From positions 149,264-213,263 of the forward strand of contig JAAUZC010000010.1 of assembly GCA_014804795.1 (NCBI GenBank): a stretch of 64,000 bases of DNA. Direction: 5' to 3'. The DNA comes from Lachnospiraceae bacterium (lineage in GTDB: Bacteria; Bacillota; Clostridia; Lachnospirales; Lachnospiraceae). Positions 1-64,000 of the stretch are shown here, piece by piece. A program made the translations under genes and the position numbers. Within the stretch, counting starts at the first letter, position 1, and every line of letters begins with the position of its first letter. Under the pieces are notes generated by a model. That model was not told the origin of the DNA, made no database searches, and saw only the letters and a program-made list of their open reading frames with translations.

Positions 1-232
1 TTCTCTTTCTTCAATAAGAATTTATCTTCTCATCCCATCTACGACATACCATCATATGCGCCCTCTATTACGGAAGGAATCCGTCAGCATCTACTTGCAT
101 ACCTTGCTTTGGTGCTGCAACTCAGGAGGGATTTTCCATAAGTTCTACTCGTACCGTTTCTCAGCTACACGGCTCTCTGTAACTTTTCAAAAATATGTAC
201 TCGCTCCGTCATCGTCTTTAACATATTGATTT
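1..232 (-). promoter_or_regulatory. T-box leader, truncated by the window start
   Basis: Read on the minus strand, this stretch carries the order of landmarks of a T-box riboswitch. A Stem I base (GATGACGGAGCGAGTAC, 213-197) is followed by CAGAGAGCC (179-171), GCTGAGA (165-159), a CTCCTGAGT 3' strand, and the AGTAGATGCTGACGG...CCG segment (around 95-70) that precedes the antiterminator in clostridial T-boxes. The antiterminator and the regulated gene lie beyond position 1. The specifier is not certain: the GGAAAATCC stretch could present AAT (Asn) or ATC (Ile). A synthetase, amino-acid biosynthesis gene or transporter to the left is inferred. Confidence 0.72.
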
Positions 233-238
233 GTCAAT

Positions 239-267
239 ATTTTAATAATGATTCACACACTTGTCAA
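239..267 (-). promoter_or_regulatory. Sigma-A promoter of the T-box transcript
   Basis: On the minus strand a TTGACA box (267-262) is followed after 17 bp by TAAAAT (244-239). It points leftwards into the T-box leader and diverges from the xpt promoter. Confidence 0.6.
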
Positions 268-311
268 CAATTTTCGATTATTTTTTACCTGTCGATAAAC
301 TCCGGACTTAC

Positions 312-340
312 TTGCGCCAATGTTGTGAATGATTTATAAT
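312..340 (+). promoter_or_regulatory. Sigma-A promoter of xpt
   Basis: TTGCGC (312-317), a 17-bp spacer and a perfect TATAAT (335-340). The transcript would have only about 27 nt before the xpt start codon, so there is no room for the purine riboswitch that often precedes xpt in Firmicutes. Confidence 0.7.
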
Positions 341-373
341 AGCGATAGTACCAAGGCTGAAGGGGGTGCCCAA

Positions 374-967
374 ATGAACTTTTTGGAAGAGCGGATACAA
401 AAAGACGGCATCGTAAAAGAAGGAAATGTCCTTAAGGTAGATGCTTTTTTAAATCACCAGATGGATGTCAGGCTTTTCAGGCAGATGGGAGAAGAATGGA
501 AAAGGCGCTTTGAAGGCACATATATCAATAAAATATTAACGATAGAGGCCTCAGGAATCGGAATAGCGTGTGTTGCTTCCGAATACTTTGATGTGCCGGT
601 TGTTTTTGCAAAAAAATTAAAAAGCATTAATATTGACGGAGAGATGTATGTGGCGGAAGTGGAATCCTTTACCCACAAATGCAAAAATCAGGTGATAGTT
701 TCTAAAAAGTTTCTGAGTCCCGATGACCATGTCCTGATCATTGATGATTTTCTGGCAAACGGATGTGCTTTGCAGGGTATGATTTCCATTGTTTCCCAGG
801 CGGGGGCAGCTCTGGAGGGGATCGGGATTGCTATTGAGAAAGGATTCCAATCAGGCGGCCGTACGATCAGAAATCTCGGTTATCGTTTAGAATCTCTTGC
901 GATCATAGACAGCATGGATGCGGCGACAGGCAGGATCAGCTTTAGAGACGATAATGATAGTAAGTAA
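374..967 (+). CDS. xpt: Xanthine phosphoribosyltransferase
   Basis: This cytoplasmic purine-salvage enzyme converts xanthine and PRPP to XMP. The 197-residue product has the length of the Xpt family. It carries the PRPP-binding loop [11 protein letters not shown] at about residues 120-130 and the N-terminal LEERI...DG...[10 protein letters not shown] signature of Xpt. The ATG at 374 is preferred over an upstream in-frame codon at 329 because it follows a GAAGGGGG ribosome-binding site and starts at the family's usual MNFLEERI. It stands alone behind its own promoter. No purine riboswitch is visible, so regulation by PurR or at the promoter is possible but not shown. Confidence 0.93.
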
Positions 968-1020
968 GAGAAGCAGATTATAAAAATAAAGAAGTTTAAA
1001 TACTTCAGAAAAGAGGGAAT

Positions 1021-2724
1021 ATGAAATTTAAAGAGATGACTTATGAACGCCCCGATCTTGAGGCAATGAAAGAGCAATTAAAAGAGTTGACATTGCGTCT
1101 TCAGAGCACAGAGGATTACGAGAGCGCTAAAAAGGTATTTTTAGAAAAGGAGGCAGCGGATAAGCATATAGAAACCCAGATGACTTTAGCGCAGATCCGT
1201 CACTCTATCGATACCAGAGATGAGTTTTATGATGGAGAAGTGAAGTTCTGGAATGAATCGGCTCCTATCCTGGAACAGTATGAAAAAGAATGGGACAATG
1301 CGATGCTGGAAAGTCCCCTCCGTCCTGCATTTGAGGCGGAATACGGCAAACTGATGTATGTGAATACCGAGCTTGAAAAGAAGACCTTTTCGGTGGAGAT
1401 CATACCGGATCTGCAGAAGGAAAACGAACTGAGGACATCCTATGAAAAGCTCCTTGCCTCTGCCCAGATACCCTTTGAGGGAAATATCTATACGCTTTCC
1501 CAGATGACGCCGTTTAAGCAGGATGCGGATGACGACAGAAGGCTTGCCGCATGGAAAGCGGAAGGACAGTGGTATAAAGACAATCAAAATAAACTGGATG
1601 ATCTGTATGACCAACTTGTCCATGTGAGGGATGCGATGGGCAGAAAATTAGGATATGACGGATATACCGAACTCGGATATTACAGGATGAGGCGCAACTG
1701 CTATACGAAAGAGGACGTGGAGAAGTTTCGTGCCGCGGTAGTGAAATACCTTGTTCCTGTTGCAGATGAAATTTATAAAGAGCAGGCAAAACGTCTCGGC
1801 AAATCTTATCCCATGAGTTTTGCGGACAATGCACTGCAGTTCCGTTCCGGCAATCCGGTTCCGGCGGGTACGGCGGATGATATTCTTGCTCAGGGCAAAA
1901 AATTTTATGATGAGCTGTCGCAGGAGACAAGCGAATTTTTCAATATGATGCTGGACAATGAACTTTTGGATGTACTGTCTACCAAAGGAAAAGAAGGCGG
2001 CGGCTACTGCACCAGTATTCCTGACTACGAGGTTCCTTTTATTTTTGCGAACTTCAATGGAACACAGCATGATGTGGAGGTGGTTACCCATGAAGCAGGC
2101 CATGCTTTTGCGGATTGGATGAACAGAAAGCGGATTCCTCAAAGTTATATCTGGCCGAGTTTAGAGGGCTGCGAGGTGCATTCCATGTCTATGGAATTCT
2201 TCGCCTGGCCCTGGGCGGAAGGCTTTTTTGGAGAGGACACCGGGAAGTTTTATTACAGTCATCTGGCAGGTGCGCTGACTTTCATTCCTTACGGAACCAT
2301 GGTGGATCATTTCCAGCATATTGTATATGAAAAGCCTGATATGACGCCGAAGGAGAGACATGGGGTCTGGAAAGAACTGCTTTCCGTATACATGCCCTGG
2401 ATGAAGCTGGATGGTGAGATTCCGTTCTACAGTGAAGGAGAAGGCTGGCAGAGACAGCACCATATTTATTCCAGTCCGTTTTATTATATTGACTATTGTC
2501 TGGCACAGACAGTTGCCCTTCAGTTCTGGGCAATGATCCAAAAAGACAGGGCAGATGCGTTTGAACACTATATGGCTTACACCAGACAGGGCGGAAGCCG
2601 CGTGTTCACAGAACTTTTGGGAAATGCCGGATTGGAGAGTCCTTTTGATGAGGCATGCCTGAAAGGCGTATGCGAGACCGCAAACAAGTGGCTTGGCGAT
2701 TTTGATCTGAAAGGGATTTTATAA
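1021..2724 (+). CDS. M3 family oligoendopeptidase (PepF-like)
   Basis: This is a zinc metallopeptidase of the M3B oligoendopeptidase family, expected to trim short peptides in the cytoplasm. The 567 residues match the family length and no signal peptide is visible. The catalytic HEAGH zinc motif is at residues 357-361. A glutamate-rich segment about 25 residues later (GCEVHSMSMEFFAWP) should supply the third zinc ligand. The start has the ribosome-binding site AAAGAGGG. It lies 53 bp after xpt with no obvious terminator between, so the two may be co-transcribed. The exact peptide specificity cannot be read from the sequence. Confidence 0.92.
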   Translation: MKFKEMTYERPDLEAMKEQLKELTLRLQSTEDYESAKKVFLEKEAADKHIETQMTLAQIRHSIDTRDEFYDGEVKFWNESAPILEQYEKEWDNAMLESPLRPAFEAEYGKLMYVNTELEKKTFSVEIIPDLQKENELRTSYEKLLASAQIPFEGNIYTLSQMTPFKQDADDDRRLAAWKAEGQWYKDNQNKLDDLYDQLVHVRDAMGRKLGYDGYTELGYYRMRRNCYTKEDVEKFRAAVVKYLVPVADEIYKEQAKRLGKSYPMSFADNALQFRSGNPVPAGTADDILAQGKKFYDELSQETSEFFNMMLDNELLDVLSTKGKEGGGYCTSIPDYEVPFIFANFNGTQHDVEVVTHEAGHAFADWMNRKRIPQSYIWPSLEGCEVHSMSMEFFAWPWAEGFFGEDTGKFYYSHLAGALTFIPYGTMVDHFQHIVYEKPDMTPKERHGVWKELLSVYMPWMKLDGEIPFYSEGEGWQRQHHIYSSPFYYIDYCLAQTVALQFWAMIQKDRADAFEHYMAYTRQGGSRVFTELLGNAGLESPFDEACLKGVCETANKWLGDFDLKGIL

Positions 2725-2763
2725 GAATAGCAGAAAACGTGCAGCGGCAAAGGAGAACACTTT

Positions 2764-3828
2764 GTGAAGGAAACACAAATACGGAAACCTTATATTGACA
2801 ATCTGCGGAATATAACTATTTTGTTGCTGTTTCCGGTGCATACCTTTATGATTTGGAATAATTTTGGTTCCGGATTTTATATATGGGAAAGTGAAAGTAA
2901 AATATTAAGTACATTGATCGTACTGGTGAATCCGTGGTTTATGCCCAGCCTTTTTGTGTTGGCGGGCATAAGCGCGCGGTATGCATTGGAAACGAGGACG
3001 ACAAAAGAATTCATAGCACAGAGAGTGCATAAATTGTTTATTCCTTTTATCAGTGGATTGCTGTTTTTGGTGCCGTTTCAGACATTGTATGCGAGAAAGT
3101 ATTTTGAGGGTTATCACGGGAGTATTTTAGAGCATTGGAAGTATTTTTTTACCCATCTTACGGATTTCAGCGGTTATGATGGTGCGTTTACGCCGGGGCA
3201 CCTCTGGTTTATTCTGTTTCTGTTTATCATTTCAATGGCGGCGCTGATACTGTTTCATTATTTGCCATATCAAAGACTGGAGGCGTATATAAAGAAAATG
3301 TCTGCCTTTAGTGTGCTGCTGTTGTTTATTCCGATATGGCTTATGTATTATCTGGGCAATTTTGGCGGCTTTAGCATTGGAAAAAATCTGATGCTGTATC
3401 TGATCGGATATTATGTGCTGAGTAATGATGATGTGGCTGTTCGAATTGAAAAGAACATAAAATGGATTGCGGGATTGTGTGTCCCTGGGACGATTGCGCT
3501 GGTGGTGCTTTACTACAATTTTTCTTACTACGGTGATTTATGGATAAATTATATCGGGTGGAATACAATACTTGTGCTGCTTGTTTTTGGAAAGCGGTAT
3601 TTGAATAAACATACCCGATTTACGGAATATTTCAATAAAGCGTCGTATCCGGTATATATTTTGCATCAGACGATATTGGTCGCGCTTGCCTTCTATATCA
3701 TACAGGAGTGCGACAGTATGCCGGGAAAGGTTTTCGGCATCAGCATCGGAAGTTTTGTGTTGACAATATTTACATATCACCTGATAAAAATGATACCGGG
3801 TGTGAGAAAAATGGTGGGGATACGTTGA
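2764..3828 (+). CDS. Acyltransferase family 3 membrane protein
   Basis: A 354-residue polytopic membrane protein with about ten hydrophobic segments. The N-terminal R-x-x-Y-I-D-N-L-R-N motif and the following PVHTFMIWNN histidine are characteristic of acyltransferase-3 proteins, which O-acylate sugars of envelope polymers or secreted glycans. The start is GTG, chosen because AAAGGAG lies eight bases upstream. It follows the peptidase by 39 bp. The acceptor cannot be assigned from context. Confidence 0.82.
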   Translation: MKETQIRKPYIDNLRNITILLLFPVHTFMIWNNFGSGFYIWESESKILSTLIVLVNPWFMPSLFVLAGISARYALETRTTKEFIAQRVHKLFIPFISGLLFLVPFQTLYARKYFEGYHGSILEHWKYFFTHLTDFSGYDGAFTPGHLWFILFLFIISMAALILFHYLPYQRLEAYIKKMSAFSVLLLFIPIWLMYYLGNFGGFSIGKNLMLYLIGYYVLSNDDVAVRIEKNIKWIAGLCVPGTIALVVLYYNFSYYGDLWINYIGWNTILVLLVFGKRYLNKHTRFTEYFNKASYPVYILHQTILVALAFYIIQECDSMPGKVFGISIGSFVLTIFTYHLIKMIPGVRKMVGIR

Positions 3829-3884
3829 TTTTTGTGCGATTTTCCGGCTATTTACACAAACATGCTAAAATTTCAAATTCCCTC

Positions 3885-3912
3885 TTGCCAAACAGAAAAA
3901 AAGGGCTATAAT
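3885..3912 (+). promoter_or_regulatory. Promoter of the amino-acid ABC transporter operon
   Basis: TTGCCA (3885-3890), 16-bp spacer, TATAAT (3907-3912). The transcript would have a leader of about 110 nt before the binding-protein gene; I see no known riboswitch in it. Confidence 0.6.
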
Positions 3913-4027
3913 GTATAAAGGCGTAAAAATTAATATTTATACAAAAAAATGCATAAAACCGAATGAAGTGTGAGAATATCAGCTTCCAAAACAGATAAAT
4001 ATGCATTTGCAAGAGAGGAGAATTATT

Positions 4028-4867
4028 ATGAAAAAGAAAGTATTAGCGGTATTGATGGCAGCAGCCATGGTGGCAGGACTCACTGCCTGCGGTAACAGCG
4101 GCAAGAGCGGGCTGACAGTGACAGACGGTGTTCTGACAGTGGCGACAAGCCCGGATTTTGCGCCCTACGAATTTTATGCAATTGGGGAAGACGGAACCCC
4201 GGAGCTTGCCGGTTTTGATATGGCGTTGGCGCAGTACATAGCAGATGATATGGGACTTAAGCTGGAAGTGGTGACGATGGACTTTGACGGCGTGTTAAGC
4301 GAAGTACAGACAAAGTCTGTTGACCTTGGCATGGCAGGTCTCTCCCCGGATCCGGCACGTGAAGATGCAATGGATTTTTCCGATATCTATTATTACGGCG
4401 GCCAGTCTCTTGTGACAGTGAAAGACAAAGCGGATACACTGAACAGCTTTGAGGCATGCAATCAACCTGATGTTTCCGTAGGGGCTCAGATCGGTTCCAT
4501 TCAGATGGATCTTGCAAATACAAATTCACCGGATGCGGATATTGTAGCGCTCCCGAAGGTGACAGATATTATCAGTGAGCTGATCGCCGGCAAGTTGGAT
4601 GCGGCCTATATTGAGACGGCAGTAGCAGAGAGTTATCAGAAAAACTACCCTGATCTGGAGATCGTGCTGGAGGTTCCCTATGAGATGGAGGGTTCTTCCA
4701 TCGGTGTAAGCAAAGGCAATGCGGAGCTTCTTGAGGCGGTAAATAAAGCGATTGCGAAAGCACTGGAAGATGGTTCTATGGATAAGTTTGTAGCGGAAGC
4801 AAATGACCTGGCATCCGGCAGCACATACGAAGGATTACTGGACGAAGAAGGACAAATACAGGAATAA
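4028..4867 (+). CDS. Polar amino-acid ABC transporter substrate-binding lipoprotein
   Basis: This is the extracytoplasmic receptor of an ABC importer. The 279-residue precursor begins with a lysine-rich signal peptide ending in the lipobox LTAC, so the mature protein is a membrane-anchored lipoprotein. The body (TVATSPDFAPYEF, then AGFDMALAQYIAD and VDLGMAGLSPDPAREDAMDFS) is typical of family 3 solute-binding proteins for polar amino acids. The ATG at 4028 follows AGAGGAG; an upstream in-frame ATG at 4001 lacks a site. It is followed by a permease and an ATPase gene, forming a complete importer. The exact amino acid is unknown. Confidence 0.92.
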   Translation: MKKKVLAVLMAAAMVAGLTACGNSGKSGLTVTDGVLTVATSPDFAPYEFYAIGEDGTPELAGFDMALAQYIADDMGLKLEVVTMDFDGVLSEVQTKSVDLGMAGLSPDPAREDAMDFSDIYYYGGQSLVTVKDKADTLNSFEACNQPDVSVGAQIGSIQMDLANTNSPDADIVALPKVTDIISELIAGKLDAAYIETAVAESYQKNYPDLEIVLEVPYEMEGSSIGVSKGNAELLEAVNKAIAKALEDGSMDKFVAEANDLASGSTYEGLLDEEGQIQE

Positions 4868-4868
4868 A

Positions 4869-4900
4869 GAATAGCTGCGCCCGGAAGGGCGCAGCTATTC
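4869..4900 (+). terminator. Strong intercistronic hairpin without T tract
   Basis: A perfect 14-bp stem (4869-4882 with 4887-4900) closed by a GGAA loop. No run of T follows, so it more likely stabilises the upstream binding-protein mRNA or attenuates transcription than fully terminates. That would give binding protein in excess over permease, as is usual for such operons. Confidence 0.7.
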
Positions 4901-4937
4901 GCTGTGTTACAAGGTGAAAATAAGAAAGGAAAATTTT

Positions 4938-5723
4938 ATGGATTCATTTATCAAACTGTCCAATTTCTCCAAAATTGCGCCTTATGCGGAGTTATTCTGG
5001 CAGGGACTTCTGGTTACCGTTTTATTATCTCTGTTTACGGTGATCATCGGTTTCTGTCTTGCTTTGATTCTGGCACTGATGCGTATGTCAAACTGCAGAC
5101 CGCTTCGTTTTTTGGGAATTGATAAGGATGGGCATCAGAAAGAGAGCGGCATTCTGGCCGTGATCAGCAAATTTAATCCGCTTGATTTTATTGCCACAGC
5201 TTATGTGGAAATTTTACGTTCGACACCTGTGTTAGTGCAGATTTTTATTATCTACTTTGGCGTGTTCGGTATTATCAAACTTCCGGGATTTCAGTTGTTC
5301 GGTTTTATCAAATTCAACAGATTTTTCCCCGGCGTTGTGGCGCTTGGCATGAACTCCGGCGCATATTTATGTGAAATTATCCGTGCGGGTATTCAGTCCA
5401 TAGATGGCGGACAGACCGAGGCGGCAAGGTCCCTCGGGCTGTCCCAGACACAGAATCTGCGCCATATCATTCTGCCTCAGGCACTGAAAAATATTCTGCC
5501 TGCGATCGCAAATGAATTTGTTGTCATTATCAAAGAATCCGCGATTACATACACAATTGGCGTGCAGGATATCATGTCAGCGGTCAATGCGGTGAAAGGT
5601 GCCACTTTTGTGATCATTGAACCGCTGTTAGTAGCGACAGCAATCTATTTCTGTCTGTGCTTCCCTACTTCCAAGCTGATTGCTTACTTTGAAAGGAGGA
5701 TGAGCCATGGCGACAAGAGATAG
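4938..5723 (+). CDS. Polar amino-acid ABC transporter permease
   Basis: This is the inner-membrane subunit of the amino-acid importer. About 260 residues, with several transmembrane segments and the cytoplasmic EAA loop ([20 protein letters not shown]) that docks on the ATPase. An insertion around residues 60-75 ([10 protein letters not shown]) separates the first helices. The ATG at 4938 follows AGAAAGGA; the in-frame ATG at 4914 is less well placed. Its 3' end overlaps the ATPase gene by 17 bp, indicating translational coupling. Confidence 0.92.
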
Positions 5724-6483
5724 TCTGATACAGGTTAAGGATTTAAAAAAGCATTATCACGGAGATAAGATCAAAGCGTTGGACGGTGTGACAGTGGATA
5801 TTGAATTTGGCGATGTGGTAGTGGTGATCGGGCCCTCCGGTTCCGGAAAATCCACTTTCCTGCGGAGTCTCAATCTGCTGGAAGAACCAACCGGCGGAGC
5901 CATTTACTTTGAGGGAATCGATATTACAAAGAAGAAGTATAAAGATGAAAACGGTAAAACGGTGAAACTGGATGTTGATCATCTGCGTCAGAAGATGGGC
6001 ATGGTATTCCAGCACTTTAATCTGTTTCCTCATATGACGATTCTGGAAAACATGACGCTTGCACCGATCAAAGTGAAAAAGATGAGCAAGACGGAGGCAG
6101 AGGAAAAAGCTCTTATGCTGCTTGACAGAGTCGGTCTGAAGGATCGTGCAAACGACTATCCGATTCAGCTTTCGGGCGGGCAGAAACAGCGTGTGGCAAT
6201 CGTGCGCGCACTGGCTATGGAACCGGATGTAATGCTGTTTGATGAGCCCACCTCCGCGCTTGACCCGGAGATGGTCGGCGAAGTGCTGGATGTTATGAAA
6301 AGTCTGGCAAAAGAAGGCATGACAATGGTCGTGGTCACGCATGAAATGGGTTTTGCGAGAGAAGTAGGGAACAGAATATTATTTATGGCAGATGGCCTTT
6401 TGGTGGAACAGGGAAGCCCGGAAGATATTTTTGAACATCCGAAAAGTCCGAGACTTCAGGAGTTTTTATCGAAGGTTTTATAA
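5707..6483 (+). CDS. Polar amino-acid ABC transporter ATPase
   Basis: The ATP-hydrolysing subunit of the importer, GlnQ/HisP type, 258 residues. Walker A is GPSGSGKST at residues 42-50, the signature is LSGGQKQR, and Walker B is [11 protein letters not shown] followed by the switch histidine in [10 protein letters not shown] short insertion ([19 protein letters not shown]) lies between strand and Q-loop. The start is preceded by GAAAGGAGG inside the permease gene. Confidence 0.94.
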
Positions 6484-6530
6484 GAGGGGTGTATGGTGCA
6501 CTGGAAGGGCATATGCGGAACTAAAATCAG

Positions 6531-6620
6531 TAACTGTCCGGACGATGCCCCAGAGAAAATGTTGGCTGTGAAACAGACAAGATTTTCTCTGCCGGATATC
6601 GGGTATCGGAAGGACAGTTA
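6531..6620. repeat. Long nested inverted repeat
   Basis: An imperfect palindrome fills the gap between the transporter ATPase and the amidohydrolase. Outer arms TAACTGTCC (6531-6539) and GGACAGTTA (6612-6620) continue inwards as CGAT-x-CCC against GGG-x-ATCG. Inner arms CAGAGAAAAT (6551-6560) and ATTTTCTCTG (6582-6591) flank a 21-nt loop. It could be an intercistronic RNA hairpin or the remnant of a small inverted-repeat element. No T tract follows. Confidence 0.7.
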
Positions 6621-6643
6621 CGGAACTTAAATAGGAGAGAAAA

Positions 6644-8086
6644 ATGACACCGGAAAAACAGGCGGCGCTTACGGCGATTGAAGAGAAAAAGGATATGATC
6701 ATTCATGTCGCAGACAGTATCTGGGAGTATGCGGAGCTGTCTTTACAGGAATATAAATCCTGTGCATTGTACTGTGAGGTACTGGAAAAAGAAGGATTTC
6801 AGGTAAAAAAGGGCATTTCCGGTATTGATACAGCTTTTTCGGCGAGCTTTGGAAGCGGCAAACCTGTGATTGGAATTTTGGCGGAATACGATGCGCTGTC
6901 AGGGCTATCTCAGAAGGCAGGCGCTGTCAGCAGAGAAGAAATCATAAGCGGCGGGAACGGGCACGGATGCGGACATAATCTCCTCGGTGCAGGAGCTCTT
7001 GCTGCAGCTCTCGGAGTAAAGGCTTATCTGGAACAGACAGAGCATTCGGGAACGGTTATACTTTACGGCTGCCCGGGAGAAGAGGGCGGTGCGGCAAAGG
7101 CTTTTATGGCGAGAGATGGCGTTTGGAAAAAGCTGGATGCGGCGCTTACCTGGCATCCGGAAGATGTAAACGAGGTGGCAACCGGTTCTTCCAATTCCTG
7201 TATTCAGGTGCAGTATAAATTTAAGGGAGTTGCTTCCCATGCGGCAGGGGCGCCGGAGATGGGCAGAAGCGCATTGGATGCGGTGGAACTCATGAATATC
7301 GGTGTGCAGTTTCTGCGGGAGCATATGAGCGATAAGGCAAGAATTCACTATGCGATCACCGATGCCGGCGGGTGCAGCGCTAATGTGGTACAACCGAGGG
7401 CGAGTGTTCTTTACATGGTGCGTTCCAATCATGTGGCGGAAGCTGTGGAATTACAGAAACGTGTGGATAAAATCGCTGAGGGTGCGGCACTGATGACGGA
7501 AACAAGTTTTGAGAGAAAGTTTATTGACGGCTGCGCAGATACGGTCTGCAATCATGTGCTGGAGAAAGTGCTTTACGATAACTTTGCGGAACTTGGCGTT
7601 CCGGAATATACAGAGGAAGAAAACAACTATGCCGATGAGTTGGCGGCAGAGTTTAATACACAGAACTATTATCCGGGTATAGCGGCAAAGAATGATGAAA
7701 ACGCGAGAGAACAGGTTGAAGCATTACAGAAAAAGTATGGCCATGCCATGAATGCATTTCTGGCGCCGCTTTATACGGGAGAGGCTTTTGAACCGGGGTC
7801 CACGGATGTGGGAGATGTGAGCTGGCTTACGCCTACGGCACAGATTCATGTGGCGGCGTGGCCAAACGGCTGTCCGGGTCATAGCTGGCAGAACGTTTCG
7901 TGCGGCAAAACAGCCATTGGACATAAGGCCGTATTGCAGGCAGGAAAAGTACTGGCGGCAGGAGCGATCGATCTGTTTAAAAACCCGGACAGACTGAGAG
8001 CGGCAAAAGAAGAATTTAAGCGGCGGACAAAGGGTGGCTTTACTTGTCCGATTCCTGACGGGGTTTCTCCTGTGATACCCGATTAG
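6644..8086 (+). CDS. M20 family amidohydrolase, AbgB-like
   Basis: A 480-residue cytoplasmic metallohydrolase of the M20/peptidase D clan. The metal-binding signatures are GNGHGCGHNLLG (near residue 105), PGEEGGAAK (near 146) and LTWHPED, and a dimerisation domain lies in the middle. Overall it most resembles subunit B of p-aminobenzoyl-glutamate hydrolase and related N-acyl amino-acid amidohydrolases. Its position directly after an amino-acid importer suggests it deacylates or cleaves an imported conjugate, which is inference. Start ATG with AGGAGAG. Its last 47 bases overlap the convergent XRE gene. Confidence 0.85.
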   Translation: MTPEKQAALTAIEEKKDMIIHVADSIWEYAELSLQEYKSCALYCEVLEKEGFQVKKGISGIDTAFSASFGSGKPVIGILAEYDALSGLSQKAGAVSREEIISGGNGHGCGHNLLGAGALAAALGVKAYLEQTEHSGTVILYGCPGEEGGAAKAFMARDGVWKKLDAALTWHPEDVNEVATGSSNSCIQVQYKFKGVASHAAGAPEMGRSALDAVELMNIGVQFLREHMSDKARIHYAITDAGGCSANVVQPRASVLYMVRSNHVAEAVELQKRVDKIAEGAALMTETSFERKFIDGCADTVCNHVLEKVLYDNFAELGVPEYTEEENNYADELAAEFNTQNYYPGIAAKNDENAREQVEALQKKYGHAMNAFLAPLYTGEAFEPGSTDVGDVSWLTPTAQIHVAAWPNGCPGHSWQNVSCGKTAIGHKAVLQAGKVLAAGAIDLFKNPDRLRAAKEEFKRRTKGGFTCPIPDGVSPVIPD

Positions 8087-8432
8087 ATTGTTTTTTAAGT
8101 TTTCGTTTTGGAATCGGGGCGCCTCTGAGAAACTGGTAAAGCGTATACTGCTCTTCTAAGGACATTTCGCGGAGCATGTCCACCAGATTTTGAAACAGTT
8201 TTGTATCACTGTTCTTACCGGCAAAAAACTGTTCAGGTGTAATTTCGAAATACTCGCAGATCTTATAGAGGGCGCCGAGCGAAGGCAGTATACTTCCGGA
8301 AGAAACGGCCTGAATATAACCTTTGCTGAACCCAAGATCAAGACTGAGCTGATATTCGGATATTTCGCGCTGCATACGAAGCTTTGTGATGCGTTCTGCA
8401 ACAAATTTGATATCTGACGAGTCTTTATCCAT
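8040..8432 (-). CDS. XRE family transcriptional regulator
   Basis: A 130-residue DNA-binding protein. The helix-turn-helix is at about residues 10-65 (VAERITKLRMQREISEYQLSLDLGFSKGYIQ). A short helical tail and a lysine-rich C terminus follow. The gene converges on the amidohydrolase gene and shares 47 bp with it. The ribosome-binding site AGAGGT precedes the ATG. A pair of direct repeats at and above the start codon may be its operator. The target genes are unknown. Confidence 0.85.
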   Translation of the reverse strand: MDKDSSDIKFVAERITKLRMQREISEYQLSLDLGFSKGYIQAVSSGSILPSLGALYKICEYFEITPEQFFAGKNSDTKLFQNLVDMLREMSLEEQYTLYQFLRGAPIPKRKLKKQSNRVSQEKPRQESDK

Positions 8433-8476
8433 GTGTAAGTACCTCTTTTTTATAATATTTTATCCACGTGTATGTA
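8424..8476. repeat. Direct repeat at the XRE gene start, possible operator
   Basis: TTTATCCA-y-GTGTA-w-GTA occurs at 8424-8441, overlapping the ATG, and again at 8459-8476, matching at 16 of 18 positions and 35 bp apart. Placement over the start and the presumed promoter suggests autoregulation; this is inferred. Confidence 0.45.
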
Positions 8477-8512
8477 AATACCACATAAAATGATATATAG
8501 GATATTCTTTTA

Positions 8513-9499
8513 TTAAATCGCCTTCTCGAAATGCTGATAATCTTTGCAGGATTTCCAGCTGCCGCCCCAGGTAAAGCCATGCTGTATGAAAAGTTCATAA
8601 GCCAGGTCTTCTTTGCTGATCTTGTGTTCAAAATCCTGTTCCCTGTCGGCATAATTCTCGCTTCCGGCGGGAGTGATATTGACAGAGCCGTCTTTGTTGT
8701 AAGTGATATAAGGATTATAGAACGGGTTGAGGTCAACAGCAAGGCCGTAAGCGTGGTTGGAGAGCTTGCCGGAGGGGAGAGCCCTGTAGTTAAAGCAGGA
8801 TGTATTATTGTCCTGCATAGACAGGGAATCATCACCCTGGTATTCGTCCACAAGCGCTATCTTTTCAATAGGATATTGTGCTTCATATAGTTCGTAAAAA
8901 ATTTCAACTAAATCCTGAGCAATCGCTTTGTGGCAGATCAGTTCGCCGCTTTGCTGTTTCCCGTTAAAGTCATAATACAGGATATTTACATAACGTAGTG
9001 TATCATAAGAAATAGCAGCATTACTGTCATCGGCAGGATAAGAAATGCCGGTGATGTCCGCCTTTACCGTATCGCTCAGAGACTCATAATAGAAGCCGGT
9101 TTTATAGGTCACTCTGTCTTCCATGGCAGAGGCTCCTTTCTGCTGTTCGGATGTCGGGCTTTCTTCCTCTTTTGGCTGATCCGGATCGCTTTCAGAAGGT
9201 GTGGCTTCTTGCTCTGATTCAGTCGTTTCCCCTTCAGATGCAGTCTGTTCCTGTTCCGAAGGATAGGACTCTGTTTCGGCAGTTTCCGCTTCGCCGGACA
9301 GTACATTGTCTGCAGGAAATGTTTCCGGCGATGTACGGGCAGTCTGTTCCTGTTTTTCGGCAAGATCAGCCAGAGTTTCTCCGCCGGTCAGAATGCCGCT
9401 TCTGATAAGGAGGGCGCATAAAAGAATCAGAACAAATAAAAAGCCTATATTCTTATATAGTATTTTCTTTTGGGATTTATTCAAAAAATTTTTATTCAT
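8513..9499 (-). CDS. Membrane-anchored M15 family peptidase (VanY-like carboxypeptidase)
   Basis: About 328 residues. An N-terminal membrane anchor (IGFLFVLILLCALLI) is followed by a long low-complexity acidic, Ser/Glu-rich linker to about residue 125 and a C-terminal M15 domain. The zinc-site motif SNHAYGLAVDLNP and the late DYQHFE histidine are present, indicating a D-Ala-D-Ala-type or L-Ala-D-Glu peptidase acting on peptidoglycan outside the membrane. The ATG at 9499 is preferred over a TTG 18 bases upstream. A TATAAT box ends only six bases before it and there is no ribosome-binding site, so the mRNA may be leaderless. Confidence 0.85.
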   Translation of the reverse strand: MNKNFLNKSQKKILYKNIGFLFVLILLCALLIRSGILTGGETLADLAEKQEQTARTSPETFPADNVLSGEAETAETESYPSEQEQTASEGETTESEQEATPSESDPDQPKEEESPTSEQQKGASAMEDRVTYKTGFYYESLSDTVKADITGISYPADDSNAAISYDTLRYVNILYYDFNGKQQSGELICHKAIAQDLVEIFYELYEAQYPIEKIALVDEYQGDDSLSMQDNNTSCFNYRALPSGKLSNHAYGLAVDLNPFYNPYITYNKDGSVNITPAGSENYADREQDFEHKISKEDLAYELFIQHGFTWGGSWKSCKDYQHFEKAI

Positions 9500-9505
9500 A
9501 AAAAG

Positions 9506-9556
9506 ATTATACCACAATTTTCGTGACTTGTAATCATAGATATTATTTTGTATAAT
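9506..9556. promoter_or_regulatory. Overlapping divergent promoters (M15 peptidase and ECF operon)
   Basis: Rightward: TTGTAA (9528-9533), 17-bp spacer, TATAAT (9551-9556). Leftward: the reverse complement of the same box, TTACAA, then a 16-bp spacer and TATAAT (9511-9506). One -35 hexamer would thus serve both directions, making the two promoters mutually exclusive. Confidence 0.6.
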
Positions 9557-9562
9557 GTGATA

Positions 9563-9740
9563 CTAGGATTCGCAAAACATAAGAAAATAGCCTGTTTTGC
9601 GAATGGCGTGGGCTGAACGATTACTACATGGCGAGGTTAGTGTGAAAAATAAATTTTTCACAGACAAATTTATTTGTCTTGCAGATATTGTGCCTGCGCA
9701 ATGCGTAAAGGACACGCATAAAAGTCTGCAGGTTGTGGAA
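9563..9740 (+). ncRNA. Structured 5' leader of the ECF operon
   Basis: Before ecfA1 the transcript would contain a 12-bp perfect stem (9568-9579 with 9593-9604), a 10-bp stem with a two-base loop (9641-9650 with 9653-9662), and an 8-bp stem (9662-9669 with 9672-9679). A possible three-way junction follows, closed by GCAGA (9681-9685) and TCTGC (9725-9729), with ATGCGT/ACGCAT inside. No known riboswitch class is recognised. It may be an attenuator or a new cis-regulatory RNA. Confidence 0.45.
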
Positions 9741-9745
9741 AAGGT

Positions 9746-10627
9746 ATGGTTATTAAAATGGAAATCATAAAGACAGAAGATCTTGTTTTTGATTATATCA
9801 GGCGCGATGAGGAAGGAAATGTAGAGGGAATCACAACGGCGGTCGATCATGTAGACCTTCAGGTGAAGCCCGGAGATTTTATTGCCATTTTGGGGCATAA
9901 CGGGTCCGGAAAATCAACGCTTGCAAAACATTTTAATGCCATTTTAATGCCTACCGAGGGGACGGTCCGGGTGGATGGTATGGATACGGAGGATGCCGAT
10001 AAACTTTGGGATATCAGGCAGCGGGCAGGTATGGTGTTTCAGAATCCGGATAACCAGATCATCGGTCAGGTGGTCGAGGAGGATGTAGGGTTCGGGCCGG
10101 AAAATATGGGCGTGCCGACGAGGGAAATCTGGGAGAGAGTGGAGGAAAGCCTGAAAGCGGTAGGGATGTACGAATTCCGCAAATATGCGCCGAACAAGCT
10201 CTCCGGGGGACAAAAGCAGCGGGTCTCCATTGCCGGTGTACTGGCGATGCACCCGAAATGCATTGTATTGGATGAGCCTACGGCGATGTTGGACCCGGGC
10301 GGACGGAAAGAAGTGATCCGTGCGGTGCGTGCCCTCAACGATGTGGAGGGCGTAACAGTCATCCTGATCACACATTATATGGAAGAAATTATTCATGCGG
10401 ATAAAGTTTTTGTGATGGACAGCGGGAAGATCGCCATGCAGGGAACCCCGCGGGAGATTTTTTCACAGGTGGAAAAATTAAAAGAACTCCGGCTGGATGT
10501 GCCGAAAGTGACACTTCTTGCCTATGAACTGCAAAAAAGCGGCCTGCCGCTGCCGTCCGGCATTTTGACGGGAAAAGAGCTTGTGGATGCGCTGGGAGGG
10601 CAGTTACGGAACCGGGGAAATCAGTAA
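9746..10627 (+). CDS. ecfA1: ECF transporter energy-coupling ATPase A1
   Basis: One of the two ATPases of the energy-coupling factor module, which powers uptake of vitamins and metals by interchangeable S components. Walker A is GHNGSGKST at 50-58, the signature is LSGGQKQR, and Walker B is [12 protein letters not shown]. The product has 293 residues. The start is uncertain between ATG 9746 and ATG 9758; the latter gives the usual MEIIKTEDL beginning, but neither has ideal spacing to GGAAAAGG. It heads the conserved ecfA1-ecfA2-ecfT-truA string. Confidence 0.93.
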
Positions 10628-10651
10628 CGGAACTGGAATGGGAGAAAATAG

Positions 10652-11506
10652 ATGGCACTGATTTTAGACCATGTGACATATGAATATGGAAATGGAACGG
10701 AACTTTTGGTGCGGGCGTTAAACGATGTCAGTCTGATAATACCGGACGGGCAGTTTATCGGGCTGATAGGGCATACCGGTTCCGGCAAATCTACGTTTGT
10801 GCAACACTTAAACGGTCTGCTTGCGCCGACATCCGGGCATATTTATTATAATGGAGAGGATATCCACGATAAGGATTTCAGCAAAAAGAAACTGCGGAGC
10901 AAAGTGGGATTGGTGTTTCAGTATCCGGAGCACCAACTGTTTGAGACAGATGTATTTACGGATGTCTGTTTTGGCCCCAAAAATCTGGGACTGGATAAAA
11001 AGGAAACGGAACTGCGGGCTTTTGAGGCACTGAAACAGGTAAAGCTGCCGGATGACTGTTTTTACCAGCCGCCGTTTAACCTTTCCGGCGGACAGAAGCG
11101 CCGGGCAGCAATCGCGGGAGTACTGGCGATGAAACCGGAGGTGTTAATACTGGATGAACCCACGGCGGGTCTGGATCCCAAAGGACGGGATGAGATTTTG
11201 GATCTGGTGGCATCCATCAGAAAAGAGCGTGGGATCACAGTGATACTGGTATCTCACAGTATGGATGATGTGGCGGAGTACGTGGACAGAATCATTGTGA
11301 TGAATAAGGGCAGTATCTGTTATGATGATGAGCCGAAAGAGGTTTTCAAATATAAAGCGGAGCTGGAGGCAATGGGGCTTTCTGTGCCGCAGGTCACGGA
11401 CATCATGCATGATCTGAGAAAAGCCGGCTGGGCGGTGGATACCGCTGTGACAACGATAGAAGAAGCAAAAAGAGAAATTTTAGGATATTTAGGGAGTAGA
11501 GAATGA
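10652..11506 (+). CDS. ecfA2: ECF transporter energy-coupling ATPase A2
   Basis: The second ATPase of the ECF heterodimer, 284 residues. Walker A is GHTGSGKST at 40-48, the signature is LSGGQKRR, and Walker B is VLILDEPTAGLDP. It lies 24 bp after ecfA1 and ends in ATGA, overlapping the ecfT start, so translation is coupled. No S component is in the window, as expected for a group II ECF module serving several unlinked substrate-binding subunits. Confidence 0.94.
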   Translation: MALILDHVTYEYGNGTELLVRALNDVSLIIPDGQFIGLIGHTGSGKSTFVQHLNGLLAPTSGHIYYNGEDIHDKDFSKKKLRSKVGLVFQYPEHQLFETDVFTDVCFGPKNLGLDKKETELRAFEALKQVKLPDDCFYQPPFNLSGGQKRRAAIAGVLAMKPEVLILDEPTAGLDPKGRDEILDLVASIRKERGITVILVSHSMDDVAEYVDRIIVMNKGSICYDDEPKEVFKYKAELEAMGLSVPQVTDIMHDLRKAGWAVDTAVTTIEEAKREILGYLGSRE

Positions 11507-12321
11507 TAAGAGATATTACACTGGGACAATATTATCAGACAGACTCCGTGGTGCACAGGCTGGACCCCAGAGTGAAGCTGATGGCAACGCTTGTGTTTAT
11601 CTGCTCCTTATTTGTGGTAGAGCAGGCGGCAGGCTATATCATAGCAGTTCTTTTTCTGGCGTTTGCAATCAAAATGTCCAATGTGCCTTTTCAGTTTATG
11701 GTACGGGGCATGAGGGCCATTCTATTTTTACTTGTCATCACTTTTGTATTCAATATATTTTTGACGCCCGGCGAGGCGGTTGTCAGCGTCTGGAAGCTTA
11801 CCGTTACAAGGGAGGGTATTTCGATGGCGATAAAGATGGCGGTTCGTCTTTCCCTTCTGATCATCGGTTCCTCTGTCATGACGTTGACGACTACGCCCAA
11901 CAATTTGACGGACGGGCTGGAGAAAGCGCTGCGGCCGCTGCAAAAGCTCCATGTGCCGGTGCATGAAATCGCTATGATGATGTCTATCGCGCTTCGGTTT
12001 ATACCGATTTTGTTGGAGGAGACAGATAAAATCATGAAGGCGCAGATGGCAAGAGGAGCGTCTTTTGATGAGGGAAACCTGCTTCAGAAAGCAAAAAGTA
12101 TGGTGCCTCTTTTAGTGCCGCTTTTTATTTCTGCTTTCCGCAGGGCCAACGATCTGGCGATGGCGATGGAAGCCCGCTGTTATCGGGGCGGCGACGGGCG
12201 GACAAAGATGAAGCCGTTACATTATGAGAAGAGGGATTATGTGACATACCTGATTCTGGCAGTTTATTTTGCAGTTTGTATTGTGGTAGGAAGAGTTATA
12301 TCCTGGGGAAAAATCTTATAA
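11503..12321 (+). CDS. ecfT: ECF transporter transmembrane protein T
   Basis: Integral membrane coupling subunit, 272 residues, with several hydrophobic helices. The cytoplasmic coupling region carries the characteristic short motifs AQMARGASFDEG and AMEARCYRGG (the A-R-G family motif that contacts the two ATPases). It overlaps ecfA2 by four bases. Confidence 0.93.
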   Translation: MIRDITLGQYYQTDSVVHRLDPRVKLMATLVFICSLFVVEQAAGYIIAVLFLAFAIKMSNVPFQFMVRGMRAILFLLVITFVFNIFLTPGEAVVSVWKLTVTREGISMAIKMAVRLSLLIIGSSVMTLTTTPNNLTDGLEKALRPLQKLHVPVHEIAMMMSIALRFIPILLEETDKIMKAQMARGASFDEGNLLQKAKSMVPLLVPLFISAFRRANDLAMAMEARCYRGGDGRTKMKPLHYEKRDYVTYLILAVYFAVCIVVGRVISWGKIL

Positions 12322-12356
12322 AGAAGACAGATATAAAAACGAGGACAGGTAAACTC

Positions 12357-13106
12357 ATGCAGGAGAAAAAGAGAATCTGCCTGACAGTAGCTTATGACGG
12401 AACGGCATACTGCGGATGGCAGGTGCAGAAAAACGGGAAAACAATAGAAGGAGAATTGAACAGGGCGCTGGGGGAACTGACCGGGGAAGAAATACAGGTA
12501 ATCGGAGCCAGCAGGACGGATGCGGGAGTGCACGGACTTGGCAATACGGCTGTGTTTGACACATGTTCCCGCATCCCCGGAGAAAAGTTTTCCTATGCGC
12601 TGAACCAGAGATTACCGGAAGACATACGGGTGCGGGAGTCGAAAGAGACGGCAAAAGATTTTCATCCCAGACATTGTAAGAGCAGGAAAACCTATGAGTA
12701 CCACATTTTGAACTCGGCTTTTCCCAATCCGGTAAAACGGCTGTATTCCCATTTCACGTATGTGCCGCTTGATGTGGAACGGATGCGGCAGGCAGCGGCG
12801 TATCTGGTGGGCGAACATGATTTTGCCAGCTTTTGCAGCGCAGGATCTCAGGCGGAAACAACGGTAAGGACAATCTATGGGCTGACTGTGGAAAAAAACG
12901 GGGAAGAGATTGTCATTCGGATTACAGGCAGCGGATTTTTGTATAATATGGTGCGTATTATTGCGGGGACGCTTATGGAAGCGGGCTGCGGACGCATGGC
13001 ACCGGAAGAGATGGAAGAAATTCTGGCGGCAAAAAACAGAACGGCAGCAGGGCCGACAGCGCCTGCCTGCGGACTGATTTTAAAAGAGATCTGTTACGGG
13101 GAGTAA
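12357..13106 (+). CDS. truA: tRNA pseudouridine(38-40) synthase
   Basis: Converts uridines 38-40 of tRNA anticodon arms to pseudouridine. About 249 residues. The catalytic aspartate lies in GASRTDAGVHGLG and the family motif YDGTAYCGWQ is near the N terminus. The ATG at 12357 with AGGACAGG is chosen over an upstream in-frame start inside ecfT. The order ecfT-truA is the usual one in Firmicutes, where rplM-rpsI normally follow directly; here a MerR gene intervenes. Confidence 0.94.
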   Translation: MQEKKRICLTVAYDGTAYCGWQVQKNGKTIEGELNRALGELTGEEIQVIGASRTDAGVHGLGNTAVFDTCSRIPGEKFSYALNQRLPEDIRVRESKETAKDFHPRHCKSRKTYEYHILNSAFPNPVKRLYSHFTYVPLDVERMRQAAAYLVGEHDFASFCSAGSQAETTVRTIYGLTVEKNGEEIVIRITGSGFLYNMVRIIAGTLMEAGCGRMAPEEMEEILAAKNRTAAGPTAPACGLILKEICYGE

Positions 13107-13147
13107 TACTTCTCTTGTTGAATATACAAATACAGTTAAAAAAAGTA

Positions 13148-13178
13148 TTGACTCTCCTCTTAGGTCAGAGGGTAAACT
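13148..13178 (+). promoter_or_regulatory. MerR-type promoter with 19-bp spacer
   Basis: TTGACT (13148-13153) and TAAACT (13173-13178) are separated by 19 bp rather than 17. The spacer carries a dyad (CCTC...GAGG). Overlong spacers that a MerR dimer untwists on effector binding are the hallmark of this family, so the next gene probably controls itself. Confidence 0.7.
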
Positions 13179-13220
13179 GTTCCCAGATTCGAATCAAAAC
13201 GAAGAAAGGAGGCAGAAAGT

Positions 13221-14024
13221 ATGTTGCAGATCGGTGAATTTTCCAATATATGTCAGGTCAGCGTCAAGACACTCCACCACTATGACAAAATCGGTTTGCT
13301 CACGCCGGCGGAGGTAGACAGCCTGACGGGCTACCGCTATTATCAGCCGGAACAGATCGATACGATGAACTATATCCAGCGCTTGAAACGCTACGGATTT
13401 TCTTTGGAAGAGATTCAAAACATACTTGGCATTTCGGATAACAGTATACTGAGGAGCGTGCTGCGCAGACAGAAGGAAAAACTGAAGTTTAAACAGCGGG
13501 AGATGGCCATTGTCCTGAACGAACTTCAGACACACATTTCTGTATTTGAAAGGACAGGTGACATAATGACATATCAGAAGAGTTATACGATTGAAGTGAA
13601 AAATTCCCCGGCATTATATGTGCTTGCAAATCGTGCAATGATGGGGGTGGACGAATTCGGCAAATACTACGGAACGCTCTTTGAGCGTGTGCCGAAAGAA
13701 CAGGTGACACCTACCGGATTGAACGGTGCGAGGTATCATGATAAAGAGTTTAATCACGAGTCCTCTGACGTGGAAGTATTTATTGAGATCCGGGAGAAGG
13801 ACAAGGCGGATATGTTGATGGAATCGTGCGAATGCGCAATGACCGTGCATCACGGCGGGTATTCTACTTTGTCTGAGGCATACGGCGCGATCGTTACATG
13901 GATCATCGAGAACGGCTACGAGATTGCCGGTGCGCCCTTTGATCTTTATATCAAGACACAGTTTGATTCCCTTTCCCCGGAGGATTGGGAAACGGAAGTA
14001 TACTTCCCGATTCGGAAGAAATAA
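13221..14024 (+). CDS. MerR family regulator with GyrI-like effector domain
   Basis: 267 residues. The N-terminal winged helix (LQIGEFSNICQVSVKTLHHYDKIGLL, residues 2-27, then TGYRYY) is followed by a coiled-coil dimerisation helix to about residue 110 and a C-terminal GyrI/AraC effector-binding-like domain. The architecture matches BmrR-type multidrug-responsive activators. AAAGGAGG precedes the ATG. No efflux pump lies beside it, so the regulon may be itself or unlinked. It interrupts the conserved truA-rplM adjacency and has its own promoter and terminator, consistent with insertion. Confidence 0.88.
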   Translation: MLQIGEFSNICQVSVKTLHHYDKIGLLTPAEVDSLTGYRYYQPEQIDTMNYIQRLKRYGFSLEEIQNILGISDNSILRSVLRRQKEKLKFKQREMAIVLNELQTHISVFERTGDIMTYQKSYTIEVKNSPALYVLANRAMMGVDEFGKYYGTLFERVPKEQVTPTGLNGARYHDKEFNHESSDVEVFIEIREKDKADMLMESCECAMTVHHGGYSTLSEAYGAIVTWIIENGYEIAGAPFDLYIKTQFDSLSPEDWETEVYFPIRKK

Positions 14025-14056
14025 GCCGGATTTGTGCAGGTTAAATGTTTGATCAG

Positions 14057-14091
14057 GGAGGGAAAGCCTGAAAATGGCTTTCCCTCCTTTT
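14057..14091 (+). terminator. Rho-independent terminator after the MerR gene
   Basis: A perfect 12-bp stem (14057-14068 with 14076-14087) with a 7-nt loop and TTTT. It isolates the MerR gene from the ribosomal protein operon. Confidence 0.85.
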
Positions 14092-14139
14092 GCCAACCCG
14101 GTTTTTTGCGAGAAACATTCAGATTTTTCCAAATCCTGC

Positions 14140-14168
14140 TTGACATATAAAAACCGAACTTATATAAT
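14140..14168 (+). promoter_or_regulatory. Promoter of rplM-rpsI
   Basis: Consensus TTGACA (14140-14145), 17-bp spacer, TATAAT (14163-14168). The transcript has a leader of about 170 nt (14175-14345) with local stems such as ACAGGA/TCCTGT. An L13-type autoregulatory leader is possible but I cannot match its consensus by eye. Confidence 0.8.
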
Positions 14169-14345
14169 GTTTAACTGTGACAATACTTTTCAGTAGTTTG
14201 TCGGATTTTTGGCAGACTGTCTGGAAACAGGAGCGGATCGGTTTCCTGTCGGAGGCATGCGGCCCGGACATCCGTATGAAGAAGCGGAAAGCATCAGCTC
14301 GAGATAAGCCTTTGGAGTAACTTGATTTTGTATGGAGGAAACATG

Positions 14346-14774
14346 ATGAAAACATTTATGGCAAGTCCTGCTACGATCGACAGAAAATGGTACGTAGTGG
14401 ACGCTACAGATATGACACTTGGCCGTTTGGCATCTGAAATTGCAAAGGTGTTACGGGGAAAAAATAAACCCATCTTCACACCGCACATGGACACAGGCGA
14501 TTATGTGATCGTGGTAAATGCGGAGAAGATTAAAGTGACCGGTAAGAAACTGGATCAGAAGATTTACTATCGTCATTCCGATTATGTTGGCGGTATGAAA
14601 GAAACCAAATTAAAAGAGAAACTGGCTAAAAAGCCGGAGGAAGTAATTGAACTTGCTGTCAAAGGCATGCTTCCGAAAGGACCTTTAGGGAGACAGATGT
14701 ATAGGAAACTTTTTGTTTATGCAGGCCCGGATCACAAACACGCTGCACAGAAACCGGAAGTATTAACATTTTAA
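14346..14774 (+). CDS. rplM: 50S ribosomal protein L13
   Basis: 142 residues, the family length, with the L13 signatures [25 protein letters not shown] and [14 protein letters not shown]-like [13 protein letters not shown]. The second of two adjacent ATG codons (14346) is chosen because GGAGG then lies seven bases upstream. It forms a two-gene operon with rpsI. Confidence 0.96.
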
Positions 14775-14802
14775 CCAAAAGGACTGAAAGGAGAAGAGTA
14801 AA

Positions 14803-15201
14803 ATGGCTAAAGCGGCAAATAATTTTTACGGCACAGGTAGAAGAAAAAAATCAATTGCCAGAGTATATTTAAAACCCGGCAAAGGAAATATTACAATAAA
14901 TAAGCGCGACATTGACGACTATTTCGGACTGGAGACATTGAAAGTTATCGTTCGTCAGCCTCTGGCACTGACTGAGACAACAGACAAGTTTGATGTAGTT
15001 GTAACAGTAAAAGGCGGCGGTACAACAGGTCAGGCAGGTGCAATCAGACATGGCGTTGCAAGAGCGCTTCTGACAGTCGACAATGACTACAGACCTGCAC
15101 TCAAGAAAGCCGGCTATTTGACAAGAGACCCTCGTATGAAAGAGAGAAAGAAATATGGTCTCAAAGCGGCGAGACGCGCACCACAGTTTTCCAAGAGATA
15201 A
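14803..15201 (+). CDS. rpsI: 30S ribosomal protein S9
   Basis: 132 residues with the usual Y-G-T-G-R-R-K-x-S-I-A-R start and the conserved C terminus RRAPQFSKR, which contacts P-site tRNA. AAAGGAG precedes the ATG. The prophage begins in the sequence just after this gene. The 3' end of rpsI is a known integration site for mobile elements in Firmicutes. Confidence 0.97.
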
Positions 15202-15229
15202 TACAAGCGAATATTGCAAAAGAGAGACA

Positions 15230-15264
15230 GACCCCGAAAACCTTGTGTTTTCGGGGTCTTCCTT
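15230..15264 (+). terminator. Rho-independent terminator after rpsI
   Basis: A perfect 12-bp stem (15230-15241 with 15247-15258) with a CTTGT loop and a T-rich tail. It may be the host terminator or, if integration was at the end of rpsI, a phage-supplied replacement. Confidence 0.85.
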
Positions 15265-15315
15265 ATTTTCGGAAACTCTGTGAGACAGCACAAAAAAGCA
15301 CAAAATTTCTCCGGT

Positions 15316-15348
15316 AAGTAACACACAAGTAACACGTAAGTAACAAAT
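15316..15348. repeat. Left triple 11-bp repeat, probable integrase arm sites
   Basis: Three head-to-tail copies of AAGTAACAmrt/AAGTAACACAC with an exact 11-bp period. A related pair (rGTAATAAACA, also 11-bp period, same orientation) lies at 52842-52863 near the other end. Such phased direct repeats flanking both ends are typical arm-type binding sites of tyrosine integrases. Confidence 0.6.
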
Positions 15349-15370
15349 GCAAATATGTTTTCCTTGTGTC
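15347..15370. repeat. Left copy of an imperfect terminal repeat
   Basis: ATGCAAATATG...TTCCTTGTGTC here matches 52981-53002 at 21 positions with one substitution and a 2-nt gap; the 11 bases TTCCTTGTGTC are identical. It is a candidate attL/attR pair. It conflicts with the arm-site arrangement, because the left triple repeat would then lie outside the prophage. Confidence 0.45.
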
Positions 15371-15392
15371 GTGCGCACGACAATGTTATAAT
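15364..15392 (+). promoter_or_regulatory. Promoter with palindromic operator for the RHH gene
   Basis: TTGTGT (15364-15369), 17-bp spacer, TATAAT (15387-15392). A perfect 14-bp palindrome GTCGTGCGCACGAC (15368-15381) fills the spacer. This is an ideal site for a dimeric repressor, most simply the ribbon-helix-helix protein encoded next. Confidence 0.65.
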
Positions 15393-15419
15393 GCTAAAAA
15401 CAGGAAAAGGGGCGATTTT

Positions 15420-15827
15420 ATGAACCGCACAGAGTACAAGAATCAACATGCGAAAGAGCATTATGACAGGATAAATTTCAAGATACCCAAAGGGGAAAAA
15501 GAAAGAATAAAAGCGGCAGCGTCCGGAATGGGGATGTCTGTCAATGAATATCTCTTTGCGTTGGTATGCGATGACCTTGCATCCGGAGAAAGCAGGTTCG
15601 GGAAGAAAAAACAGGGATTCAATGAGGAGCAGCGGCGCATGTTGGAAAAGTGGCAAGTGCCGAGAAAATATCATGATATGATTGAGGACTTGTCATATAC
15701 AAAGGACGAGGGATATTTTATATATTTGAAAGAGGGATATGTGAACGATGCGACAGGCAGCAGGAACATTCATTGTGAAAAGACCTCGGAGGTGCGCCGC
15801 ATCATCGGAAAGACACATAAAAAATAG
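15420..15827 (+). CDS. Ribbon-helix-helix (Arc-like) protein
   Basis: 135 residues. The N-terminal region RINFKIPKGEKERIKAAASGMGMSVNEYLFALV is a ribbon-helix-helix fold: a beta strand followed by two helices. The C-terminal half has no recognised domain. It probably binds DNA as a dimer and represses its own promoter through the palindrome just upstream. It faces the integrase gene tail to tail across a shared terminator, a common arrangement in integrated elements of Clostridia. Start ATG with AGGAAAAGGGG. Confidence 0.75.
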   Translation: MNRTEYKNQHAKEHYDRINFKIPKGEKERIKAAASGMGMSVNEYLFALVCDDLASGESRFGKKKQGFNEEQRRMLEKWQVPRKYHDMIEDLSYTKDEGYFIYLKEGYVNDATGSRNIHCEKTSEVRRIIGKTHKK

Positions 15828-15852
15828 AGGCAGGTCAATCCCTGCCTCTTTT
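15827..15852. terminator. Bidirectional terminator between RHH and integrase genes
   Basis: GAGGCAGG (15827-15834) pairs with CCTGCCTC (15841-15848) around a 6-nt loop, with T-rich sequence on the plus side and A-rich on the other, so it can stop both convergent transcripts. Confidence 0.75.
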
Positions 15853-15853
15853 A

Positions 15854-16906
15854 CTATATGCGGTTGATCGCGTCCAGTAATTCCTCGATCTCGAAATGGG
15901 TATATACAACCTCTGTCACACTCTGCCCTTTGTGACCGACAATTTTCTTTATGATCTTGTCGGATACGCCTGCGACCGTCAACATGGAGATGCAGGTGTG
16001 TCGGGTACAATGAGGAGTGTGTTCCATGTTTAAGACTTTCATGAGCGGCATCCAGTACGAATCATAATAATTTCGATAAAGGAAATGCTCGCCGTCCGGA
16101 GTGCTCAAGAGATACTCACAATCATTGAGGTTATACCAATATTCAAAGAATGGGAGAACCTTGTCAGCGATCGGAACGGTGCGGATTCCGGCAGTAGTTT
16201 TTGCGGCGATGATCTTGAAATATTTTTCCTCAAGATTTATATTTTCTTTTTTGAGGTCGAGGAGTTCACTGATTCGGCATCCGGAATATATCAACATGAG
16301 GATGACCGTATAATATATATTTGTATCCTTGACACCCCATAGACGTTTTACCTCTGTTTTGCTGAAAGGTTTCCGATCGTATGCGTTGGGGTTTCCTGCG
16401 TCCTTGATATTCAGATACTCGACCATGTTCCTCTCTTTCGGGATGATCTCATGAATGATCGCGTATTTATACATGAGACCGAGGAGGACTTTCAGTTTCC
16501 GGAGAGTGGGATAATTTTTGCCGGATTCGTCAACGACCATTTGGAGATGATCGAGTTTCACATCGACAAAACGCATTCGGGCGATCTTGCCACATAACGA
16601 CCATGCCGCTCTATAACCTTGTACGTTTGAATGTGAGACGGTCGGGAAATGTTCATCACTCCATCTCTCATATACATCCTCGAAAGTGACCTTTGCAGCA
16701 TTCACATCATAGGGGTTTGCATTAAATTCCGCGAGAGCAGTGAGTGCATCTTTGCGCGTCGGGTAGTATCCGATAATTTGATATATTTGTTTCGATTTTC
16801 CTGTCGCCTCGTCGATTTCCCATCCTTGTGTCTTTCTTGCGACATAGGGATTCCGACGATTTCCGGACAGCTTATAAACAGAGCCAAAACCGTTAGGCAA
16901 TTTCAT
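15854..16906 (-). CDS. Phage tyrosine integrase
   Basis: 350-residue site-specific recombinase. An N-terminal arm-binding domain (about 1-65) and a SAM-like core-binding domain (75-165) precede the catalytic domain. The catalytic residues can be placed at R211 (SGCRISELL), H299/R302 (HCTRHT), H325 (VGHKG) and Y335 (VVYTHF), all present. AGGATGG precedes the ATG. It would integrate and, with an excision factor, excise the prophage. It lies at the left end, transcribed towards the junction with rpsI. Confidence 0.95.
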   Translation of the reverse strand: MKLPNGFGSVYKLSGNRRNPYVARKTQGWEIDEATGKSKQIYQIIGYYPTRKDALTALAEFNANPYDVNAAKVTFEDVYERWSDEHFPTVSHSNVQGYRAAWSLCGKIARMRFVDVKLDHLQMVVDESGKNYPTLRKLKVLLGLMYKYAIIHEIIPKERNMVEYLNIKDAGNPNAYDRKPFSKTEVKRLWGVKDTNIYYTVILMLIYSGCRISELLDLKKENINLEEKYFKIIAAKTTAGIRTVPIADKVLPFFEYWYNLNDCEYLLSTPDGEHFLYRNYYDSYWMPLMKVLNMEHTPHCTRHTCISMLTVAGVSDKIIKKIVGHKGQSVTEVVYTHFEIEELLDAINRI

Positions 16907-16966
16907 ATAATTTCACCATCCTAAAAAAGAATATAAAAAATAAAACCAGTGCAAAAAACACGGTTT

Positions 16967-17073
16967 TATGATAGAATGATGATTGCAGGATTCATTCATC
17001 AAGTGCTTTTTGCAGGGCATGAGATAATGATTCTTTGAGCGATTACCGTTGCAGCGGTGGTCGCTCTTTTTTT
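16967..17073 (+). ncRNA. Short terminated transcript upstream of the XRE gene
   Basis: A TAGAAT box near 16971 is followed after about 65 nt by a strong terminator: GAGCGA (17037-17042) and ACCG pair with CGGT and TCGCTC (17061-17066), then seven T. No ORF fits. A very similar TAGAAT-to-terminator unit occurs at 28973-29029. It may be an attenuated leader controlled by antitermination or a small RNA. The promoter assignment is weak. Confidence 0.4.
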
Positions 17074-17146
17074 GTGCAAATTTGCTGTTTCCATAAGAGA
17101 AAGTAAACACCTTGTAAACTTCCTTTAGAGAAAGGAGGTGAGCAGG

Positions 17147-17344
17147 GTGAGAGTTCTTTTATGGGAAACGAGAACCGCAAAAGGGTTCACATTGATGGAG
17201 TTGGCAAAGAAATCCGGTCTCGGAAAATCTACGCTCAACAACATCGAGAATCAAAAAGTGTCTCCGACATTATTTCAACTCGAAATGATTGCCATTGCAC
17301 TGGATGTTAAAATCACCGACCTGTTTGAATCCGAATACAAATAA
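17147..17344 (+). CDS. Small XRE family regulator
   Basis: 65 residues, almost entirely a helix-turn-helix (RTAKGFTLMELAKKSGLGKSTLNNIENQ). The GTG at 17147 follows AAAGGAGG at an 8-base spacing and is preferred over the GTG at 17138, which lies inside that site. It is a Cro-size protein directly upstream of two copies of the TTTCCA-N6-TGGAAA dyad, so it is a candidate ligand for them, though the phage repressor or a host factor could bind instead. Confidence 0.8.
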   Translation: MRVLLWETRTAKGFTLMELAKKSGLGKSTLNNIENQKVSPTLFQLEMIAIALDVKITDLFESEYK

Positions 17345-17385
17345 TTATATCACAGTACATACGCCATAAGGCGGCAGGTGTGAAA

Positions 17386-17447
17386 ATTTCCATGATTATG
17401 GAAATGCGCCGTGAGATTTCCACAATTATGGAAATCGGTGATATAAT
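17386..17447 (+). promoter_or_regulatory. Tandem dyad operators with an early promoter
   Basis: Two dyads of the form TTTCCA-N6-TGGAAA lie at 17387-17404 and 17417-17434. A TATAAT box (17442-17447) begins 25 bp after the start of the second dyad, so the dyad covers the -35 position, which is otherwise poor. The same dyad and -10 spacing recur upstream of the DGR template (47325-47355). The transcript leads into the 37-residue ORF. Confidence 0.75.
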
Positions 17448-17473
17448 TGGATTCGGAAAGGGGTGATTTCCGC

Positions 17474-17587
17474 ATGAAGTACAAAGAGGCTATCATTGAG
17501 ATAGTCGGAAAGATACGGAGCGAAAAGACCCTCAAAAGGATATATAAATTCGTTTCGTATCTCTACACCCACGAGACTGGCGGTTGA
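17474..17587 (+). CDS. Small phage protein, 37 residues
   Basis: ATG at 17474 with AAAGGGG upstream. The product begins MKYKEAIIEIVGKI and is basic and helical (EKTLKRIYKFVSYLYTHE). It lies directly behind the dyad-controlled promoter and converges on the repressor gene. Function unknown; small helical proteins of this kind are common beside clostridial phage repressors. Confidence 0.6.
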   Translation: MKYKEAIIEIVGKIRSEKTLKRIYKFVSYLYTHETGG

Positions 17588-17594
17588 AAGACCG

Positions 17595-17963
17595 TCAGTC
17601 TTTTTCCATGTCATTGTAAAGATTCATAATTCGAGCAAGAGCCGCCACGTCATCGTCGGAGGCATAGAGCAGAGCCTTGAATATATTTCTCCGCGCATCG
17701 TTCTCATTCACCATGATTCGATCAATTTTTTCCATGAAATCATCGTCGGTCTCGACGAACATTTCACCCTCGCCTGTAGTCAACCACATATAGTCAACAT
17801 TAAATTCTCTACATATTGCCTTGATATTTGCATCGGTGAGAGAGCAGCGACCATTCTCTATTTTAGAAACGGCAGACCTTTGAATCCCTAGTTTTTCTCC
17901 AAATTTCTCCGTAGTAAGACCGAGCGATTTCCGAATTTCTTTCACTCGTTCACCTTGTAACAT
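17595..17963 (-). CDS. CI-like phage repressor (XRE family)
   Basis: 122 residues: an N-terminal helix-turn-helix (IRKSLGLTTEKFGEKLGIQRSAVSKIENGR) and a helical C-terminal oligomerisation segment, with no LexA-type self-cleavage domain. It is transcribed away from the early genes, the classic repressor orientation. The intergenic region to 18113 carries three copies of a GCGTCTT half-site, the likely operators. Without a peptidase domain, induction must work otherwise, for example through an antirepressor. Confidence 0.85.
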   Translation of the reverse strand: MLQGERVKEIRKSLGLTTEKFGEKLGIQRSAVSKIENGRCSLTDANIKAICREFNVDYMWLTTGEGEMFVETDDDFMEKIDRIMVNENDARRNIFKALLYASDDDVAALARIMNLYNDMEKD

Positions 17964-18033
17964 ACATATTCACCTCCCTCCTTTTGACTAAGCATAACAG
18001 CAGAAATCATAAAAGTCAATAAAAAGTTGAATA

Positions 18034-18093
18034 AAGACGCAAAAAGTGATTGACAAAGCGTCTTTAAGATGCTATCATGTGTCTATAAGACGC
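18034..18093 (+). promoter_or_regulatory. Early rightward promoter with three repressor half-sites
   Basis: TTGACA (18050-18055), 17-bp spacer, TATCAT (18073-18078). AAGACGC at 18034-18040, GCGTCTT at 18058-18064 and AAGACGC at 18087-18093 surround and overlap it. This is the layout of a phage PR with repeated operators, presumably for the divergent CI-like protein. Confidence 0.7.
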
Positions 18094-18112
18094 AGGCAGG
18101 AGGGAAAACACT

Positions 18113-18529
18113 ATGATGAAACATGAGTTTGAGGCACTGGCAAAAAGGGAAGTCACAGACGAGCAGTTCGAGGCGATTGAAAAATTATACATGAGCAGCA
18201 CACTCAACAAGCAGGATTTCGTGAAAAGCATCCGAACGATACTCAAGAGCATTCCCGAACCGGAAAAGGAAAAGATCATCAAAAAGATGTGCGTCAGAGA
18301 CCGGAGTGGTTGCAGAAAAACACCGAATGGATGCTATTACCATATCGAATATGTTGAACTTGTGGACGTTGATATAAAAACCGGAAAATTCATAGTCAAA
18401 GCACTTGAGGACAAAGATTTTGAAAAATTGTCAAGAGAGGGGAGAGACCTAAATTTGAGTACAGGTTTTGATTTCGATTATACACAGTGCCTTGATACAC
18501 AGCACAAAGAAATCGAACTCACGGCATAA
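18113..18529 (+). CDS. Early phage protein of unknown function
   Basis: 138 residues, soluble, acidic and helix-rich at the N terminus, ending with a predicted beta-rich part (CYYHIEYVELVDVDIKTGKFIV). First gene of the rightward early operon behind the repressor-controlled promoter, with AGGAGGG upstream. I recognise no domain; its first-in-operon position suggests a regulatory or anti-host role, which is speculative. Confidence 0.65.
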   Translation: MMKHEFEALAKREVTDEQFEAIEKLYMSSTLNKQDFVKSIRTILKSIPEPEKEKIIKKMCVRDRSGCRKTPNGCYYHIEYVELVDVDIKTGKFIVKALEDKDFEKLSREGRDLNLSTGFDFDYTQCLDTQHKEIELTA

Positions 18530-18582
18530 ATGAAAATGCAGGGAGGCGCGAGCCTCCCGATCGCAGAACAGGAGGTGCGAAG

Positions 18583-18687
18583 ATGTGGAAAAAAATAAAA
18601 GAAAACCTCAAAGAGCAAGGTTTTCTTTCGTGGTGTTCATTGGTCGTTGCAGTTCTTGCACTACTCAAAGCAATTTTATTTGAATAG
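18583..18687 (+). CDS. Small membrane peptide, 34 residues
   Basis: ATG 18583 follows GGAGG at 7 bases. The product MWKKIKENLKEQ is followed by a hydrophobic helix (LSWCSLVVAVLALLKAILF). Its last 12 bases overlap the convergent minus-strand ORF at 18676-18819. It resembles small holin-like or toxin-like membrane peptides; the function is unknown. Confidence 0.6.
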   Translation: MWKKIKENLKEQGFLSWCSLVVAVLALLKAILFE

Positions 18688-18819
18688 GGCAATAATGGCG
18701 ACGATAAGGGCGAGAATGGCAATCCAGTTATCAAGCAAATATTTTTTAACGGAACGTCGTTGCACTTGTTTGATGACGGATTCACTGATCTCTGCTGCAA
18801 GTTTTTGATAGTCGTCCAC
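18676..18819 (-). CDS. Small membrane protein, 47 residues, antisense orientation
   Basis: GTG at 18819 with a perfect GGAGGTG six bases upstream. The product starts VDDYQKLAAEISESVIKQVQ and ends in a transmembrane helix (WIAILALIVAIIALF). It runs against the direction of the early operon and overlaps the 34-residue peptide gene tail to tail. It could be a toxin/antitoxin-like pair or a superinfection membrane factor. I see no clear own promoter. Confidence 0.6.
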   Translation of the reverse strand: MDDYQKLAAEISESVIKQVQRRSVKKYLLDNWIAILALIVAIIALFK

Positions 18820-18906
18820 GCTTTCACCTCCTGTCAGTCGGAAATGGTTGCACATTCATTATAAGGCAGGAGGGGCAGCAGGACAAGGAAAACAGGAGGG
18901 AAAGGA

Positions 18907-19137
18907 ATGAATAAAGCACGTAGAAAGAGAGTGGATGAAGTCATCCAAAGAATTGAGGAATTGAAAGGCGAAATCGAGGAGATTCTCGACGAGGAAACGG
19001 AATACAGAGACAACATTCCGGAAAATATGCAGCAGTCAGAGAGATATGAGAATGCTGACACTAATTGCGAGAACCTGCAATCTGCGATCGACAACATCGA
19101 GGACGTGGTGAGCAGCCTTGAGGAATCACAATATTAA
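18907..19137 (+). CDS. Small coiled-coil phage protein
   Basis: 76 residues, nearly all helical and strongly acidic (VIQRIEELKGEIEEILDEETEY and NIEDVVSSLEES). GGAGGGAAAGG precedes the ATG. No family is recognised. Its stop codon is directly followed by the first hammerhead ribozyme. Confidence 0.6.
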   Translation: MNKARRKRVDEVIQRIEELKGEIEEILDEETEYRDNIPENMQQSERYENADTNCENLQSAIDNIEDVVSSLEESQY

Positions 19138-19138
19138 A

Positions 19139-19199
19139 GCCGAAACGGAGGAGCATCCTCCGTCAGTGTCCGGATGGCGACCGACACTCTGACGATGGC
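19139..19199 (+). ncRNA. Type II hammerhead ribozyme, copy 1
   Basis: All conserved core elements are present in type II order. GAAA (19142-19145) leads into an 8-bp stem III (19145-19152 with 19156-19163) with a GCA loop; the U at 19163 is followed by the cleavage nucleotide C19164. Stem I has 6 bp (19165-19170 with 19183-19188). Then comes CTGACGA (19189-19195). Open stem II pairs GCC (19139-19141) with GGC (19197-19199), leaving T19196 bulged. Predicted cleavage is after 19164, between two early genes. Confidence 0.8.
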
Positions 19200-19385
19200 A
19201 AGCCGAAAGACATCGGACAGGATACCGTGAAAACATGGCAGCGGTCTCACCTGCTAGAAAGTGAGTGGACGGATGACAGGTTTTTCTTGATTTTTTAAAG
19301 TGAAAAATCAAAACACGGTAGACATCGCCGGATAGAGGTGAGCAGGTTGAAAAGACCGAGAGAGCCGCCAAAAGGAGGAAACAGC

Positions 19386-19598
19386 ATGGAAATCGGGAGG
19401 ATATTGCCGACAGAGGCAGCAGCAATCCTCAATGTGTCACCGCAGTTCGTCCGGATTGCGATGCAGCAGGGGAAATTGCCGATCGGAACTGCGATTCAGA
19501 TGTCATCAATTTGGACATATCACATCTCGGAAAAGTTACTCGCAGACTATTCCGGAAAGAACATAGAAAAGGAACTTGAGAAAATCAGAGAAAAGTAG
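19386..19598 (+). CDS. Small HTH protein, excisionase-like
   Basis: 70 residues. The segment ILPTEAAAILNVSPQFVRIAMQQGKLPIGTAI is a MerR/excisionase-type winged helix, followed by a short C-terminal helix. The ATG at 19386 with AAAAGGAGG is preferred over the upstream in-frame codon at 19338. It could be the excision factor partner of the integrase or an early regulator. It lies between the two hammerhead ribozymes. Confidence 0.7.
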   Translation: MEIGRILPTEAAAILNVSPQFVRIAMQQGKLPIGTAIQMSSIWTYHISEKLLADYSGKNIEKELEKIREK

Positions 19599-19612
19599 GA
19601 GGCAGCAAGCAA

Positions 19613-19867
19613 ATGGAAAGTAGAGCGTGTTATGGGTATTACGGGGAGGGGCATGGATGCACTGGCGAGAATCCGCCAGTGATACATAAAAGAGGATGGA
19701 GATTCATGAATTTTCATTTTGAGGTAAAAGGAAAAGGATTCACTCATGTGGAAATTAAGGCTTGCGACTATGCTCATGCGATGAAACAACTCAAGAGGTG
19801 GGCGAAACGTGACGGCTTTGAAATTGTAGGGAACAAAAAAGGGTATGAGAATCAAGTGAACTATTAA
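19613..19867 (+). CDS. Small phage protein of unknown function
   Basis: 84 residues from ATG 19613 (AGGAGG upstream). An internal ATG at 19706, with GAGGATGGAG before it, would give a 53-residue form covering the conserved-looking FHFEVKGKGFTHVEIKACDYAHAMKQLKRW segment. An 8-bp hairpin (around 19660-19681) sits between the two starts. Function unknown. Confidence 0.5.
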   Translation: MESRACYGYYGEGHGCTGENPPVIHKRGWRFMNFHFEVKGKGFTHVEIKACDYAHAMKQLKRWAKRDGFEIVGNKKGYENQVNY

Positions 19868-19874
19868 AACAACA

Positions 19875-19933
19875 GTCGAAACGGATGCAGGTCATCCGTA
19901 TGCGTGAGAATGACTGACACGCACTGACGAGAC
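19875..19933 (+). ncRNA. Type II hammerhead ribozyme, copy 2
   Basis: GAAA (19878-19881) opens a 7-bp stem III (19881-19887 with 19893-19899). The cleavage nucleotide is A19900, preceded by the required U. Stem I has 6 bp (19901-19906 with 19918-19923), then CTGACGA (19924-19930). Stem II pairs GTC (19875-19877) with GAC (19931-19933). Relative to copy 1, stems I, II and III have changed sequence while keeping base pairing, which is covariation. Predicted cleavage is after 19900. Confidence 0.87.
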
Positions 19934-19956
19934 AGGTCATGAGAGGAGGAGACAGG

Positions 19957-20115
19957 ATGTCAAAAGACGAGAGAAAGAAACTGATTGAGGCAATGGCAGA
20001 GAAGTTCACCGGAATGGACGCGGAGGACAAGGCATTGATTGTCGGGTATCAACTCGGAAAGCAGGAGGAGCGTCAGAGATGGGAGCAGAGACAGGGGGAA
20101 GTCGTGACAGCATAG
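19957..20115 (+). CDS. Small phage protein, 52 residues
   Basis: ATG 19957 with GAGGAGGA upstream. The product is charged and helical (DERKKLIEAMAEKFTGM, then GYQLGKQEERQRWEQRQ). Function unknown. It follows the second hammerhead ribozyme by 23 nt. Confidence 0.6.
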   Translation: MSKDERKKLIEAMAEKFTGMDAEDKALIVGYQLGKQEERQRWEQRQGEVVTA

Positions 20116-20203
20116 TGGCAGCAGGATAATAAAGGCGAGAGCCTTTGAAAATAAAATTGCAGGGCATGAGAATCGGGAGGCGTGGTTGCAGCCGTGTCTC
20201 CCC

Positions 20204-20281
20204 AAAAAAAGGCAAAAGAAAAGGAACTCTTGCAGGAGTTCCAATTCGTTGTTTGACGTGTGTGTCAAACTCAATTCGACT
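20204..20281 (-). ncRNA. Small RNA on the minus strand, promoter to terminator
   Basis: On the minus strand, TTGACG (20316-20311), a 17-bp spacer and TATAAT (20293-20288) form a near-consensus promoter. The transcript, starting near 20281, folds into a 7-bp stem (GTTTGAC/GTCAAAC, 20251-20270) and a 7-bp terminator stem (GGAACTC/GAGTTCC, 20223-20242) followed by a T-rich run to about 20204. No convincing ORF is inside. It is antisense to the leader of the replication operon, so it may control Rep expression. Confidence 0.6.
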
Positions 20282-20287
20282 AACTCC

Positions 20288-20316
20288 ATTATACCAAATG
20301 GAGGCACATTCGTCAA
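20288..20316 (-). promoter_or_regulatory. Promoter of the minus-strand small RNA
   Basis: TTGACG, 17-bp spacer, TATAAT, reading leftwards. A 6-bp stem CTCCAT/ATGGAG overlaps it and could fold on the plus-strand transcript. Confidence 0.65.
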
Positions 20317-20438
20317 CAGAAAACCGAAGAAAGTCCGCATAAAATCAAGGCTTTTCGGGGGTCTCTAGCGACCTTGTAATAGATAGTAACATATCAACGA
20401 AAAAGCCGGAGGGGAGCGGATGACAGTGGAGGAGGCGT

Positions 20439-21389
20439 GTGTGCAAAGTGAAAGGAAAGAAGAAAAAGAGGGGGATGGTGTTCGTTCCCTATGACTACGA
20501 GGCAGCGTTCAATAAGAGCATAGAGGACATTCATGAGTATTTCGTGGAGCAGATGCTCAAGAACAGATACAAGTGTGTATATGCCATGAAAGAGATCACA
20601 GCCGGAGAACAGTTTGAGATCGAAATATATCCGGAGTTCAAGACGATGGATGATGTTCCGGAGGCAGGCAGAATAAAGAGGGATAATTCAAAGGCACAAA
20701 AGAACCTCAACGACAAGAACTCAAGGAAGTATGTGGAACGCCTGCTCAATCATAATTTCGGAGATTCTGATATTTGGATAACTCTGACGTACAGTGCAGG
20801 GAATGAACCGAGAGACATGGCAGAGGCAATCCGGAACATGCAGAACTACATCCGGAGGATTGCATATCAGAGAAAAAAGAGAGGGTTGCCTCCGGTGAAA
20901 TACATATACATCACAGAGTATTCTCCGGAGCAGGAAATCAGATGGCATCATCATCTCGTGATGGACGGTCTGCTCGATATGGACACAGTTGAATCCACAT
21001 GGAAAAAGGGTCGCCGGAATGAAACGAGGAGGCTTGAGAAAGACGAACACGGTCTCACCGGAATGAGCATCTACATCACCAAAGAAAAGGACAGGAAAAA
21101 GGGAGAAAAGAGATGGAACTCCTCACAGAACCTCAAACAGTTCCGCGTCCGGAAAGTACATTCAAAGAGACCGACCGCGACATCCGGAACATACAAACCT
21201 ATTCAGAAGTATGTGGACGAATTTGTCAGAGATAGGGAGAACATCAGAGAGCAGATGCTCAAATGGTATCCGGACTATATTTTCACGGATTCCGGAGTAT
21301 ATTACAACGATTTCAACGGGATGTTTTACATCAGAGCAAGAATGAGACGGAGGAAAGAAAATGGAAAGACGGAGGAGGGAAAGACATAA
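20439..21389 (+). CDS. HUH endonuclease-like replication initiator (Rep)
   Basis: 316 residues. The three motifs of rolling-circle Rep proteins appear in order: motif I DIWITLTYS (111-119), motif II RWHHHLVMDG with the HUH histidines at 170-172, and motif III IYITKEK with a Tyr-x-x-Lys at 212-215. It should nick one strand through a tyrosine link. The start is uncertain: GTG 20439 or 20448, or ATG 20475. A 24-codon ORF at 20420-20494 with its own GGAGGGG overlaps the start and may couple translation. An HUH initiator in a large tailed phage is notable. Confidence 0.72.
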   Translation: MCKVKGKKKKRGMVFVPYDYEAAFNKSIEDIHEYFVEQMLKNRYKCVYAMKEITAGEQFEIEIYPEFKTMDDVPEAGRIKRDNSKAQKNLNDKNSRKYVERLLNHNFGDSDIWITLTYSAGNEPRDMAEAIRNMQNYIRRIAYQRKKRGLPPVKYIYITEYSPEQEIRWHHHLVMDGLLDMDTVESTWKKGRRNETRRLEKDEHGLTGMSIYITKEKDRKKGEKRWNSSQNLKQFRVRKVHSKRPTATSGTYKPIQKYVDEFVRDRENIREQMLKWYPDYIFTDSGVYYNDFNGMFYIRARMRRRKENGKTEEGKT

Positions 21390-22125
21390 ACGAATCCGAA
21401 AGAGAATCATCATCACACTGACGATCGTCGTGATCTGTGCTGTGGCAGCAGGAATCGGGTGGCATCACTGGCAGCAGGCGCAGGCAAGGAAGAAAACGCG
21501 ACAGGAGACCATTGAGAGGATTCTGAATGCCGAGACCATTGCAGACATGTCCGCAGGCGTGGCGTATGAGTTCCGGAATGTGAGAGGGCAACAGGAGACA
21601 GAGCCGGACGTGTTCGCATCCATGTCAATGGACTATGGAGACGAGATCGAGGGTTTTGTCTATTACGAGATACCGGAGGAATATCAGAGAACCGGAGGCT
21701 ATTTTCCGATCGAAGTGCAAATATATACATATTGCCTTTGCAAGCAGCAGGGCGTGAGATATGCGCTGATCGTGGCGATGATAGAACATGAATCCGGTTA
21801 TCACTACGATTGCACCGGAGACGACGGCGAGAGTGCCGGATACATGCAGATCATGCAGAAATATCACAGCGAGCGGATGGAGGAACTGTCAGCGACAGAC
21901 CTGCTCAATCCATATCAGAACATCCGTGTCGGCGTGGACTACATGAGGGAACTCATTGAGAGATACGGAACGATTCAAGATGCACTTGCAGTCTATAATT
22001 ACGGGGCGACAGGAGCGAGGGAAAAGCTGTGGAGCAATGGAATATATGTCTATTCATACAATGAGAGCATCATGCAGAGGATGAAAGAGATTGAGGAGGA
22101 ACTGGAAAACGGGTCAAGCAATTAA
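21361..22125 (+). CDS. Membrane-anchored lytic transglycosylase (SLT domain)
   Basis: 254 residues. A basic N terminus and a transmembrane helix (about 16-34) are followed by a linker and a C-terminal lysozyme-like SLT domain. Its signature IVAMIEHESGYHY places the catalytic glutamate near 144, and GYMQIM and AVYNYGA follow. It overlaps the rep gene by 29 bp. Its place in the replication module rather than the tail or lysis genes recalls VirB1-like or conjugation-type transglycosylases. Function in the phage cycle is unclear. Confidence 0.82.
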   Translation: MERRRRERHKRIRKRIIITLTIVVICAVAAGIGWHHWQQAQARKKTRQETIERILNAETIADMSAGVAYEFRNVRGQQETEPDVFASMSMDYGDEIEGFVYYEIPEEYQRTGGYFPIEVQIYTYCLCKQQGVRYALIVAMIEHESGYHYDCTGDDGESAGYMQIMQKYHSERMEELSATDLLNPYQNIRVGVDYMRELIERYGTIQDALAVYNYGATGAREKLWSNGIYVYSYNESIMQRMKEIEEELENGSSN

Positions 22126-22129
22126 AAGA

Positions 22130-22690
22130 ATGCTGCACATGTTCAAAGTTAAGGATTGCAGGCATGTGTGTCTGTTCTGTGAGTATTTTGACATGTGCAA
22201 GGAAGATTATGAGGTGAGTGAGATGAATTTGAAATATGCAATGAGGAGCGAGGACACGGAGCAGATCGCAGTCATCCAGTGGGCGCAGTATAACATGAAC
22301 CATCATCCGGAATTGAAATGGCTCTTTCACTGTCCGAACGGTGGCAGCAGGAATCAGAAAGAGGCGGTCAAACTCAAACAGATGGGTGTTAAGGCAGGCG
22401 TGAGCGATCTGTGTCTCCCGTATCCGAAAGGAATTTACTGCGGATTGTTCATCGAGATGAAATTCGGGGATAACAGGCAGCAGACATCACAGAAAGAGTT
22501 TCTCAAGGATATGGCAGAGGCAGGACATTTTGTTGCGACCTGCTATTCGGCAGAGGAGGCAATCAGTACCATCACGGAATATTTAAGCCTTGCAGATAGA
22601 AAACACATGGAACGAAACACGAGAATGAGCATCCCGAACAACAGCATCCTCAAGGATGGAAAGATCAAGGGAGGAGGTGGCAGCAGGTGA
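22130..22690 (+). CDS. VRR-NUC domain nuclease
   Basis: A restriction-fold endonuclease of the VRR-NUC type common in phage replication modules. The motif GVKAGVSDLCLPYPKG with the following FIEMKFGDNRQQTSQKEFL supplies the D...ExK active site. The N terminus is uncertain: starts at 22130, 22139 or 22223 (the last with GAGGTGAG) are possible. The longer forms include a cysteine-rich segment CRHVCLFCEYFDMC. It might resolve branched DNA during replication. Confidence 0.78.
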   Translation: MLHMFKVKDCRHVCLFCEYFDMCKEDYEVSEMNLKYAMRSEDTEQIAVIQWAQYNMNHHPELKWLFHCPNGGSRNQKEAVKLKQMGVKAGVSDLCLPYPKGIYCGLFIEMKFGDNRQQTSQKEFLKDMAEAGHFVATCYSAEEAISTITEYLSLADRKHMERNTRMSIPNNSILKDGKIKGGGGSR

Positions 22691-22968
22691 CAAAGCAACA
22701 GCAGATAGAAAAGAGCAGGCAGCAGCAGGCGGCAAAGTGGCAGCGGATAGAAAAACAGACAAAGGACTTGAAACGGTTTCTCAAAAAGTGCGAGACGGCA
22801 GTCAGACAGATCGAGTTTGGTTTCGAGCCTCCGATCGTGAACGGGTTCGGTCAGTGTTCCGGATGCTACAATCCGGACGACGGGCAGCTTGAGGAGCAGT
22901 GCAGGGTGTGTCCGTACAATGAGTATTTCGTGGAGGGAGGCACAGGAGCGGCACAATGGGGAGCATAA
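22687..22968 (+). CDS. Small cysteine-containing phage protein
   Basis: 93 residues from GTG 22687, overlapping the nuclease stop; GGAGG lies upstream. A charged, glutamine-rich helix is followed by two cysteine pairs (CSGC and CRVC) that could form a zinc site. Function unknown. Confidence 0.55.
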   Translation: MTKQQQIEKSRQQQAAKWQRIEKQTKDLKRFLKKCETAVRQIEFGFEPPIVNGFGQCSGCYNPDDGQLEEQCRVCPYNEYFVEGGTGAAQWGA

Positions 22969-23087
22969 AGAAAGCAATCATTTTCGGGGTGATAACAGGA
23001 TTCGGGTTTTGCATCGTGCTTTATAACGTCGGGAAACAAATGCACGAGATTAGATCGTGCATGAGCGGTCAACACCGCAGAGGATAA
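22956..23087 (+). CDS. Small membrane peptide, 43 residues
   Basis: ATG 22956 overlaps the previous gene by 13 bp. It has one hydrophobic helix (AIIFGVITGFGFCIVLYNV) and a basic C terminus. GGAGG lies upstream within the preceding gene. Function unknown. Confidence 0.5.
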   Translation: MGSIKKAIIFGVITGFGFCIVLYNVGKQMHEIRSCMSGQHRRG

Positions 23088-23118
23088 CAGGAAAACAGAT
23101 AACAGGAGGAAATGAAAC

Positions 23119-23883
23119 ATGAAAACTATTGCAGTAATGTCTCCCAAAGGGGGCATCGGAAAGACCACAACATCGGACAGCATCGCCTATATTTTAGGCG
23201 AGGAGCAGGGAAAGAAAGTTTTAGTTATTGAGGGAGATCAGCAGGGCGACACCTCCGAGACATTCGGATGCTATGAGCCGGAGGGGATTGGAATGAGCGA
23301 ACTGATCGAGAATCATGTGAATGTCGGGGGCAGGTTCAAGACAACCGACCTCATAAGGGCGACAGAGTTCTCTCACATCGACATCATTCCGGCGAATGGA
23401 TATCTCATGCAGACGGACATGAATCTGCTCATGAAAAGCGAGGACGAACAGATTCACCGCTTGAGGAATGCGTTGCAGGAAGTGAATGAGGTATATGACT
23501 ATTGCATTTGTGATTGCGGCAGGCTTTTCGACATGGTGGTGATAAATATTCTTGTGGCAGCAGATGTCGTCATCGTTCCGGTAAAAGTCGGAGGGTATGA
23601 GGTGAAAGCCTTGCAGAGCATATCAGAACAGATCGGAGACATCAATCCGGACATAAAGGTCAAGGCAATTCTGACAATGAGACAGAAAAACAAGACATCA
23701 CTCGAATTTGAGGACTGGCTCAAAGACGCATCCGGATATGATGTGTTTGTCACTCCGGTGAGGCGGTCGGTAATTGCAGAGAGAGCGACGATCGCAATGC
23801 AGCCTCTCCCGAAGTTTTCACCTCGCTGCATAACATCGCAGGACTATCGAAACATTGTCCACGAACTCATGAGGGAGGTGTGA
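23119..23883 (+). CDS. ParA/Soj-like partition ATPase
   Basis: 254 residues. The deviant Walker A motif KGGIGKTT is at residues 10-17, and the switch regions include EGDQQGDTSETFG and ICDCGR. ParA proteins form ATP-dependent DNA-bound dimers that move ParB-DNA complexes. A ParB-like gene lies about 0.9 kb downstream, so the phage carries a partition-type module unusual for a purely integrating prophage. AGGAGGAAATG precedes the start. Confidence 0.88.
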   Translation: MKTIAVMSPKGGIGKTTTSDSIAYILGEEQGKKVLVIEGDQQGDTSETFGCYEPEGIGMSELIENHVNVGGRFKTTDLIRATEFSHIDIIPANGYLMQTDMNLLMKSEDEQIHRLRNALQEVNEVYDYCICDCGRLFDMVVINILVAADVVIVPVKVGGYEVKALQSISEQIGDINPDIKVKAILTMRQKNKTSLEFEDWLKDASGYDVFVTPVRRSVIAERATIAMQPLPKFSPRCITSQDYRNIVHELMREV

Positions 23884-23885
23884 AC

Positions 23886-24461
23886 ATGGGGAAAGTCGGG
23901 AAAATGGGGCATGAGGACTATCGTGCAAGGTATGAGAAACAGAAAGAAAGCGGTAGTTATTACGATGCAAATATGGAATATGATGAAAAATCCGACGTTC
24001 AATCCGGATCATGGGTATTGATTACAAGACAAGTTCCGGTTGCGGAGGAGTGCAAGCCTCACCTATTTGGAATATATTGGGGAATCCCAAAACAGGATAA
24101 GTTCGACAGGCAGATTTGCGTGATACACACGACGGAGGATGTGACGCTGCTCAATCATGAGTTTACAGTTTTAGACGACGAGAGATTGAAAACATATCGT
24201 GAGGAGGGGTGGGAACTCCGTGAAATAGGAGCAAAGGTCGAGCGCGGAATGAACATGGAGTTGATTGAAAAAGGCAGGTCGTTGAGCGAGGAGGAACGTG
24301 AGGTTATATGGGCATTACAACTTGATGGCTTATCTGAAGAACAGGCTTGCGAAGAATATTTTTTAACAAGGCATACGGAATATAACAACTTTTCGATTTG
24401 CTATATACCCAAAAAAGAGGTTTTCGACCAGTGTGTCGCAGCGTTTGGAATGAGATATTAA
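23886..24461 (+). CDS. Phage protein of unknown function
   Basis: 191 residues from ATG 23886 (GGGAGG upstream). Soluble, with a beta-rich middle (WVLITRQVPVAEECKPHLFGIYWGIPK) and acidic helices later (SLSEEEREVIWALQLDGLSEEQACEEYF). It sits between ParA and ParB genes but shows no known domain. Confidence 0.6.
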   Translation: MGKVGKMGHEDYRARYEKQKESGSYYDANMEYDEKSDVQSGSWVLITRQVPVAEECKPHLFGIYWGIPKQDKFDRQICVIHTTEDVTLLNHEFTVLDDERLKTYREEGWELREIGAKVERGMNMELIEKGRSLSEEEREVIWALQLDGLSEEQACEEYFLTRHTEYNNFSICYIPKKEVFDQCVAAFGMRY

Positions 24462-24497
24462 AAAGATTGAGCGCATAAAAGAACAGGAGGAATGATG

Positions 24498-24698
24498 ATG
24501 GAACGTAGACCTTTAATCATAATTAACACAGACAGTTATCCGACATTTTGCGATAACAAATGCGATAACAGTGAATGCAGCAAACACATCTCAAAAGCGG
24601 CTCACCATAGAGGTGGGTGTAAATTTTCAAAGTTGAGAGGCACAGACCGATGTGAGGGGTGTATTCCGAAACGGAGAAAAAAGAATGAGCAGGGATAA
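24498..24698 (+). CDS. Small cysteine/histidine-rich phage protein
   Basis: 66 residues. Of three adjacent ATG codons, the third (24498) is best spaced from AGGAGG. Cysteines and histidines (FCDNKCDNSEC...HH...C...CEGC) could bind zinc. Function unknown. Confidence 0.5.
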   Translation: MERRPLIIINTDSYPTFCDNKCDNSECSKHISKAAHHRGGCKFSKLRGTDRCEGCIPKRRKKNEQG

Positions 24699-24840
24699 AA
24701 GACCGAGGAGGCAAGACGGGTCACTGTTTCAGTTGTGTGAAAAGTGCAAAGTTGAGCCGGACAGGTGCAAAGGATTTTGCATATTTCAGAAATTGGAAGA
24801 AATAGAAAACAGGAGGAAAAACGATGGCGACAGGATATAG
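24685..24840 (+). CDS. Small cysteine-rich phage protein
   Basis: 51 residues from ATG 24685 (GGAG upstream). Basic N terminus, then the cluster CEKCKVEPDRCKGFC, a possible zinc knuckle. It overlaps both neighbours by 14-17 bp. Function unknown. Confidence 0.5.
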   Translation: MSRDKRPRRQDGSLFQLCEKCKVEPDRCKGFCIFQKLEEIENRRKNDGDRI

Positions 24841-26398
24841 TGTTATGGATGGTTTAAACAAGCGTACAAAGGCAGGGATTGACGACCCGACACCGAGAGC
24901 AAAGTTTCGGACAAAAGACCTCTCGATTTTTAAGATATACGCAAACGAGGGCAATTTCTATCCGCAGGAGGACATCGAGCAGAAAGCCGGAGAGATTCTT
25001 TCGATGGGGATGCTCGAAAATCTCGTCGTAAAATATGAGCCTGCGGAGGGAAAAGGCGAATACAAACTGATTTCCGGAGAAAGACGGTGGAGGGCGTTGC
25101 ACATGCTCGTCGATCGCGGCTATAAAGAGTTTGAGTTCGCAACATGCAATATAATCGCACCGACCACATCACAGGAGGAAAAGGTTGCGCTCATTATTGC
25201 CAACAGTCACCGCAGTAAAAGCATGGAGGTCATGATTCGAGAGGAGCAGGAACTCAAGGCGACGCTTGAGGACATGAAAGCGAATGGTATTGAATTAAAA
25301 GGCTATAACCTGCAATCCGGTCGCCTGCGTGATGTGATTGCGGAATTGCTCAATGTATCAAAGACAAAGATCGCGCAGATTGAGGCAGTCAGTAACAATT
25401 TGATTCCGGAGTTCATGGAGGAATTAAATAAAAAGCGTTTGACGTTCTCTGCTGCCTATGAGTTGAGTGGAATGTCATCAGATGAACAGAGGGAGGCATT
25501 GAGTGTCCTCATAGAGACAGGAGAACTCACCTATCAGAGAATCAAGGAGATGAAAGAGGAAAAAGCGGCAGAGGCAGCAGCACAGCAAATTGACGGACAA
25601 ATGAGCATGACGGACATGGAGCAGTCCGGAGACATGTCTCTTTCCCATCATGGAGATGTGACCGGAGAGGGAGAGCCGGAACGGGTGTCAGAATCAGACA
25701 CAGGGCAGCAGGACACAGGTTTTTCCGGAATGAATGAGCCGGGGGCAGCAGGTGAGGAATATCAGACACCGCATCCGGAGGGAATCACTTCTCTGTGCTA
25801 TTCCTGCACAAAATACGAGACTTGCAATGTAAAGACGGGAACATGCACCTCATGCGATCAGTATGAGAACAGGGCAGAGGCAAACAAGACGGAGGAGCAG
25901 AGATATTCAGAGGAGCAGGACGCGATTGACAAGGAGACACAGAGAAAACTCCGTGAAAAGGCAGACGAGGAACGGATGAACAATATTCCATCCGAAACCG
26001 GAGAGAACGGTCAGAAAGTGCATCAGATTCGCCTCGGAGAATCCTTTTTCGAGGATGCTTGCAGCAATATCAAGAGTTTTGAACTCCGGAAGAATGACAG
26101 GGGATATAAAAAGGGCGACATTCTTGAGTTGATGGAATTTGCAGACGGTCGGAACACTGGTCGATTTGTGAGGAAACTCGTGACATACATTCTTGAAGAT
26201 TACACCGGACTTGAGGACGGATTCTGCATCATGGCGACAGCACTTGTCGACAAAGACGATGAACCGTTGCAAAATGCAAATATAGGTCAGATATGCGCAA
26301 ATATAAGAGCAAACGGTGACGGGTACATCGACGGAGGAGAGGAGTTCATCTTGATCGAGAATGCTGTGAGCATTGTGCAAGACGGCGGCAGAGAATGA
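24824..26398 (+). CDS. ParB-like protein fused to a Cys cluster and an ASCH/DUF3850-like domain
   Basis: 524 residues. The N-terminal ParB nuclease/CTPase-like domain (about 40-130) carries ISGERRWRA, and an HTH region follows (SGRLRDVIAELLNVSKTKIAQIEAV). A low-complexity linker leads to a cysteine cluster (LCYSCTKYETCNVKTGTCTSC, about residues 320-345). The C-terminal segment HQIRLGESFFED...FELRKNDRGYKKGDILELMEF is a DUF3850/ASCH-type RNA-binding-like fold. This combination is unusual for a partition protein. GGAGG precedes the ATG. Confidence 0.8.
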   Translation: MATGYSVMDGLNKRTKAGIDDPTPRAKFRTKDLSIFKIYANEGNFYPQEDIEQKAGEILSMGMLENLVVKYEPAEGKGEYKLISGERRWRALHMLVDRGYKEFEFATCNIIAPTTSQEEKVALIIANSHRSKSMEVMIREEQELKATLEDMKANGIELKGYNLQSGRLRDVIAELLNVSKTKIAQIEAVSNNLIPEFMEELNKKRLTFSAAYELSGMSSDEQREALSVLIETGELTYQRIKEMKEEKAAEAAAQQIDGQMSMTDMEQSGDMSLSHHGDVTGEGEPERVSESDTGQQDTGFSGMNEPGAAGEEYQTPHPEGITSLCYSCTKYETCNVKTGTCTSCDQYENRAEANKTEEQRYSEEQDAIDKETQRKLREKADEERMNNIPSETGENGQKVHQIRLGESFFEDACSNIKSFELRKNDRGYKKGDILELMEFADGRNTGRFVRKLVTYILEDYTGLEDGFCIMATALVDKDDEPLQNANIGQICANIRANGDGYIDGGEEFILIENAVSIVQDGGRE

Positions 26399-26422
26399 CA
26401 ATGAGGCAGGAGGGAAAGAAGA

Positions 26423-27391
26423 TTGAAAGAGGATGGAATTGTCGTCATGAGCCTTTTTGATGGAATCGGAACGGGTTTGCTTGCGTTGAAAAATGCAGGA
26501 ATCAAAGTCAAAAAGTATTATGCAAGTGAAATCGAGGAAAAGTCGATGGTGGTGGCAAGAAACAACCATCCGGAGATAGTCGAGATTGGAGATGTTAAAA
26601 AAATATGTGTCGACGAGTTTGAAAAAATAGATTTACTGATCGGGGGTTCTCCATGTCAAGGATTTTCAAGAAATGGGAAACATGGGAATTTCGAGGACAA
26701 GAGGAGCGGACTTTTCTTTGAGTGGTTGCGGATATGGCACGAAATATATGAAAAGAATCCAGATGCGAAATTTATGCTCGAAAATGTACGAATGAAAAAT
26801 GAGTGGATGGATGTGATCAGCAATGAGACGGGAGTTGAACCTATCATAATCGACAGTAGAGTACATACGCAACAAGCGAGAGAAAGGACATACTGGACAA
26901 ATATCGTCGGAGTGAGCCAACCACATGAAATAAAGACGGATATCAGAGATTTAGCAGAAAAAAGAGATACGACCGGATGGGTGGAAATTGATGGAATTAA
27001 AATCGACCCATTGATAACACACGACGAGCGTCTATTGATTTCTAGGGTGGGTGATGAAATCAGAATCAAACAGGCGACAAAGACTGGATACATTATTGCG
27101 AGAGAGGGAGACGGAATCAATCTGTGTTTCCCTAAGAGCAAGACGAGGAGAGGGAGGGTGATAAAAGGCAAGATGCCGACGTTGGACTGTCAATGCAATG
27201 TATGCTTTCTTTTAGATGGAGCAATAAGAAAGGCAACGGTGACGGAATGCGAACGATTTCAAGGTCTGTCAGATGGATATACAAAAGGATTTAGTGATTC
27301 GGATAGAAAAAGGATGATCGGAAACGGATGGAGCGAAATGACAGTGAGGCATATTCTATCGGCATTGAAAGAGAGAGGAGGGGAATCATGA
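26423..27391 (+). CDS. DNA (cytosine-5-)-methyltransferase
   Basis: 322 residues. Motif I is FDGIGTGLLAL; motif IV GGSPCQGFS holds the catalytic Cys78; motif VI is ENV and motif VIII QARERTYW; the C terminus ends in the usual GNGWSEMTVRHI. The start is TTG, supported by AGGAGGG nine bases upstream. No restriction gene adjoins, so this is an orphan phage methylase, likely protecting phage DNA from host restriction or marking it. The target sequence cannot be read from the protein. Confidence 0.92.
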   Translation: MKEDGIVVMSLFDGIGTGLLALKNAGIKVKKYYASEIEEKSMVVARNNHPEIVEIGDVKKICVDEFEKIDLLIGGSPCQGFSRNGKHGNFEDKRSGLFFEWLRIWHEIYEKNPDAKFMLENVRMKNEWMDVISNETGVEPIIIDSRVHTQQARERTYWTNIVGVSQPHEIKTDIRDLAEKRDTTGWVEIDGIKIDPLITHDERLLISRVGDEIRIKQATKTGYIIAREGDGINLCFPKSKTRRGRVIKGKMPTLDCQCNVCFLLDGAIRKATVTECERFQGLSDGYTKGFSDSDRKRMIGNGWSEMTVRHILSALKERGGES

Positions 27392-27945
27392 AAAAGAAAC
27401 AATTTGCAGCAGTTTTCAAGAATGCCATTGCAAACCATGCGGCATATATCGGAGTTGGTATTCAGACAGAGGGCAGCAGTCGTCCGGAGATTATTATAAA
27501 TCCGATCGAGAATTTTGAGGAGAAACTGAAATATTATCGGGCGGCATACGACGAGGACATGGTGCTTGTTTCCGCAAAGGGAAAGAAAGACATCCGAATC
27601 ATTGCGGTGGCGTGGGGAGATTCGTTCTCTGATATTGAGTTTCAGATGACAGAGAACCGTCCGGACTGGAAAAAGACGATCTCGGATGCAATCGACAGAG
27701 TGGTGAACCGAATGCTTGAGGGGAATGAGGATGTGTCGAAAGAACAGCGCGACGCATGGGATGCAGTTCTTGAGGGATACAAAGAGCAGTTCTTTTCTCG
27801 CAGGTATAGCATTGGACAACAGAAGTTCATCACAGAAAATGCAGAATTGTATGAGGATATGTTCGAGACCTGCATGAACGGCAGCAATGAGGAGTTCAAA
27901 GAGAAGTTTCTGCACCTGTCGAAAGAGTTGAACAGACATGCGTGA
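27388..27945 (+). CDS. Phage protein of unknown function
   Basis: 185 residues from ATG 27388 (GAGGAGGGG upstream, ATGA overlap with the methylase stop). Mixed alpha/beta N-terminal half (EIIINPIENFEEKLKYYRAAYDEDMVLVSAKGKKDIRII) and helical C-terminal half. No domain recognised. Confidence 0.6.
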   Translation: MKKKQFAAVFKNAIANHAAYIGVGIQTEGSSRPEIIINPIENFEEKLKYYRAAYDEDMVLVSAKGKKDIRIIAVAWGDSFSDIEFQMTENRPDWKKTISDAIDRVVNRMLEGNEDVSKEQRDAWDAVLEGYKEQFFSRRYSIGQQKFITENAELYEDMFETCMNGSNEEFKEKFLHLSKELNRHA

Positions 27946-27960
27946 GGAGGAGAGGAAACA

Positions 27961-28128
27961 ATGAGTATATTTGATTTAATTATAGGCGCGATCGGAATTG
28001 TTGTCGGGTTGATTGTGTTGGTGGTTTTGGTGGCGTTTTTGGTGGAATTAGTGAAAGCATTTGCGGCGATAGGAAAGAACACGGGCGAGAGAGGAGACGT
28101 GAACAATGGGTCTCATAGGGATGATTGA
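27961..28128 (+). CDS. Small membrane protein, 55 residues
   Basis: ATG 27961 with GGAGGAGAGG upstream. One long hydrophobic helix (IIGAIGIVVGLIVLVVLVAFLVELV) and a charged tail. It overlaps the next gene by 23 bp. Function unknown. Confidence 0.55.
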   Translation: MSIFDLIIGAIGIVVGLIVLVVLVAFLVELVKAFAAIGKNTGERGDVNNGSHRDD

Positions 28129-28456
28129 GGAGGCGGTGAGACTTGATGCAGAACTGTCGAGGATTCGGAGTTATGATGCAGATGCGCCGGAGGAGCAGGA
28201 ACTCAAAAGAAGAATCAACAGAATTGCGGCGAACACAAAGGACACTCCGGCAGCAGTGGCAGCGGAGATCGCGAGTGAGATGTTGACGGGTGTGTCAGCG
28301 GAGCAGGCTATTCGTGAAATGGAAGTCGGTGGAAAGGGATGGACAAAGGAAGTTGAGAAGATCATCAACAGAATGAGAGCATCCGGCAGGAGCGAGGAGG
28401 AGATCAAGAACTATGTGACGCAGGCAGCAGAAAAGGCGACTATACGAGGGAGGTGA
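28106..28456 (+). CDS. Phage protein of unknown function
   Basis: 116 residues, alanine- and glutamate-rich, helical. GAGAGGAGACG precedes the ATG. No domain recognised. It lies directly before the late regulator. Confidence 0.55.
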   Translation: MGLIGMIEEAVRLDAELSRIRSYDADAPEEQELKRRINRIAANTKDTPAAVAAEIASEMLTGVSAEQAIREMEVGGKGWTKEVEKIINRMRASGRSEEEIKNYVTQAAEKATIRGR

Positions 28457-28461
28457 GTGAG

Positions 28462-28890
28462 ATGGCTGAACAGACGGAAATGACAGTGATTGAAAAAACA
28501 TATCTGTATCTTGAAAATTATAATGAGATGCAGAGGTACATCGCAGAGGCAGTCAGCGAGGTGGCGCAGGTGGAGAATGCAGACCTTTACAACATATCAG
28601 CGGAGAGGGCGTTCCTCAAGTCAATACGGGAATGCAAGGCAGAGACCGTCATCCTGTTAGAGCATATCAATAAAGCACTGGATGCACTGGAAAAGGAGAC
28701 GGCGGCAGCAGGCGAGGAGTACAGGTTCGACGCTCTACGAATGAAATATATTGAGGGTAAGACATACGAGGATATACGGAAAAAATGGAACTGCGGAAAG
28801 AATGCGCCGAAACAGTGGTGCAAAACAATGATCGAGCGTCTGTCGGTCAAGATATTCGGGGCAAAAGCAATCGAAAATCGAGCAGTTTGA
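28462..28890 (+). CDS. ArpU/RinA-like late transcriptional regulator
   Basis: About 142 residues. The C-terminal part (LRMKYIEGKTYEDIRKKWNCGKNAPKQW) is a sigma-70 region-4-like helix-turn-helix, as in ArpU-type phage activators found just before the packaging genes. ATG 28462 with GGGAGG at 8 bases is preferred over GTG 28453. It should switch on late transcription; four 11-bp repeats just downstream are its likely target. Confidence 0.72.
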   Translation: MAEQTEMTVIEKTYLYLENYNEMQRYIAEAVSEVAQVENADLYNISAERAFLKSIRECKAETVILLEHINKALDALEKETAAAGEEYRFDALRMKYIEGKTYEDIRKKWNCGKNAPKQWCKTMIERLSVKIFGAKAIENRAV

Positions 28891-28901
28891 CGGGAAAATG
28901 C

Positions 28902-28942
28902 CGTGAAAAAGGCGTGAAAAAGGCGTGAAAATGCCGTGAAAA
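28902..28942. repeat. Four 11-bp direct repeats, possible late-activator sites
   Basis: CGTGAAAA plus three variable bases repeats four times with an exact 11-bp period (28902, 28913, 28924, 28935). One helical turn spacing puts all copies on one face of the DNA. They lie between the ArpU-like gene and the packaging genes. Binding sites for the activator, or for small terminase, are both plausible. Confidence 0.6.
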
Positions 28943-28972
28943 GATGGTGAACAAAAGGGAAAAATAAAGTGT

Positions 28973-29029
28973 TAGAATGATAGCGTGAACAGTTGTGAGG
29001 AGCGGTCGCAGGTATGCGGTCGCTTTTTT
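28973..29029 (+). promoter_or_regulatory. Late promoter -10 followed by an early terminator
   Basis: TAGAAT (28973-28978), 31 bp after the repeat array and without a good -35, as expected for an activated promoter. About 20 nt into the transcript, AGCGGTCGCA (29001-29010) pairs, with two wobble pairs, with TGCGGTCGCT (29015-29024), followed by T6. Late transcription may therefore need antitermination. Confidence 0.5.
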
Positions 29030-29115
29030 CTTGCCCTGTTCGCCCTCCTGTTATCGAGGCAGCAGGACAAGAGCCTGCTGCCTTATTCCAAACAGCAGGC
29101 GAGAGGAGTGAGAGA

Positions 29116-29601
29116 GTGCTTTATAAGATATGCAGGTGTGGGGCGTTGATACCGCAGACAATGAAATGTTGCGAGAAATGTGCGCAGCAGGAGCAGTCAA
29201 GGCATGTCATATATAACCACACGAGGAGAGATCAAAGGGCGGCAGAGTTCTATGTGTCAAAAGAATGGAGAGACCTGCGACCGCTGATATTCAATGCGTT
29301 TGATTACATCGACATCTATGCGATGTATGTGTTCGATGAACTCGTGACACTGACGGATTCCGACCCGATACATCACATCATTGAACTTGAGGAGGACTAT
29401 TCACGGAGGCTCGACCCGTTCAACCTCATACCTTTAGGACACGACACCCACACGACTATCACAGCACTGTATAAGAGAGACAAGGCAACCATGCGAGCAA
29501 TACAAGCAAGGATTAAGCAGGTGATTTTGTGTCACTTCAAAGAGGCAGGGGGTATCGAAAAAGTTTTCGGTCGGCTCGGTTTAGTCGCACCCCCTCCATG
29601 A
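29116..29601 (+). CDS. HNH endonuclease
   Basis: 161 residues from GTG 29116 (GAGAGGAG upstream). An N-terminal zinc ribbon (CRCGALIPQTMKCCEKC) precedes the HNH core DPIHHIIELEEDYSRRLDPFNLIPLGHDTH. HNH proteins next to the terminase are required for genome cleavage in cos-type HK97-like phages, which fits this position. Confidence 0.88.
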   Translation: MLYKICRCGALIPQTMKCCEKCAQQEQSRHVIYNHTRRDQRAAEFYVSKEWRDLRPLIFNAFDYIDIYAMYVFDELVTLTDSDPIHHIIELEEDYSRRLDPFNLIPLGHDTHTTITALYKRDKATMRAIQARIKQVILCHFKEAGGIEKVFGRLGLVAPPP

Positions 29602-29712
29602 TTCGGAGAAAACTCCCCACGAGAATTTCAAATATAGGGGGTAGCCGAAAGGGGTGTCAGAATGCGACACAGCATCAGCTAAAACCACGATGGAAAGGGG
29701 GTTGTTGTTGCT

Positions 29713-30252
29713 ATGGCAGGAACAAGACAACCGACCGATTTGGTGGTTTTGAAAGGAAAAAAACACCTCACAAAAGCCGAAATTGAGGCTCGAAAAAATG
29801 CAGAGGTCACAGCACCAAATGACAAGGTAAAGCCTCCGGCATACCTGTCACCGGAACTCAAAAAGAAATTCCGGAAACTGGCGAAAGAATTGCTCGAAAT
29901 AAAACTCATTGCAAATGTGGACTGTGACGCACTTGCGAGATTCTTGATTGCACAAGACAAATATCTTGAAGTTACGAAAAAACTCAAAGAGATTCCGCTC
30001 ACTGTCATGATTCCGGTATATACAGAGCAGGAAAATCCGGAGACGGGAAAGAAAGAGCAGGTCGTGACGGGAGAACGGGAGGTCGTGAACGGAGAACACG
30101 AGCGTCTATTGATAATTCAAGATAGATGTTGGAAACAGTGCAGGCAGGGAGCGAGTGATTTCGGATTGACGGTTTCTAGCAGATGCCGACTTGTTGTGCC
30201 AAAGGCACAGCCGCAGAAACCAGAGAACAAATATGCGAAATACGCAGACTGA
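29713..30252 (+). CDS. Terminase small subunit, P27 family
   Basis: 179 residues, basic, helical. It matches the P27 small terminase type in order (TRQPTDLVVLKGKKHLTKAEI at the N terminus and a conserved DRCWKQCRQGASDFGLTVSSRCRLV near the C terminus). It recognises phage DNA and recruits the large subunit. It lies between HNH and TerL as usual. The 111-bp gap before it holds no gene that I can see. Confidence 0.88.
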   Translation: MAGTRQPTDLVVLKGKKHLTKAEIEARKNAEVTAPNDKVKPPAYLSPELKKKFRKLAKELLEIKLIANVDCDALARFLIAQDKYLEVTKKLKEIPLTVMIPVYTEQENPETGKKEQVVTGEREVVNGEHERLLIIQDRCWKQCRQGASDFGLTVSSRCRLVVPKAQPQKPENKYAKYAD

Positions 30253-30255
30253 CGC

Positions 30256-32055
30256 ATGGGGAAAAAGGTTGAGATCATAGACCGCTGCACACAGTACGCA
30301 GTGGATGTCGTCGAGGGGCGTGAGATCGCAGGGGAGTATGTCAAACTTGCCTGTCAGAGACACCTTGATGACCTTGAAAAATCGAAAGCTGCACCGTATG
30401 TCTATTATTTTGACGTTGAGCAATCAGAAAGAATCATAAATTTCGCAGAGGAACTCGTCATCGCAGAGGGAGACGAGGAGCAACCTGTCGAATGTTATCC
30501 GTTCCAATGCTTTATTTTAGGCTCTTTGAACGGATGGCGAAAGAAGATTGCAGACCTGAAAAGCGGTGTCCATCACCGCAGATTCAGAACGTCGTATGTC
30601 CAACTAGGGCGACAGAACGGAAAATCGTTCATCAATGGCATTCTCGCGGCGTATTACGGAAATTTTGACAGATACAAATACGGACAAATATATTGCGCGG
30701 CTACCAAACAGGAGCAGGCAAACATTGTCCTCAAAGAAATTATTAAATTCATAAACAGCGATGAAGAATTAGGAGCATGGTTCAAAGTCCATGAGCACAG
30801 CAATTCGATTGACTGCCTGCTGACACATTCGGTCATCAAAGCGTTATCGGGAGACACAAAATCAGCCGATGGATTGAGACCATATCTCGGAATTGTTGAC
30901 GAGTATCATGCCCACAAAACGAATCAGATTTATAAACTTTTTGAGGGCGGCATCAAGAAACTGAAATCGGCATTGATTTCAGTCATCACAACAGCCGGAT
31001 TCGATCTGAAATCGCCGTGTTACAAGCTATATGAGTATTGTTGTAACCTCCTCAAAGGCGTATCGGAGAACGATGCGCAGTTTGTATATATCGCGCAGAT
31101 GGACGAGGGGGATGATATATGGAATCCGGATAACTGGATAAAAGCGAATCCTCTCCTCGCTTTTGATGCAGATGCGATCGAGAACATGATTCCGGTGGCA
31201 TCAACTGCGAAAGACATGGGAGGGGAGGACTTGAGAGACTTCCTTGTCAAGCAGTTGAATAAATGGATTCAGTGGTCGAATCATCAGTACATTAAAGACA
31301 TTAAGAAGTGGAAACGGTGCGCAGTCCTCAAAACGCTTGAGCATTTCAGAGGCGCAAAGTGTTATGTCGGTGTTGATCTGTCGTCCGGAGGCGATCTCAC
31401 GTCGATCGCCATTGTCATTCCGTTCGTGGACGAGGACGGGAACAAGAAATATTTCGTCAAAACACATTCTTTCATCCCTGCGAGCAGGGTGGACGAACAC
31501 ATCAAGACGGACAAAGTTCCCTATGATGTGTGGATTGAGAAAAAACTTGTAACGCCAACATACACACTCGGAGGAATTAAAACAGATTACAAGTATATTT
31601 TGACATATTTGCAGGGATTGATCGAGGAATACAATCTCAAGCCTCAAATGATATGTTACGACCCACACAATGCGTCGGCATTCCTCGGAGACCTTGAGGC
31701 GATGGGATGGGATTCTATGTCTATCACGCAGACGGCGAAAGAACTGAATGACGCGACCGTGGATTTCAGACTTGAAATTCTCGCCGGAAATGTTGAGATC
31801 GAGGGAATTGAGGTCGGAGTGAAAAAGAAAGTCGTTCCGGCAGATGAACTCCTCACATGGTCGATCGCAAACGCAAAGACCATCTCGAATAATTACGGGG
31901 AAATAAAGATTGACAAGGACATCACAGAGGAAAGAATCGACCCGATCGACGCAATCATTGACGCATGGAAACTCGCAATGAAAACGGAATATCAAGAGGA
32001 TGCTGACGAGATGGCGAACCATTGGCTTGAGATGTATGAAAGAATTTACAAATAG
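30256..32055 (+). CDS. Terminase large subunit
   Basis: 599 residues. The N-terminal packaging ATPase has Walker A GRQNGKS (118-124) and a Walker B-like LGIVDEYHAH. The C-terminal nuclease half contains CYVGVDLSSGGDLTSIAI and the later DPHNAS and DPIDAI acidic motifs. It cuts and pumps DNA into proheads. Terminase_1 type, typical of HK97-like siphophages. Confidence 0.94.
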   Translation: MGKKVEIIDRCTQYAVDVVEGREIAGEYVKLACQRHLDDLEKSKAAPYVYYFDVEQSERIINFAEELVIAEGDEEQPVECYPFQCFILGSLNGWRKKIADLKSGVHHRRFRTSYVQLGRQNGKSFINGILAAYYGNFDRYKYGQIYCAATKQEQANIVLKEIIKFINSDEELGAWFKVHEHSNSIDCLLTHSVIKALSGDTKSADGLRPYLGIVDEYHAHKTNQIYKLFEGGIKKLKSALISVITTAGFDLKSPCYKLYEYCCNLLKGVSENDAQFVYIAQMDEGDDIWNPDNWIKANPLLAFDADAIENMIPVASTAKDMGGEDLRDFLVKQLNKWIQWSNHQYIKDIKKWKRCAVLKTLEHFRGAKCYVGVDLSSGGDLTSIAIVIPFVDEDGNKKYFVKTHSFIPASRVDEHIKTDKVPYDVWIEKKLVTPTYTLGGIKTDYKYILTYLQGLIEEYNLKPQMICYDPHNASAFLGDLEAMGWDSMSITQTAKELNDATVDFRLEILAGNVEIEGIEVGVKKKVVPADELLTWSIANAKTISNNYGEIKIDKDITEERIDPIDAIIDAWKLAMKTEYQEDADEMANHWLEMYERIYK

Positions 32056-32069
32056 GGAGGTGAGTGCCG

Positions 32070-33446
32070 ATGAATCCATTCAAAACAGCATACGGAAATC
32101 TGATAAAAAAATGGAGAAATAGAAACGGGGGGCAGAATGCGATAGAGGCACATGCGTCAAGGACATTCGGACTTAATTCGGAGGCGTTTCTCGGTTTATT
32201 AGGATTAAAAAAGAATAGAAAAGCGATGTCGGAGGTAACATATTTCACCTGCCTAAAAATGTTGTCGGAAACACTGGCAAAGATGCCTGTTAAATTCTAT
32301 CAGAGCACAGAGAAAGGCATCATTGAACCGGAGGAAACAGATGTTTCTCGTCTCTTGAAAACGAGACCGAATCCGTTTATGACACCGTCGATATTTTGGA
32401 ATGCCGTTGAGATGAACAGGAATCACTACGGGAACGCATACGTCTATATCCGGAGAAAATTTGTCCGGAAAAAATACGGAGGAACTCTCAAGGTATTGGA
32501 TTTGTGGGTGATGCAATCAAATTGCACACAGATTGTCGTTGATGATGCCGGATATTTTGGAGGAGTGGGTCGGATTTGGTATGTATATACAGACCCAACG
32601 AGCGGAAAGCAATATGTTTTGAGTACGGACGAGGTGTTGCATTTTAAGACATCGCACAGCCTTGATGGAATAACCGGACTGCCTGTGCAGAAAATTTTGC
32701 AGGAAACAGTGAACGGGGCGGCAGCGTCACAAGGATATCTTAATGAGATGTATGAGAGCGGTCTGACGGCGAAAGCTGTGCTTGAATATACGGCAGAAAT
32801 GAGCGCAGAAAAAAAGAAAAAACTTGTTGATTCATTCCTTGAGTTTGGAGGAGGAGCAAAAAACACAGGAAAAATTATTCCAGTACCGACAGGAATGAAA
32901 CTGATGCCGCTCGACATAAAGCTGACAGATTCACAGTTTTTTGAACTGAAAAAATATACATCGTTACAGATTGCGGCGGCGTTTGGAGTAAAACCGAATC
33001 AGATCAATGACTATGAAAAATCATCATATAGCAACTCGGAAATGCAGCAGTTGTCATTTTACGTTGACACAATGCTTTTCATCATAAAGCAGTATGAGGA
33101 GGAAATCAATTTCAAACTCCTCACACCGGAGGAGCAGGACGAAAAAAAGTATTTCAAATTCAATGAAAAAGTCCTTTTTAGAACGGATTCAAAGACACAA
33201 ATGGAATATCTCTCAAATGGTGTCAAGAATACAATCCTCATGCCAAATGAGGCGAGAAGAAAACTCGACATGTCGGATGCCGAGGGAGGGAATCGGCTTT
33301 ATGGAAACGGGAATCTCATTCCCATAGAGATGGCAGGTGTGCAATACACCGAAAAAGGTCGGCAAAAGACCGGAGAACCGGACGAACCGGAAAGAAAAGA
33401 AGAATCGGAGGGAGGTGAGGAGAATGCAGAAAGTGAGAAGATTTGA
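32070..33446 (+). CDS. Portal protein, HK97 family
   Basis: About 458 residues. Phage portal motifs include SEVTYFTCLKMLSETLAKMPV and FGVKPNQINDYEKSSYSNSE. It forms the dodecameric ring through which DNA enters the head. ATG 32070 follows GGGAGGTGA. The C-terminal tail is charged, and the protease gene starts inside it. Confidence 0.93.
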   Translation: MNPFKTAYGNLIKKWRNRNGGQNAIEAHASRTFGLNSEAFLGLLGLKKNRKAMSEVTYFTCLKMLSETLAKMPVKFYQSTEKGIIEPEETDVSRLLKTRPNPFMTPSIFWNAVEMNRNHYGNAYVYIRRKFVRKKYGGTLKVLDLWVMQSNCTQIVVDDAGYFGGVGRIWYVYTDPTSGKQYVLSTDEVLHFKTSHSLDGITGLPVQKILQETVNGAAASQGYLNEMYESGLTAKAVLEYTAEMSAEKKKKLVDSFLEFGGGAKNTGKIIPVPTGMKLMPLDIKLTDSQFFELKKYTSLQIAAAFGVKPNQINDYEKSSYSNSEMQQLSFYVDTMLFIIKQYEEEINFKLLTPEEQDEKKYFKFNEKVLFRTDSKTQMEYLSNGVKNTILMPNEARRKLDMSDAEGGNRLYGNGNLIPIEMAGVQYTEKGRQKTGEPDEPERKEESEGGEENAESEKI

Positions 33447-34242
33447 CTTCACAAAGAAGAATAAAAGAACCGGACAGGTGGACAAAGTCGGGTATTTGGA
33501 TTTGAAAGAAAACGAGGAAAAACAGAGATGCTCTCTCTATTTCTACGGCGACATTGTATCAGCAACATGGCAGTCAATGTGGTATGAGGAGGACAAATGT
33601 CCGCAGGATATAGCTGATTTCCTGCATCAGCTTGATGAATATGAGGACATTGACATTTATTTCAATTCCGGAGGCGGCGATGTGTTCGCAGGACTGGCGA
33701 TCTACAACCAGTTGAGGAGACATGAGGGTCACAAGACTGGATATGTGGACGGACTGGCGGCAAGTATCGCGTCGGTCATCATGTTCGCCTGTGACGAACT
33801 GCATTTCGCATCCGGTGCTCAATGTATGGTTCATAAACCGTCATGTATTTCATGGGGGAATGCAGATGATTTTGAGGAGACCATCAAGCAGTTGAACAAA
33901 TGCGAGGAATCCATTCTCGACATCTACATGGAGCATGTGCAGGACGGTGTCACACGGGAGACAATCAAGTCGCTCGTTGATGCGGAGACGTGGATGAATG
34001 GCAGTGAGGTCGCAGGATATTTCAACATAGAGATTGAGGAGCAGGCAGCAGCGGCGGCGTGTGCATCAGATTTCTATGAGAGATACCGGAATATTCCGGA
34101 AAATCTGCAAAGCAGGCAGACGCAGAACATCGTCGAGGCGGTGATCGCGGCACTGGATGCGCGGAGCAGGGGAGAAAAAGAACAGAGAAACAAGGATATT
34201 TTAAAGGAGTTGCTCGAAGATTTAGACGAGTACGGAATTTAG
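33424..34242 (+). CDS. Head maturation protease, ClpP/S14 type
   Basis: 272 residues. The ClpP-like core shows FNSGGGDVFAGLAIYNQL and the nucleophile region DGLAASIASVIM, with the histidine in CMVHKPSC. It processes the capsid delta domain during prohead maturation. ATG 33424 with GGGAGGTGAGG overlaps the portal gene by 23 bp. A coiled C-terminal extension may act in scaffolding. Confidence 0.92.
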   Translation: MQKVRRFDFTKKNKRTGQVDKVGYLDLKENEEKQRCSLYFYGDIVSATWQSMWYEEDKCPQDIADFLHQLDEYEDIDIYFNSGGGDVFAGLAIYNQLRRHEGHKTGYVDGLAASIASVIMFACDELHFASGAQCMVHKPSCISWGNADDFEETIKQLNKCEESILDIYMEHVQDGVTRETIKSLVDAETWMNGSEVAGYFNIEIEEQAAAAACASDFYERYRNIPENLQSRQTQNIVEAVIAALDARSRGEKEQRNKDILKELLEDLDEYGI

Positions 34243-34256
34243 AGAGGAGATTTGAA

Positions 34257-35492
34257 ATGAATAAAGAATTGCAGAAATTACTCAAAGAGATCAATGACAA
34301 AAAGAATGCAGTCCGTTCCCTTGCGAATGAGGGGAAGATTGAGGAGGCGCAGACCGCAAAGGAGGAACTCGTTAAATTGCAGGATAAATTCAACCTGCTC
34401 ATGGATTTGGACGATGACGAAGGGGATGACATCAAGGACGCGATCAGTTCCGGCAGGGCAAAGGACATCACAGGAGGGGCAGCAGACCCGAAAGCAAAGA
34501 AAAAGAACCTCGTGAAAGCGTTTGTTAATATTGTGAAATGCGGATTTCTCAAGAGAGAGCCGGAGGAGGCAGACGTGACGACGTACAAGAACGCACTGAC
34601 ATCCGATGCAACTCCGAATGAGGAGGGAGAATCGGGAATCGGCGTTGTCGTTCCGGAGGACATCAGAACAGACATCATCGAGTTGAGACGTTCCGAGGAT
34701 AATTTGGAGCAGTATGTCAATGTTGAGCCTGTCACCACAAAGAGCGGTTCGAGGAACATCGAAGTCGATGCGGATGCCGTACCATTTGACAACGTGGACG
34801 AGGAGGCAGATTTCCCCGAAATGGATGAACCGCAGTTCAGAAAGATCAAGTATGAGATCAAGAAAAAGGGCGGCATCTTGAAGATCACCGCAGAACTGTT
34901 TGAGGATGCGGCACAGAACGTCATGGCATACATCAATAAATGGATTGCCAAAAAGACAAAGGCGACCCGTAATGCGATGATTCTCAAGACGATCAACACG
35001 ATGACGGCAGGAAAAGAGGTTGTCATTTCCTCAATCGACAGCCTCAAGGACGTTTTCAATGTGAAACTTGAGCCTGCGATCGCGCTCGGTGCAGTTGTTA
35101 TCACGAATCAGAACGGGTTCAACTATCTCGACAAACTCAAGGACGACGACGGCAAGTATATTTTGCAGCCGAATCCCACACAGCCGACGCAGATGCTTTT
35201 GTTCGGAAAGTATCAGATCATCAAGGTATCAAACAAGGTTATCAAGAGCGAGAGCATCAAAGACACATCGGAAAAGGTGACAGGATACAAGCACCCCGTT
35301 TATATGGGCGATCTGAAAGAGGCGATCACTTTGTTCGACCGCAATGTCATCACGATCGACATGAATGATAAGGGAGCAGGACTGTGGGAGAAAGACATGA
35401 CAGGAATCAAGGTGAGAGACCGTTTTGACGTGCAGCCTGTTGACGAGGCAGCAGTCGTCAAGGGAAACATCACGGAGACAGTGCAGGGATAA
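34257..35492 (+). CDS. Major capsid protein, HK97 fold
   Basis: 411 residues. The first 100 or so form the coiled-coil delta domain (LQKLLKEINDKKNAVRSLANEGK) that the protease removes. The remainder has HK97 features such as GSRNIEVDADAVPFDNVDEEADFPE (the P-domain/E-loop region) and GYKHPVYMGDLKEAITLFDR near the C terminus. It is expected to be the most abundant virion protein. Confidence 0.93.
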   Translation: MNKELQKLLKEINDKKNAVRSLANEGKIEEAQTAKEELVKLQDKFNLLMDLDDDEGDDIKDAISSGRAKDITGGAADPKAKKKNLVKAFVNIVKCGFLKREPEEADVTTYKNALTSDATPNEEGESGIGVVVPEDIRTDIIELRRSEDNLEQYVNVEPVTTKSGSRNIEVDADAVPFDNVDEEADFPEMDEPQFRKIKYEIKKKGGILKITAELFEDAAQNVMAYINKWIAKKTKATRNAMILKTINTMTAGKEVVISSIDSLKDVFNVKLEPAIALGAVVITNQNGFNYLDKLKDDDGKYILQPNPTQPTQMLLFGKYQIIKVSNKVIKSESIKDTSEKVTGYKHPVYMGDLKEAITLFDRNVITIDMNDKGAGLWEKDMTGIKVRDRFDVQPVDEAAVVKGNITETVQG

Positions 35493-35497
35493 AAAAC

Positions 35498-35527
35498 ACA
35501 GGGCAGTCGCCTCAATGACTGCCCTGT
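35498..35527 (+). terminator. Hairpin after the capsid gene, no T tract
   Basis: An 11-bp stem (35498-35508 with 35517-35527) with an 8-nt loop. Without a T run it probably protects capsid mRNA or partly attenuates, lowering expression of the joining genes relative to capsid. Confidence 0.65.
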
Positions 35528-35546
35528 CGGAAAGCAGGTGGACACG

Positions 35547-35852
35547 ATGACGGACGAGGAAAGACAGGAGCAGAGAACAAAGCTGATTGAAGAATGCAAA
35601 AAATATAATCATATCGACTATGACGACGACGAGGACATCATTGAATTGATGTTTGATGTAGCAGTTGAGGAGATGACGGAATTGATTCCGGATTTCAGCA
35701 TGGAGACGCTCACACATCGTCAACACCTGCTCATTCTGATATATGTGAAAGACCTTTATGACAACCGCGAGAAGTACGGGAAAGAGGAGAAAAGATTGCA
35801 GGCAGCAGTCTCCTCGATGTTGCTCAAGGAAATGTATGGAGGGGGAAAATGA
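35547..35852 (+). CDS. Head-tail connector, gp6-like
   Basis: 101 residues, helical and acidic (DYDDDEDIIELMFDVAVEEM, then YVKDLYDNREKYG), typical of HK97 gp6-type adaptors that sit under the portal. ATG 35547 is preferred to the GTG 9 bases earlier. Confidence 0.8.
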   Translation: MTDEERQEQRTKLIEECKKYNHIDYDDDEDIIELMFDVAVEEMTELIPDFSMETLTHRQHLLILIYVKDLYDNREKYGKEEKRLQAAVSSMLLKEMYGGGK

Positions 35853-36163
35853 CCGGAAGAATCACTATCATGAGAGACACCTCGGAGGTGGTAGATGGCA
35901 GGAATGAAACAAAATCAGAGGAGTATTTCAAATGTTGGTGTGATGTTTCCGATCTGCTCTCAACGGAAAAATATGCAGCGTTGCAGCAGTCACTTGAAGA
36001 AACGGCGGTTTTTAAGGTGAGGCGATGCGCGAAAACGGATGCGATGCGGATGCACCTCAAAGAGTTCTCTGTTATTTACAAAGGGGATTCGTTTGACATT
36101 TACGCGATGACACCTGTTGAAAACTCAACTCGGTATCTGCTCAAGTGCAATCGGGTCTCGTGA
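35849..36163 (+). CDS. Head-tail joining protein (stopper-like)
   Basis: 104 residues, a small beta-barrel-like protein (TIMRDTSEVVDGRNETKSEEYFKCWCDV and ...FSVIYKGDSFDIYAM). It starts in an ATGA overlap with the connector gene. It closes the head after packaging. Confidence 0.8.
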   Translation: MTGRITIMRDTSEVVDGRNETKSEEYFKCWCDVSDLLSTEKYAALQQSLEETAVFKVRRCAKTDAMRMHLKEFSVIYKGDSFDIYAMTPVENSTRYLLKCNRVS

Positions 36164-36195
36164 GGTGTCAGAATATGACACAAGGGCGGTGAAAT

Positions 36196-36645
36196 ATGCG
36201 GATTGAGATGGAATTTCAAGGACTGGATGAACTTGTCAAGGCGTTGGAGAGATGCGCGACAGAGAAAGAAATACAAACTCTGAATAAAAACATTGTTACA
36301 CAGGCGCAGCCGTTGATTAAGGCAGAAATGTCGAAAGAAATGCCGAAATCGAGGAATCAAGAACTCTCTGGACGGGGATTCGGTTCAAAGTCACATCCAT
36401 CCGGACACGCGGCGAATGCAGTGCCGATCGAAAGGGTCAAAGCGCGAGGAACACGAGCGGAGGCAGATGTCGGATGGACGAAATCAGACAATAGTGAGCA
36501 TTTTTATGTAAAATTCATAAATTGGGGAACTGTTGACAGACCTCCGCAGGAGTTCATCTATAAAGCAGGACGCGCCGCAGAGGGAGAGATTCAGAGCATA
36601 GCAGAAAAAGAGTATCAAAATTTTTTAGATAGGACGGTGGGGTGA
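36196..36645 (+). CDS. HK97 gp10-like tail-completion protein
   Basis: 149 residues with the gp10 pattern: FQGLDELVKALERC, many helices, and the late VKFINWGTVDRPPQEFIYKAG motif. It sits at the head-tail interface. Confidence 0.82.
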   Translation: MRIEMEFQGLDELVKALERCATEKEIQTLNKNIVTQAQPLIKAEMSKEMPKSRNQELSGRGFGSKSHPSGHAANAVPIERVKARGTRAEADVGWTKSDNSEHFYVKFINWGTVDRPPQEFIYKAGRAAEGEIQSIAEKEYQNFLDRTVG

Positions 36646-36649
36646 TTCG

Positions 36650-37006
36650 ATGGCAGACATCATCAAAGACGCATCCGACGCATTGAAAGAGGTGTCTGAT
36701 TCCGGAATACAAGTCGTGCAGGGGTGGTATAGAAAAGACATCAAAAAGACACATGTGACCTTGTGGGATTTGGGAGAAACAGAGGGAGACTATTCGGATG
36801 ACGATGCCGAGGGAACGGAGCAGGCGGTGCAGGTGACGATCTTCTCAAAAAAAGACGAGGTTGCACTTGCAGAGAAAATAAAGGAATTGATGAAACAACA
36901 TGGATTTCTTTACGAGGCGAGGAATACAGACGATTCAGAGCCTCAAAACGGGATTTACATGAAAGCACAGAGATTCAACAAGTTTTATGAAGAAATGGAG
37001 GAATAA
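36650..37006 (+). CDS. Tail terminator-like protein
   Basis: 118 residues, alpha/beta (IQVVQGWYRKDIKKTHVTLWDL, then VQVTIFSKKDEVALAEKIKELM). The size and position before the major tail protein fit a gpU-like tail terminator, which caps the tail tube. Assignment is mostly by position. Confidence 0.65.
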   Translation: MADIIKDASDALKEVSDSGIQVVQGWYRKDIKKTHVTLWDLGETEGDYSDDDAEGTEQAVQVTIFSKKDEVALAEKIKELMKQHGFLYEARNTDDSEPQNGIYMKAQRFNKFYEEMEE

Positions 37007-37008
37007 AA

Positions 37009-37635
37009 ATGGGAAATGCAGCAAATGCAGATGTTGAAACAATCGTGAGGAGCAGATATTGCGGATTGCGTGATATTTATGTTGCGAAACTGTTGCAGAA
37101 CACACAGACAGCGTATGCGGCAGACGTTCCGGTCAAACTGGCAAGGGCGATCAATGCAAAGATTTCGGATAAATGGTCGAGTGAAAAAGTCTATTCCGAT
37201 GACGGAACGGAGGACACGATCACGTCATACGAGGGAACGGAGGTTGAGATTGAGATTTCCACGCTTGCGCCGCAGGACAGAGCACTCTTGTTCGGTCAGT
37301 TATATGACAATGGATTCCTTGTCAAGAGCAGAAACGACCTTGCGCCGGAACTGGCACTCGGATTCCGGACAAAGCGCAGGAATGGAAAATATGAATTTAC
37401 GTGGTTATACTGCGGAAAGTTCGGACAGGGCGTTGATGATGAATTTGAAACGCAGGCAGAAAAGGTCGCGGTCAAGAGCAACACCATCAAAGGCGATTTC
37501 TATGATCGTCAGAAAGATGGACAGTATCAGATTGTTGTCGACGAGGGGAATCTGTTAGAGGCGCACGAGGACGCAAAGGCAGCGATCGAGGACTGGTTCG
37601 GCAAGGTGCAGGAAAAAGAGCAGGCAGCAGGATAA
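37009..37635 (+). CDS. Major tail protein
   Basis: 208 residues, phi13-type tail-tube protein with a beta-rich core (YCGLRDIYVAKLLQNTQ..., EVEIEISTLAPQDRALLFGQLYD, and WLYCGKFGQGVDDEFETQ). It polymerises to form the tail tube. Followed by the tail assembly chaperones, as expected. Confidence 0.88.
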   Translation: MGNAANADVETIVRSRYCGLRDIYVAKLLQNTQTAYAADVPVKLARAINAKISDKWSSEKVYSDDGTEDTITSYEGTEVEIEISTLAPQDRALLFGQLYDNGFLVKSRNDLAPELALGFRTKRRNGKYEFTWLYCGKFGQGVDDEFETQAEKVAVKSNTIKGDFYDRQKDGQYQIVVDEGNLLEAHEDAKAAIEDWFGKVQEKEQAAG

Positions 37636-37664
37636 TAAAAAAGAGATGACAGGAGGGAAAGAAC

Positions 37665-37991
37665 ATGGCACAACACAGAATCACAATAAATCATAAAGAG
37701 TACACGATGCCGAAAGTCAGCGCGGACGACTATATGGACTATTTGGACGCATCCGAGACGATCAACGGCTCGACAAATGCAGGATATAAGAGAGAGCACA
37801 TTCAGTTGATGTGTGAGTGGATTGTCCGTCTGTATGACAACCAGTTCACGATCGAGGAACTGAAAGACAGAGAAAAGGGTCTTTCAGCAGATGAAATCAT
37901 TACTGAATTTATGATGGTCGACATGGACATCGCCGGAAAGATTCAGAAGAAAATGGAGGACATTCAGAAAAATTTTACCGTCATCAAGTGA
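37665..37991 (+). CDS. Tail assembly chaperone G
   Basis: 108 residues, the first of the two tail chaperone frames, helical and acidic at the C terminus. The gene ends over a canonical slippery heptamer (37970-37976), and the next ORF is in the -1 frame with no ribosome-binding site. A G-T fusion made by frameshifting is therefore predicted, as in many long-tailed phages. These chaperones coat the tape measure during tail assembly and are absent from virions. Confidence 0.82.
   Translation: MAQHRITINHKEYTMPKVSADDYMDYLDASETINGSTNAGYKREHIQLMCEWIVRLYDNQFTIEELKDREKGLSADEIITEFMMVDMDIAGKIQKKMEDIQKNFTVIK
37970..37976 (+). other. Programmed -1 ribosomal frameshift site A AAT TTT
   Basis: The heptamer fits X-XXY-YYZ in the zero frame (codons AAT at 37971 and TTT at 37974). 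After a one-base slip, reading continues TAC CGT CAT CAA GTG ATG straight into the downstream ORF without a stop. The downstream ORF lies exactly in the -1 frame. Confidence 0.72.
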
Positions 37992-38509
37992 TGCCGGAAA
38001 TATACATCGCCTGCGGTGAGGATAGATATTTCGTGAACCATATCACGGTCGGACAATATCGGCAGTATGCGGAACTCATGAAAAAGAACGGAGGCGAAAG
38101 ACTGTCGGATGCGATGTTTTTCAACCAAAAGATCGCACAGGAAATATTCGGCAGCAGGATGTCACTTGAGGAGTTAGGTGAAACGGATGCCGTCGAGGTA
38201 CTGACGGCAGCGAAAACAATTCACTTTGTGATGCAGGATGTCATCACCCCGAAATTTTTGGAGTTGATGGATGACGAACCTGTGGAGCAGGAAAAGTCGG
38301 CGTTTGATGACTATGACCGCGAAAACGGTTATGACGAGTTAGAACAGCAGAGAAGTATGTGGGATATATGCTCGGATAACGTCGACCGAGTGATTCAGAT
38401 AGCAATAAAATTATTAAATAATTCATACAGTCAATGCCTTGAGACTGACATCGTGGCGTTGCTTGATTACTTGAAATTTGCAATCAAGACGGTAAACGAG
38501 AAACAGTAG
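37991..38509 (+). CDS. Tail assembly chaperone T (frameshift partner)
   Basis: About 172 residues, helical. There is no Shine-Dalgarno sequence before ATG 37991, so it is probably made mainly as the C-terminal part of the frameshift product. Position directly before the tape measure gene supports this. Internal initiation at the ATG cannot be excluded. Confidence 0.78.
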   Translation: MPEIYIACGEDRYFVNHITVGQYRQYAELMKKNGGERLSDAMFFNQKIAQEIFGSRMSLEELGETDAVEVLTAAKTIHFVMQDVITPKFLELMDDEPVEQEKSAFDDYDRENGYDELEQQRSMWDICSDNVDRVIQIAIKLLNNSYSQCLETDIVALLDYLKFAIKTVNEKQ

Positions 38510-38525
38510 GAGAGGAGGGAACTGA

Positions 38526-41500
38526 ATGGCTTATGTGAGCGTGAAAGCGTCGGCAGATGCGAACTCGTATCAAAAGACGATGAAAGCGATGGCTCAAGAG
38601 GCGAAAGCACTGGCGAGCCAATGGACAGCGACGCAGGCGAAAGCAAAGGCATTCGGCTCTCAAACCGACATCCTCAAGGCGAAAGCCGGAGCGTTATCAG
38701 ATAAGATAAAGCTGCAAAAAGAGATCGTAAAGACGACAGGCGATCAATACGGAAAACTTTCCACAAAACTGTCGGAGCAGAAAACCAAACATGCCGAACT
38801 GAAATCGAAAGTCGATGAAACGCGGAAAGCCTACGAAAACTCTGCAAAGGCGACGGGGGAAGATTCAGAGGAGACAAAGAAACTCAAGGAGGAACTGACA
38901 AAACTTGAGGCAGAGTTGAGGACGAGTGAAAACTCGATCAATCAGACGGAAAATGCCCTCAACAAGCAGGCAGTCGCGGCAAATAATGCAGAGGCGAAAC
39001 TCTCCGAGATGGAGGGCGAACTCGAACAGGTCAACAGGGAATTAAAAGATCATAAACTCGATGCCTTTGCGAATGGATGCGACAAGGCAGGTCAGAAACT
39101 TGAGGCGTTCGGTCAAAAGATGATGGTCGTGTCGGCAGGAATCGCGGCATTTGCGACGGGTGCTGCAAAGATGGCAGTTGATTTCGAGGATTCCATTGCC
39201 AAAGTCTCCACGATTATGGACACCGGAGTGATGTCTGTCGGGGAGATGGAGGATGCCATCGTCGACCTGTCAAATGAGACAGGGATTGCAGCAGGAGAAA
39301 TTGCTGACAATGTTTATAATGCCATCAGTGCCGGACAAAAGACCGGAGATGCAGTCAATTTCGTCCGGCAGTCCACAAAACTGGCGACGGCAGGTTTCGC
39401 AGAATCCGGAGACACGCTCGACCTGCTGACGACGATTCTGAATGCGTATGGATTAGAGGCAGAACAGGTCACAAACGTCTCGGATATGCTCATTCAGACG
39501 CAGAACCTCGGCAAGACGACCGTTGCAGAGTTATCCTCTGCAATGGGTAAAGTTATCCCGACAGCGAATGCGAACAAAGTGGCACTCGACCAGTTATGCG
39601 CCGGATATGCGATCATGACAGCGAACGGCGTGGCGACGGCAGAATCCACGACATACATGAACTCGATGCTCAACGAGTTAGGAAAAACGGGCAGCACGAC
39701 GGACGTGATTCTCCGAGAGAAAACCGGAAAATCATTCAGCGAGTTGATGGCGAGCGGTTCGAGCCTCGCGGATGTACTTGCAATAGTTGACGGCGCAGCA
39801 AAAGAGCAAAATCTCACGATGGCAGACATGTTCTCCTCGTCAGAGGCAGCGAAAGCAGGTCTCATTTTGTTGGGAGACAGCGCAGACAATTTCAATAGTA
39901 CACTCGGACAGATGCGAGAATCGACCGGAGCAACCGACACAGCGTTCGACAAGATGAAAACAACATCGTATAACATCAAGTTGACGCTCAATGAGTTGAA
40001 AAACACGGTGATGCAGTTCGGTCAAACGATACTGACATCGGCAACTCCGATCATCGAGGGATTTTCTGAAAAAGTCGGGGCATTGTGCGAATGGTTCGGA
40101 AATCTGAATGAGGGGCAGCAGCAGACGATCATCAAGGTGGGTATGTTTGCGGCAGCGGTTGCACCTGCATCCATTGCGGTCGGCAAGTTAGGACAGGGGA
40201 TAAAGACGGCAGTCAATACATACAAGAGTATGCGCGACATTGTCGGAAAAGTCATCACGAAGTTAGCAGGAAAGACAGCGGCAACAACAGCAGATGCGGC
40301 GGCAGATGCAGCATCAGCGACAGCGTCGGCGGCGAGCACAGCAGCGACAGGAGCACAGGCAGCAGCACAGGGAACACTGACAGCGGCGACGGCAGCATCA
40401 ACAACAGGAATCAGAGCATTCACGGCGGCATTGTTGAGCAATCCGATCACATGGGTGGTTTTGGCGGTTGCAGGACTTGTCGCAGGATTTATCGCTTTAT
40501 ATAAAAACTCCGAGACATTCCGGAACGCAGTCAATAAACTGTGGGCGACCATCAAAGCAGCATTCGGGAAGATTGCAGAGGTCGTCTCGAACGTATTCGG
40601 AAAAGTAAAAGAAGTTATCGGGAACGCGATGACGGCAGCAAGAGAAGTCGTCACCGAGAGATTAAATAATATCAAAGCAGCCTATGAGGAGAACGGGGGA
40701 GGGATAAAGGGAGTAGTCGCCGGAGCATGGGAGGGAATCAAAGGACATTTTACCGCAGGATTCTCGTTCGTGGATAAGCTGACCGGAGGCAAACTCACGG
40801 AAATAAAAAATAAATTCCTTGAATCGGATTTCGGGCAGGCAACACAGAAAGCATTCGGAACGGTCAAGGAAGTCGCCGGAACGGTGCTCGGAGCAGCAAA
40901 AGAGACCGTTGTCGAAAGATTAAACAGCATTAAAGCAGCCTATGAGGAGAACGGGGGAGGAATAAAGGGAGTAGTCGCCGGAGCATGGGAGGGAATCAAA
41001 GGATATTATACCGCAGGATTCTCATTCGTGGATAAGCTGACCGGAGGCAAACTCACAGCAATAAAGGAAAAGTTTTCGGGCAAATTGGGAGAGATCAAGG
41101 CAGCAGTCATCGAAAAACTGACAGCAGTCAAAGGCGCATTCTCCAATGTGTTCGCAAAATGCAGCGAGGTCGTCTCGAATGTATTCAACACAATAAAGAA
41201 TGTCATCACAGTGGCATTCATGACGATTCGAGAGATTTTCAAAGCGGCAGTGACAATCATCACGCTACCATTCCGGTTAATTTGGGAGAATTGCAAAGGG
41301 ATTGTCATTGAGATATGGGATGCCATCAAGGAAAAGGTTCAGACGGCGATTGAGACGGTACATTCAGTTATTTCGTCGGTTATGGCGGCAATCAAAAAGG
41401 TCATCAGTTCGGTATGGGATGCCATCAAGAACAAAATAAATTCTGTGCTTGAGGGATTGAAAACCATTATCATGACGATTTTTGATTTCTTCCTTGCAAG

Positions 41501-42509
41501 AATAGAGTTCATCTTGAGCGGAATCCTGTCGGTAATCACGACGGTATGGACAACGATCAAGACCAACGTGACAAAGATTCTGAATGCGATTCGAGATGTC
41601 ATCAATTTAGTATGGGAGACCATAAAGACGAATGTCACGATCGCAGTCAATGCGATAAAGGCAGTAGTCACAACCGTATGGAACGCCATCAAAACAGCAG
41701 TCACGACGGCAGTCAATGCGATAAAGACAGTAGTCACGACGGCGTGGAATGCAATCAAGAGCACAGTGCAGACCATAATGTCGGCAATTCAGACGACCAT
41801 CACGACGATATGGAATGCAATCCGGTCGACGGTCGTGTCGGTGGTGAATGCAATTCAGAGCACCGTGAGCAGCGTTTTCAATGCCCTAAAGAACACCGTC
41901 ACCTCGATATGGAACGGAATCAAGTCCGCGATCGAAACGGCAATCAATGCGGCGAGGAATGCAGTGTCAACGGCGGTGAATGCAATTCAGAGCACTGTGA
42001 GCAGCGTTTTCAATGCCCTAAAGAACACCGTCGCCTCAATATGGAACGGAATCAAGTCCGCGATCGAAACACCGATCAATGCGGCAAAAACGGCAGTACA
42101 GAACGCAATAAATGCAATGAAAAACGCATTCAATTTCGAGTGGTCGCTGCCTAAATTGAAATTGCCACATTTCAGCATCTCCGGCAGTTTCAGCTTGAAT
42201 CCTCCGTCTGTACCTAGTTTTTCAGTGGATTGGTACAAAACGGGCGGTATTATGATGAATCCGACGCTTTTCGGGTTCAATGGTAACAGGGCGATGGTAG
42301 GAGGCGAGGCAGGAGCGGAGGCGATTCTCCCTCTTGAGCAGTTCTACACAAGACTGAACCGGATGCTCGACAGCAAATTGCAGGCGATCAATAACATGAC
42401 AAAGGTCTATGTTGATAACAAGGTATTCCTTGACGGAGACGAGATCGCAAGCAGGACGGAGACAAGGGTCAGCGATAAAATGGCAGATAACTATAAAAAG
42501 AGGAGGTAA
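38526..42509 (+). CDS. Tape measure protein
   Basis: 1327 residues. An N-terminal coiled coil (about 1-180) is followed by the conserved phage_tail_TMP core (GCDKAGQKLEAFGQKMMVVSAGIAAF to about 480) and an Ala/Thr-rich hydrophobic stretch (about 590-660). A long Trp/Phe-phased helical repeat region (WNAIKTAVTTAVNAIKTVVTTAW) follows, then a beta-rich C terminus with GGEAGAEAILPLEQF. It sets tail length. At about 1.5 angstrom per residue the tail would be near 200 nm. It contains two internal duplications, listed separately. Confidence 0.95.
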   Translation: MAYVSVKASADANSYQKTMKAMAQEAKALASQWTATQAKAKAFGSQTDILKAKAGALSDKIKLQKEIVKTTGDQYGKLSTKLSEQKTKHAELKSKVDETRKAYENSAKATGEDSEETKKLKEELTKLEAELRTSENSINQTENALNKQAVAANNAEAKLSEMEGELEQVNRELKDHKLDAFANGCDKAGQKLEAFGQKMMVVSAGIAAFATGAAKMAVDFEDSIAKVSTIMDTGVMSVGEMEDAIVDLSNETGIAAGEIADNVYNAISAGQKTGDAVNFVRQSTKLATAGFAESGDTLDLLTTILNAYGLEAEQVTNVSDMLIQTQNLGKTTVAELSSAMGKVIPTANANKVALDQLCAGYAIMTANGVATAESTTYMNSMLNELGKTGSTTDVILREKTGKSFSELMASGSSLADVLAIVDGAAKEQNLTMADMFSSSEAAKAGLILLGDSADNFNSTLGQMRESTGATDTAFDKMKTTSYNIKLTLNELKNTVMQFGQTILTSATPIIEGFSEKVGALCEWFGNLNEGQQQTIIKVGMFAAAVAPASIAVGKLGQGIKTAVNTYKSMRDIVGKVITKLAGKTAATTADAAADAASATASAASTAATGAQAAAQGTLTAATAASTTGIRAFTAALLSNPITWVVLAVAGLVAGFIALYKNSETFRNAVNKLWATIKAAFGKIAEVVSNVFGKVKEVIGNAMTAAREVVTERLNNIKAAYEENGGGIKGVVAGAWEGIKGHFTAGFSFVDKLTGGKLTEIKNKFLESDFGQATQKAFGTVKEVAGTVLGAAKETVVERLNSIKAAYEENGGGIKGVVAGAWEGIKGYYTAGFSFVDKLTGGKLTAIKEKFSGKLGEIKAAVIEKLTAVKGAFSNVFAKCSEVVSNVFNTIKNVITVAFMTIREIFKAAVTIITLPFRLIWENCKGIVIEIWDAIKEKVQTAIETVHSVISSVMAAIKKVISSVWDAIKNKINSVLEGLKTIIMTIFDFFLARIEFILSGILSVITTVWTTIKTNVTKILNAIRDVINLVWETIKTNVTIAVNAIKAVVTTVWNAIKTAVTTAVNAIKTVVTTAWNAIKSTVQTIMSAIQTTITTIWNAIRSTVVSVVNAIQSTVSSVFNALKNTVTSIWNGIKSAIETAINAARNAVSTAVNAIQSTVSSVFNALKNTVASIWNGIKSAIETPINAAKTAVQNAINAMKNAFNFEWSLPKLKLPHFSISGSFSLNPPSVPSFSVDWYKTGGIMMNPTLFGFNGNRAMVGGEAGAEAILPLEQFYTRLNRMLDSKLQAINNMTKVYVDNKVFLDGDEIASRTETRVSDKMADNYKKRR
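40674..41056 (+). repeat. Internal 125-bp duplication in the tape measure gene
   Basis: 40674-40798 and 40932-41056 are almost identical, 258 bp apart and in frame. Each encodes an EENGGGIKGVVAGAWEGIKG segment followed by FSFVDKLTGGKL. Recombination between copies would change tail length by 86 residues. Confidence 0.85.
41843..42085 (+). repeat. Second in-frame duplication in the tape measure gene
   Basis: About 111 bp beginning at 41843 recurs at 41975 with a period of 132 bp (44 residues), with a few silent or conservative changes. It lies within the helical W-N-A/G-I-K repeat region. Confidence 0.8.
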
Positions 42510-42517
42510 GAAAGCAG

Positions 42518-43222
42518 ATGAAGATTGCAGAGACGGACATCAGAATATTTCGGGCAAAGCAGTTGAAAGTCGAATTTCAACCTCCTCCCACGGTGGTGGA
42601 GGTTGAGATGTTCGAGGGGGCGTTGACACCGTCAGAGAATGACACGGACACGCCTCTGTCATCCATCAAAGTCGAGGTATATTTCAGAGGAGAGAGCAGA
42701 GATGAAATCCGGAGGAATGTGAGCAGGTTTTGCGCTCTCCTGCAAAAAGGAACGCCTCTCACATTAGACGGATACCGCGACAGATTTATGGGTTACATGA
42801 CATCAAACACGACGACTAAAACCATCACAGGAAAACGGTATAGAGCAGAATTTGAGTTTTCCGGATATTGGTTTTCGGACGAGGTTGAACTGAATTTCAA
42901 CGAGGTGAGCGAGTTTTCGTTCGATGCGGAGGGAACAAGAGACGCACCCTGCATCATAAGCATGACAGCATTGTCGTTTGTAGAGGAATTAAAGATCACA
43001 GGTTTTTCGGATGAAATCATAATCACAAACATCAACAGAGGCGAGACTGTGGTGATTGACGGGGAGCAGGGAACGGTCATGGTGGACGGGAAAAACAAAT
43101 TTCTTGATGTTACCTTGTGGGAGTTCCCGTTTCTGACGGTTGGGGAGAAAAAGACACACAACATCGTTGTTTCGAGTGACAGGATGATGGTGACTATCAG
43201 ATACAGACCGATGTGGTTATAG
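42518..43222 (+). CDS. Distal tail protein (Dit-like)
   Basis: 234 residues. The size, the position after the tape measure and the beta-rich composition (IKVEVYFRGESRDEIRRNVSRFCALL...DRFMGYMTSNTTT) fit Dit-type hub proteins that join tube and baseplate. AGGAGGTAAG precedes the ATG. Confidence 0.75.
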   Translation: MKIAETDIRIFRAKQLKVEFQPPPTVVEVEMFEGALTPSENDTDTPLSSIKVEVYFRGESRDEIRRNVSRFCALLQKGTPLTLDGYRDRFMGYMTSNTTTKTITGKRYRAEFEFSGYWFSDEVELNFNEVSEFSFDAEGTRDAPCIISMTALSFVEELKITGFSDEIIITNINRGETVVIDGEQGTVMVDGKNKFLDVTLWEFPFLTVGEKKTHNIVVSSDRMMVTIRYRPMWL

Positions 43223-43232
43223 GAGGTGCGGC

Positions 43233-44699
43233 ATGATTTTATATAATGACGAGCATGTGAAAATATGCACCATGTCCGCATTTAAAGGGCGATGTATAAC
43301 AAGCACCTTGAAAACCGGAGACAAGGAAATGACATTCATGTTCCGGAGAAATTACAGATACGCAAAGCAGATCAAAGAGGAGGGATATGTTCGGACAAAG
43401 ACAGATGAATTTGTCATCAAAAAGGTTGAGCCTGCGGATGGATGGTATACATGCACCGCACAGATGAACGTGGAGGAGTTGGAGGGGAAACAGTTCCCGA
43501 CAGGGTTCACGAGCACAGAACAGACGGCTCTTTCCTGCATATCGGCGGCGATCGAGGGAACGGGATGGAGGGTTATCCGGTGCGAGGTCACAAAGAGGAG
43601 AACTATCAAACAGGAGAGCAACTGTTCCGCATGGGAGATCATTCAGTCGGTCATCACGACATATCGGTGCGAGGTGACGTTTGACAGCATAGAAAAGACA
43701 ATCTCAATCTATGAGAAGATCGGGAAAGATACCGGAACATATTTCATGGAACGTCTCAATCTGAAAAAGATGCAGATTCAGTCGGATTCGTATGATTTCG
43801 CGACACGGCTGATTCCGGTCGGCAAAGACGGTCTCATGCTCAATATAAACGGAAAAAATTACATTGAAAATTATCAGTATTCCCGAAAGATAAAGACAGC
43901 GACATGGAAAGATGACAGATATTCGGTCGCGTCCTCGTTGCTTGAGGATGCAGAGGCGAAACTGGATGAAATGTCAAAACCTTATCGGTCGTACACGGTA
44001 GAAATAAAAGACCTTGCAGCATCCAAACCGGAAACGTATGGAGAAATACTCGGTTTTGATCTCGGAGACACTGTCATGCTGATCTCAAAATCAGAGAGGA
44101 TTCGGGAGAGACATCGGGTTGTAAAGATGTATAAATATCCGGAGAATCCGGATGCGAATAAATGCGAACTTGCAAACACGAGGCTTTCGTTCGAGGAACT
44201 GCAAAGGCAGGAGCAGGAATTGCAAACGGCAGAGATTTCGGCAGCGGCATCGAGCGCGGCAACGGAAACTCTCAATGATGCAGTCGGAAACAGTGAGGAA
44301 CTTCAAAAAATGGTCTCGCAGATACGGGAGGCAGTGGAGGCAGCAGTCGACGACACAATGCGTCAATTATATGCAACAAAAGCGGAGGCGCAGTCGGCAA
44401 AGGATGCAGCAGTCGAGGAATCAGAACAAGTCCTCATTGACACGCTTGAGAGTTATTCAACAACGACGCAGGTGAAAGAAATGCTCACGGAGGCGGTCAC
44501 AAATGAGGCAATCTCAATCGCGGAGATGTATGCGTCAAAAAAGAGCCTCTCTGACACACAGAAAGCCGCAGAGGAGGCAATAAATGACCTCAAAGGGAGA
44601 ATTGAGTGGATTGTGGAGAAAACGGGTTATTTGAGCGAATACGAGGGTGAGTTTGCAGATGCAGGAGAGGCAGAGCAGGACGGAGGTGAGGACGAATGA
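43233..44699 (+). CDS. Tail-associated baseplate hub protein (Tal/endopeptidase-tail type)
   Basis: 488 residues. The N-terminal four-domain hub fold is typical of phage minor structural proteins (YNDEHVKICTMSAFKGRC, TYRCEVTFDSIEKTISIYEK, then SKPYRSYTVEIKDLAASKPETYGEILGFDLGDTVMLI). The C-terminal third is coiled coil. It closes the tail tip and is usually followed by receptor-binding genes, as here. It ends in an ATGA overlap. Confidence 0.82.
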   Translation: MILYNDEHVKICTMSAFKGRCITSTLKTGDKEMTFMFRRNYRYAKQIKEEGYVRTKTDEFVIKKVEPADGWYTCTAQMNVEELEGKQFPTGFTSTEQTALSCISAAIEGTGWRVIRCEVTKRRTIKQESNCSAWEIIQSVITTYRCEVTFDSIEKTISIYEKIGKDTGTYFMERLNLKKMQIQSDSYDFATRLIPVGKDGLMLNINGKNYIENYQYSRKIKTATWKDDRYSVASSLLEDAEAKLDEMSKPYRSYTVEIKDLAASKPETYGEILGFDLGDTVMLISKSERIRERHRVVKMYKYPENPDANKCELANTRLSFEELQRQEQELQTAEISAAASSAATETLNDAVGNSEELQKMVSQIREAVEAAVDDTMRQLYATKAEAQSAKDAAVEESEQVLIDTLESYSTTTQVKEMLTEAVTNEAISIAEMYASKKSLSDTQKAAEEAINDLKGRIEWIVEKTGYLSEYEGEFADAGEAEQDGGEDE

Positions 44700-45538
44700 A
44701 TATCATCAGACACATAAAAGTTGATCTATACGGAGATGTGAAAAGGTATGCGGTAGCGGCGAAACAGTTGGACATGGCGACGCGCTATGTCGGGGTGACG
44801 TTGACAGTCGACGGCGTTGAGTGGGAGATTCCGAAAGATGTTGAGATCGCTGTGGCTATGAGAAAGCCGGACGAGAAAAGAGTGTGGAATGACTGCACCC
44901 GTCAAAAAAACGAGGCACTCATACCTCTCACCCGTCAAATGCTCGCCGTTCAAGGAACGGCTCTCTGTGATGTGGAACTGTATCAGAACGGAGCACTCCT
45001 GTCGAGTGCATCTTTTGAACTGGAAATCTATCCGTCGCAGAGGGTCGACGAGACGATCATCTCGTCAGAAGAATATACAAGACTTGAGAATGCGATTTAT
45101 GCCGCGCGTGAGGCGTTGCAGATGGCACAGGAGACATCGGAGCGAATCAATGCAGCCGAGGCAATACGTGAGGCGGCAGAGGCGGTCAGAGTGGCGCAGG
45201 AAAAGGCGAGGGAGATCAAAGAAAGCCAACGGGAGGACAGAACGGCGGCAGCAGTCAAGGACTGCATCGAGGCGACACAGGATGCGATCGAAAAGACTGC
45301 GGCGTGTGTAAAGGCAACGGAGGCGGCGCGAAAAGTCGTCATTGATATGTCCGGACTGAATGCAATTCTCAATGAGGTCAAGGACTATTATGAGAGAATC
45401 AGAGCACTCGAAACGGACATCAACATCACCATAGACGGAGGAACGGCAAAGAGCAGGGAGTTCCTACTCATAGACGGGGGAACGGCTTTCTCGACGGACT
45501 ATGATAAATATAATGCAGGCAGAGCACACACGATTTAG
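44696..45538 (+). CDS. Baseplate upper protein (BppU-like N-terminal domain)
   Basis: 280 residues. The N-terminal 110 residues (RHIKVDLYGDVKRYAVAAKQLDMATRYVGVTLTVDG...VEIAVAMRKPDEKRVWND) match the BppU N-terminal fold that attaches host-binding devices to the baseplate. A long coiled coil follows. The C-terminal part carries two short repeats of the form DGGTAKSREFLLIDGGTA. Confidence 0.75.
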   Translation: MNIIRHIKVDLYGDVKRYAVAAKQLDMATRYVGVTLTVDGVEWEIPKDVEIAVAMRKPDEKRVWNDCTRQKNEALIPLTRQMLAVQGTALCDVELYQNGALLSSASFELEIYPSQRVDETIISSEEYTRLENAIYAAREALQMAQETSERINAAEAIREAAEAVRVAQEKAREIKESQREDRTAAAVKDCIEATQDAIEKTAACVKATEAARKVVIDMSGLNAILNEVKDYYERIRALETDINITIDGGTAKSREFLLIDGGTAFSTDYDKYNAGRAHTI

Positions 45539-45556
45539 GAAAGGGGTGAGAGGATA

Positions 45557-46009
45557 ATGGCAACCGCAACAATCAGAATCAAAAAGGATACGACGGCGAA
45601 CTGGATTGCATCGGAGAGAGTGCTTGATGATGGCGAACTCGGTCTCGAAATTACCGAGGAGGGTCATCGCATTATCCGCGTCGGTGACGGGGTAAATGTA
45701 TTTATGGAATTGCCTGTCGCAGTAGACATCGAGGCAATCAATGAAATCAAGACCGGAATGGACACCAATGCAAAGAAGTATTACGAGGACATGGTGAGCA
45801 AGGGTGAGGAGATGCTCAAGAAGATGGAGCAGCAGGCGATCACGGTCGAGTTGCAGGACGACGAGACAAAGATTGATTACCGGATGGGGATTTCAAACGG
45901 TTCGCTCTATTTTGAGGAAATTGAGAAAAAGGCAGCAGTACCGGAGACCGGAGGCGGCGATTTAGCGGAGGAATCCGGAGGCGAAAATAATGAGGAGGTA
46001 GATGGATAA
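45557..46009 (+). CDS. Tail fibre-associated protein
   Basis: 150 residues. The N-terminal part RIKKDTTANWIASERVLDDGELGLEI...HRIIRVGDGVNVF is the short beta motif found at the start of many phage tail-fibre and hyaluronidase-like proteins. A coiled coil and an acidic tail follow. It overlaps the DGR target gene (TAATG), indicating a joint receptor-binding complex. Confidence 0.72.
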   Translation: MATATIRIKKDTTANWIASERVLDDGELGLEITEEGHRIIRVGDGVNVFMELPVAVDIEAINEIKTGMDTNAKKYYEDMVSKGEEMLKKMEQQAITVELQDDETKIDYRMGISNGSLYFEEIEKKAAVPETGGGDLAEESGGENNEEVDG

Positions 46010-47241
46010 TGGCAGCAGGAGACAGAATTTTCATGGCAAAGGAGGAAACGTCGCAGGAAATCCTTGCAAATACAAAGAAAATCCTTGCAGGTGCAGCGGA
46101 AAAGCCGAAACGGTACGGAATATGCATCAATTTAGCCGACAGCAATCCGGCGACGAGGGTGACATATCTGTATGATGCGGTCGGGATGACACCTGCAAAG
46201 ATGAATTTCACGGCAGGGATGTTTGACTATGGGGATTGGGGAGACATTTGGTTCGTCAGAGATAATCGTCCGGTCATGCTCAACAATGACGGAACGGTTG
46301 ACTATGAACTCAATCACGAGAACCATGCCCTCAAGCTGACAGGAGGAGCGAGCGACATCACATCCATTGCATACGCAGGAAATGCAATGTCGGAGATTCC
46401 TCTGATTTGGGTCAAGAGATACACGATCAAGAATTATCACTATGTGATTTTCTGCGAGACACAGTTTGATGAAACATATCACGCATACGCACACACAGAC
46501 GCAGACGGGAACATCCTGCCTGTGACATATTTCCCGATGTATGAGGGCAGCGTCACAAATAACCGGATGCGCTCTCTGTCCGGTCAGACAGTGTCGGCAA
46601 GCCTCACAGATGCGCAGGAGACAACGGCGGCGCAGCAGAACGGCGACAGGTGGGATAAACTCTCGTTTTCGGAGTGCAATCTCATGTATGAAATGTGCAC
46701 TATGATCTCAAAGAGCACGAACTCACAGGCGGCATTCGGTGCAGGATGTAGCAATGCAACCGATTTCCTCAAGACCGGAACGATGAACGGTCTCGGTCAG
46801 TTCTATGGATACAGTGGCGCGACAAACGGAGTGAAACTGTTCTATTGTGAGAACTTTTTCGGAAATTACTGGAAAAGGATTCGCGGTCTGATAAATGACA
46901 ACGGCATCATCAAGGTGAAGTTTGTGCCGCCGTATGACAGCACCGGAGCAGGATATATCAACACAGGCGTGACACCGTCCGGAACATCCGGAGGATATAT
47001 CAACAAGATGGAGATGACAGACGGAGGTCGGATTCCTGCGGTTGCATCCGGAAGTGAGACGACGTATGAGTGCGATGGTTTTTGGTTCAATAACGGACAG
47101 GTCGATGTTGCCCTGTTTGGCGGCAGCCGCAGCCGTGGCACGAAGTGCGGCGTGTCGTGCTGGGGTTTGAGCAACCTTGCGACGCACGTGGACGCGAACG
47201 TCGGGGCGAGCCTTTCTTGCAAACCGCCTGTAGCCGCGTAG
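46009..47241 (+). CDS. DGR-diversified tail tip / receptor-binding protein
   Basis: 410 residues. The C-terminal 40 or so residues (from about 367) are encoded by the variable repeat. Upstream, GLGQFYGYSG...LFYCENFFGNYWKRIRGL and ECDGFWFNNGQVDVALFGG resemble C-type-lectin/formylglycine-enzyme-like folds that display DGR variable residues. It lies at the end of the baseplate genes, where receptor-binding proteins are found. Retrohoming would rewrite up to about a dozen codons and could change host range. The N-terminal part (to about 45) probably docks on the preceding fibre proteins. Confidence 0.9.
   Translation: MAAGDRIFMAKEETSQEILANTKKILAGAAEKPKRYGICINLADSNPATRVTYLYDAVGMTPAKMNFTAGMFDYGDWGDIWFVRDNRPVMLNNDGTVDYELNHENHALKLTGGASDITSIAYAGNAMSEIPLIWVKRYTIKNYHYVIFCETQFDETYHAYAHTDADGNILPVTYFPMYEGSVTNNRMRSLSGQTVSASLTDAQETTAAQQNGDRWDKLSFSECNLMYEMCTMISKSTNSQAAFGAGCSNATDFLKTGTMNGLGQFYGYSGATNGVKLFYCENFFGNYWKRIRGLINDNGIIKVKFVPPYDSTGAGYINTGVTPSGTSGGYINKMEMTDGGRIPAVASGSETTYECDGFWFNNGQVDVALFGGSRSRGTKCGVSCWGLSNLATHVDANVGASLSCKPPVAA
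47108..47218 (+). other. DGR variable repeat (VR)
   Basis: 111 bp at the 3' end of the target gene, collinear with the template repeat at an offset of 345. There are 13 differences: 12 are at TR adenines (A to G, C or T) and one is T to G at 47152. Changed codons turn Asn, Tyr, Ile and Gln of the template into Ser, Arg, Cys, Gly, Ser, His, Asp, Val and Leu. The last invariant block (CGGGGCGAGCC, then TCTT) is where the initiation-of-homing region should lie. Confidence 0.96.
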
Positions 47242-47305
47242 CGGCAGAGGGGGAACGGGGGAGTCTCCTCCCCCGAAAAGGGAGGTTCGGAGGGTTTACC
47301 CTCCG
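47233..47305 (+). other. Hairpins downstream of VR
   Basis: Three stems follow the variable repeat. GCCGC/GCGGC (47233-47245) spans the stop codon. An 8-bp stem with a TCTC loop (47256-47275) comes next, then a 7-bp stem with a TTTA loop (47288-47305) followed by a T-rich run. The middle one copies the 8-bp stem and 4-nt loop known to promote retrohoming in the Bordetella phage DGR. The last can act as terminator of the tail operon. Confidence 0.75.
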
Positions 47306-47323
47306 ATATCTCCGGTTTTTAGC

Positions 47324-47355
47324 ATTTCCACGATATTGGAAACAGCAGATAGAAT
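47324..47355 (+). promoter_or_regulatory. Dyad-controlled promoter of the DGR template/RT unit
   Basis: TTTCCA-CGATAT-TGGAAA (47325-47342) followed by TAGAAT (47350-47355). The -10 box begins 25 bp after the dyad start, exactly as at 17417-17447 in the lysogeny region. The predicted RNA starts near 47362, about 90 nt before TR, and runs through TR and the reverse transcriptase gene. Confidence 0.7.
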
Positions 47356-47452
47356 CGACACAAAACAGAAAAATCGTGGTAGAATTTGCAGCGTAATTTT
47401 ACCGACGACCCAAAACAGTGAGGATAAAATGAGGGGGTTCGACGAGCGACCC

Positions 47453-47563
47453 TTGCCCTGTTTGGCGGCAACCGCAGCAATGGCACGAAGTGCGGCTTGT
47501 CGTACTGGAATTTGAACAACCTTGCGACGAACGTGAACGCGAACATCGGGGCGAGCCAATCTT
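47453..47563 (+). other. DGR template repeat (TR)
   Basis: 111 bp of non-coding template, rich in AAC/AAT triplets placed in register with the target reading frame (26 adenines in all). Read in that frame it would encode an Asn-rich version of the VR peptide and stops soon after at TGA 47569. It is followed by 142 nt of spacer before the reverse transcriptase gene, the length of the structured spacer needed for cDNA priming in the Bordetella system. Confidence 0.96.
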
Positions 47564-47569
47564 ATCAAT

Positions 47570-47596
47570 GACGGAGCATTTAATCAAATGCTCGTC
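47570..47596 (+). other. Hairpin directly 3' of TR
   Basis: GAGCATTT (47574-47581) pairs with AAATGCTC (47586-47593) around AATC, extended by GAC/GTC with one bulged G. A second stem GACGT/ACGTC follows near 47612-47628. They may form the structured part of the DGR RNA bound by the reverse transcriptase. Confidence 0.65.
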
Positions 47597-47705
47597 GTTC
47601 TCCTACACCGCAGGACGTTGAGACACGTCTATTGAGTGGAAATCATACCGCAGCAGGCAGGGTCTAGTAAGTGATACCGAAAGACCTTGAGGTGATAAGA
47701 AAGAA

Positions 47706-49004
47706 ATGGGAAAGAAATCCGTCAATAACCTGTATAAGCCTATGCTTGAGCATAGCAACGTCGAGAAAATGTTCCACAATGCAGCAAAGGGAAAGACCGA
47801 GCGACCGGATGTCGCAAAGATTCTCAAGCCGGAAAACCTCGACGGACATGTGAAATTCCTCATTGAACAGTTGGAGAATACCGCGCCGGAGGGGATGGTT
47901 GTCCTGCATCCGGAAAGCGCGTGGCATCCGGCAAGACATGCAAAGCAGAGAATCAATGAGGGGTCGTCAAAAAAGACAAGAGACATCGAAAAGCCTCGCT
48001 ATAATTACGAGCAGGTCGTCCATCACTGCGTCATCAATGGATGTAAAGATATTATGATGCAGGGCATGTATGGTTTAGTGTGTGGGAGCATTCCGGAACG
48101 CGGTGCGCACTACGGAAAGAAGTACATCGAGAGATGGATTCACGGAGACATAAGGAACTGCAAATATGTTCTGAAAATGGACATCCGACACTTTTATGAA
48201 TCCGTCGATCATGACATTCTCAAAGAGTGGATTGCATCGAAAATCCGAGACAAGAGAATGCTGAATCTGATCTATTTAATCATAGACGGATGCGAGCAGG
48301 GGTTGCCGTTGGGATTTGTGACATCACAGTGGTTTTCAAATTTCATGTTGCAGCCGCTCGACCACTACATCAAAGAGGAATTACACGCGGCGCATTATGT
48401 CCGGTACATGGATGACATGGTGATTTTCGGAAGAAACAAAAAGGAACTGCACCGGATGCAGCAGGCGATCGAGGTCTATCTGAATGAGCGTTTTCACCTG
48501 CTAATGAAATACAATCATCAAGTATTCAGATTCGATTATATCGAAAGGAAAACCGGAAAGAGGAAAGGTCGACCGCTTGATTTCATGGGATTCCAATTCT
48601 ATCACGATAAGACTATTTTGAGGGAATCCATCATGTTGAGCACGACGAGGAAAGCGAACCGGATGGCAAAGAAAGACCGGATAACATGGTATGATGCGAC
48701 GGTGATGCTCTCGTACATGGGATACATAGACCACACGGACACATACGACATGTACCTGCAAAGGATAAAGCCGAATGTGAACGTGAAGAAACTAAAAAAG
48801 TTAGTGAGCAAGCATTCAAAGAGAGAGGAGAGAAAGAAACGTGAAAGAATGGAGAACAGTGTTCGGAACGGAGGCGGTGATGCCGGAGGAGTTCGACACA
48901 ACCTCGTCTCCGGAAACGGTATATCAGAGACGGAACATCAAGGAAGTGGAAAAGACCGAGGAGGACGGGAAAAAAGTGACCGGATGGGAGCGAGAGGAGC
49001 GTGA
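47706..49004 (+). CDS. DGR reverse transcriptase
   Basis: 432 residues. The palm motif YMDD is at 234-237. Motif 4 reads LPLGFVTSQ (200-208), the form typical of DGR enzymes rather than the QGxxxSP of group II introns. The catalytic motif KMDIRHFYESVD comes earlier. It copies the template RNA with errors at adenines. From about residue 379 the ORF overlaps the next gene in another frame and is low-complexity, basic and glycine-rich, so the functional enzyme probably ends near there. No separate Avd accessory gene is seen beside it. GAGGTG lies upstream. Confidence 0.95.
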   Translation: MGKKSVNNLYKPMLEHSNVEKMFHNAAKGKTERPDVAKILKPENLDGHVKFLIEQLENTAPEGMVVLHPESAWHPARHAKQRINEGSSKKTRDIEKPRYNYEQVVHHCVINGCKDIMMQGMYGLVCGSIPERGAHYGKKYIERWIHGDIRNCKYVLKMDIRHFYESVDHDILKEWIASKIRDKRMLNLIYLIIDGCEQGLPLGFVTSQWFSNFMLQPLDHYIKEELHAAHYVRYMDDMVIFGRNKKELHRMQQAIEVYLNERFHLLMKYNHQVFRFDYIERKTGKRKGRPLDFMGFQFYHDKTILRESIMLSTTRKANRMAKKDRITWYDATVMLSYMGYIDHTDTYDMYLQRIKPNVNVKKLKKLVSKHSKREERKKRERMENSVRNGGGDAGGVRHNLVSGNGISETEHQGSGKDRGGREKSDRMGARGA

Positions 49005-49155
49005 ATTGACGGTCGGAGAGTATCAACAGATGATGCTCACGAGAGAGGTCGTCAACGAGAACAAGGCAGAGATCGTCGCATCCGTGACGGACTTCCAAAA
49101 GTCCGAGGCTATTGACGAGTACACCATGCAACTGGTAGAGGAGGGATTGCTGTGA
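48841..49155 (+). CDS. Phage tail-region protein of unknown function
   Basis: 104 residues from GTG 48841, with GAGGAGAG upstream. It overlaps the 3' end of the reverse transcriptase gene by 164 bp in another frame. Acidic, with ELTVGEYQQMMLTREVVNENKAEIVASVTDFQKSEAIDEYTMQLVEEGLL at the C terminus. Proteins of this sort precede XkdX in many phages. It is helical, but I see no firm resemblance to the DGR accessory protein Avd. Confidence 0.6.
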   Translation: MKEWRTVFGTEAVMPEEFDTTSSPETVYQRRNIKEVEKTEEDGKKVTGWEREERELTVGEYQQMMLTREVVNENKAEIVASVTDFQKSEAIDEYTMQLVEEGLL

Positions 49156-49301
49156 GAACGATGGTGGAGAGTTTCAAGCGTTTGTATAATTCCGGAAAAC
49201 TCACGAAAGAGCAGATTGCGGAGAGGGTGGATTCCGGAAAGATCAGCGCGGAGGAATATGAATATATCACGGGAGAGGTATGTGAGAATGAAACCTCTTG
49301 A
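49152..49301 (+). CDS. XkdX family protein
   Basis: 49 residues from GTG 49152, overlapping the previous stop. The sequence FKRLYNSGKLTKEQI followed by VDSGKISAEEYEYITGE is the XkdX signature of small proteins near the tail-fibre genes of Bacillus and clostridial phages. The role is unknown. Confidence 0.8.
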   Translation: MRTMVESFKRLYNSGKLTKEQIAERVDSGKISAEEYEYITGEVCENETS

Positions 49302-49680
49302 AATTGTATCGGAGTTGAGTGGCGTGGTGAATGACCTGTATGATCTTTCAAAAGTGCAGCAAGCCATCATTGAGAGCGCAAAGATTCCGGAATCTGAAAA
49401 AAGAAGTACGAGAGAACGTCTCTGCAATATCACGGACAAATTGGACATCATCGAATTTCATTCAAGGGGCGTAATAGATACGGATGACGGCGAACCGATT
49501 TCGGAGGAGGTGAAACTGTATGAAGTAACTGTAAAAACGGAACATAAGTTGATGATCGAGGCAACTGGAAGAAAATCAGCGGTAGAGCAGGCAGAAAAAG
49601 AGTTCATCGCTATGACACATATAAAACCGAAAGAGATATTTGTAGGAAATAGAGAGAAAGGAGAAACGGATGACGATTGA
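49288..49680 (+). CDS. Phage protein of unknown function
   Basis: 130 residues from ATG 49288 (GAGAGGTATG upstream), preferred over the upstream in-frame codon at 49216, which lies inside xkdX. A helical N-terminal half (PLEIVSELSGVVNDLYDLSKVQQAII) is followed by a beta-alpha segment (VTVKTEHKLMIEATGRKSAVEQAEKEFIAM). Function unknown. Confidence 0.6.
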   Translation: MKPLEIVSELSGVVNDLYDLSKVQQAIIESAKIPESEKRSTRERLCNITDKLDIIEFHSRGVIDTDDGEPISEEVKLYEVTVKTEHKLMIEATGRKSAVEQAEKEFIAMTHIKPKEIFVGNREKGETDDD

Positions 49681-49996
49681 AATATCACTATTGTTATCGG
49701 GAATCTCTGTCGCCTTTGCAATTTATTTCGGACTTTCGACCAAACGACGGAACGAGAAGAATGACGCAAGGGGAGACCAAAAGGACGCGGTCGACAAGGC
49801 GAAAAAGGAGACCGAGAACGACACTCTTGTGATGATAAAACTGGAAAACATCGCAAACGACATCAAGGAAATAAAAAGCGAAAACAGGGATTTTCGTGAG
49901 GATATTTCCGCATTGAGGGAGAGGGTGGCAAAGGTTGAATCATCGCTCAAGAGTTATCACAAGCGACTGGACGGAGAAATCCATCCGGAGGAATAA
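49670..49996 (+). CDS. XhlA-like membrane coiled-coil protein
   Basis: 108 residues. An N-terminal transmembrane helix (ISLLLSGISVAFAIYFGLS) and a C-terminal coiled coil (ENIANDIKEIKSENRDFREDISALRERVAKVESSL) recall XhlA-type proteins that assist holins. It overlaps the previous gene by 11 bp at the start of the lysis cassette. Confidence 0.6.
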   Translation: MTIEISLLLSGISVAFAIYFGLSTKRRNEKNDARGDQKDAVDKAKKETENDTLVMIKLENIANDIKEIKSENRDFREDISALRERVAKVESSLKSYHKRLDGEIHPEE

Positions 49997-50011
49997 AACA
50001 GGAGGGTGAAC

Positions 50012-50401
50012 GTGGCGAGGACAACTGCACAGATAAGACGAGAATGGAATGAGGAAATGCTGAAAGAGCAGAAAAGGCAGCATCGGCACAACCGGAAAAT
50101 CCGGAGGATGCGGATGAAAAAAGCCAAAGCAGAAAACAAAATTTCCGGCAGGTTCATGAATCGGATTGTCATTGCAGATATTCTCGCGGCACTTATATTC
50201 ACGATTGTGATGATAGTGGTTTTCGTGAAAACAGGTTCAGAACCGTCGACACTGATTCAGAATGTTTTTCAATTCCTGTCAGTGGAGGGTGGTGTCATGG
50301 GTCTGATAAAGGTCAGCAAGACTTTTTTGAAATCAAAGGAGGATAAAAAGCAGGACAATTCGAGCGAACTGACACCGCCGGATGAAGAAACGGAGGAATA
50401 A
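50012..50401 (+). CDS. Lysis-cassette membrane protein
   Basis: 129 residues from GTG 50012 (AGGAGG six bases upstream). Strongly basic N-terminal half, then a transmembrane helix (IVIADILAALIFTIVMIVVFV) and a possible second hydrophobic region. It may be a phage holin-like protein, but no family is certain. Confidence 0.6.
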   Translation: MARTTAQIRREWNEEMLKEQKRQHRHNRKIRRMRMKKAKAENKISGRFMNRIVIADILAALIFTIVMIVVFVKTGSEPSTLIQNVFQFLSVEGGVMGLIKVSKTFLKSKEDKKQDNSSELTPPDEETEE

Positions 50402-50403
50402 GA

Positions 50404-50760
50404 ATGGCTCAATGGATTGTTGAAAATTGGTTTTTGATCGTAGCACTGGCAGCAGGTGTCGGAACGATAGCAATGGCGATCTATAAGTTCGCAGGATTGC
50501 CGACACCGGAGCAGGTGGCGAAGATTAAACAGTGGTTATTATTGGCGGTTACGACCGCAGAGAAAGAACTCGGAGGAGGCACAGGTCAGATCAAACTCCG
50601 GTATGTATACGACATGTTTATGCAGAGGTATCCGGTAGCGGCAAAGATTGTCTCGTTTGACACCTTTTCGGTGTGGGTAGACGAGGCACTTGAGAACATG
50701 AAACGGATGCTCAAGGACAACAAGGCAGCAGCGGAATATGTGAGAAGTGGTGCAGATTAA
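50404..50760 (+). CDS. Phage holin, LL-H type
   Basis: 118 residues: one N-terminal transmembrane helix (WFLIVALAAGVGTIAMAIYKFA) and an amphipathic cytoplasmic domain (LPTPEQVAKIKQWLLLAVTTAEKELGGGTGQIKLRYVYDMFMQRYP) that is typical of LL-H/holin-6 family proteins. It should time membrane permeabilisation to release the endolysin. Confidence 0.85.
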   Translation: MAQWIVENWFLIVALAAGVGTIAMAIYKFAGLPTPEQVAKIKQWLLLAVTTAEKELGGGTGQIKLRYVYDMFMQRYPVAAKIVSFDTFSVWVDEALENMKRMLKDNKAAAEYVRSGAD

Positions 50761-50773
50761 GGAGGCGGTGCAG

Positions 50774-51121
50774 GTGATTGAGTTCATCTTGAGCAACTGG
50801 AAAAGCATCATCCTCATATATGCGTTGATCGGTTTTGCAGTGTTCATCTTAATAGAAATAGGGTGGATGTGGGTCATCAGAATGGACGACCATGACAAGG
50901 AAGAATTTCCGGAATATTACGACGATGATGAAATGGGTGTCGGGTTGGCACTAATTACCGGATTGATTATCGGAGTAGTCGTTGGGATATTTTGGTTATT
51001 CGTTCTTGTAGCAATACCGTTTTTGATGCTTATGGACTGGATACAAAGAAAGCATCCTCATTTGTTGGGGAACATGTTGGAAGATATGGAGGAGAGAGAC
51101 AGTGATCGAAAAAATAATTAA
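50774..51121 (+). CDS. Two-helix membrane protein in the lysis cassette
   Basis: About 115 residues from GTG 50774 (AAGGAGG seven bases upstream). Hydrophobic helices (SIILIYALIGFAVFILIEIGWMWVI and LALITGLIIGVVVGIFWLFVLVAIPFLML) flank an acidic loop. It could be an antiholin or second holin. It overlaps the endolysin gene by 20 bp. Confidence 0.55.
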   Translation: MIEFILSNWKSIILIYALIGFAVFILIEIGWMWVIRMDDHDKEEFPEYYDDDEMGVGLALITGLIIGVVVGIFWLFVLVAIPFLMLMDWIQRKHPHLLGNMLEDMEERDSDRKNN

Positions 51122-52046
51122 AAAAGCAATTTCATTCCTCGGAGTGAGCGAACCGACCGGAGACGATCAGTTCATCCGGTATTATAACAATATTACAGGA
51201 GCAGGGTTTTCCATGACGGTGGCATGGTGTGCTATTTTTGTGACGGTTGTGGCGAGAATGGTGGGAGCGGCGACAAGCCTCATTCCGACCTTTGCATCCT
51301 GTGACATCGGTGCGGACTGGTTCAGAAAAAAGGGTCGGTATGAAAAGGGCAGGTATTACGGAGGCAATTACACGCCAAAGCGCGGAGATGTGATTTTCTA
51401 TTCGTCCAAACATACACAGGATGATTCCACTCATGTGGGGTATGTGGTGGATGTGACCGGAGACATAATCAAAGCGATCGAGGGAAACAAAAACGATGCG
51501 GTCGGATACAGAACCATCAAGGTGTCCGACAAATACATCATCGGATACGGCAGAGTTGCAGACTTTGCAGGCGGCAGCAGTGCGGCATCTACAGGAGAAC
51601 AGGCGAAAGAATTTCAGTGCAGTGTGAGCGATTTCCAGTCCTATCTCAACAGACAGTATCCGAACACAATCAAAACGAACTGCGGAGCGTTGGTTGTGGT
51701 CGATAACAGTTTCGGGCAAAAGACGCGGAATGCCGCTCTTTGTGTATGGAAATATGAAATGAACAAGAAAAAGGCAGGATATACATTCGATCTCAAAAAC
51801 CGGAATTTCCTTGCAAAGTGTAAGGAATACGCGGACAAATTTGCCGTTGTGAAGAATGGCAGCAAAGGGCGGTTCGTATATCTTGCGCAGGGTCTCCTCC
51901 GCGCAAAGGGATTCTATTATGGAGACCTTGACGGAGATGCAGGCAGTATCACGGAATCAGCGGCAAAGGCATTCCAGTCCGCGAACGGTCTGCCATCAGA
52001 CGGCAACATCAACGCGGACACATGGAGCAAATTATTCACAGTATAG
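51102..52046 (+). CDS. Endolysin with CHAP-like peptidase and peptidoglycan-binding domains
   Basis: 314 residues from GTG. The N-terminal half has the cysteine-peptidase pattern: AWCAIFVTVVA with the nucleophile near Cys43, then GDVIFYSS and the histidine in STHVGYVVDV. The C-terminal third is a PG_binding_1 domain (GSKGRFVYLAQGLLRAKGFY...GSITESAAKAFQSANGLPSDGNINADTWSKL). It degrades peptidoglycan at lysis. No signal peptide, so it needs a holin. Confidence 0.9.
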   Translation: MIEKIIKKAISFLGVSEPTGDDQFIRYYNNITGAGFSMTVAWCAIFVTVVARMVGAATSLIPTFASCDIGADWFRKKGRYEKGRYYGGNYTPKRGDVIFYSSKHTQDDSTHVGYVVDVTGDIIKAIEGNKNDAVGYRTIKVSDKYIIGYGRVADFAGGSSAASTGEQAKEFQCSVSDFQSYLNRQYPNTIKTNCGALVVVDNSFGQKTRNAALCVWKYEMNKKKAGYTFDLKNRNFLAKCKEYADKFAVVKNGSKGRFVYLAQGLLRAKGFYYGDLDGDAGSITESAAKAFQSANGLPSDGNINADTWSKLFTV

Positions 52047-52058
52047 GGAGGGAACAAC

Positions 52059-52769
52059 ATGAGTGAAACAAAAATGTATTATCTCGGAATCGGAGAAAAG
52101 TTCATCAAGGCGCAGTGTAAACCGTACAAGACCATAGAGGGAGCACTCAAAGCGGCAGCAAAGGACGAGAGTTTTGTCGTTTGGGATGAAGATGGAAACG
52201 TGATCGGCTCTCTGACGGATAAAGTTCCGGAGGGAGCACTGGAAAAGAATCCGGACGGCGGCGCGAACGTATACAATGAAAGCGGAGAAAAGGTCGGAGA
52301 GGTGGACGCAAAGACCGTCGAGGAATTGACCGGAAATAAATCCGGAGAGGGGCAGCAGGACACAAGCACCGGAGACAGCGCGGAGGGCGGTCAGAGCGGC
52401 GAGAACGAGAACAAGTCGGAGAATGAATCACCTGCGGATGGAAAAGCCGAAAATGAGGCTCACAGTGCGCAGGAAACAAGCACCGGAGGAGATGCGGAGG
52501 ACGGTCAGAACGACAAGGATGCAGGTGAGGAAAAAGGAATCCGGAACGAGCAGATCGAAAAATTTTCCGTTGTTGTGGTGTGCAATGGCAGCTTGCGCTT
52601 GAGACGTGCTGCATCGTGGGAGAGTTGGAGTGAGTGCGGACGCGCCTCAAAGGGTCAGACGTACATCGGAAAGAGGCTCTTTATGCTTGACGGTCTCCCG
52701 ATGCTTGAGACCATCGACGGACTGTTCATGTCAGCAGCAGCGGAACATGTGAAGATCGACAAGGCTTGA
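52059..52769 (+). CDS. Phage protein with acidic linker and SH3-like C terminus
   Basis: 236 residues. The N-terminal 80 residues resemble small phage domains (YLGIGEKFIKAQCKPYKTIEGALKAAAKDESFVVWDEDGNVIGSL). A Ser/Gly/Glu-rich linker with two near-copies of DTSTGDSAEGGQSG / ETSTGGDAEDGQND follows. The end is an SH3b-like domain (VVCNGSLRLRRAASWESWSECGRASKGQTYIGKR). It may help bind the cell wall. Last gene of the phage. Confidence 0.65.
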   Translation: MSETKMYYLGIGEKFIKAQCKPYKTIEGALKAAAKDESFVVWDEDGNVIGSLTDKVPEGALEKNPDGGANVYNESGEKVGEVDAKTVEELTGNKSGEGQQDTSTGDSAEGGQSGENENKSENESPADGKAENEAHSAQETSTGGDAEDGQNDKDAGEEKGIRNEQIEKFSVVVVCNGSLRLRRAASWESWSECGRASKGQTYIGKRLFMLDGLPMLETIDGLFMSAAAEHVKIDKA

Positions 52770-52841
52770 TTGCTGAAAATGGTGCAAAATCCTTGAATCC
52801 GATGTATAATAAAGCAATAGCGGAGCGTATAAGGATTTTCG

Positions 52842-52863
52842 AGTAATAAACAGGTAATAAACA
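52842..52863. repeat. Right pair of 11-bp repeats, probable integrase arm sites
   Basis: AGTAATAAACA (52842-52852) and GGTAATAAACA (52853-52863) have the same 11-bp period and orientation as the triple repeat at 15316-15348 and share its AGTAAyAmAC consensus. The inverted arms ATTTTCGAG (52835-52843) and CTCGAAAAT (52869-52877) bracket them. Confidence 0.55.
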
Positions 52864-52944
52864 AACGGCTCGAAAATGCTGAAAAATGAGGGTTTGAAAC
52901 TATCCAAGAGTTAGGCAGTTATCTGCGAACAAAGACGCATATAC

Positions 52945-52978
52945 AAAGCCCCGAATGCTTGCATTCAAGGGGCTTTTG
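52945..52978 (+). terminator. Terminator at the right prophage junction
   Basis: AAAGCCCC (52945-52952) pairs with GGGGCTTT (52969-52976), and an inner GAATG/CATTC stem lies inside. A T-rich tail follows. It ends the lysis operon or, if integration was at the end of rpsI, is the displaced host rpsI terminator. Confidence 0.75.
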
Positions 52979-52980
52979 TT

Positions 52981-53002
52981 ATGCAAATTTGTTCCTTGTG
53001 TC
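52981..53002. repeat. Right copy of the imperfect terminal repeat
   Basis: Partner of 15347-15370: ATGCAAAT and TTCCTTGTGTC are both kept, with one substitution and a 2-nt gap between. It also forms the upstream half of the promoter for the next gene. Confidence 0.45.
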
Positions 53003-53031
53003 CAGACGGTTGTCTCTGCTATAATAAATTC

Positions 53032-53466
53032 ATGAATAATTTATCTTTATCCCATAGAAACGACATATTACAATACGCAGCCGAAACGTATGGCGCTGTT
53101 CCGGAATACCTCTGGGCTTCCACTCCCGATGCCGCGGTTCTTCGCCATACAGACAACAGGAAATGGTACGCCCTGATCATGAGTGTGCAAAAAGACAGGC
53201 TGGGGCTTTCGGGCACGGAGCCTATCGACATCCTGAACATCAAATGCGATCCAATCCTGGGAAGTTCTCTGCGCACCGAACGGGGATTTCTGCCTGGTTA
53301 TCATATGAACCATGAAAAATGGCTGACGATTCTTTTGGACGGTACAGTGAAGCCGGAGAAAATATATCCGCTGCTGGAGATGAGCTTTGAACTGACAAAG
53401 AGCGCCGGGAAGAAAAAAACTGTCAGGAGTAAGAAGAAACCGGAAGAGGAAAGGGAAGAACGGTAG
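53032..53466 (+). CDS. MmcQ/YjbR family DNA-binding-like protein
   Basis: 144 residues. The fold signature (ILQYAAETYGAVPEYLWASTPDAAVLRH...KWYALIM...ILNIKCDP...LLPGYHMNHEKWLTILLDGTV-like GYHMNHEKWLTILLDGTV) identifies the YjbR/CyaY-like family. The basic tail is lysine-rich. TATAAT (53020-53025) ends six bases before the ATG and there is no ribosome-binding site, suggesting a leaderless mRNA. The promoter's -35 (TTGTGT) falls within the imperfect terminal repeat. Confidence 0.85.
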   Translation: MNNLSLSHRNDILQYAAETYGAVPEYLWASTPDAAVLRHTDNRKWYALIMSVQKDRLGLSGTEPIDILNIKCDPILGSSLRTERGFLPGYHMNHEKWLTILLDGTVKPEKIYPLLEMSFELTKSAGKKKTVRSKKKPEEEREER

Positions 53467-53520
53467 ACAGAAAAGTGCAGGATTGCGAAATGTGTCAGGG
53501 TGGACTGTTTTGCGGCACAC

Positions 53521-53549
53521 TGGACAAAACAGGAAACTGCATATATAAT
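53521..53549 (+). promoter_or_regulatory. Promoter of the degV gene
   Basis: TGGACA (53521-53526), 17-bp spacer, TATAAT (53544-53549), about 50 bp before the ATG. Confidence 0.6.
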
Positions 53550-53600
53550 ACCCTGTAGAAGACGGGAGATATCTCTTAGCCATATATAAGGAGGCGTGAA

Positions 53601-54479
53601 ATGCCGGATGTTGTTATTATGACAGATTCCAATGCGGGAATGACGAAAGAAGAGGGGGAAAAGTACGGTGTAGAGATTTTACCTATGTCTTTTCTGATAA
53701 ACGGCAAGATTTACTACGAGGGAAAAGACATCAGCCACGAAGCATTTTTTAAGAAGCTGGAAGAGAATGCACAGGTTGCCACTTCCCAGCCGGCGCCGGG
53801 AGAAGTGACAGAGTTGTGGGAGAAGCTGCTCAAGCGGCACGATGAAGTAGTTTACATCCCTATGTCGAGCGGGCTCAGCAAATCCTGTGAGACGGCACAG
53901 ATTCTGGCGCAGGATTATGGCGGCAGAGTTCAGGTGGTGGACGGCAAGCGGATATCTGTGCCCCAGAAAATGATGGTATTGGACGGACTGGCTCTTGTAA
54001 AAGAGGGGAGAAGTGCAGTAGAAATTAAGGAGATGCTGGAAGAAAGCGCATTGGATTGTGCGATTTATATTGCGGTGGATACCTTAAAATACTTAAAGCG
54101 CGGCGGGCGTATCACGGGCGCGGCCGCGGCAATAGGAACCATGTTGAATATCAAACCCGTCCTTCTGGTGAAAGGCGAGAGATTAGATGCCTATGAAAAG
54201 GCCAGAGGGGCGAAGGCGGCAAGACGCATTATGCTGGAGGCCGTCCGGAGAGAACTGGAGGGACCGTTTAAACAGTATGTGGAGCGGGATGAGGTATGTC
54301 TTCAGATGGCGCATACGTGCATGGATGAAGAGTTGATTGCAGAGTGGGAGAAAAAGATACAGGAAGAATTTCCCGGGCTGAAACTTTTTACATCGCCGCT
54401 GCCTCTCTGCACGGCCTGCCATGTCGGACCAAACGCTCTTGGTATAGGTGTCACGAAAAGAATCAGAAAAGACTGGTAA
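53601..54479 (+). CDS. DegV family fatty-acid-binding protein
   Basis: 292 residues with the DegV signatures VIMTDSNAGMTKEE, the SQPAPGEVTELWEKLL loop (Ser that contacts the bound carboxylate) and YIPMSSGLSKSCETAQ. FakB-like proteins present fatty acids to the FakA kinase in Firmicutes. GGAGG precedes the ATG. Confidence 0.92.
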   Translation: MPDVVIMTDSNAGMTKEEGEKYGVEILPMSFLINGKIYYEGKDISHEAFFKKLEENAQVATSQPAPGEVTELWEKLLKRHDEVVYIPMSSGLSKSCETAQILAQDYGGRVQVVDGKRISVPQKMMVLDGLALVKEGRSAVEIKEMLEESALDCAIYIAVDTLKYLKRGGRITGAAAAIGTMLNIKPVLLVKGERLDAYEKARGAKAARRIMLEAVRRELEGPFKQYVERDEVCLQMAHTCMDEELIAEWEKKIQEEFPGLKLFTSPLPLCTACHVGPNALGIGVTKRIRKDW

Positions 54480-54482
54480 ACA

Positions 54483-54531
54483 GTGAGCGCAGCTCACATT
54501 GCTGCAAACCCGGGGGCTAGCGCCAGCCCCC
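54483..54531. terminator. Hairpins between convergent degV and SDR genes
   Basis: GTGAGC/GCTCAC (54483-54497) and GGGGGCT/AGCCCCC (54512-54531). The second overlaps the SDR stop codon and could terminate both convergent transcripts, though T tracts are poor. Confidence 0.55.
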
Positions 54532-55236
54532 GTCTATTGTAAAAATCTGTCCTGTAGTGTAGGAAGGCATGGAAAGTACAGAACATACCATTTCTGCCAC
54601 CTCTGCAGCATTTCCCATACGGCTCGCCGGAATCTCATCGATCAGGGCACGCCGTTCCTCTTCGGAAAGTCCAAGATTCATTTCTGTATTGATAAGGCCG
54701 CAGGCGATGGCGTTGACCTGGATGCCTGAGGGAGCCAGTTCCTTTGCCAGAGCTTTTGTAAAGCTGTTGACTCCGCCTTTGGAAGCCGAGTAGGCCACTT
54801 CCATGGAGGCACCGCAGCTTCCCCAGACAGAGGAAATGTTGATAATCTTTCCCCGATGCTTTTGGAGCATCAGGGGAATTGTTTTTTTGCTTGTATAAAA
54901 GAGGCTGCTCAAGTTCGTATTGATGACCTTCTGCCATTCTTCGCAGCTCATTTCGGAGAGCAGCCCGATATGGGAAATGCCTGCATTATTGATCAAAACG
55001 TCTAACGATGGAATATGGCGAAAGAGCCGTTCTACTTCTTTATAAGAAGACATATCACATAAAAAGGCACCGACAGAAACATTGTATTCTTCTTCCAGAT
55101 AGGTGGCGAGAGAGCGCAGTTTTTCTTCGGAGTGAAGGCAGGTAAGATAGAGATCATAATGTTCTTTTGCCAGTTTTCTTGCAATGGCCTCCCCGATGCC
55201 GCGGGAAGCGCCTGTAACGAGAGCTTTTTTGTTCAT
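54517..55236 (-). CDS. SDR family oxidoreductase, FabG-like
   Basis: 239 residues. The NAD(P)-binding TGASRGIG is at the N terminus, followed by NNAG (LINNAGIS), catalytic Ser in INISSVWGS, and YSASK (AYSASKGG). It reduces a keto group, possibly 3-oxoacyl-ACP, but as an isolated copy outside a fab operon the substrate is open. AGGAGGG precedes the ATG on the minus strand. Confidence 0.88.
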   Translation of the reverse strand: MNKKALVTGASRGIGEAIARKLAKEHYDLYLTCLHSEEKLRSLATYLEEEYNVSVGAFLCDMSSYKEVERLFRHIPSLDVLINNAGISHIGLLSEMSCEEWQKVINTNLSSLFYTSKKTIPLMLQKHRGKIINISSVWGSCGASMEVAYSASKGGVNSFTKALAKELAPSGIQVNAIACGLINTEMNLGLSEEERRALIDEIPASRMGNAAEVAEMVCSVLSMPSYTTGQIFTIDGGWR

Positions 55237-55660
55237 GTGGGTCCCTCCTGTTGAATCCCGTCTTCACGCTTCAGTGCTTCTATGCACTTCCGCTTTGAGA
55301 CGTTTTTCTCTTTCTGTGAAAATCTTAAGGAAATAATGCTGTTTTCAGTTTAACCTGTTTTTATAAAAAAAGATAGAAAAATAAAAATTTTTTTGGTAAA
55401 TTATGGTGCCACCAGATATAGGACAGAAGCGGAAAAAGTCGAGAAATGTCTACTAAATATTGAATTGTTACAAAAAATCATCTTATTAAAAAAGTATAAA
55501 ATGATGTAAAAACCTGGGTTTTAAGAGGAATCGGGCGGTTGACAAATATCGGGGAAGATGCTATATTAGTTAACAGATTTAATAATTTTGTAACAAATGA
55601 GACAAAAATAATAATACATCGCTTTGGGATGTATGAAGCACACATGGAAATGAGGATTTT
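55237..55660. promoter_or_regulatory. Intergenic region with promoter of the NlpC/P60 gene
   Basis: 424 bp without a gene. Rightward TTGACA (55539-55544), 17-bp spacer, TATATT (55562-55567) leaves a leader of about 85 nt before the hydrolase gene, too short for the c-di-AMP riboswitch often found before such genes. The left part has a small stem AGTGC/GCACT and AT-rich sequence upstream of the SDR gene. I see nothing else in it. Confidence 0.6.
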
Positions 55661-57313
55661 ATGACACATAAAAAGGGCAGGATAGCAGCATATGGAATGA
55701 CAGCGCTTATTGCAGCCTCCGCTATGAGTATGGATGCTCAGGCAGTGAAGCTTACCGACGTTTTACCGTCAGCGGGCATCGGCGTAACATTTTCAAACGG
55801 TGTTACGCTCGCACAGATACAGGAGAGAGTTTTAGCGGAAGCAAAACAGGACAGCAGCATGACGCTTTCCGTATCAGAAATGAAAGCTTATCTGGAAGAA
55901 CAGAAAGTGGCACCGAAAACGATCGTTTCGGCGAGTGTTGTAAAAACAGTGGAAGTGCAGCAGGTGCTTGCACAGTTGGAAATTGAGGAACAGGCGAGAC
56001 AGGAGGCACTGGCGGCCGAAACTGCAGAGGCGTCCGAAGAGAATATTGTACTGGCAACAGTAGCAGATGCAGCATCCAATGAGGCGATCGCTTCCGGAAA
56101 TGCGGATGCGGCAGTGCAGGAACAGGTACCGACAGATTCTGAAGACACCAATGGAGATACAGAAGATGCACAGTCTGGTACTTTGGAGGAGACGGTCTCT
56201 GTGGATGATCTGGCAAAAAGCGATGTTACAGTGTCAGGGAATGATAAAAAGGAAACCGTCACAGTGGAAGATGAGACGGAAGACCGGATAAAAGAGATTG
56301 AAAATAAGGTGATCGAAACGACTCAGTCTACAGCGGAACTGGCAGCAATGCAGGCGGCGACCATGACGGATGAGGAAAAAGAGTTTTCCAATCTGGTAAT
56401 AGCGCAAGTGAATAACTATGTAAATGTCAGAAGCGATGCCAGTGAAGAAAGTGAAGTTGTCGGAAAACTATATGATAAGTCGGTAGGGACATATCTCTCC
56501 GAAAAAGATGGCTGGTATGAGATTAATTCAGGTAATGTAACCGGCTATGTAAAAGGGGAGTTCTGTGTGACGGGCAAGGATGCCGTTGAACTTGCGAAAA
56601 AAGTAGGAACAAGAATCGCAACCGTTACAACAACCACACTGAAAGTAAGAGAAGAGGCTTCCACAGAAGCGACAGTGCTTGGCCTTGTTCCGATCGAAGA
56701 GGAACTGACTGTTGTAGAAGAGCAGGACGGCTGGGTTAAAGTGGATATCGAAGAAGGTTACGGTTGGGTATCTATGGATTATGTGTCTCTGCGGACGGAT
56801 TTTGTAAAGGCGGAAAGCAAAGCAGAAGAAGAAGCGAGACTGGCGAAAGAGGCGGAAGAGAGAAGAAAAGCGCAGGCGGCAGCCGCGGCAAACTCCAAGA
56901 AGCCCGAATCCGGCAGCAATAAAAACTATAACTCCGCAAGCAGCTATATTCCCGCGGGCGGCGGCAGTGCATCCGGTAACGCAGTGGCGCAGTTTGCTCT
57001 GCAGTTCCAGGGAAATCCGTATGTATACGGCGGCACCAGTCTGACAAACGGAGCCGACTGTTCCGGGTTTGTCATGAGTGTCTATAAGAACTTTGGCGTG
57101 AGCTTGCCGCACTCTTCCTCAGCCGACAGGAAAGTAGGCAGCGCTGTAGGAAGCCTTGCAGAGGCGCAGCCGGGCGATCTTATTTGTTATTCCGGCCACG
57201 TGGCGCTCTACATCGGCGGAAACCAGATCGTACATGCGTCGACGTCCAAAACCGGTATTATTGTGTCCAGGGCGGATTACAGAAATATTTTGGCAATCAG
57301 AAGAATTTTTTAG
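55661..57313 (+). CDS. Secreted SH3 and NlpC/P60 peptidoglycan hydrolase
   Basis: 550 residues. A signal peptide (MTHKKGRIAAYGMTALIAASAMSMDAQA) is followed by a helical acidic region to about 240 and two bacterial SH3 domains (VNVRSDASEESEVVGKLYD... and LKVREEASTEATVLGLV...). An Ala/Lys linker leads to a C-terminal NlpC/P60 domain with GADCSGFVMSVYK (nucleophile Cys), SGHVALYIGG (His) and a later His in IVHAS. It cleaves stem peptides in the wall, probably for cell separation or turnover. Confidence 0.93.
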   Translation: MTHKKGRIAAYGMTALIAASAMSMDAQAVKLTDVLPSAGIGVTFSNGVTLAQIQERVLAEAKQDSSMTLSVSEMKAYLEEQKVAPKTIVSASVVKTVEVQQVLAQLEIEEQARQEALAAETAEASEENIVLATVADAASNEAIASGNADAAVQEQVPTDSEDTNGDTEDAQSGTLEETVSVDDLAKSDVTVSGNDKKETVTVEDETEDRIKEIENKVIETTQSTAELAAMQAATMTDEEKEFSNLVIAQVNNYVNVRSDASEESEVVGKLYDKSVGTYLSEKDGWYEINSGNVTGYVKGEFCVTGKDAVELAKKVGTRIATVTTTTLKVREEASTEATVLGLVPIEEELTVVEEQDGWVKVDIEEGYGWVSMDYVSLRTDFVKAESKAEEEARLAKEAEERRKAQAAAAANSKKPESGSNKNYNSASSYIPAGGGSASGNAVAQFALQFQGNPYVYGGTSLTNGADCSGFVMSVYKNFGVSLPHSSSADRKVGSAVGSLAEAQPGDLICYSGHVALYIGGNQIVHASTSKTGIIVSRADYRNILAIRRIF

Positions 57314-57341
57314 GAAAAAATACAACAGATTAAACTAGAGA

Positions 57342-57379
57342 GAGCCGTCACATCGAAGGATGTGGCGGCTCTCTTGTTA
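57342..57379 (+). terminator. Rho-independent terminator after the NlpC/P60 gene
   Basis: GAGAGCCG-x-CACATC pairs with GATGTG-x-CGGCTCTC around GAAG (57342-57375), followed by TTG TT. A strong 14-bp stem with one T-G mismatch. Confidence 0.8.
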
Positions 57380-57481
57380 ACAAAAATAATCAAATATTCA
57401 CATAAAAGACAATACCAAAATGAAGGACTTCGCGCTATACTGAAAGTAACTGGATGAGAACCGTGCAGGAGGGCGAATGGT

Positions 57482-59884
57482 ATGCAGTATGGACATTTTG
57501 ATGATGAGAAAAAAGAATATGTGATAGACCGGGCAGATCTGCCGGTTTCCTGGACAAACTATCTGGGCGTGGAGGATACCTGTGTGGTTGTGAACCATAC
57601 GGCCGGGGGATATATGTTCTATAAGACGCCGGAATATCATCGGATAACGAGATTCAGGGGGAACGCTGTGCCTATGGACAGGCCGGGTCATTACATATAT
57701 TTGCGGGATGCCGAAAGCGGCGATTATTGGAGCGTTTCCTGGCAGCCCGTGGGAAAATCGCTCGATGAGGCAAAGTATATCTGCCGTCACGGGCTGTCCT
57801 ATTCGGTCTATGAGTGCGAGTACAGTGATATCAAAGCCAGCCAGAAACTTTTTGTGCCGCGCGGGGACGCGCTGGAAATTTGGGATGTAAAGATAAAGAA
57901 TGAGGGAAATACCACGAGAAAATTGCAGGTTTTTTCTTACTGTGAATTCTCTTTTCACCATATTATGATCGATAACCAGAATTTTCAGATGAGCCTGTAC
58001 TGTGCCGGCAGCAGTTACGAGGACGGTATCATTGAGCATGATTTGTTCTATGAGGAGTTTGGGTATCAGTATTTTACAATGAATGAGGAACCGGATGGAT
58101 TTGACTGTCTGCGGGATAAATTCTTGGGTCTGTATCATACGGAGGACAATCCGCAGGCCGTCATAAACGGAAAATGCGGAGGATCCTTTGAAAAGGGAAA
58201 CAATCACTGCGGCGCATTGCAGAAAGATATTGTTCTGCGGCCCGGAGAGGAGAGGAGAATACTCTTCTTTCTGGGAGAGGGAAACAGAGAGGCCGGAAAA
58301 GCGGCGAGAGTAAAATACAGTGATTTCCGGGTGGTGGATGCCGCATATGAGGATATGGCTGAGTTCTGGGAGAGAAAGAGGCAGAAGCTTCAGATTGATA
58401 CGCCCAATCAGGGCATGAATACGCTGATAAATATCTGGACACTATATCAGGCGGAGATCAATGTGATGTTTTCGCGGTTTGCTTCCTTTATCGAGGTGGG
58501 GGGCAGAGTCGGACTGGGATACCGAGATACGGCGCAGGACGCCATGACAATTCCCCATTCCAATCCCGAAAAATGCAGGCAGCGTATCGTGGAACTGTTG
58601 CGGGGGCTGGTGTCCGAGGGCTACGGCCTGCATCTGTTCCAGCCGGAGTGGTTTGAGCCGGACAATGAAATAAAACCCTTTAAATCACCGACGGTAATAC
58701 CGGAGTTTGATAAAAACAATATGATTCATGGACTGAAGGACGCCTGTTCCGATGATGCGTTGTGGCTGGTATCCTCCATTGTGGAGTATGTGAAAGAGAC
58801 CGGTGAGACAAAGTTTCTGGACGAGGTGGTTACCTATGCGGACGGCGGGGAAGGTACGGTCTATGAGCATATGATGAAAATCCTTGATTTTTCCGACAGG
58901 CAGGTGGGCGAGAGCGGTATCTGCAAAGGTCTTCGGGCCGACTGGAACGACTGCCTGAACCTGGGCGGGGGCGAAAGCGCCATGGTATCTTTCCTGCATT
59001 ACTGGGCTATCGAAAATTTCCTGGAGGCAGCGGAATATCTGGGAAGAAGCGAGGATGTGGAAAAATACAGAGCGATGGCAGAGAAGGTAAAGAAAGTCTG
59101 CAATGAACAGCTCTGGGATGAAAAGTGGTTTATTCGCGGCATCACAAAGAACGGAAAGAAAATCGGCACATCTCTGGATAAGGAGGGCAGGGTGCATCTG
59201 GAATCCAATGCCTGGGCGGTACTCTCCGGGGCGGCATCGGAGGAAAAGGGTAAGCAGGCTATGGACAGCGTGAAAGAGTATCTGTTTACTCCTTATGGCA
59301 TTATGTTGAATGCGCCGTCTTATACAGTGCCGGACGACGATATCGGTTTTGTCACAAGGGTTTATCCGGGCGTAAAGGAGAACGGGGCAATTTTCTCCCA
59401 TCCGAATCCCTGGGCCTGGGCGGCGGAATGCAAACTGGGCAGAGGAGACAGAGCCATGGAGTTTTACAATGCGCTTTGTCCCTATTATCAGAATGACAAG
59501 ATCGAGATCAGAGAATCGGAGCCCTATTCCTATTGTCAGTTTGTGATGGGAAAAGACCATACCGCTTTCGGCCGCGCGAGGCATCCCTTTATGACCGGTA
59601 CGGGCGGATGGGCATATTTCAGTGCCACACGGTATATACTGGGCATCCGGCCGCAGATGGATCATCTGGAGATCGATCCCTGTATTCCGGCGGATTGGAA
59701 GGGCTTTAAAGCTAAGAGACAGTGGCGGGGCGCCGTATTCCATATAGAAGTGGAGAATCCGGACGGCGTGATGAAAGGTGTAAAGGAAATCCGGATAGAC
59801 GGCAGGCGGACAGAGAGGATTCCCGTCATGGAGCAGGGGACAGAACATCAGATTAAAATCGTAATGGGAAAGGCAGAAAAATGA
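57482..59884 (+). CDS. GH94 family glycoside phosphorylase (cellobiose phosphorylase-like)
   Basis: 800 residues, the length of the family. It has an N-terminal beta-sandwich (GHFDDEKKEYVIDRADLPVSWTNYLG), a helical linker and an (alpha/alpha)6 barrel with GLGYRDTAQDAM and the catalytic aspartate in LRADWNDCLNL (near residue 487). It reversibly splits a beta-linked disaccharide with phosphate, giving sugar 1-phosphate plus a sugar. No signal peptide, so it acts on imported oligosaccharide. The next gene, a phosphohexomutase, starts in an ATGA overlap, which fits processing of the sugar 1-phosphate. Cellobiose is likely but other GH94 substrates are possible. Confidence 0.88.
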   Translation: MQYGHFDDEKKEYVIDRADLPVSWTNYLGVEDTCVVVNHTAGGYMFYKTPEYHRITRFRGNAVPMDRPGHYIYLRDAESGDYWSVSWQPVGKSLDEAKYICRHGLSYSVYECEYSDIKASQKLFVPRGDALEIWDVKIKNEGNTTRKLQVFSYCEFSFHHIMIDNQNFQMSLYCAGSSYEDGIIEHDLFYEEFGYQYFTMNEEPDGFDCLRDKFLGLYHTEDNPQAVINGKCGGSFEKGNNHCGALQKDIVLRPGEERRILFFLGEGNREAGKAARVKYSDFRVVDAAYEDMAEFWERKRQKLQIDTPNQGMNTLINIWTLYQAEINVMFSRFASFIEVGGRVGLGYRDTAQDAMTIPHSNPEKCRQRIVELLRGLVSEGYGLHLFQPEWFEPDNEIKPFKSPTVIPEFDKNNMIHGLKDACSDDALWLVSSIVEYVKETGETKFLDEVVTYADGGEGTVYEHMMKILDFSDRQVGESGICKGLRADWNDCLNLGGGESAMVSFLHYWAIENFLEAAEYLGRSEDVEKYRAMAEKVKKVCNEQLWDEKWFIRGITKNGKKIGTSLDKEGRVHLESNAWAVLSGAASEEKGKQAMDSVKEYLFTPYGIMLNAPSYTVPDDDIGFVTRVYPGVKENGAIFSHPNPWAWAAECKLGRGDRAMEFYNALCPYYQNDKIEIRESEPYSYCQFVMGKDHTAFGRARHPFMTGTGGWAYFSATRYILGIRPQMDHLEIDPCIPADWKGFKAKRQWRGAVFHIEVENPDGVMKGVKEIRIDGRRTERIPVMEQGTEHQIKIVMGKAEK

Positions 59885-61296
59885 TAAAATTTGGGACAGG
59901 CGGCTGGCGTGCCGTCATCGGAGATGAATTTACAAAAGAGAATATTCAGATACTGGCGAAAGCGCTGGCGGATAAGATGCATGCGGAACAGGTGACGGAC
60001 AAGGGTATCGTGCTCGGATACGACAGGAGATTTTTGTCGAAGGAGGCGATGCAGTGGGCAGGCGAAGTCTTTGCGAAGGAGGGGATCACTGCCTATCTGA
60101 TCAATAAATCGGCGCCCACGCCGCTCGTGATGTTCTATGTCATGAAGCACGCGCTGCCCTACGGTATGATGATCACCGCGAGCCATAATCCGGCGATCTA
60201 TAACGGCATTAAAGTGTTTACGGCGGGCGGGAGAGATGCGGATGAGACCCAGACCGCCGATATTGAGAAGTATATCCGGGAAGTGGCGGACATTCCAGTG
60301 GAATCGATGGAATATGACGAGGCGCTGGGAAAAGGGCTGATACAGGAAATTTATCCGCTGAACGAATATCTGGACGAGATCATCGCAGCGGTGGACATGG
60401 GAAAGATCAGGAAGGCAGGGCTTAAGGTGGCGCTTGACCCGATGTACGGCGTCAGCGAGACGTCCTTAAAGATTATTCTGCTGACAGCGAGGTGTGATGT
60501 GGAGACGATCCATGAGCGGCATGATACGCTGTTCGGAGGGAAACTGCCCGCACCCAATGCTGTGACGTTGCGCGCTCTGCAGAATTATGTGCTGGATAAA
60601 AACTGTGATATCGGTATTGCCACAGACGGCGATGCGGACAGGATTGGCGTGATAGACGACAAGGGGAGATTCCTGCATCCGAACGATATCCTGGTACTTT
60701 TGTATTACTATCTTGTAAAGTATAAAGGCTGGAGCGGTCCGGTAGTGCGCAATATCTGCACAACCCATACACTGGACAGGCTGGCGGAGAAATTCGGTGA
60801 AAGCTGTTATGAGGTGCCGGTGGGCTTTAAACATATTTCTGCGAAAATGTACGGTACGGGAGCAGTGATCGGCGGAGAGTCATCGGGGGGACTTACGGTG
60901 CGCGGACATATTCGCGGAAAGGACGGTATTTATGCGGCGGCGCTCCTCGTGGAGATGATAGCAGCCACCGGGAAAAAACTTTCTGAGATTTTCGATGATA
61001 TTGAAGCGGAATGTGGTAAAATATACATGGAGGAGAGGGATTACAAATTTAACCAGGAGAAGAAGAATCGTATTAAAAAGATGCTTCTGGAGGACAGGAT
61101 GCTGCCGGCGATGCCTTACGAGATCGAGAAAGTGTCCTATCTGGACGGCAGCAAGGTCTACTTTGAAAACGGCGGCTGGGTGGCAGCGAGATTTTCCGGG
61201 ACAGAGCCGCTTCTTCGAATCTTCTGTGAAATGCCCTCCGGTGAAGAGGCGGAGAAAATCTGTAGCATTTATGAGGAATTTCTGGAATTAAAGTAA
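59881..61296 (+). CDS. Phosphoglucomutase/phosphomannomutase family protein
   Basis: 471 residues. The phosphoserine loop TASHNPAIYNG (Ser near 101), the metal loop DGDADRIG and the sugar loop GGESSGG are present, as is the C-terminal FSGTEPLLRIF. It interconverts hexose 1- and 6-phosphates. Translational overlap with the GH94 gene suggests it feeds glucose 1-phosphate from phosphorolysis into glycolysis. Confidence 0.92.
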   Translation: MIKFGTGGWRAVIGDEFTKENIQILAKALADKMHAEQVTDKGIVLGYDRRFLSKEAMQWAGEVFAKEGITAYLINKSAPTPLVMFYVMKHALPYGMMITASHNPAIYNGIKVFTAGGRDADETQTADIEKYIREVADIPVESMEYDEALGKGLIQEIYPLNEYLDEIIAAVDMGKIRKAGLKVALDPMYGVSETSLKIILLTARCDVETIHERHDTLFGGKLPAPNAVTLRALQNYVLDKNCDIGIATDGDADRIGVIDDKGRFLHPNDILVLLYYYLVKYKGWSGPVVRNICTTHTLDRLAEKFGESCYEVPVGFKHISAKMYGTGAVIGGESSGGLTVRGHIRGKDGIYAAALLVEMIAATGKKLSEIFDDIEAECGKIYMEERDYKFNQEKKNRIKKMLLEDRMLPAMPYEIEKVSYLDGSKVYFENGGWVAARFSGTEPLLRIFCEMPSGEEAEKICSIYEEFLELK

Positions 61297-61314
61297 GAGC
61301 GGAGAGGGATAGAG

Positions 61315-63045
61315 ATGAAAAAAGCAGGGAGAAACAGGCAGTTAAAGTGGAGCATGATAAATATGTTGGCTGCCGGATGGTTTCTCCCTTTTTTACTGAT
61401 TTCGGTCATGATGCTTATTTTTGTGTCAAACAGAATGGACAGACAGCTCAGGAATACGATCATAACTTCCGCGGACAAGTCTGTTAAACTCTGTCAGCTG
61501 CGGCTGAATCAGGCGATAGAATCTTCCAAGGAGGCCTCGTATATGCCCACCCTGAAGGAGTGCTTTGCAGAATATGAACAGGACGGGGACGAGGAAAAAT
61601 TAAACAGGAGCGCTTCTGACTTTATCAGGCAGCATTACCGCGTCAACACAGATTTCAATATGACATACCTCTACTTCATCCACGATCCAAAGAATGCCTG
61701 TGTGACCTATCGGGATTATTCTGATATGCGTGCCTTTATCGAGGAAGGGCTGGAGGTGGTCATGAGTATGAGCGAAAATCTGGACACCTCTATCACTTTT
61801 ATCAATACCAATAACAGGATCTATATGGTGAGAAATATTGTGGACAGCAATTTCAAACCCTTTGCGGTGCTGACGATGGAGCTGAATATAGAGGATATGT
61901 TTGGCGGTCTGCGGAGTATCTGGGGCTACAAGGAAGCGGATGTATTTATCGATGGTGTTTCCGTTTTTCAGGTCTATGAGAAGGATCCCGGCTTTAAGGC
62001 GGGCCGGGAGAGAGATATGAAAGAGCCCCGTTATTACCGCGACGGGAGAGAAGCATATGTCTATATGTGGCTGGACGACGGATGGCACAGGACGGCCTAC
62101 GCGGTCATGCTGGACGGATCGGTGATCGCCGGAGAAAAAGTGATGATCAAATATCTGCTCATTATTCTGCTCATATTTATGGTGCCGTTGATCGTCGTTG
62201 TATTTACTTTTTTCCATAAAAGCGTCAACAAGCCGATCGAGGTGCTGCGGGATGCCTATAAAGAGATAGAAAAGGAAAACTATGGTTATCATATTATACC
62301 CGATGCCCGCCACGAGGAATTCGAGGAGTTGGATGAGGCGTTTAACAGCATGTCGGATAAACTGCGTTATCAGTTTGAGAAGATCTATCTGGAGGAACTT
62401 GCTCTGCGGGATGCCAATATCATGGCGCTGCAGTCCCAGATCAACCCGCATTTTCTGAATAATACGCTGGAAATCATCAATTGGGAGGCAAGACTGGCGG
62501 AAAACTATAAGATCAGTGGCATGATAGAAGCGCTGTCTACCATGCTGGAAGCTACGATGGACCGCAAAAGAGAGCAGTTGATTCCGCTGTCCGAAGAAAT
62601 AAACTATGCGGATGCTTATCTGTATATTACTTCCAGGCGTTTCGGGGAGAATCTGGAGGTGACGAAAGAGATTGATGACAGTTGTCTGCAGATAAAAGTG
62701 CCCAGACTTATCATACAGCCCATTATCGAGAATGCCATAGAGCACGGCATGAATTTTTCCGGCCCGGGGAAAATACATATCCGTGTCCGCAGGGAGGGAA
62801 ATAAGCTTATAATAGAAGTGATGAACAATGGAAAGCTGACGGAGGAAGACCGCAAAAAGATCGATGAGCTGCTTGGGGAAAATGATACAAAAGAATTCCG
62901 TTCCGTGAGCCTCGGAATACGAAATGTGAATAAAAGACTGAAAATAATATATGGCGCGGAGTGCGGACTTACTATCAAAAGTGACAAGAAGGGGAACACG
63001 ATCAGCACAATTATAGTCAAAACAGACAATGAAGGAGAACAATAA
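61315..63045 (+). CDS. YesM-type sensor histidine kinase
   Basis: 576 residues. Two transmembrane helices (about 20-42 and 280-300) flank an extracellular dCache-like sensor. A HAMP domain (KSVNKPIEVLRDAYKEIEKEN) and a His_kinase domain with phosphoacceptor INPHFLNNTLEIINW (near residue 377) and an HATPase C terminus follow. Such kinases sense extracellular sugars and control uptake genes with a YesN/AraC response regulator. None is encoded in the window next to it; the following gene is a sugar-binding lipoprotein. Confidence 0.9.
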   Translation: MKKAGRNRQLKWSMINMLAAGWFLPFLLISVMMLIFVSNRMDRQLRNTIITSADKSVKLCQLRLNQAIESSKEASYMPTLKECFAEYEQDGDEEKLNRSASDFIRQHYRVNTDFNMTYLYFIHDPKNACVTYRDYSDMRAFIEEGLEVVMSMSENLDTSITFINTNNRIYMVRNIVDSNFKPFAVLTMELNIEDMFGGLRSIWGYKEADVFIDGVSVFQVYEKDPGFKAGRERDMKEPRYYRDGREAYVYMWLDDGWHRTAYAVMLDGSVIAGEKVMIKYLLIILLIFMVPLIVVVFTFFHKSVNKPIEVLRDAYKEIEKENYGYHIIPDARHEEFEELDEAFNSMSDKLRYQFEKIYLEELALRDANIMALQSQINPHFLNNTLEIINWEARLAENYKISGMIEALSTMLEATMDRKREQLIPLSEEINYADAYLYITSRRFGENLEVTKEIDDSCLQIKVPRLIIQPIIENAIEHGMNFSGPGKIHIRVRREGNKLIIEVMNNGKLTEEDRKKIDELLGENDTKEFRSVSLGIRNVNKRLKIIYGAECGLTIKSDKKGNTISTIIVKTDNEGEQ

Positions 63046-63071
63046 AAGACAAATAATAACAATTCCGGTCA

Positions 63072-63100
63072 TTAAGTTTTTCGGGGAAATCAGCTATGAT
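63072..63100 (+). promoter_or_regulatory. Promoter of the sugar-binding lipoprotein gene
   Basis: TTAAGT (63072-63077), 17-bp spacer, TATGAT (63095-63100), about 50 bp before the ATG. The weak -35 suggests activation, possibly by the two-component system. Confidence 0.5.
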
Positions 63101-63148
63101 AAGAACATAAAATAATGCAATGAAAACTCTGAAAAGGGAGGAAAGAAA

Positions 63149-64000
63149 ATGAAAAAAAGAATTGCAGCATTATGTTTAGTATCTGCTATGGTATTATCTC
63201 TGACAGCATGCGGCAACAGCGGCGGCACATCTGGGACGGGAGGTTCAACTGGGGGAACTTCTGTAAAACTGAATGTAACAACCACATTCGCAGGTGAGGA
63301 CGGAAACGCGCAGAACTTTAAGAATGCGGTGGCGGCGTGGGAAGCAGAGACAGGCAACACAGTAGCGGACGCATCCGCGACATCTGATGAAACGTTCAAG
63401 ACAAGAGTACTCACTGATTTTGAGACAGGTTCTGAACCCGATGTACTGTTCTTCTTCAACGGTGCGGACGCAAATTCATTTATCGAGGCAGGCAAGGTAG
63501 TTTCCATCGATGAGATTCGCGCAGAATATCCGGAGTATGCATCCAACATGAACGATGACCTGATCGCGGATTCTCTGGTGGACGGCAAGAAATACGCAGT
63601 TCCCGTAAACGGTTTCTGGGAGGCAATGTTCGTAAACACAGAAGTACTTGACGCAGCAGGCGTTTCCATGCCAGGCGAAGATTATACGTGGGACATGTTT
63701 AAAGAGGACTGCCAGAAGATCAAAGATGCAGGTTATGCGCCGATTGCATGCGCGCTCGGCAATATCCCTCATTACTGGTGGGAGTTTGCTATCTTTAATC
63801 ACACTTCACCGGATACACACCTTCAGGTACCTGAATCTGTAGATACCGAAGGCGGCCAGGCCTGGGTAGCAGGTATGGAAGATATCAAAGAACTGTATGA
63901 ATTGGGATATTTCCCTGACAACACGCTGTCTGCCACAGACGATGAGACATTCGCAATGTTTATGGACGGCAAAGCGGCATTCCTGATTGACGGTTCCTGG
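63149..64000 (+). CDS. Sugar ABC transporter substrate-binding lipoprotein, truncated by window end
   Basis: At least 284 residues, open at the window end. A signal peptide with lipobox LTAC is followed by a Gly/Ser/Thr-rich linker and a family 1 solute-binding fold (VTTTFAGEDGNAQNFKNAVAAWEAETGNTV, FETGSEPDVLFFF, YAVPVNGFWEAMFVN). AAAGGGAGGAAAG precedes ATG 63149. Next to the phosphorylase and kinase genes it is likely to bind the oligosaccharide processed by the GH94 enzyme; permeases probably follow outside the window. Confidence 0.9.
   Translation, partial: MKKRIAALCLVSAMVLSLTACGNSGGTSGTGGSTGGTSVKLNVTTTFAGEDGNAQNFKNAVAAWEAETGNTVADASATSDETFKTRVLTDFETGSEPDVLFFFNGADANSFIEAGKVVSIDEIRAEYPEYASNMNDDLIADSLVDGKKYAVPVNGFWEAMFVNTEVLDAAGVSMPGEDYTWDMFKEDCQKIKDAGYAPIACALGNIPHYWWEFAIFNHTSPDTHLQVPESVDTEGGQAWVAGMEDIKELYELGYFPDNTLSATDDETFAMFMDGKAAFLIDGSW

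Follow-up and report, generated by a model that had tools for sequence, protein, structure and literature searches.

A diversity-generating retroelement in a Lachnospiraceae prophage and the covarying helix that appears to close its template RNA

Diversity-generating retroelements (DGRs) are a known class of elements that allow quick change of phage host-binding tips, and gut phages are rich in them. The DGR mechanism is mostly known from one phage, in which it depends on the Avd protein. The locus described here raises the question of whether a cassette comprising a reverse transcriptase (RT), a template repeat (TR), and a variable repeat (VR) is a DGR that has diversified its target, and of what sets the fixed template apart from the changing target. 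This study analyzed a stretch of 64,000 nucleotides from a Lachnospiraceae bacterium, hereafter called the window. The results revealed that the cassette is very likely a DGR that has diversified its VR. Our verdict is that it is an ordinary DGR and that the helix closing its template RNA is the part worth describing.

The cassette and its prophage

The following features define the cassette and its surroundings.

15190..52910, no strand: prophage carrying the cassette, approximately 37.7 kb, with ends taken from an empty site in one same-genus genome
45557..46009, +: small upstream gene with an Mtd_N-like N-terminus (E 4.2e-5; 23.8 bits, below the cut-off of 26.3)
46009..47241, +: target gene, tail protein of 410 aa (PHROG 5302 tail protein, E 3.5e-119), with VR at its 3' end
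47108..47218, +: VR (repeat D1)
47201..47212, +: GC-rich stretch common to TR and VR, a candidate (GC)14-like element with one adenine, unchanged
47213..47230, +: candidate IMH, fixed TT...TTGCAAACCGCC in VR versus AA...TTATC in TR
47256..47275, no strand: hairpin 1, 8-bp stem and 4-nt loop TCTC, starting 37 nt after VR
47287..47306, no strand: hairpin 2, 8-bp stem and loop TTTA, starting 68 nt after VR
47453..47563, +: TR, from the repeat search and the TR/VR comparison
47706..49004, +: DGR RT of 432 aa (YMDD, LGFVTSQ; RVT_1; PHROG 1423)

The prophage carries integrase, terminase, portal, head, tail, and lysis genes. In the same-genus genome G007 (locus L161), window positions 14122-15201 and 52903-52994 lie next to each other, overlapping by 12 nt, and the core TCCAAGAG is common to both prophage ends, with one mismatch in the empty site. 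This gene set and the empty site support the prophage proposed in the initial annotation. Its Lachnospiraceae assignment is supported by the window's genome falling in one family with G060, which matches a Lachnospiraceae contig (RGIG2871) at 100% identity over 3171 bases.

The RT reading frame is intact, contains YMDD and the LGFVTSQ motif that had been described as DGR-type, and matches RVT_1 (E 2.9e-15) and PHROG 1423 (Reverse transcriptase). The LGFVTSQ motif is presumably linked with DGR RTs, and the closest solved chain by sequence was 8ub7_A ('Reverse transcriptase', E 6.1e-18), from a series that we take to be the Bordetella DGR enzyme. Readings of the gene as a group II intron, retron, or defence RT were rejected, with all 9 NCBIfam matches below their cut-offs. 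Among the matches listed by PADLOC (the best 25 of 84, without cut-offs), all were to RT-domain proteins.

An Avd gene was sought in several ways. The bAvd family PF22296 was not found in the window's own genome; it was detected in the two known carriers BPP-1 and L080 and in 0 of the 12 other records or genomes given. The BPP-1 Avd protein matched no frame in the window and, in the genome, gave only a match of E 0.03 with stops. PF05635 gave no match in the window's own genome, nor did its control match anywhere. The cassette had been called complete, to which it should be added that an Avd was not detectable.

VR lies at the 3' end of the tail protein gene, as previously annotated, and ends 23 nt before the gene does. 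A Pfam search of the target protein gave no match up to E 0.1. A profile of 64 target homologues matched 5vf4_A with a whole-chain E of 8.1e-5 built from three weak collinear stretches, of which the C-terminal one alone reached E 0.6; its match to Mtd (1yu4_A) was weak (E 0.029). The target C-terminus may thus weakly resemble the C-type-lectin proteins of DGRs. Beyond VR, the 8-bp stem with a 4-nt loop noted earlier was found as hairpin 1, and hairpin 2 is an addition to that annotation. A perfect stem of at least 7 bp with a loop of 3-5 nt within 110 nt of VR occurred in 43 of 101 loci and in 33 of 2020 mononucleotide shuffles. The hairpin 1 loop is variable among close relatives; hairpin 2 lies at +66 to +73 after VR in all six loci compared (the window, L002, L003, L004, L035, and L081), five of them with the loop TTTA.

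Adenine-specific differences and diversification in relatives

A repeat search without prompting recovered the TR/VR pair (111 nt, 88% identity, spacing 345), and the comparison confirmed the collinear 111-mers with 13 differences that had been reported. Twelve differences fall at TR adenines, which occupy 26 of the 111 positions (hypergeometric p 2.8e-8), and none falls at VR adenines. The adenines changed to G in 8 cases, to C in 2, and to T in 2; the sole non-adenine difference is T>G at 47497/47152. In-register AAC/AAT codons are present in TR, as annotated. Ordinary point mutation or recombination without retrohoming is scarcely conceivable as the source of these differences, being contradicted by this statistic, by the same adenine pattern in L004, L035, L141, and L142, and by the adjacent DGR-type RT, and nothing was found in its favor.

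Not all 12 differences count equally. The AA>TT pair at the 3' ends (TR 47558-47559, VR 47213-47214) is shared by every one of the eight close-group VRs (the window, L002, L003, L004, L035, L081, L141, and L142), so 10 rather than 12 differences count as evidence of mutagenesis in the window VR. Without the pair, 10 of 11 differences lie at TR adenines, with G in VR at 8 of them and C at the other 2; the pair accounts for both cases of T. The adenine-specific signature claimed initially is confirmed with this correction. The pair is a fixed IMH/IMH*-type mark. Among VR pairs sharing one TR, differences occur in 333 of 598 comparisons of body adenines and in 0 of 16 comparisons of tail adenines, the latter counted where at least one VR is not A; the pairs are not independent, and L085 is excluded for an indel.

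A 63-base pattern with adenines masked, searched through the whole genome with up to 3 mismatches, matched TR and VR and nothing else; a second VR was thus not found by this search. Across loci, the candidate TR/VR search favors adenine differences, and loci lacking a pair with at least 75% adenine differences were dropped (103 of 118 kept). This selection means that adenine counts pooled over loci cannot serve as an independent test. Of 8669 non-A sites in the retained pairs plus the window, 48 differ.

Two relatives, L004 and L035, have the window TR except for one non-A base. The L004 VR differs from the window VR at 16 positions, 15 of them at TR adenines, and the L035 VR at 15 positions, 14 of them at TR adenines. 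In the L004 target gene, changed codons outside VR number 64 synonymous and 17 nonsynonymous out of 372, versus 1 and 10 of 38 inside; the L035 gene has 61 and 21 outside, versus 1 and 10 inside. In viral contigs, the exact 39-base TR pattern had no match because it includes a T present only in the window; a 30-base part of it matched only the L035 and L004 contigs, and a 30-base spacer pattern matched only the L004 contig.

In L035, whose RT is 95% like that of the window, the RT carries stops and an internal deletion, and the spacer an insertion. Unless misassembled, this contig represents a close relative without a working RT.

These comparisons support the view that VR diversification has occurred in nature, which would not in itself prove present activity. 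The label 'apparently active' is supported only in the sense of diversification among relatives, one of which, L035, has the broken RT. The DGR may have been active formerly and be silent or dead in the window prophage, a reading that we consider unlikely. The L035 lesions are consistent with it, as are the L035 and L004 VRs, which differ at just 2 adenine sites, and a scan of 46900-47760 that found neither promoter nor terminator above chance (one promoter-like site, 0.6 expected; no terminator, 0.9 expected); these counts are near chance, so no claim is built on them. Against it, the window RT and target frames are open, the closing helix described below is perfect, and just one non-adenine TR/VR difference lies outside the fixed pair.

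The spacer RNA and its closing helix

Between TR and the RT start codon lie the following elements.

47560..47567, +: 5' strand of helix P1, TCTTATCA, the TR-specific tail (IMH*-like), from covariation and TR versus VR pairing
47604..47702, +: structured spacer RNA (Rfam models; RT-4 match 47604-47700, RT-18 match 47624-47702)
47658..47689, +: covarying helix P3, strands 47658-47664 and 47683-47689
47689..47692, +: GAGG, a Shine-Dalgarno-like sequence for the RT gene, lying between P3 and P1
47693..47700, +: 3' strand of P1, TGATAAGA, from covariation, directly upstream of the RT start codon

The spacer exceeds the gathering cut-off of Rfam RT-18 (RF03021; 42.3 versus 41.3 bits) and falls below that of RT-4 (RF03025; 69.1 versus 73.5 bits, E 1.1e-10). 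A literature search by family name and accession found no papers on either family. The RNA model had no match in 14 of 86 sources. In an alignment (A3) that was fitted to the structure and in which 28 of 72 rows had trained the model, 96.2% of cells in 70 distinct rows are paired, with two-sided changes in 18 of 18 pairs and none of 500 shuffles reaching as high; its covariation score of 0.648 compares with at most 0.103 for slid alignments. P1 alone shows two-sided changes in 7 of 7 pairs, with 96.7% paired. The window P1 is perfect and is included in both the minimum-energy and centroid folds; taken by itself, the window spacer does not fold better than shuffled sequences (z -1.13; 26 of 200 equally good). 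We consider it highly probable that P1 is a real RNA helix.

In P1, the TR end pairs with the spacer 3' end between the GAGG and the RT ATG, an arrangement in which the template RNA seems to fold back and close across the start signal of the RT gene. Across rows, an SD-like tetramer occupies the GAGG site in 61 of 72 and a start codon follows P1 within 20 nt in 55 of 72, both counted without a chance control. Because P1 sits between the SD-like sequence and the start codon, it may compete with RT translation.

In 68 of 70 loci, P1 pairing is better with TR than with the VR aligned to it, and in the other 2 it is equal. A cruder comparison of the two tails against the spacer gave a mixed result, with TR ahead of VR in 31 of 61 cases, level in 13, and behind in 17, which we think reflects pyrimidine-rich VR tails matching the purine-rich spacer by chance. 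The chances that P1 acts in priming are about even. Somewhat less probable, and still a serious contender, is that the helix serves only RNA stability or control of RT translation, with priming elsewhere in the spacer. This alternative accords with the position of P1 between the SD-like sequence and the start codon in most rows and with BPP-1, which primes from an internal spacer adenine according to PMC12875486; it accords less well with the template's own 3' end forming P1 and with the advantage of TR over VR. In BPP-1, moreover, the spacer pairs best with the VR tail (9 bp, versus 5 bp for the TR tail); the priming duplex may therefore be something other than P1.

Proposed mechanism and known systems

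With the cassette read as a DGR, the TR-spacer-RT transcript would fold so that the last TR bases and the spacer 3' end form P1, closing an RNA that contains the covarying inner helix. The RT would use this RNA with no detectable Avd protein, starting cDNA perhaps beside the TR tail and copying TR with errors opposite adenines. The cDNA would replace VR up to the GC-rich stretch at 47201..47212, where the homing boundary presumably falls. Because the tail beyond that stretch differs between the repeats, TR would form P1 best and serve as the template, and VR, which has a 3' tail of its own and the hairpins, would be rewritten. The outcome would be a varied tail-protein tip, probably C-type-lectin-like and host-binding.

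More tentatively, a broad group of Avd-less phage DGRs may pair the template 3' tail with the RT translation start region, so that one helix would mark TR as template and VR as target, set the priming duplex, and shut off RT synthesis once the template RNA folds, which would make hypermutation self-limiting; in that case, the Rfam families RT-4 and RT-18 would represent template RNAs of DGRs. We hold this generalization to be possible and rather doubtful. If the window's DGR group is functional, it manages with no detectable Avd and uses a different template RNA. A simple, testable rule for a fixed template and a changing target is provided by the covarying TR-tail helix, and the group points to a function for two Rfam families named only for their RT association.

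The DGR identity proposed initially is upheld by the RT, the adenine-specific differences, the position of VR at the 3' end of a tail protein gene, and the hairpins after VR, and most of these features recur in the BPP-1 DGR (mtd, avd, brt). Both systems run in the order target gene, TR, and RT, place VR at the 3' end of a tail protein gene, and show adenine-specific TR/VR differences together with tail differences that are fixed; both also have a hairpin after VR and a structured spacer. However, BPP-1 has avd, whereas no Avd was found here; the BPP-1 spacer matches Rfam Phage_DGR, whereas the window spacer matches RT-18 and comes near RT-4. The window RT is longer (432 versus 328 aa), with approximately 70 extra residues after the shared part, and pairing of the TR tail with the spacer 3' end was not seen in BPP-1. 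The window also has two hairpins whose loops are not GRNA. In other phage DGRs, as described in PMC3240598, a GC-rich hairpin of 7-10 bp with a 5'-GRNA loop lies 4-34 bp after VR; the window stems fit this rule, but their loops (TCTC and TTTA) and starts (37 and 68 nt) do not.

Other near systems were also compared. Faecalibacterium prophages, from gut Firmicutes, carry DGRs of which two are active by sequencing reads and some have two VRs (PMC11792537), whereas one VR was found in the window genome. Phage Arawn encodes an RT with 52% identity to that of the window. The Butyrivibrio phage Idris, annotated with just a putative reverse transcriptase and hypothetical proteins, has an RT 47% identical, TR/VR differences at adenines in 17 of 17 cases, a match to the window's RNA model, and no Avd found in its whole record; its target gene is longer (4051-5622 of L120). 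The Blautia luti prophage DGR (L081) shares 75% identity in both RT and target, a similar layout, P1, and the fixed TT, and differs in its TR sequence and VR state.

The repeat pair and its variation among relatives

The initial annotation had described a 111-nt template repeat (TR) and variable repeat (VR) with 13 differences, 12 of them at TR adenines; a repeat search recovered the pair at the coordinates listed below, and a position-by-position comparison confirmed both counts. The cassette comprised the following features.

46009-47241: target gene, with the VR at its 3' end
47108-47218: VR
47453-47563: TR
47706-49004: reverse transcriptase (RT) gene, 432 aa

The excess of adenines among the differences was significant (p 2.8e-8), the remaining difference was a T>G at 47497 (TR)/47152 (VR), and 0 differences fell at VR adenines. 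The reading of all 12 adenine differences as mutagenesis required correction: an AA>TT pair towards the 3' end was a fixed mark, and because it was identical in 8 of 8 close VRs, the VR tail seems, from these alignments, to escape rewriting. Among VRs with a common TR (identity of at least 98%; L085 excluded for an indel), 333 of the 598 comparisons made at body adenines showed a difference, compared with 0 of 16 at tail adenines. By codon count only, the 23 body adenines can reach approximately 3.4e13 protein variants. The window's draft genome (95% complete) contained one VR copy and one RT matching that of the cassette.

Compared with the window VR, that of locus L004 had 16 differences, 15 at TR adenines, and that of L035 had 15, with 14 at TR adenines; both TRs equaled the window TR save one non-A base. 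Outside the VR, the changed codons of the target gene (of 372) were 64 synonymous versus 17 nonsynonymous in L004 and 61 versus 21 in L035, whereas inside the VR both had 1 synonymous versus 10 nonsynonymous of 38. In L141 and L142, adenines accounted for 16/16 and 14/14 TR/VR differences, respectively. The L035 RT lacked an internal piece and had stops downstream, and its spacer (the RNA between TR and RT) carried an insertion, which may reflect decay or misassembly; the VRs of L035 and L004 differed at 2 adenine sites.

Two side observations were made. The ends of the L035 spacer insertion (broken RT, L035:1780-2745) resembled inverted repeats. When the TR bodies were counted over 97 distinct pairs, with 5 bases trimmed from the start and 30 from the end, T>G made up 12 of 21 non-adenine differences (T>C 1, T>A 1), a predominance that differs from the transition bias expected of ordinary mutation.

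Encoded proteins, prophage and the search for Avd

The RT carried both the YMDD and LGFVTSQ motifs claimed earlier and matched RVT_1, PHROG 1423 and, best among solved chains, 8ub7_A. The VR indeed lay at the 3' end of its gene, the product of which, annotated as receptor-binding, we describe as a 410-aa tail protein. A target profile of 64 homologues matched 5vf4, which we take to be a Thermus DGR variable protein, with a whole-chain E of 8.1e-5 over three weak collinear stretches (C-terminal stretch taken alone, E 0.6), and matched Mtd (1yu4) at E 0.029. These profile matches lend modest support to a predicted C-type-lectin fold. Directly upstream lay a separate small gene (45557-46009) with an Mtd_N-like start; many relatives had longer target genes.

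The prophage was borne out by genes for an integrase, a terminase, a portal protein, a head protease, the major head and major tail proteins, a tape measure protein and an endolysin, and the host was assigned to Lachnospiraceae through the family it shares with a genome whose contig bears that name. Both flanks were contiguous in L161, a same-genus genome, and the prophage was therefore placed at approximately 15.19-52.91 kb; in a second relative (L162), the right-hand flank match was ambiguous and its orientation opposite. The integrase-bearing prophage also contained ParA-like and ParB-like partition genes (23119-26398), with a replication initiator gene (20439-21389) close by.

The TR lay 211 nt from the target gene and 142 nt from the RT gene, and both intervals were below the size of the BPP-1 gene for the accessory protein Avd (128 aa). 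Among 10,395 frames of at least 50 aa from the window and the collected loci, the BPP-1 Avd query recovered its own frame and gave a strong match in L080. It also matched four frames at E 1e-7 to 3e-5, spread over the distant loci L112, L115 and L116 (RT 23-25% identical), and matched none in the window. PF22296 was detected in BPP-1 and L080 as positive control and in none of a further 12 records or genomes, some of them fragments. Nor was it detected in the window's own genome, in a search in which 14 controls also gave no match. A direct Avd search of that genome gave at best E 0.03, with stops. A divergent partner may be present.

A covarying helix joining the TR tail and the spacer end

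The window spacer matched Rfam RT-18 above and RT-4 below the cut-off; ten relatives divided into RT-4 (2), RT-18 (3) and neither at the cut-off (5). An alignment of 28 sequences yielded 18 pairs in three helices, with two-sided changes at 13 pairs. The resulting RNA model gave 72 matches, 28 of which had trained it, in 86 sources (a subset of the window and 138 loci), and no match in 14, BPP-1 and L080 included. Across 70 distinct rows, 96.2% of cells were paired and every pair showed two-sided changes; the covariation score was 0.648 and fell to at most 0.103 once partners were slid. When folded alone, the window sequence did not outperform shuffled sequences, even though P1, the outer closing helix, was part of its best fold; the case for structure therefore rests on covariation.

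In P1, the TR tail (47560-47567) paired with the spacer end (47693-47700), and changes preserving it were found in L021, L038, L042, L048 and L082. In an aligned test, the TR paired in 467 of 483 cells versus 311 of 483 for the VR, and per locus the TR was better in 68 of 70 and tied in 2 (two VR-less rows of the 72 dropped). A cruder tail-pairing test was mixed (TR better in 31/61, equal in 13/61, worse in 17/61).

As raw row counts without chance control, an SD-like tetramer stood just before or in the P1 3' strand in 61 of 72 rows, and a start codon within 20 nt after P1 in 55. In six rows (L048, whose spacer is RT-4, L062, L079, L096, L102 and L103), the RT started farther from P1, behind a second AGGAG downstream; any control of RT translation by P1 would therefore not be common to all. 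Going by the open literature searched, both the covarying helix of the TR tail and its position over the start of the RT gene may be previously unreported.

Comparison with known DGRs

Of 101 loci, 43 had a perfect hairpin no more than 110 nt from the VR and 58 had none; among 2020 mononucleotide shuffles, 33 had one. One report (PMC3240598) describes the GRNA hairpin loop as critical in BPP-1; in contrast to that loop, those after the VR here did not fit GRNA and varied even between close relatives. DGRs of gut Firmicutes phages are well described (PMC8144416, PMC11792537), and the window element is a member of this known class. The BPP-1 spacer matched Rfam Phage_DGR, and in BPP-1 the VR tail, rather than the TR tail, was complementary to the spacer, over 9 bases. 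By numbering, the last of these bases is presumably the known priming adenine.
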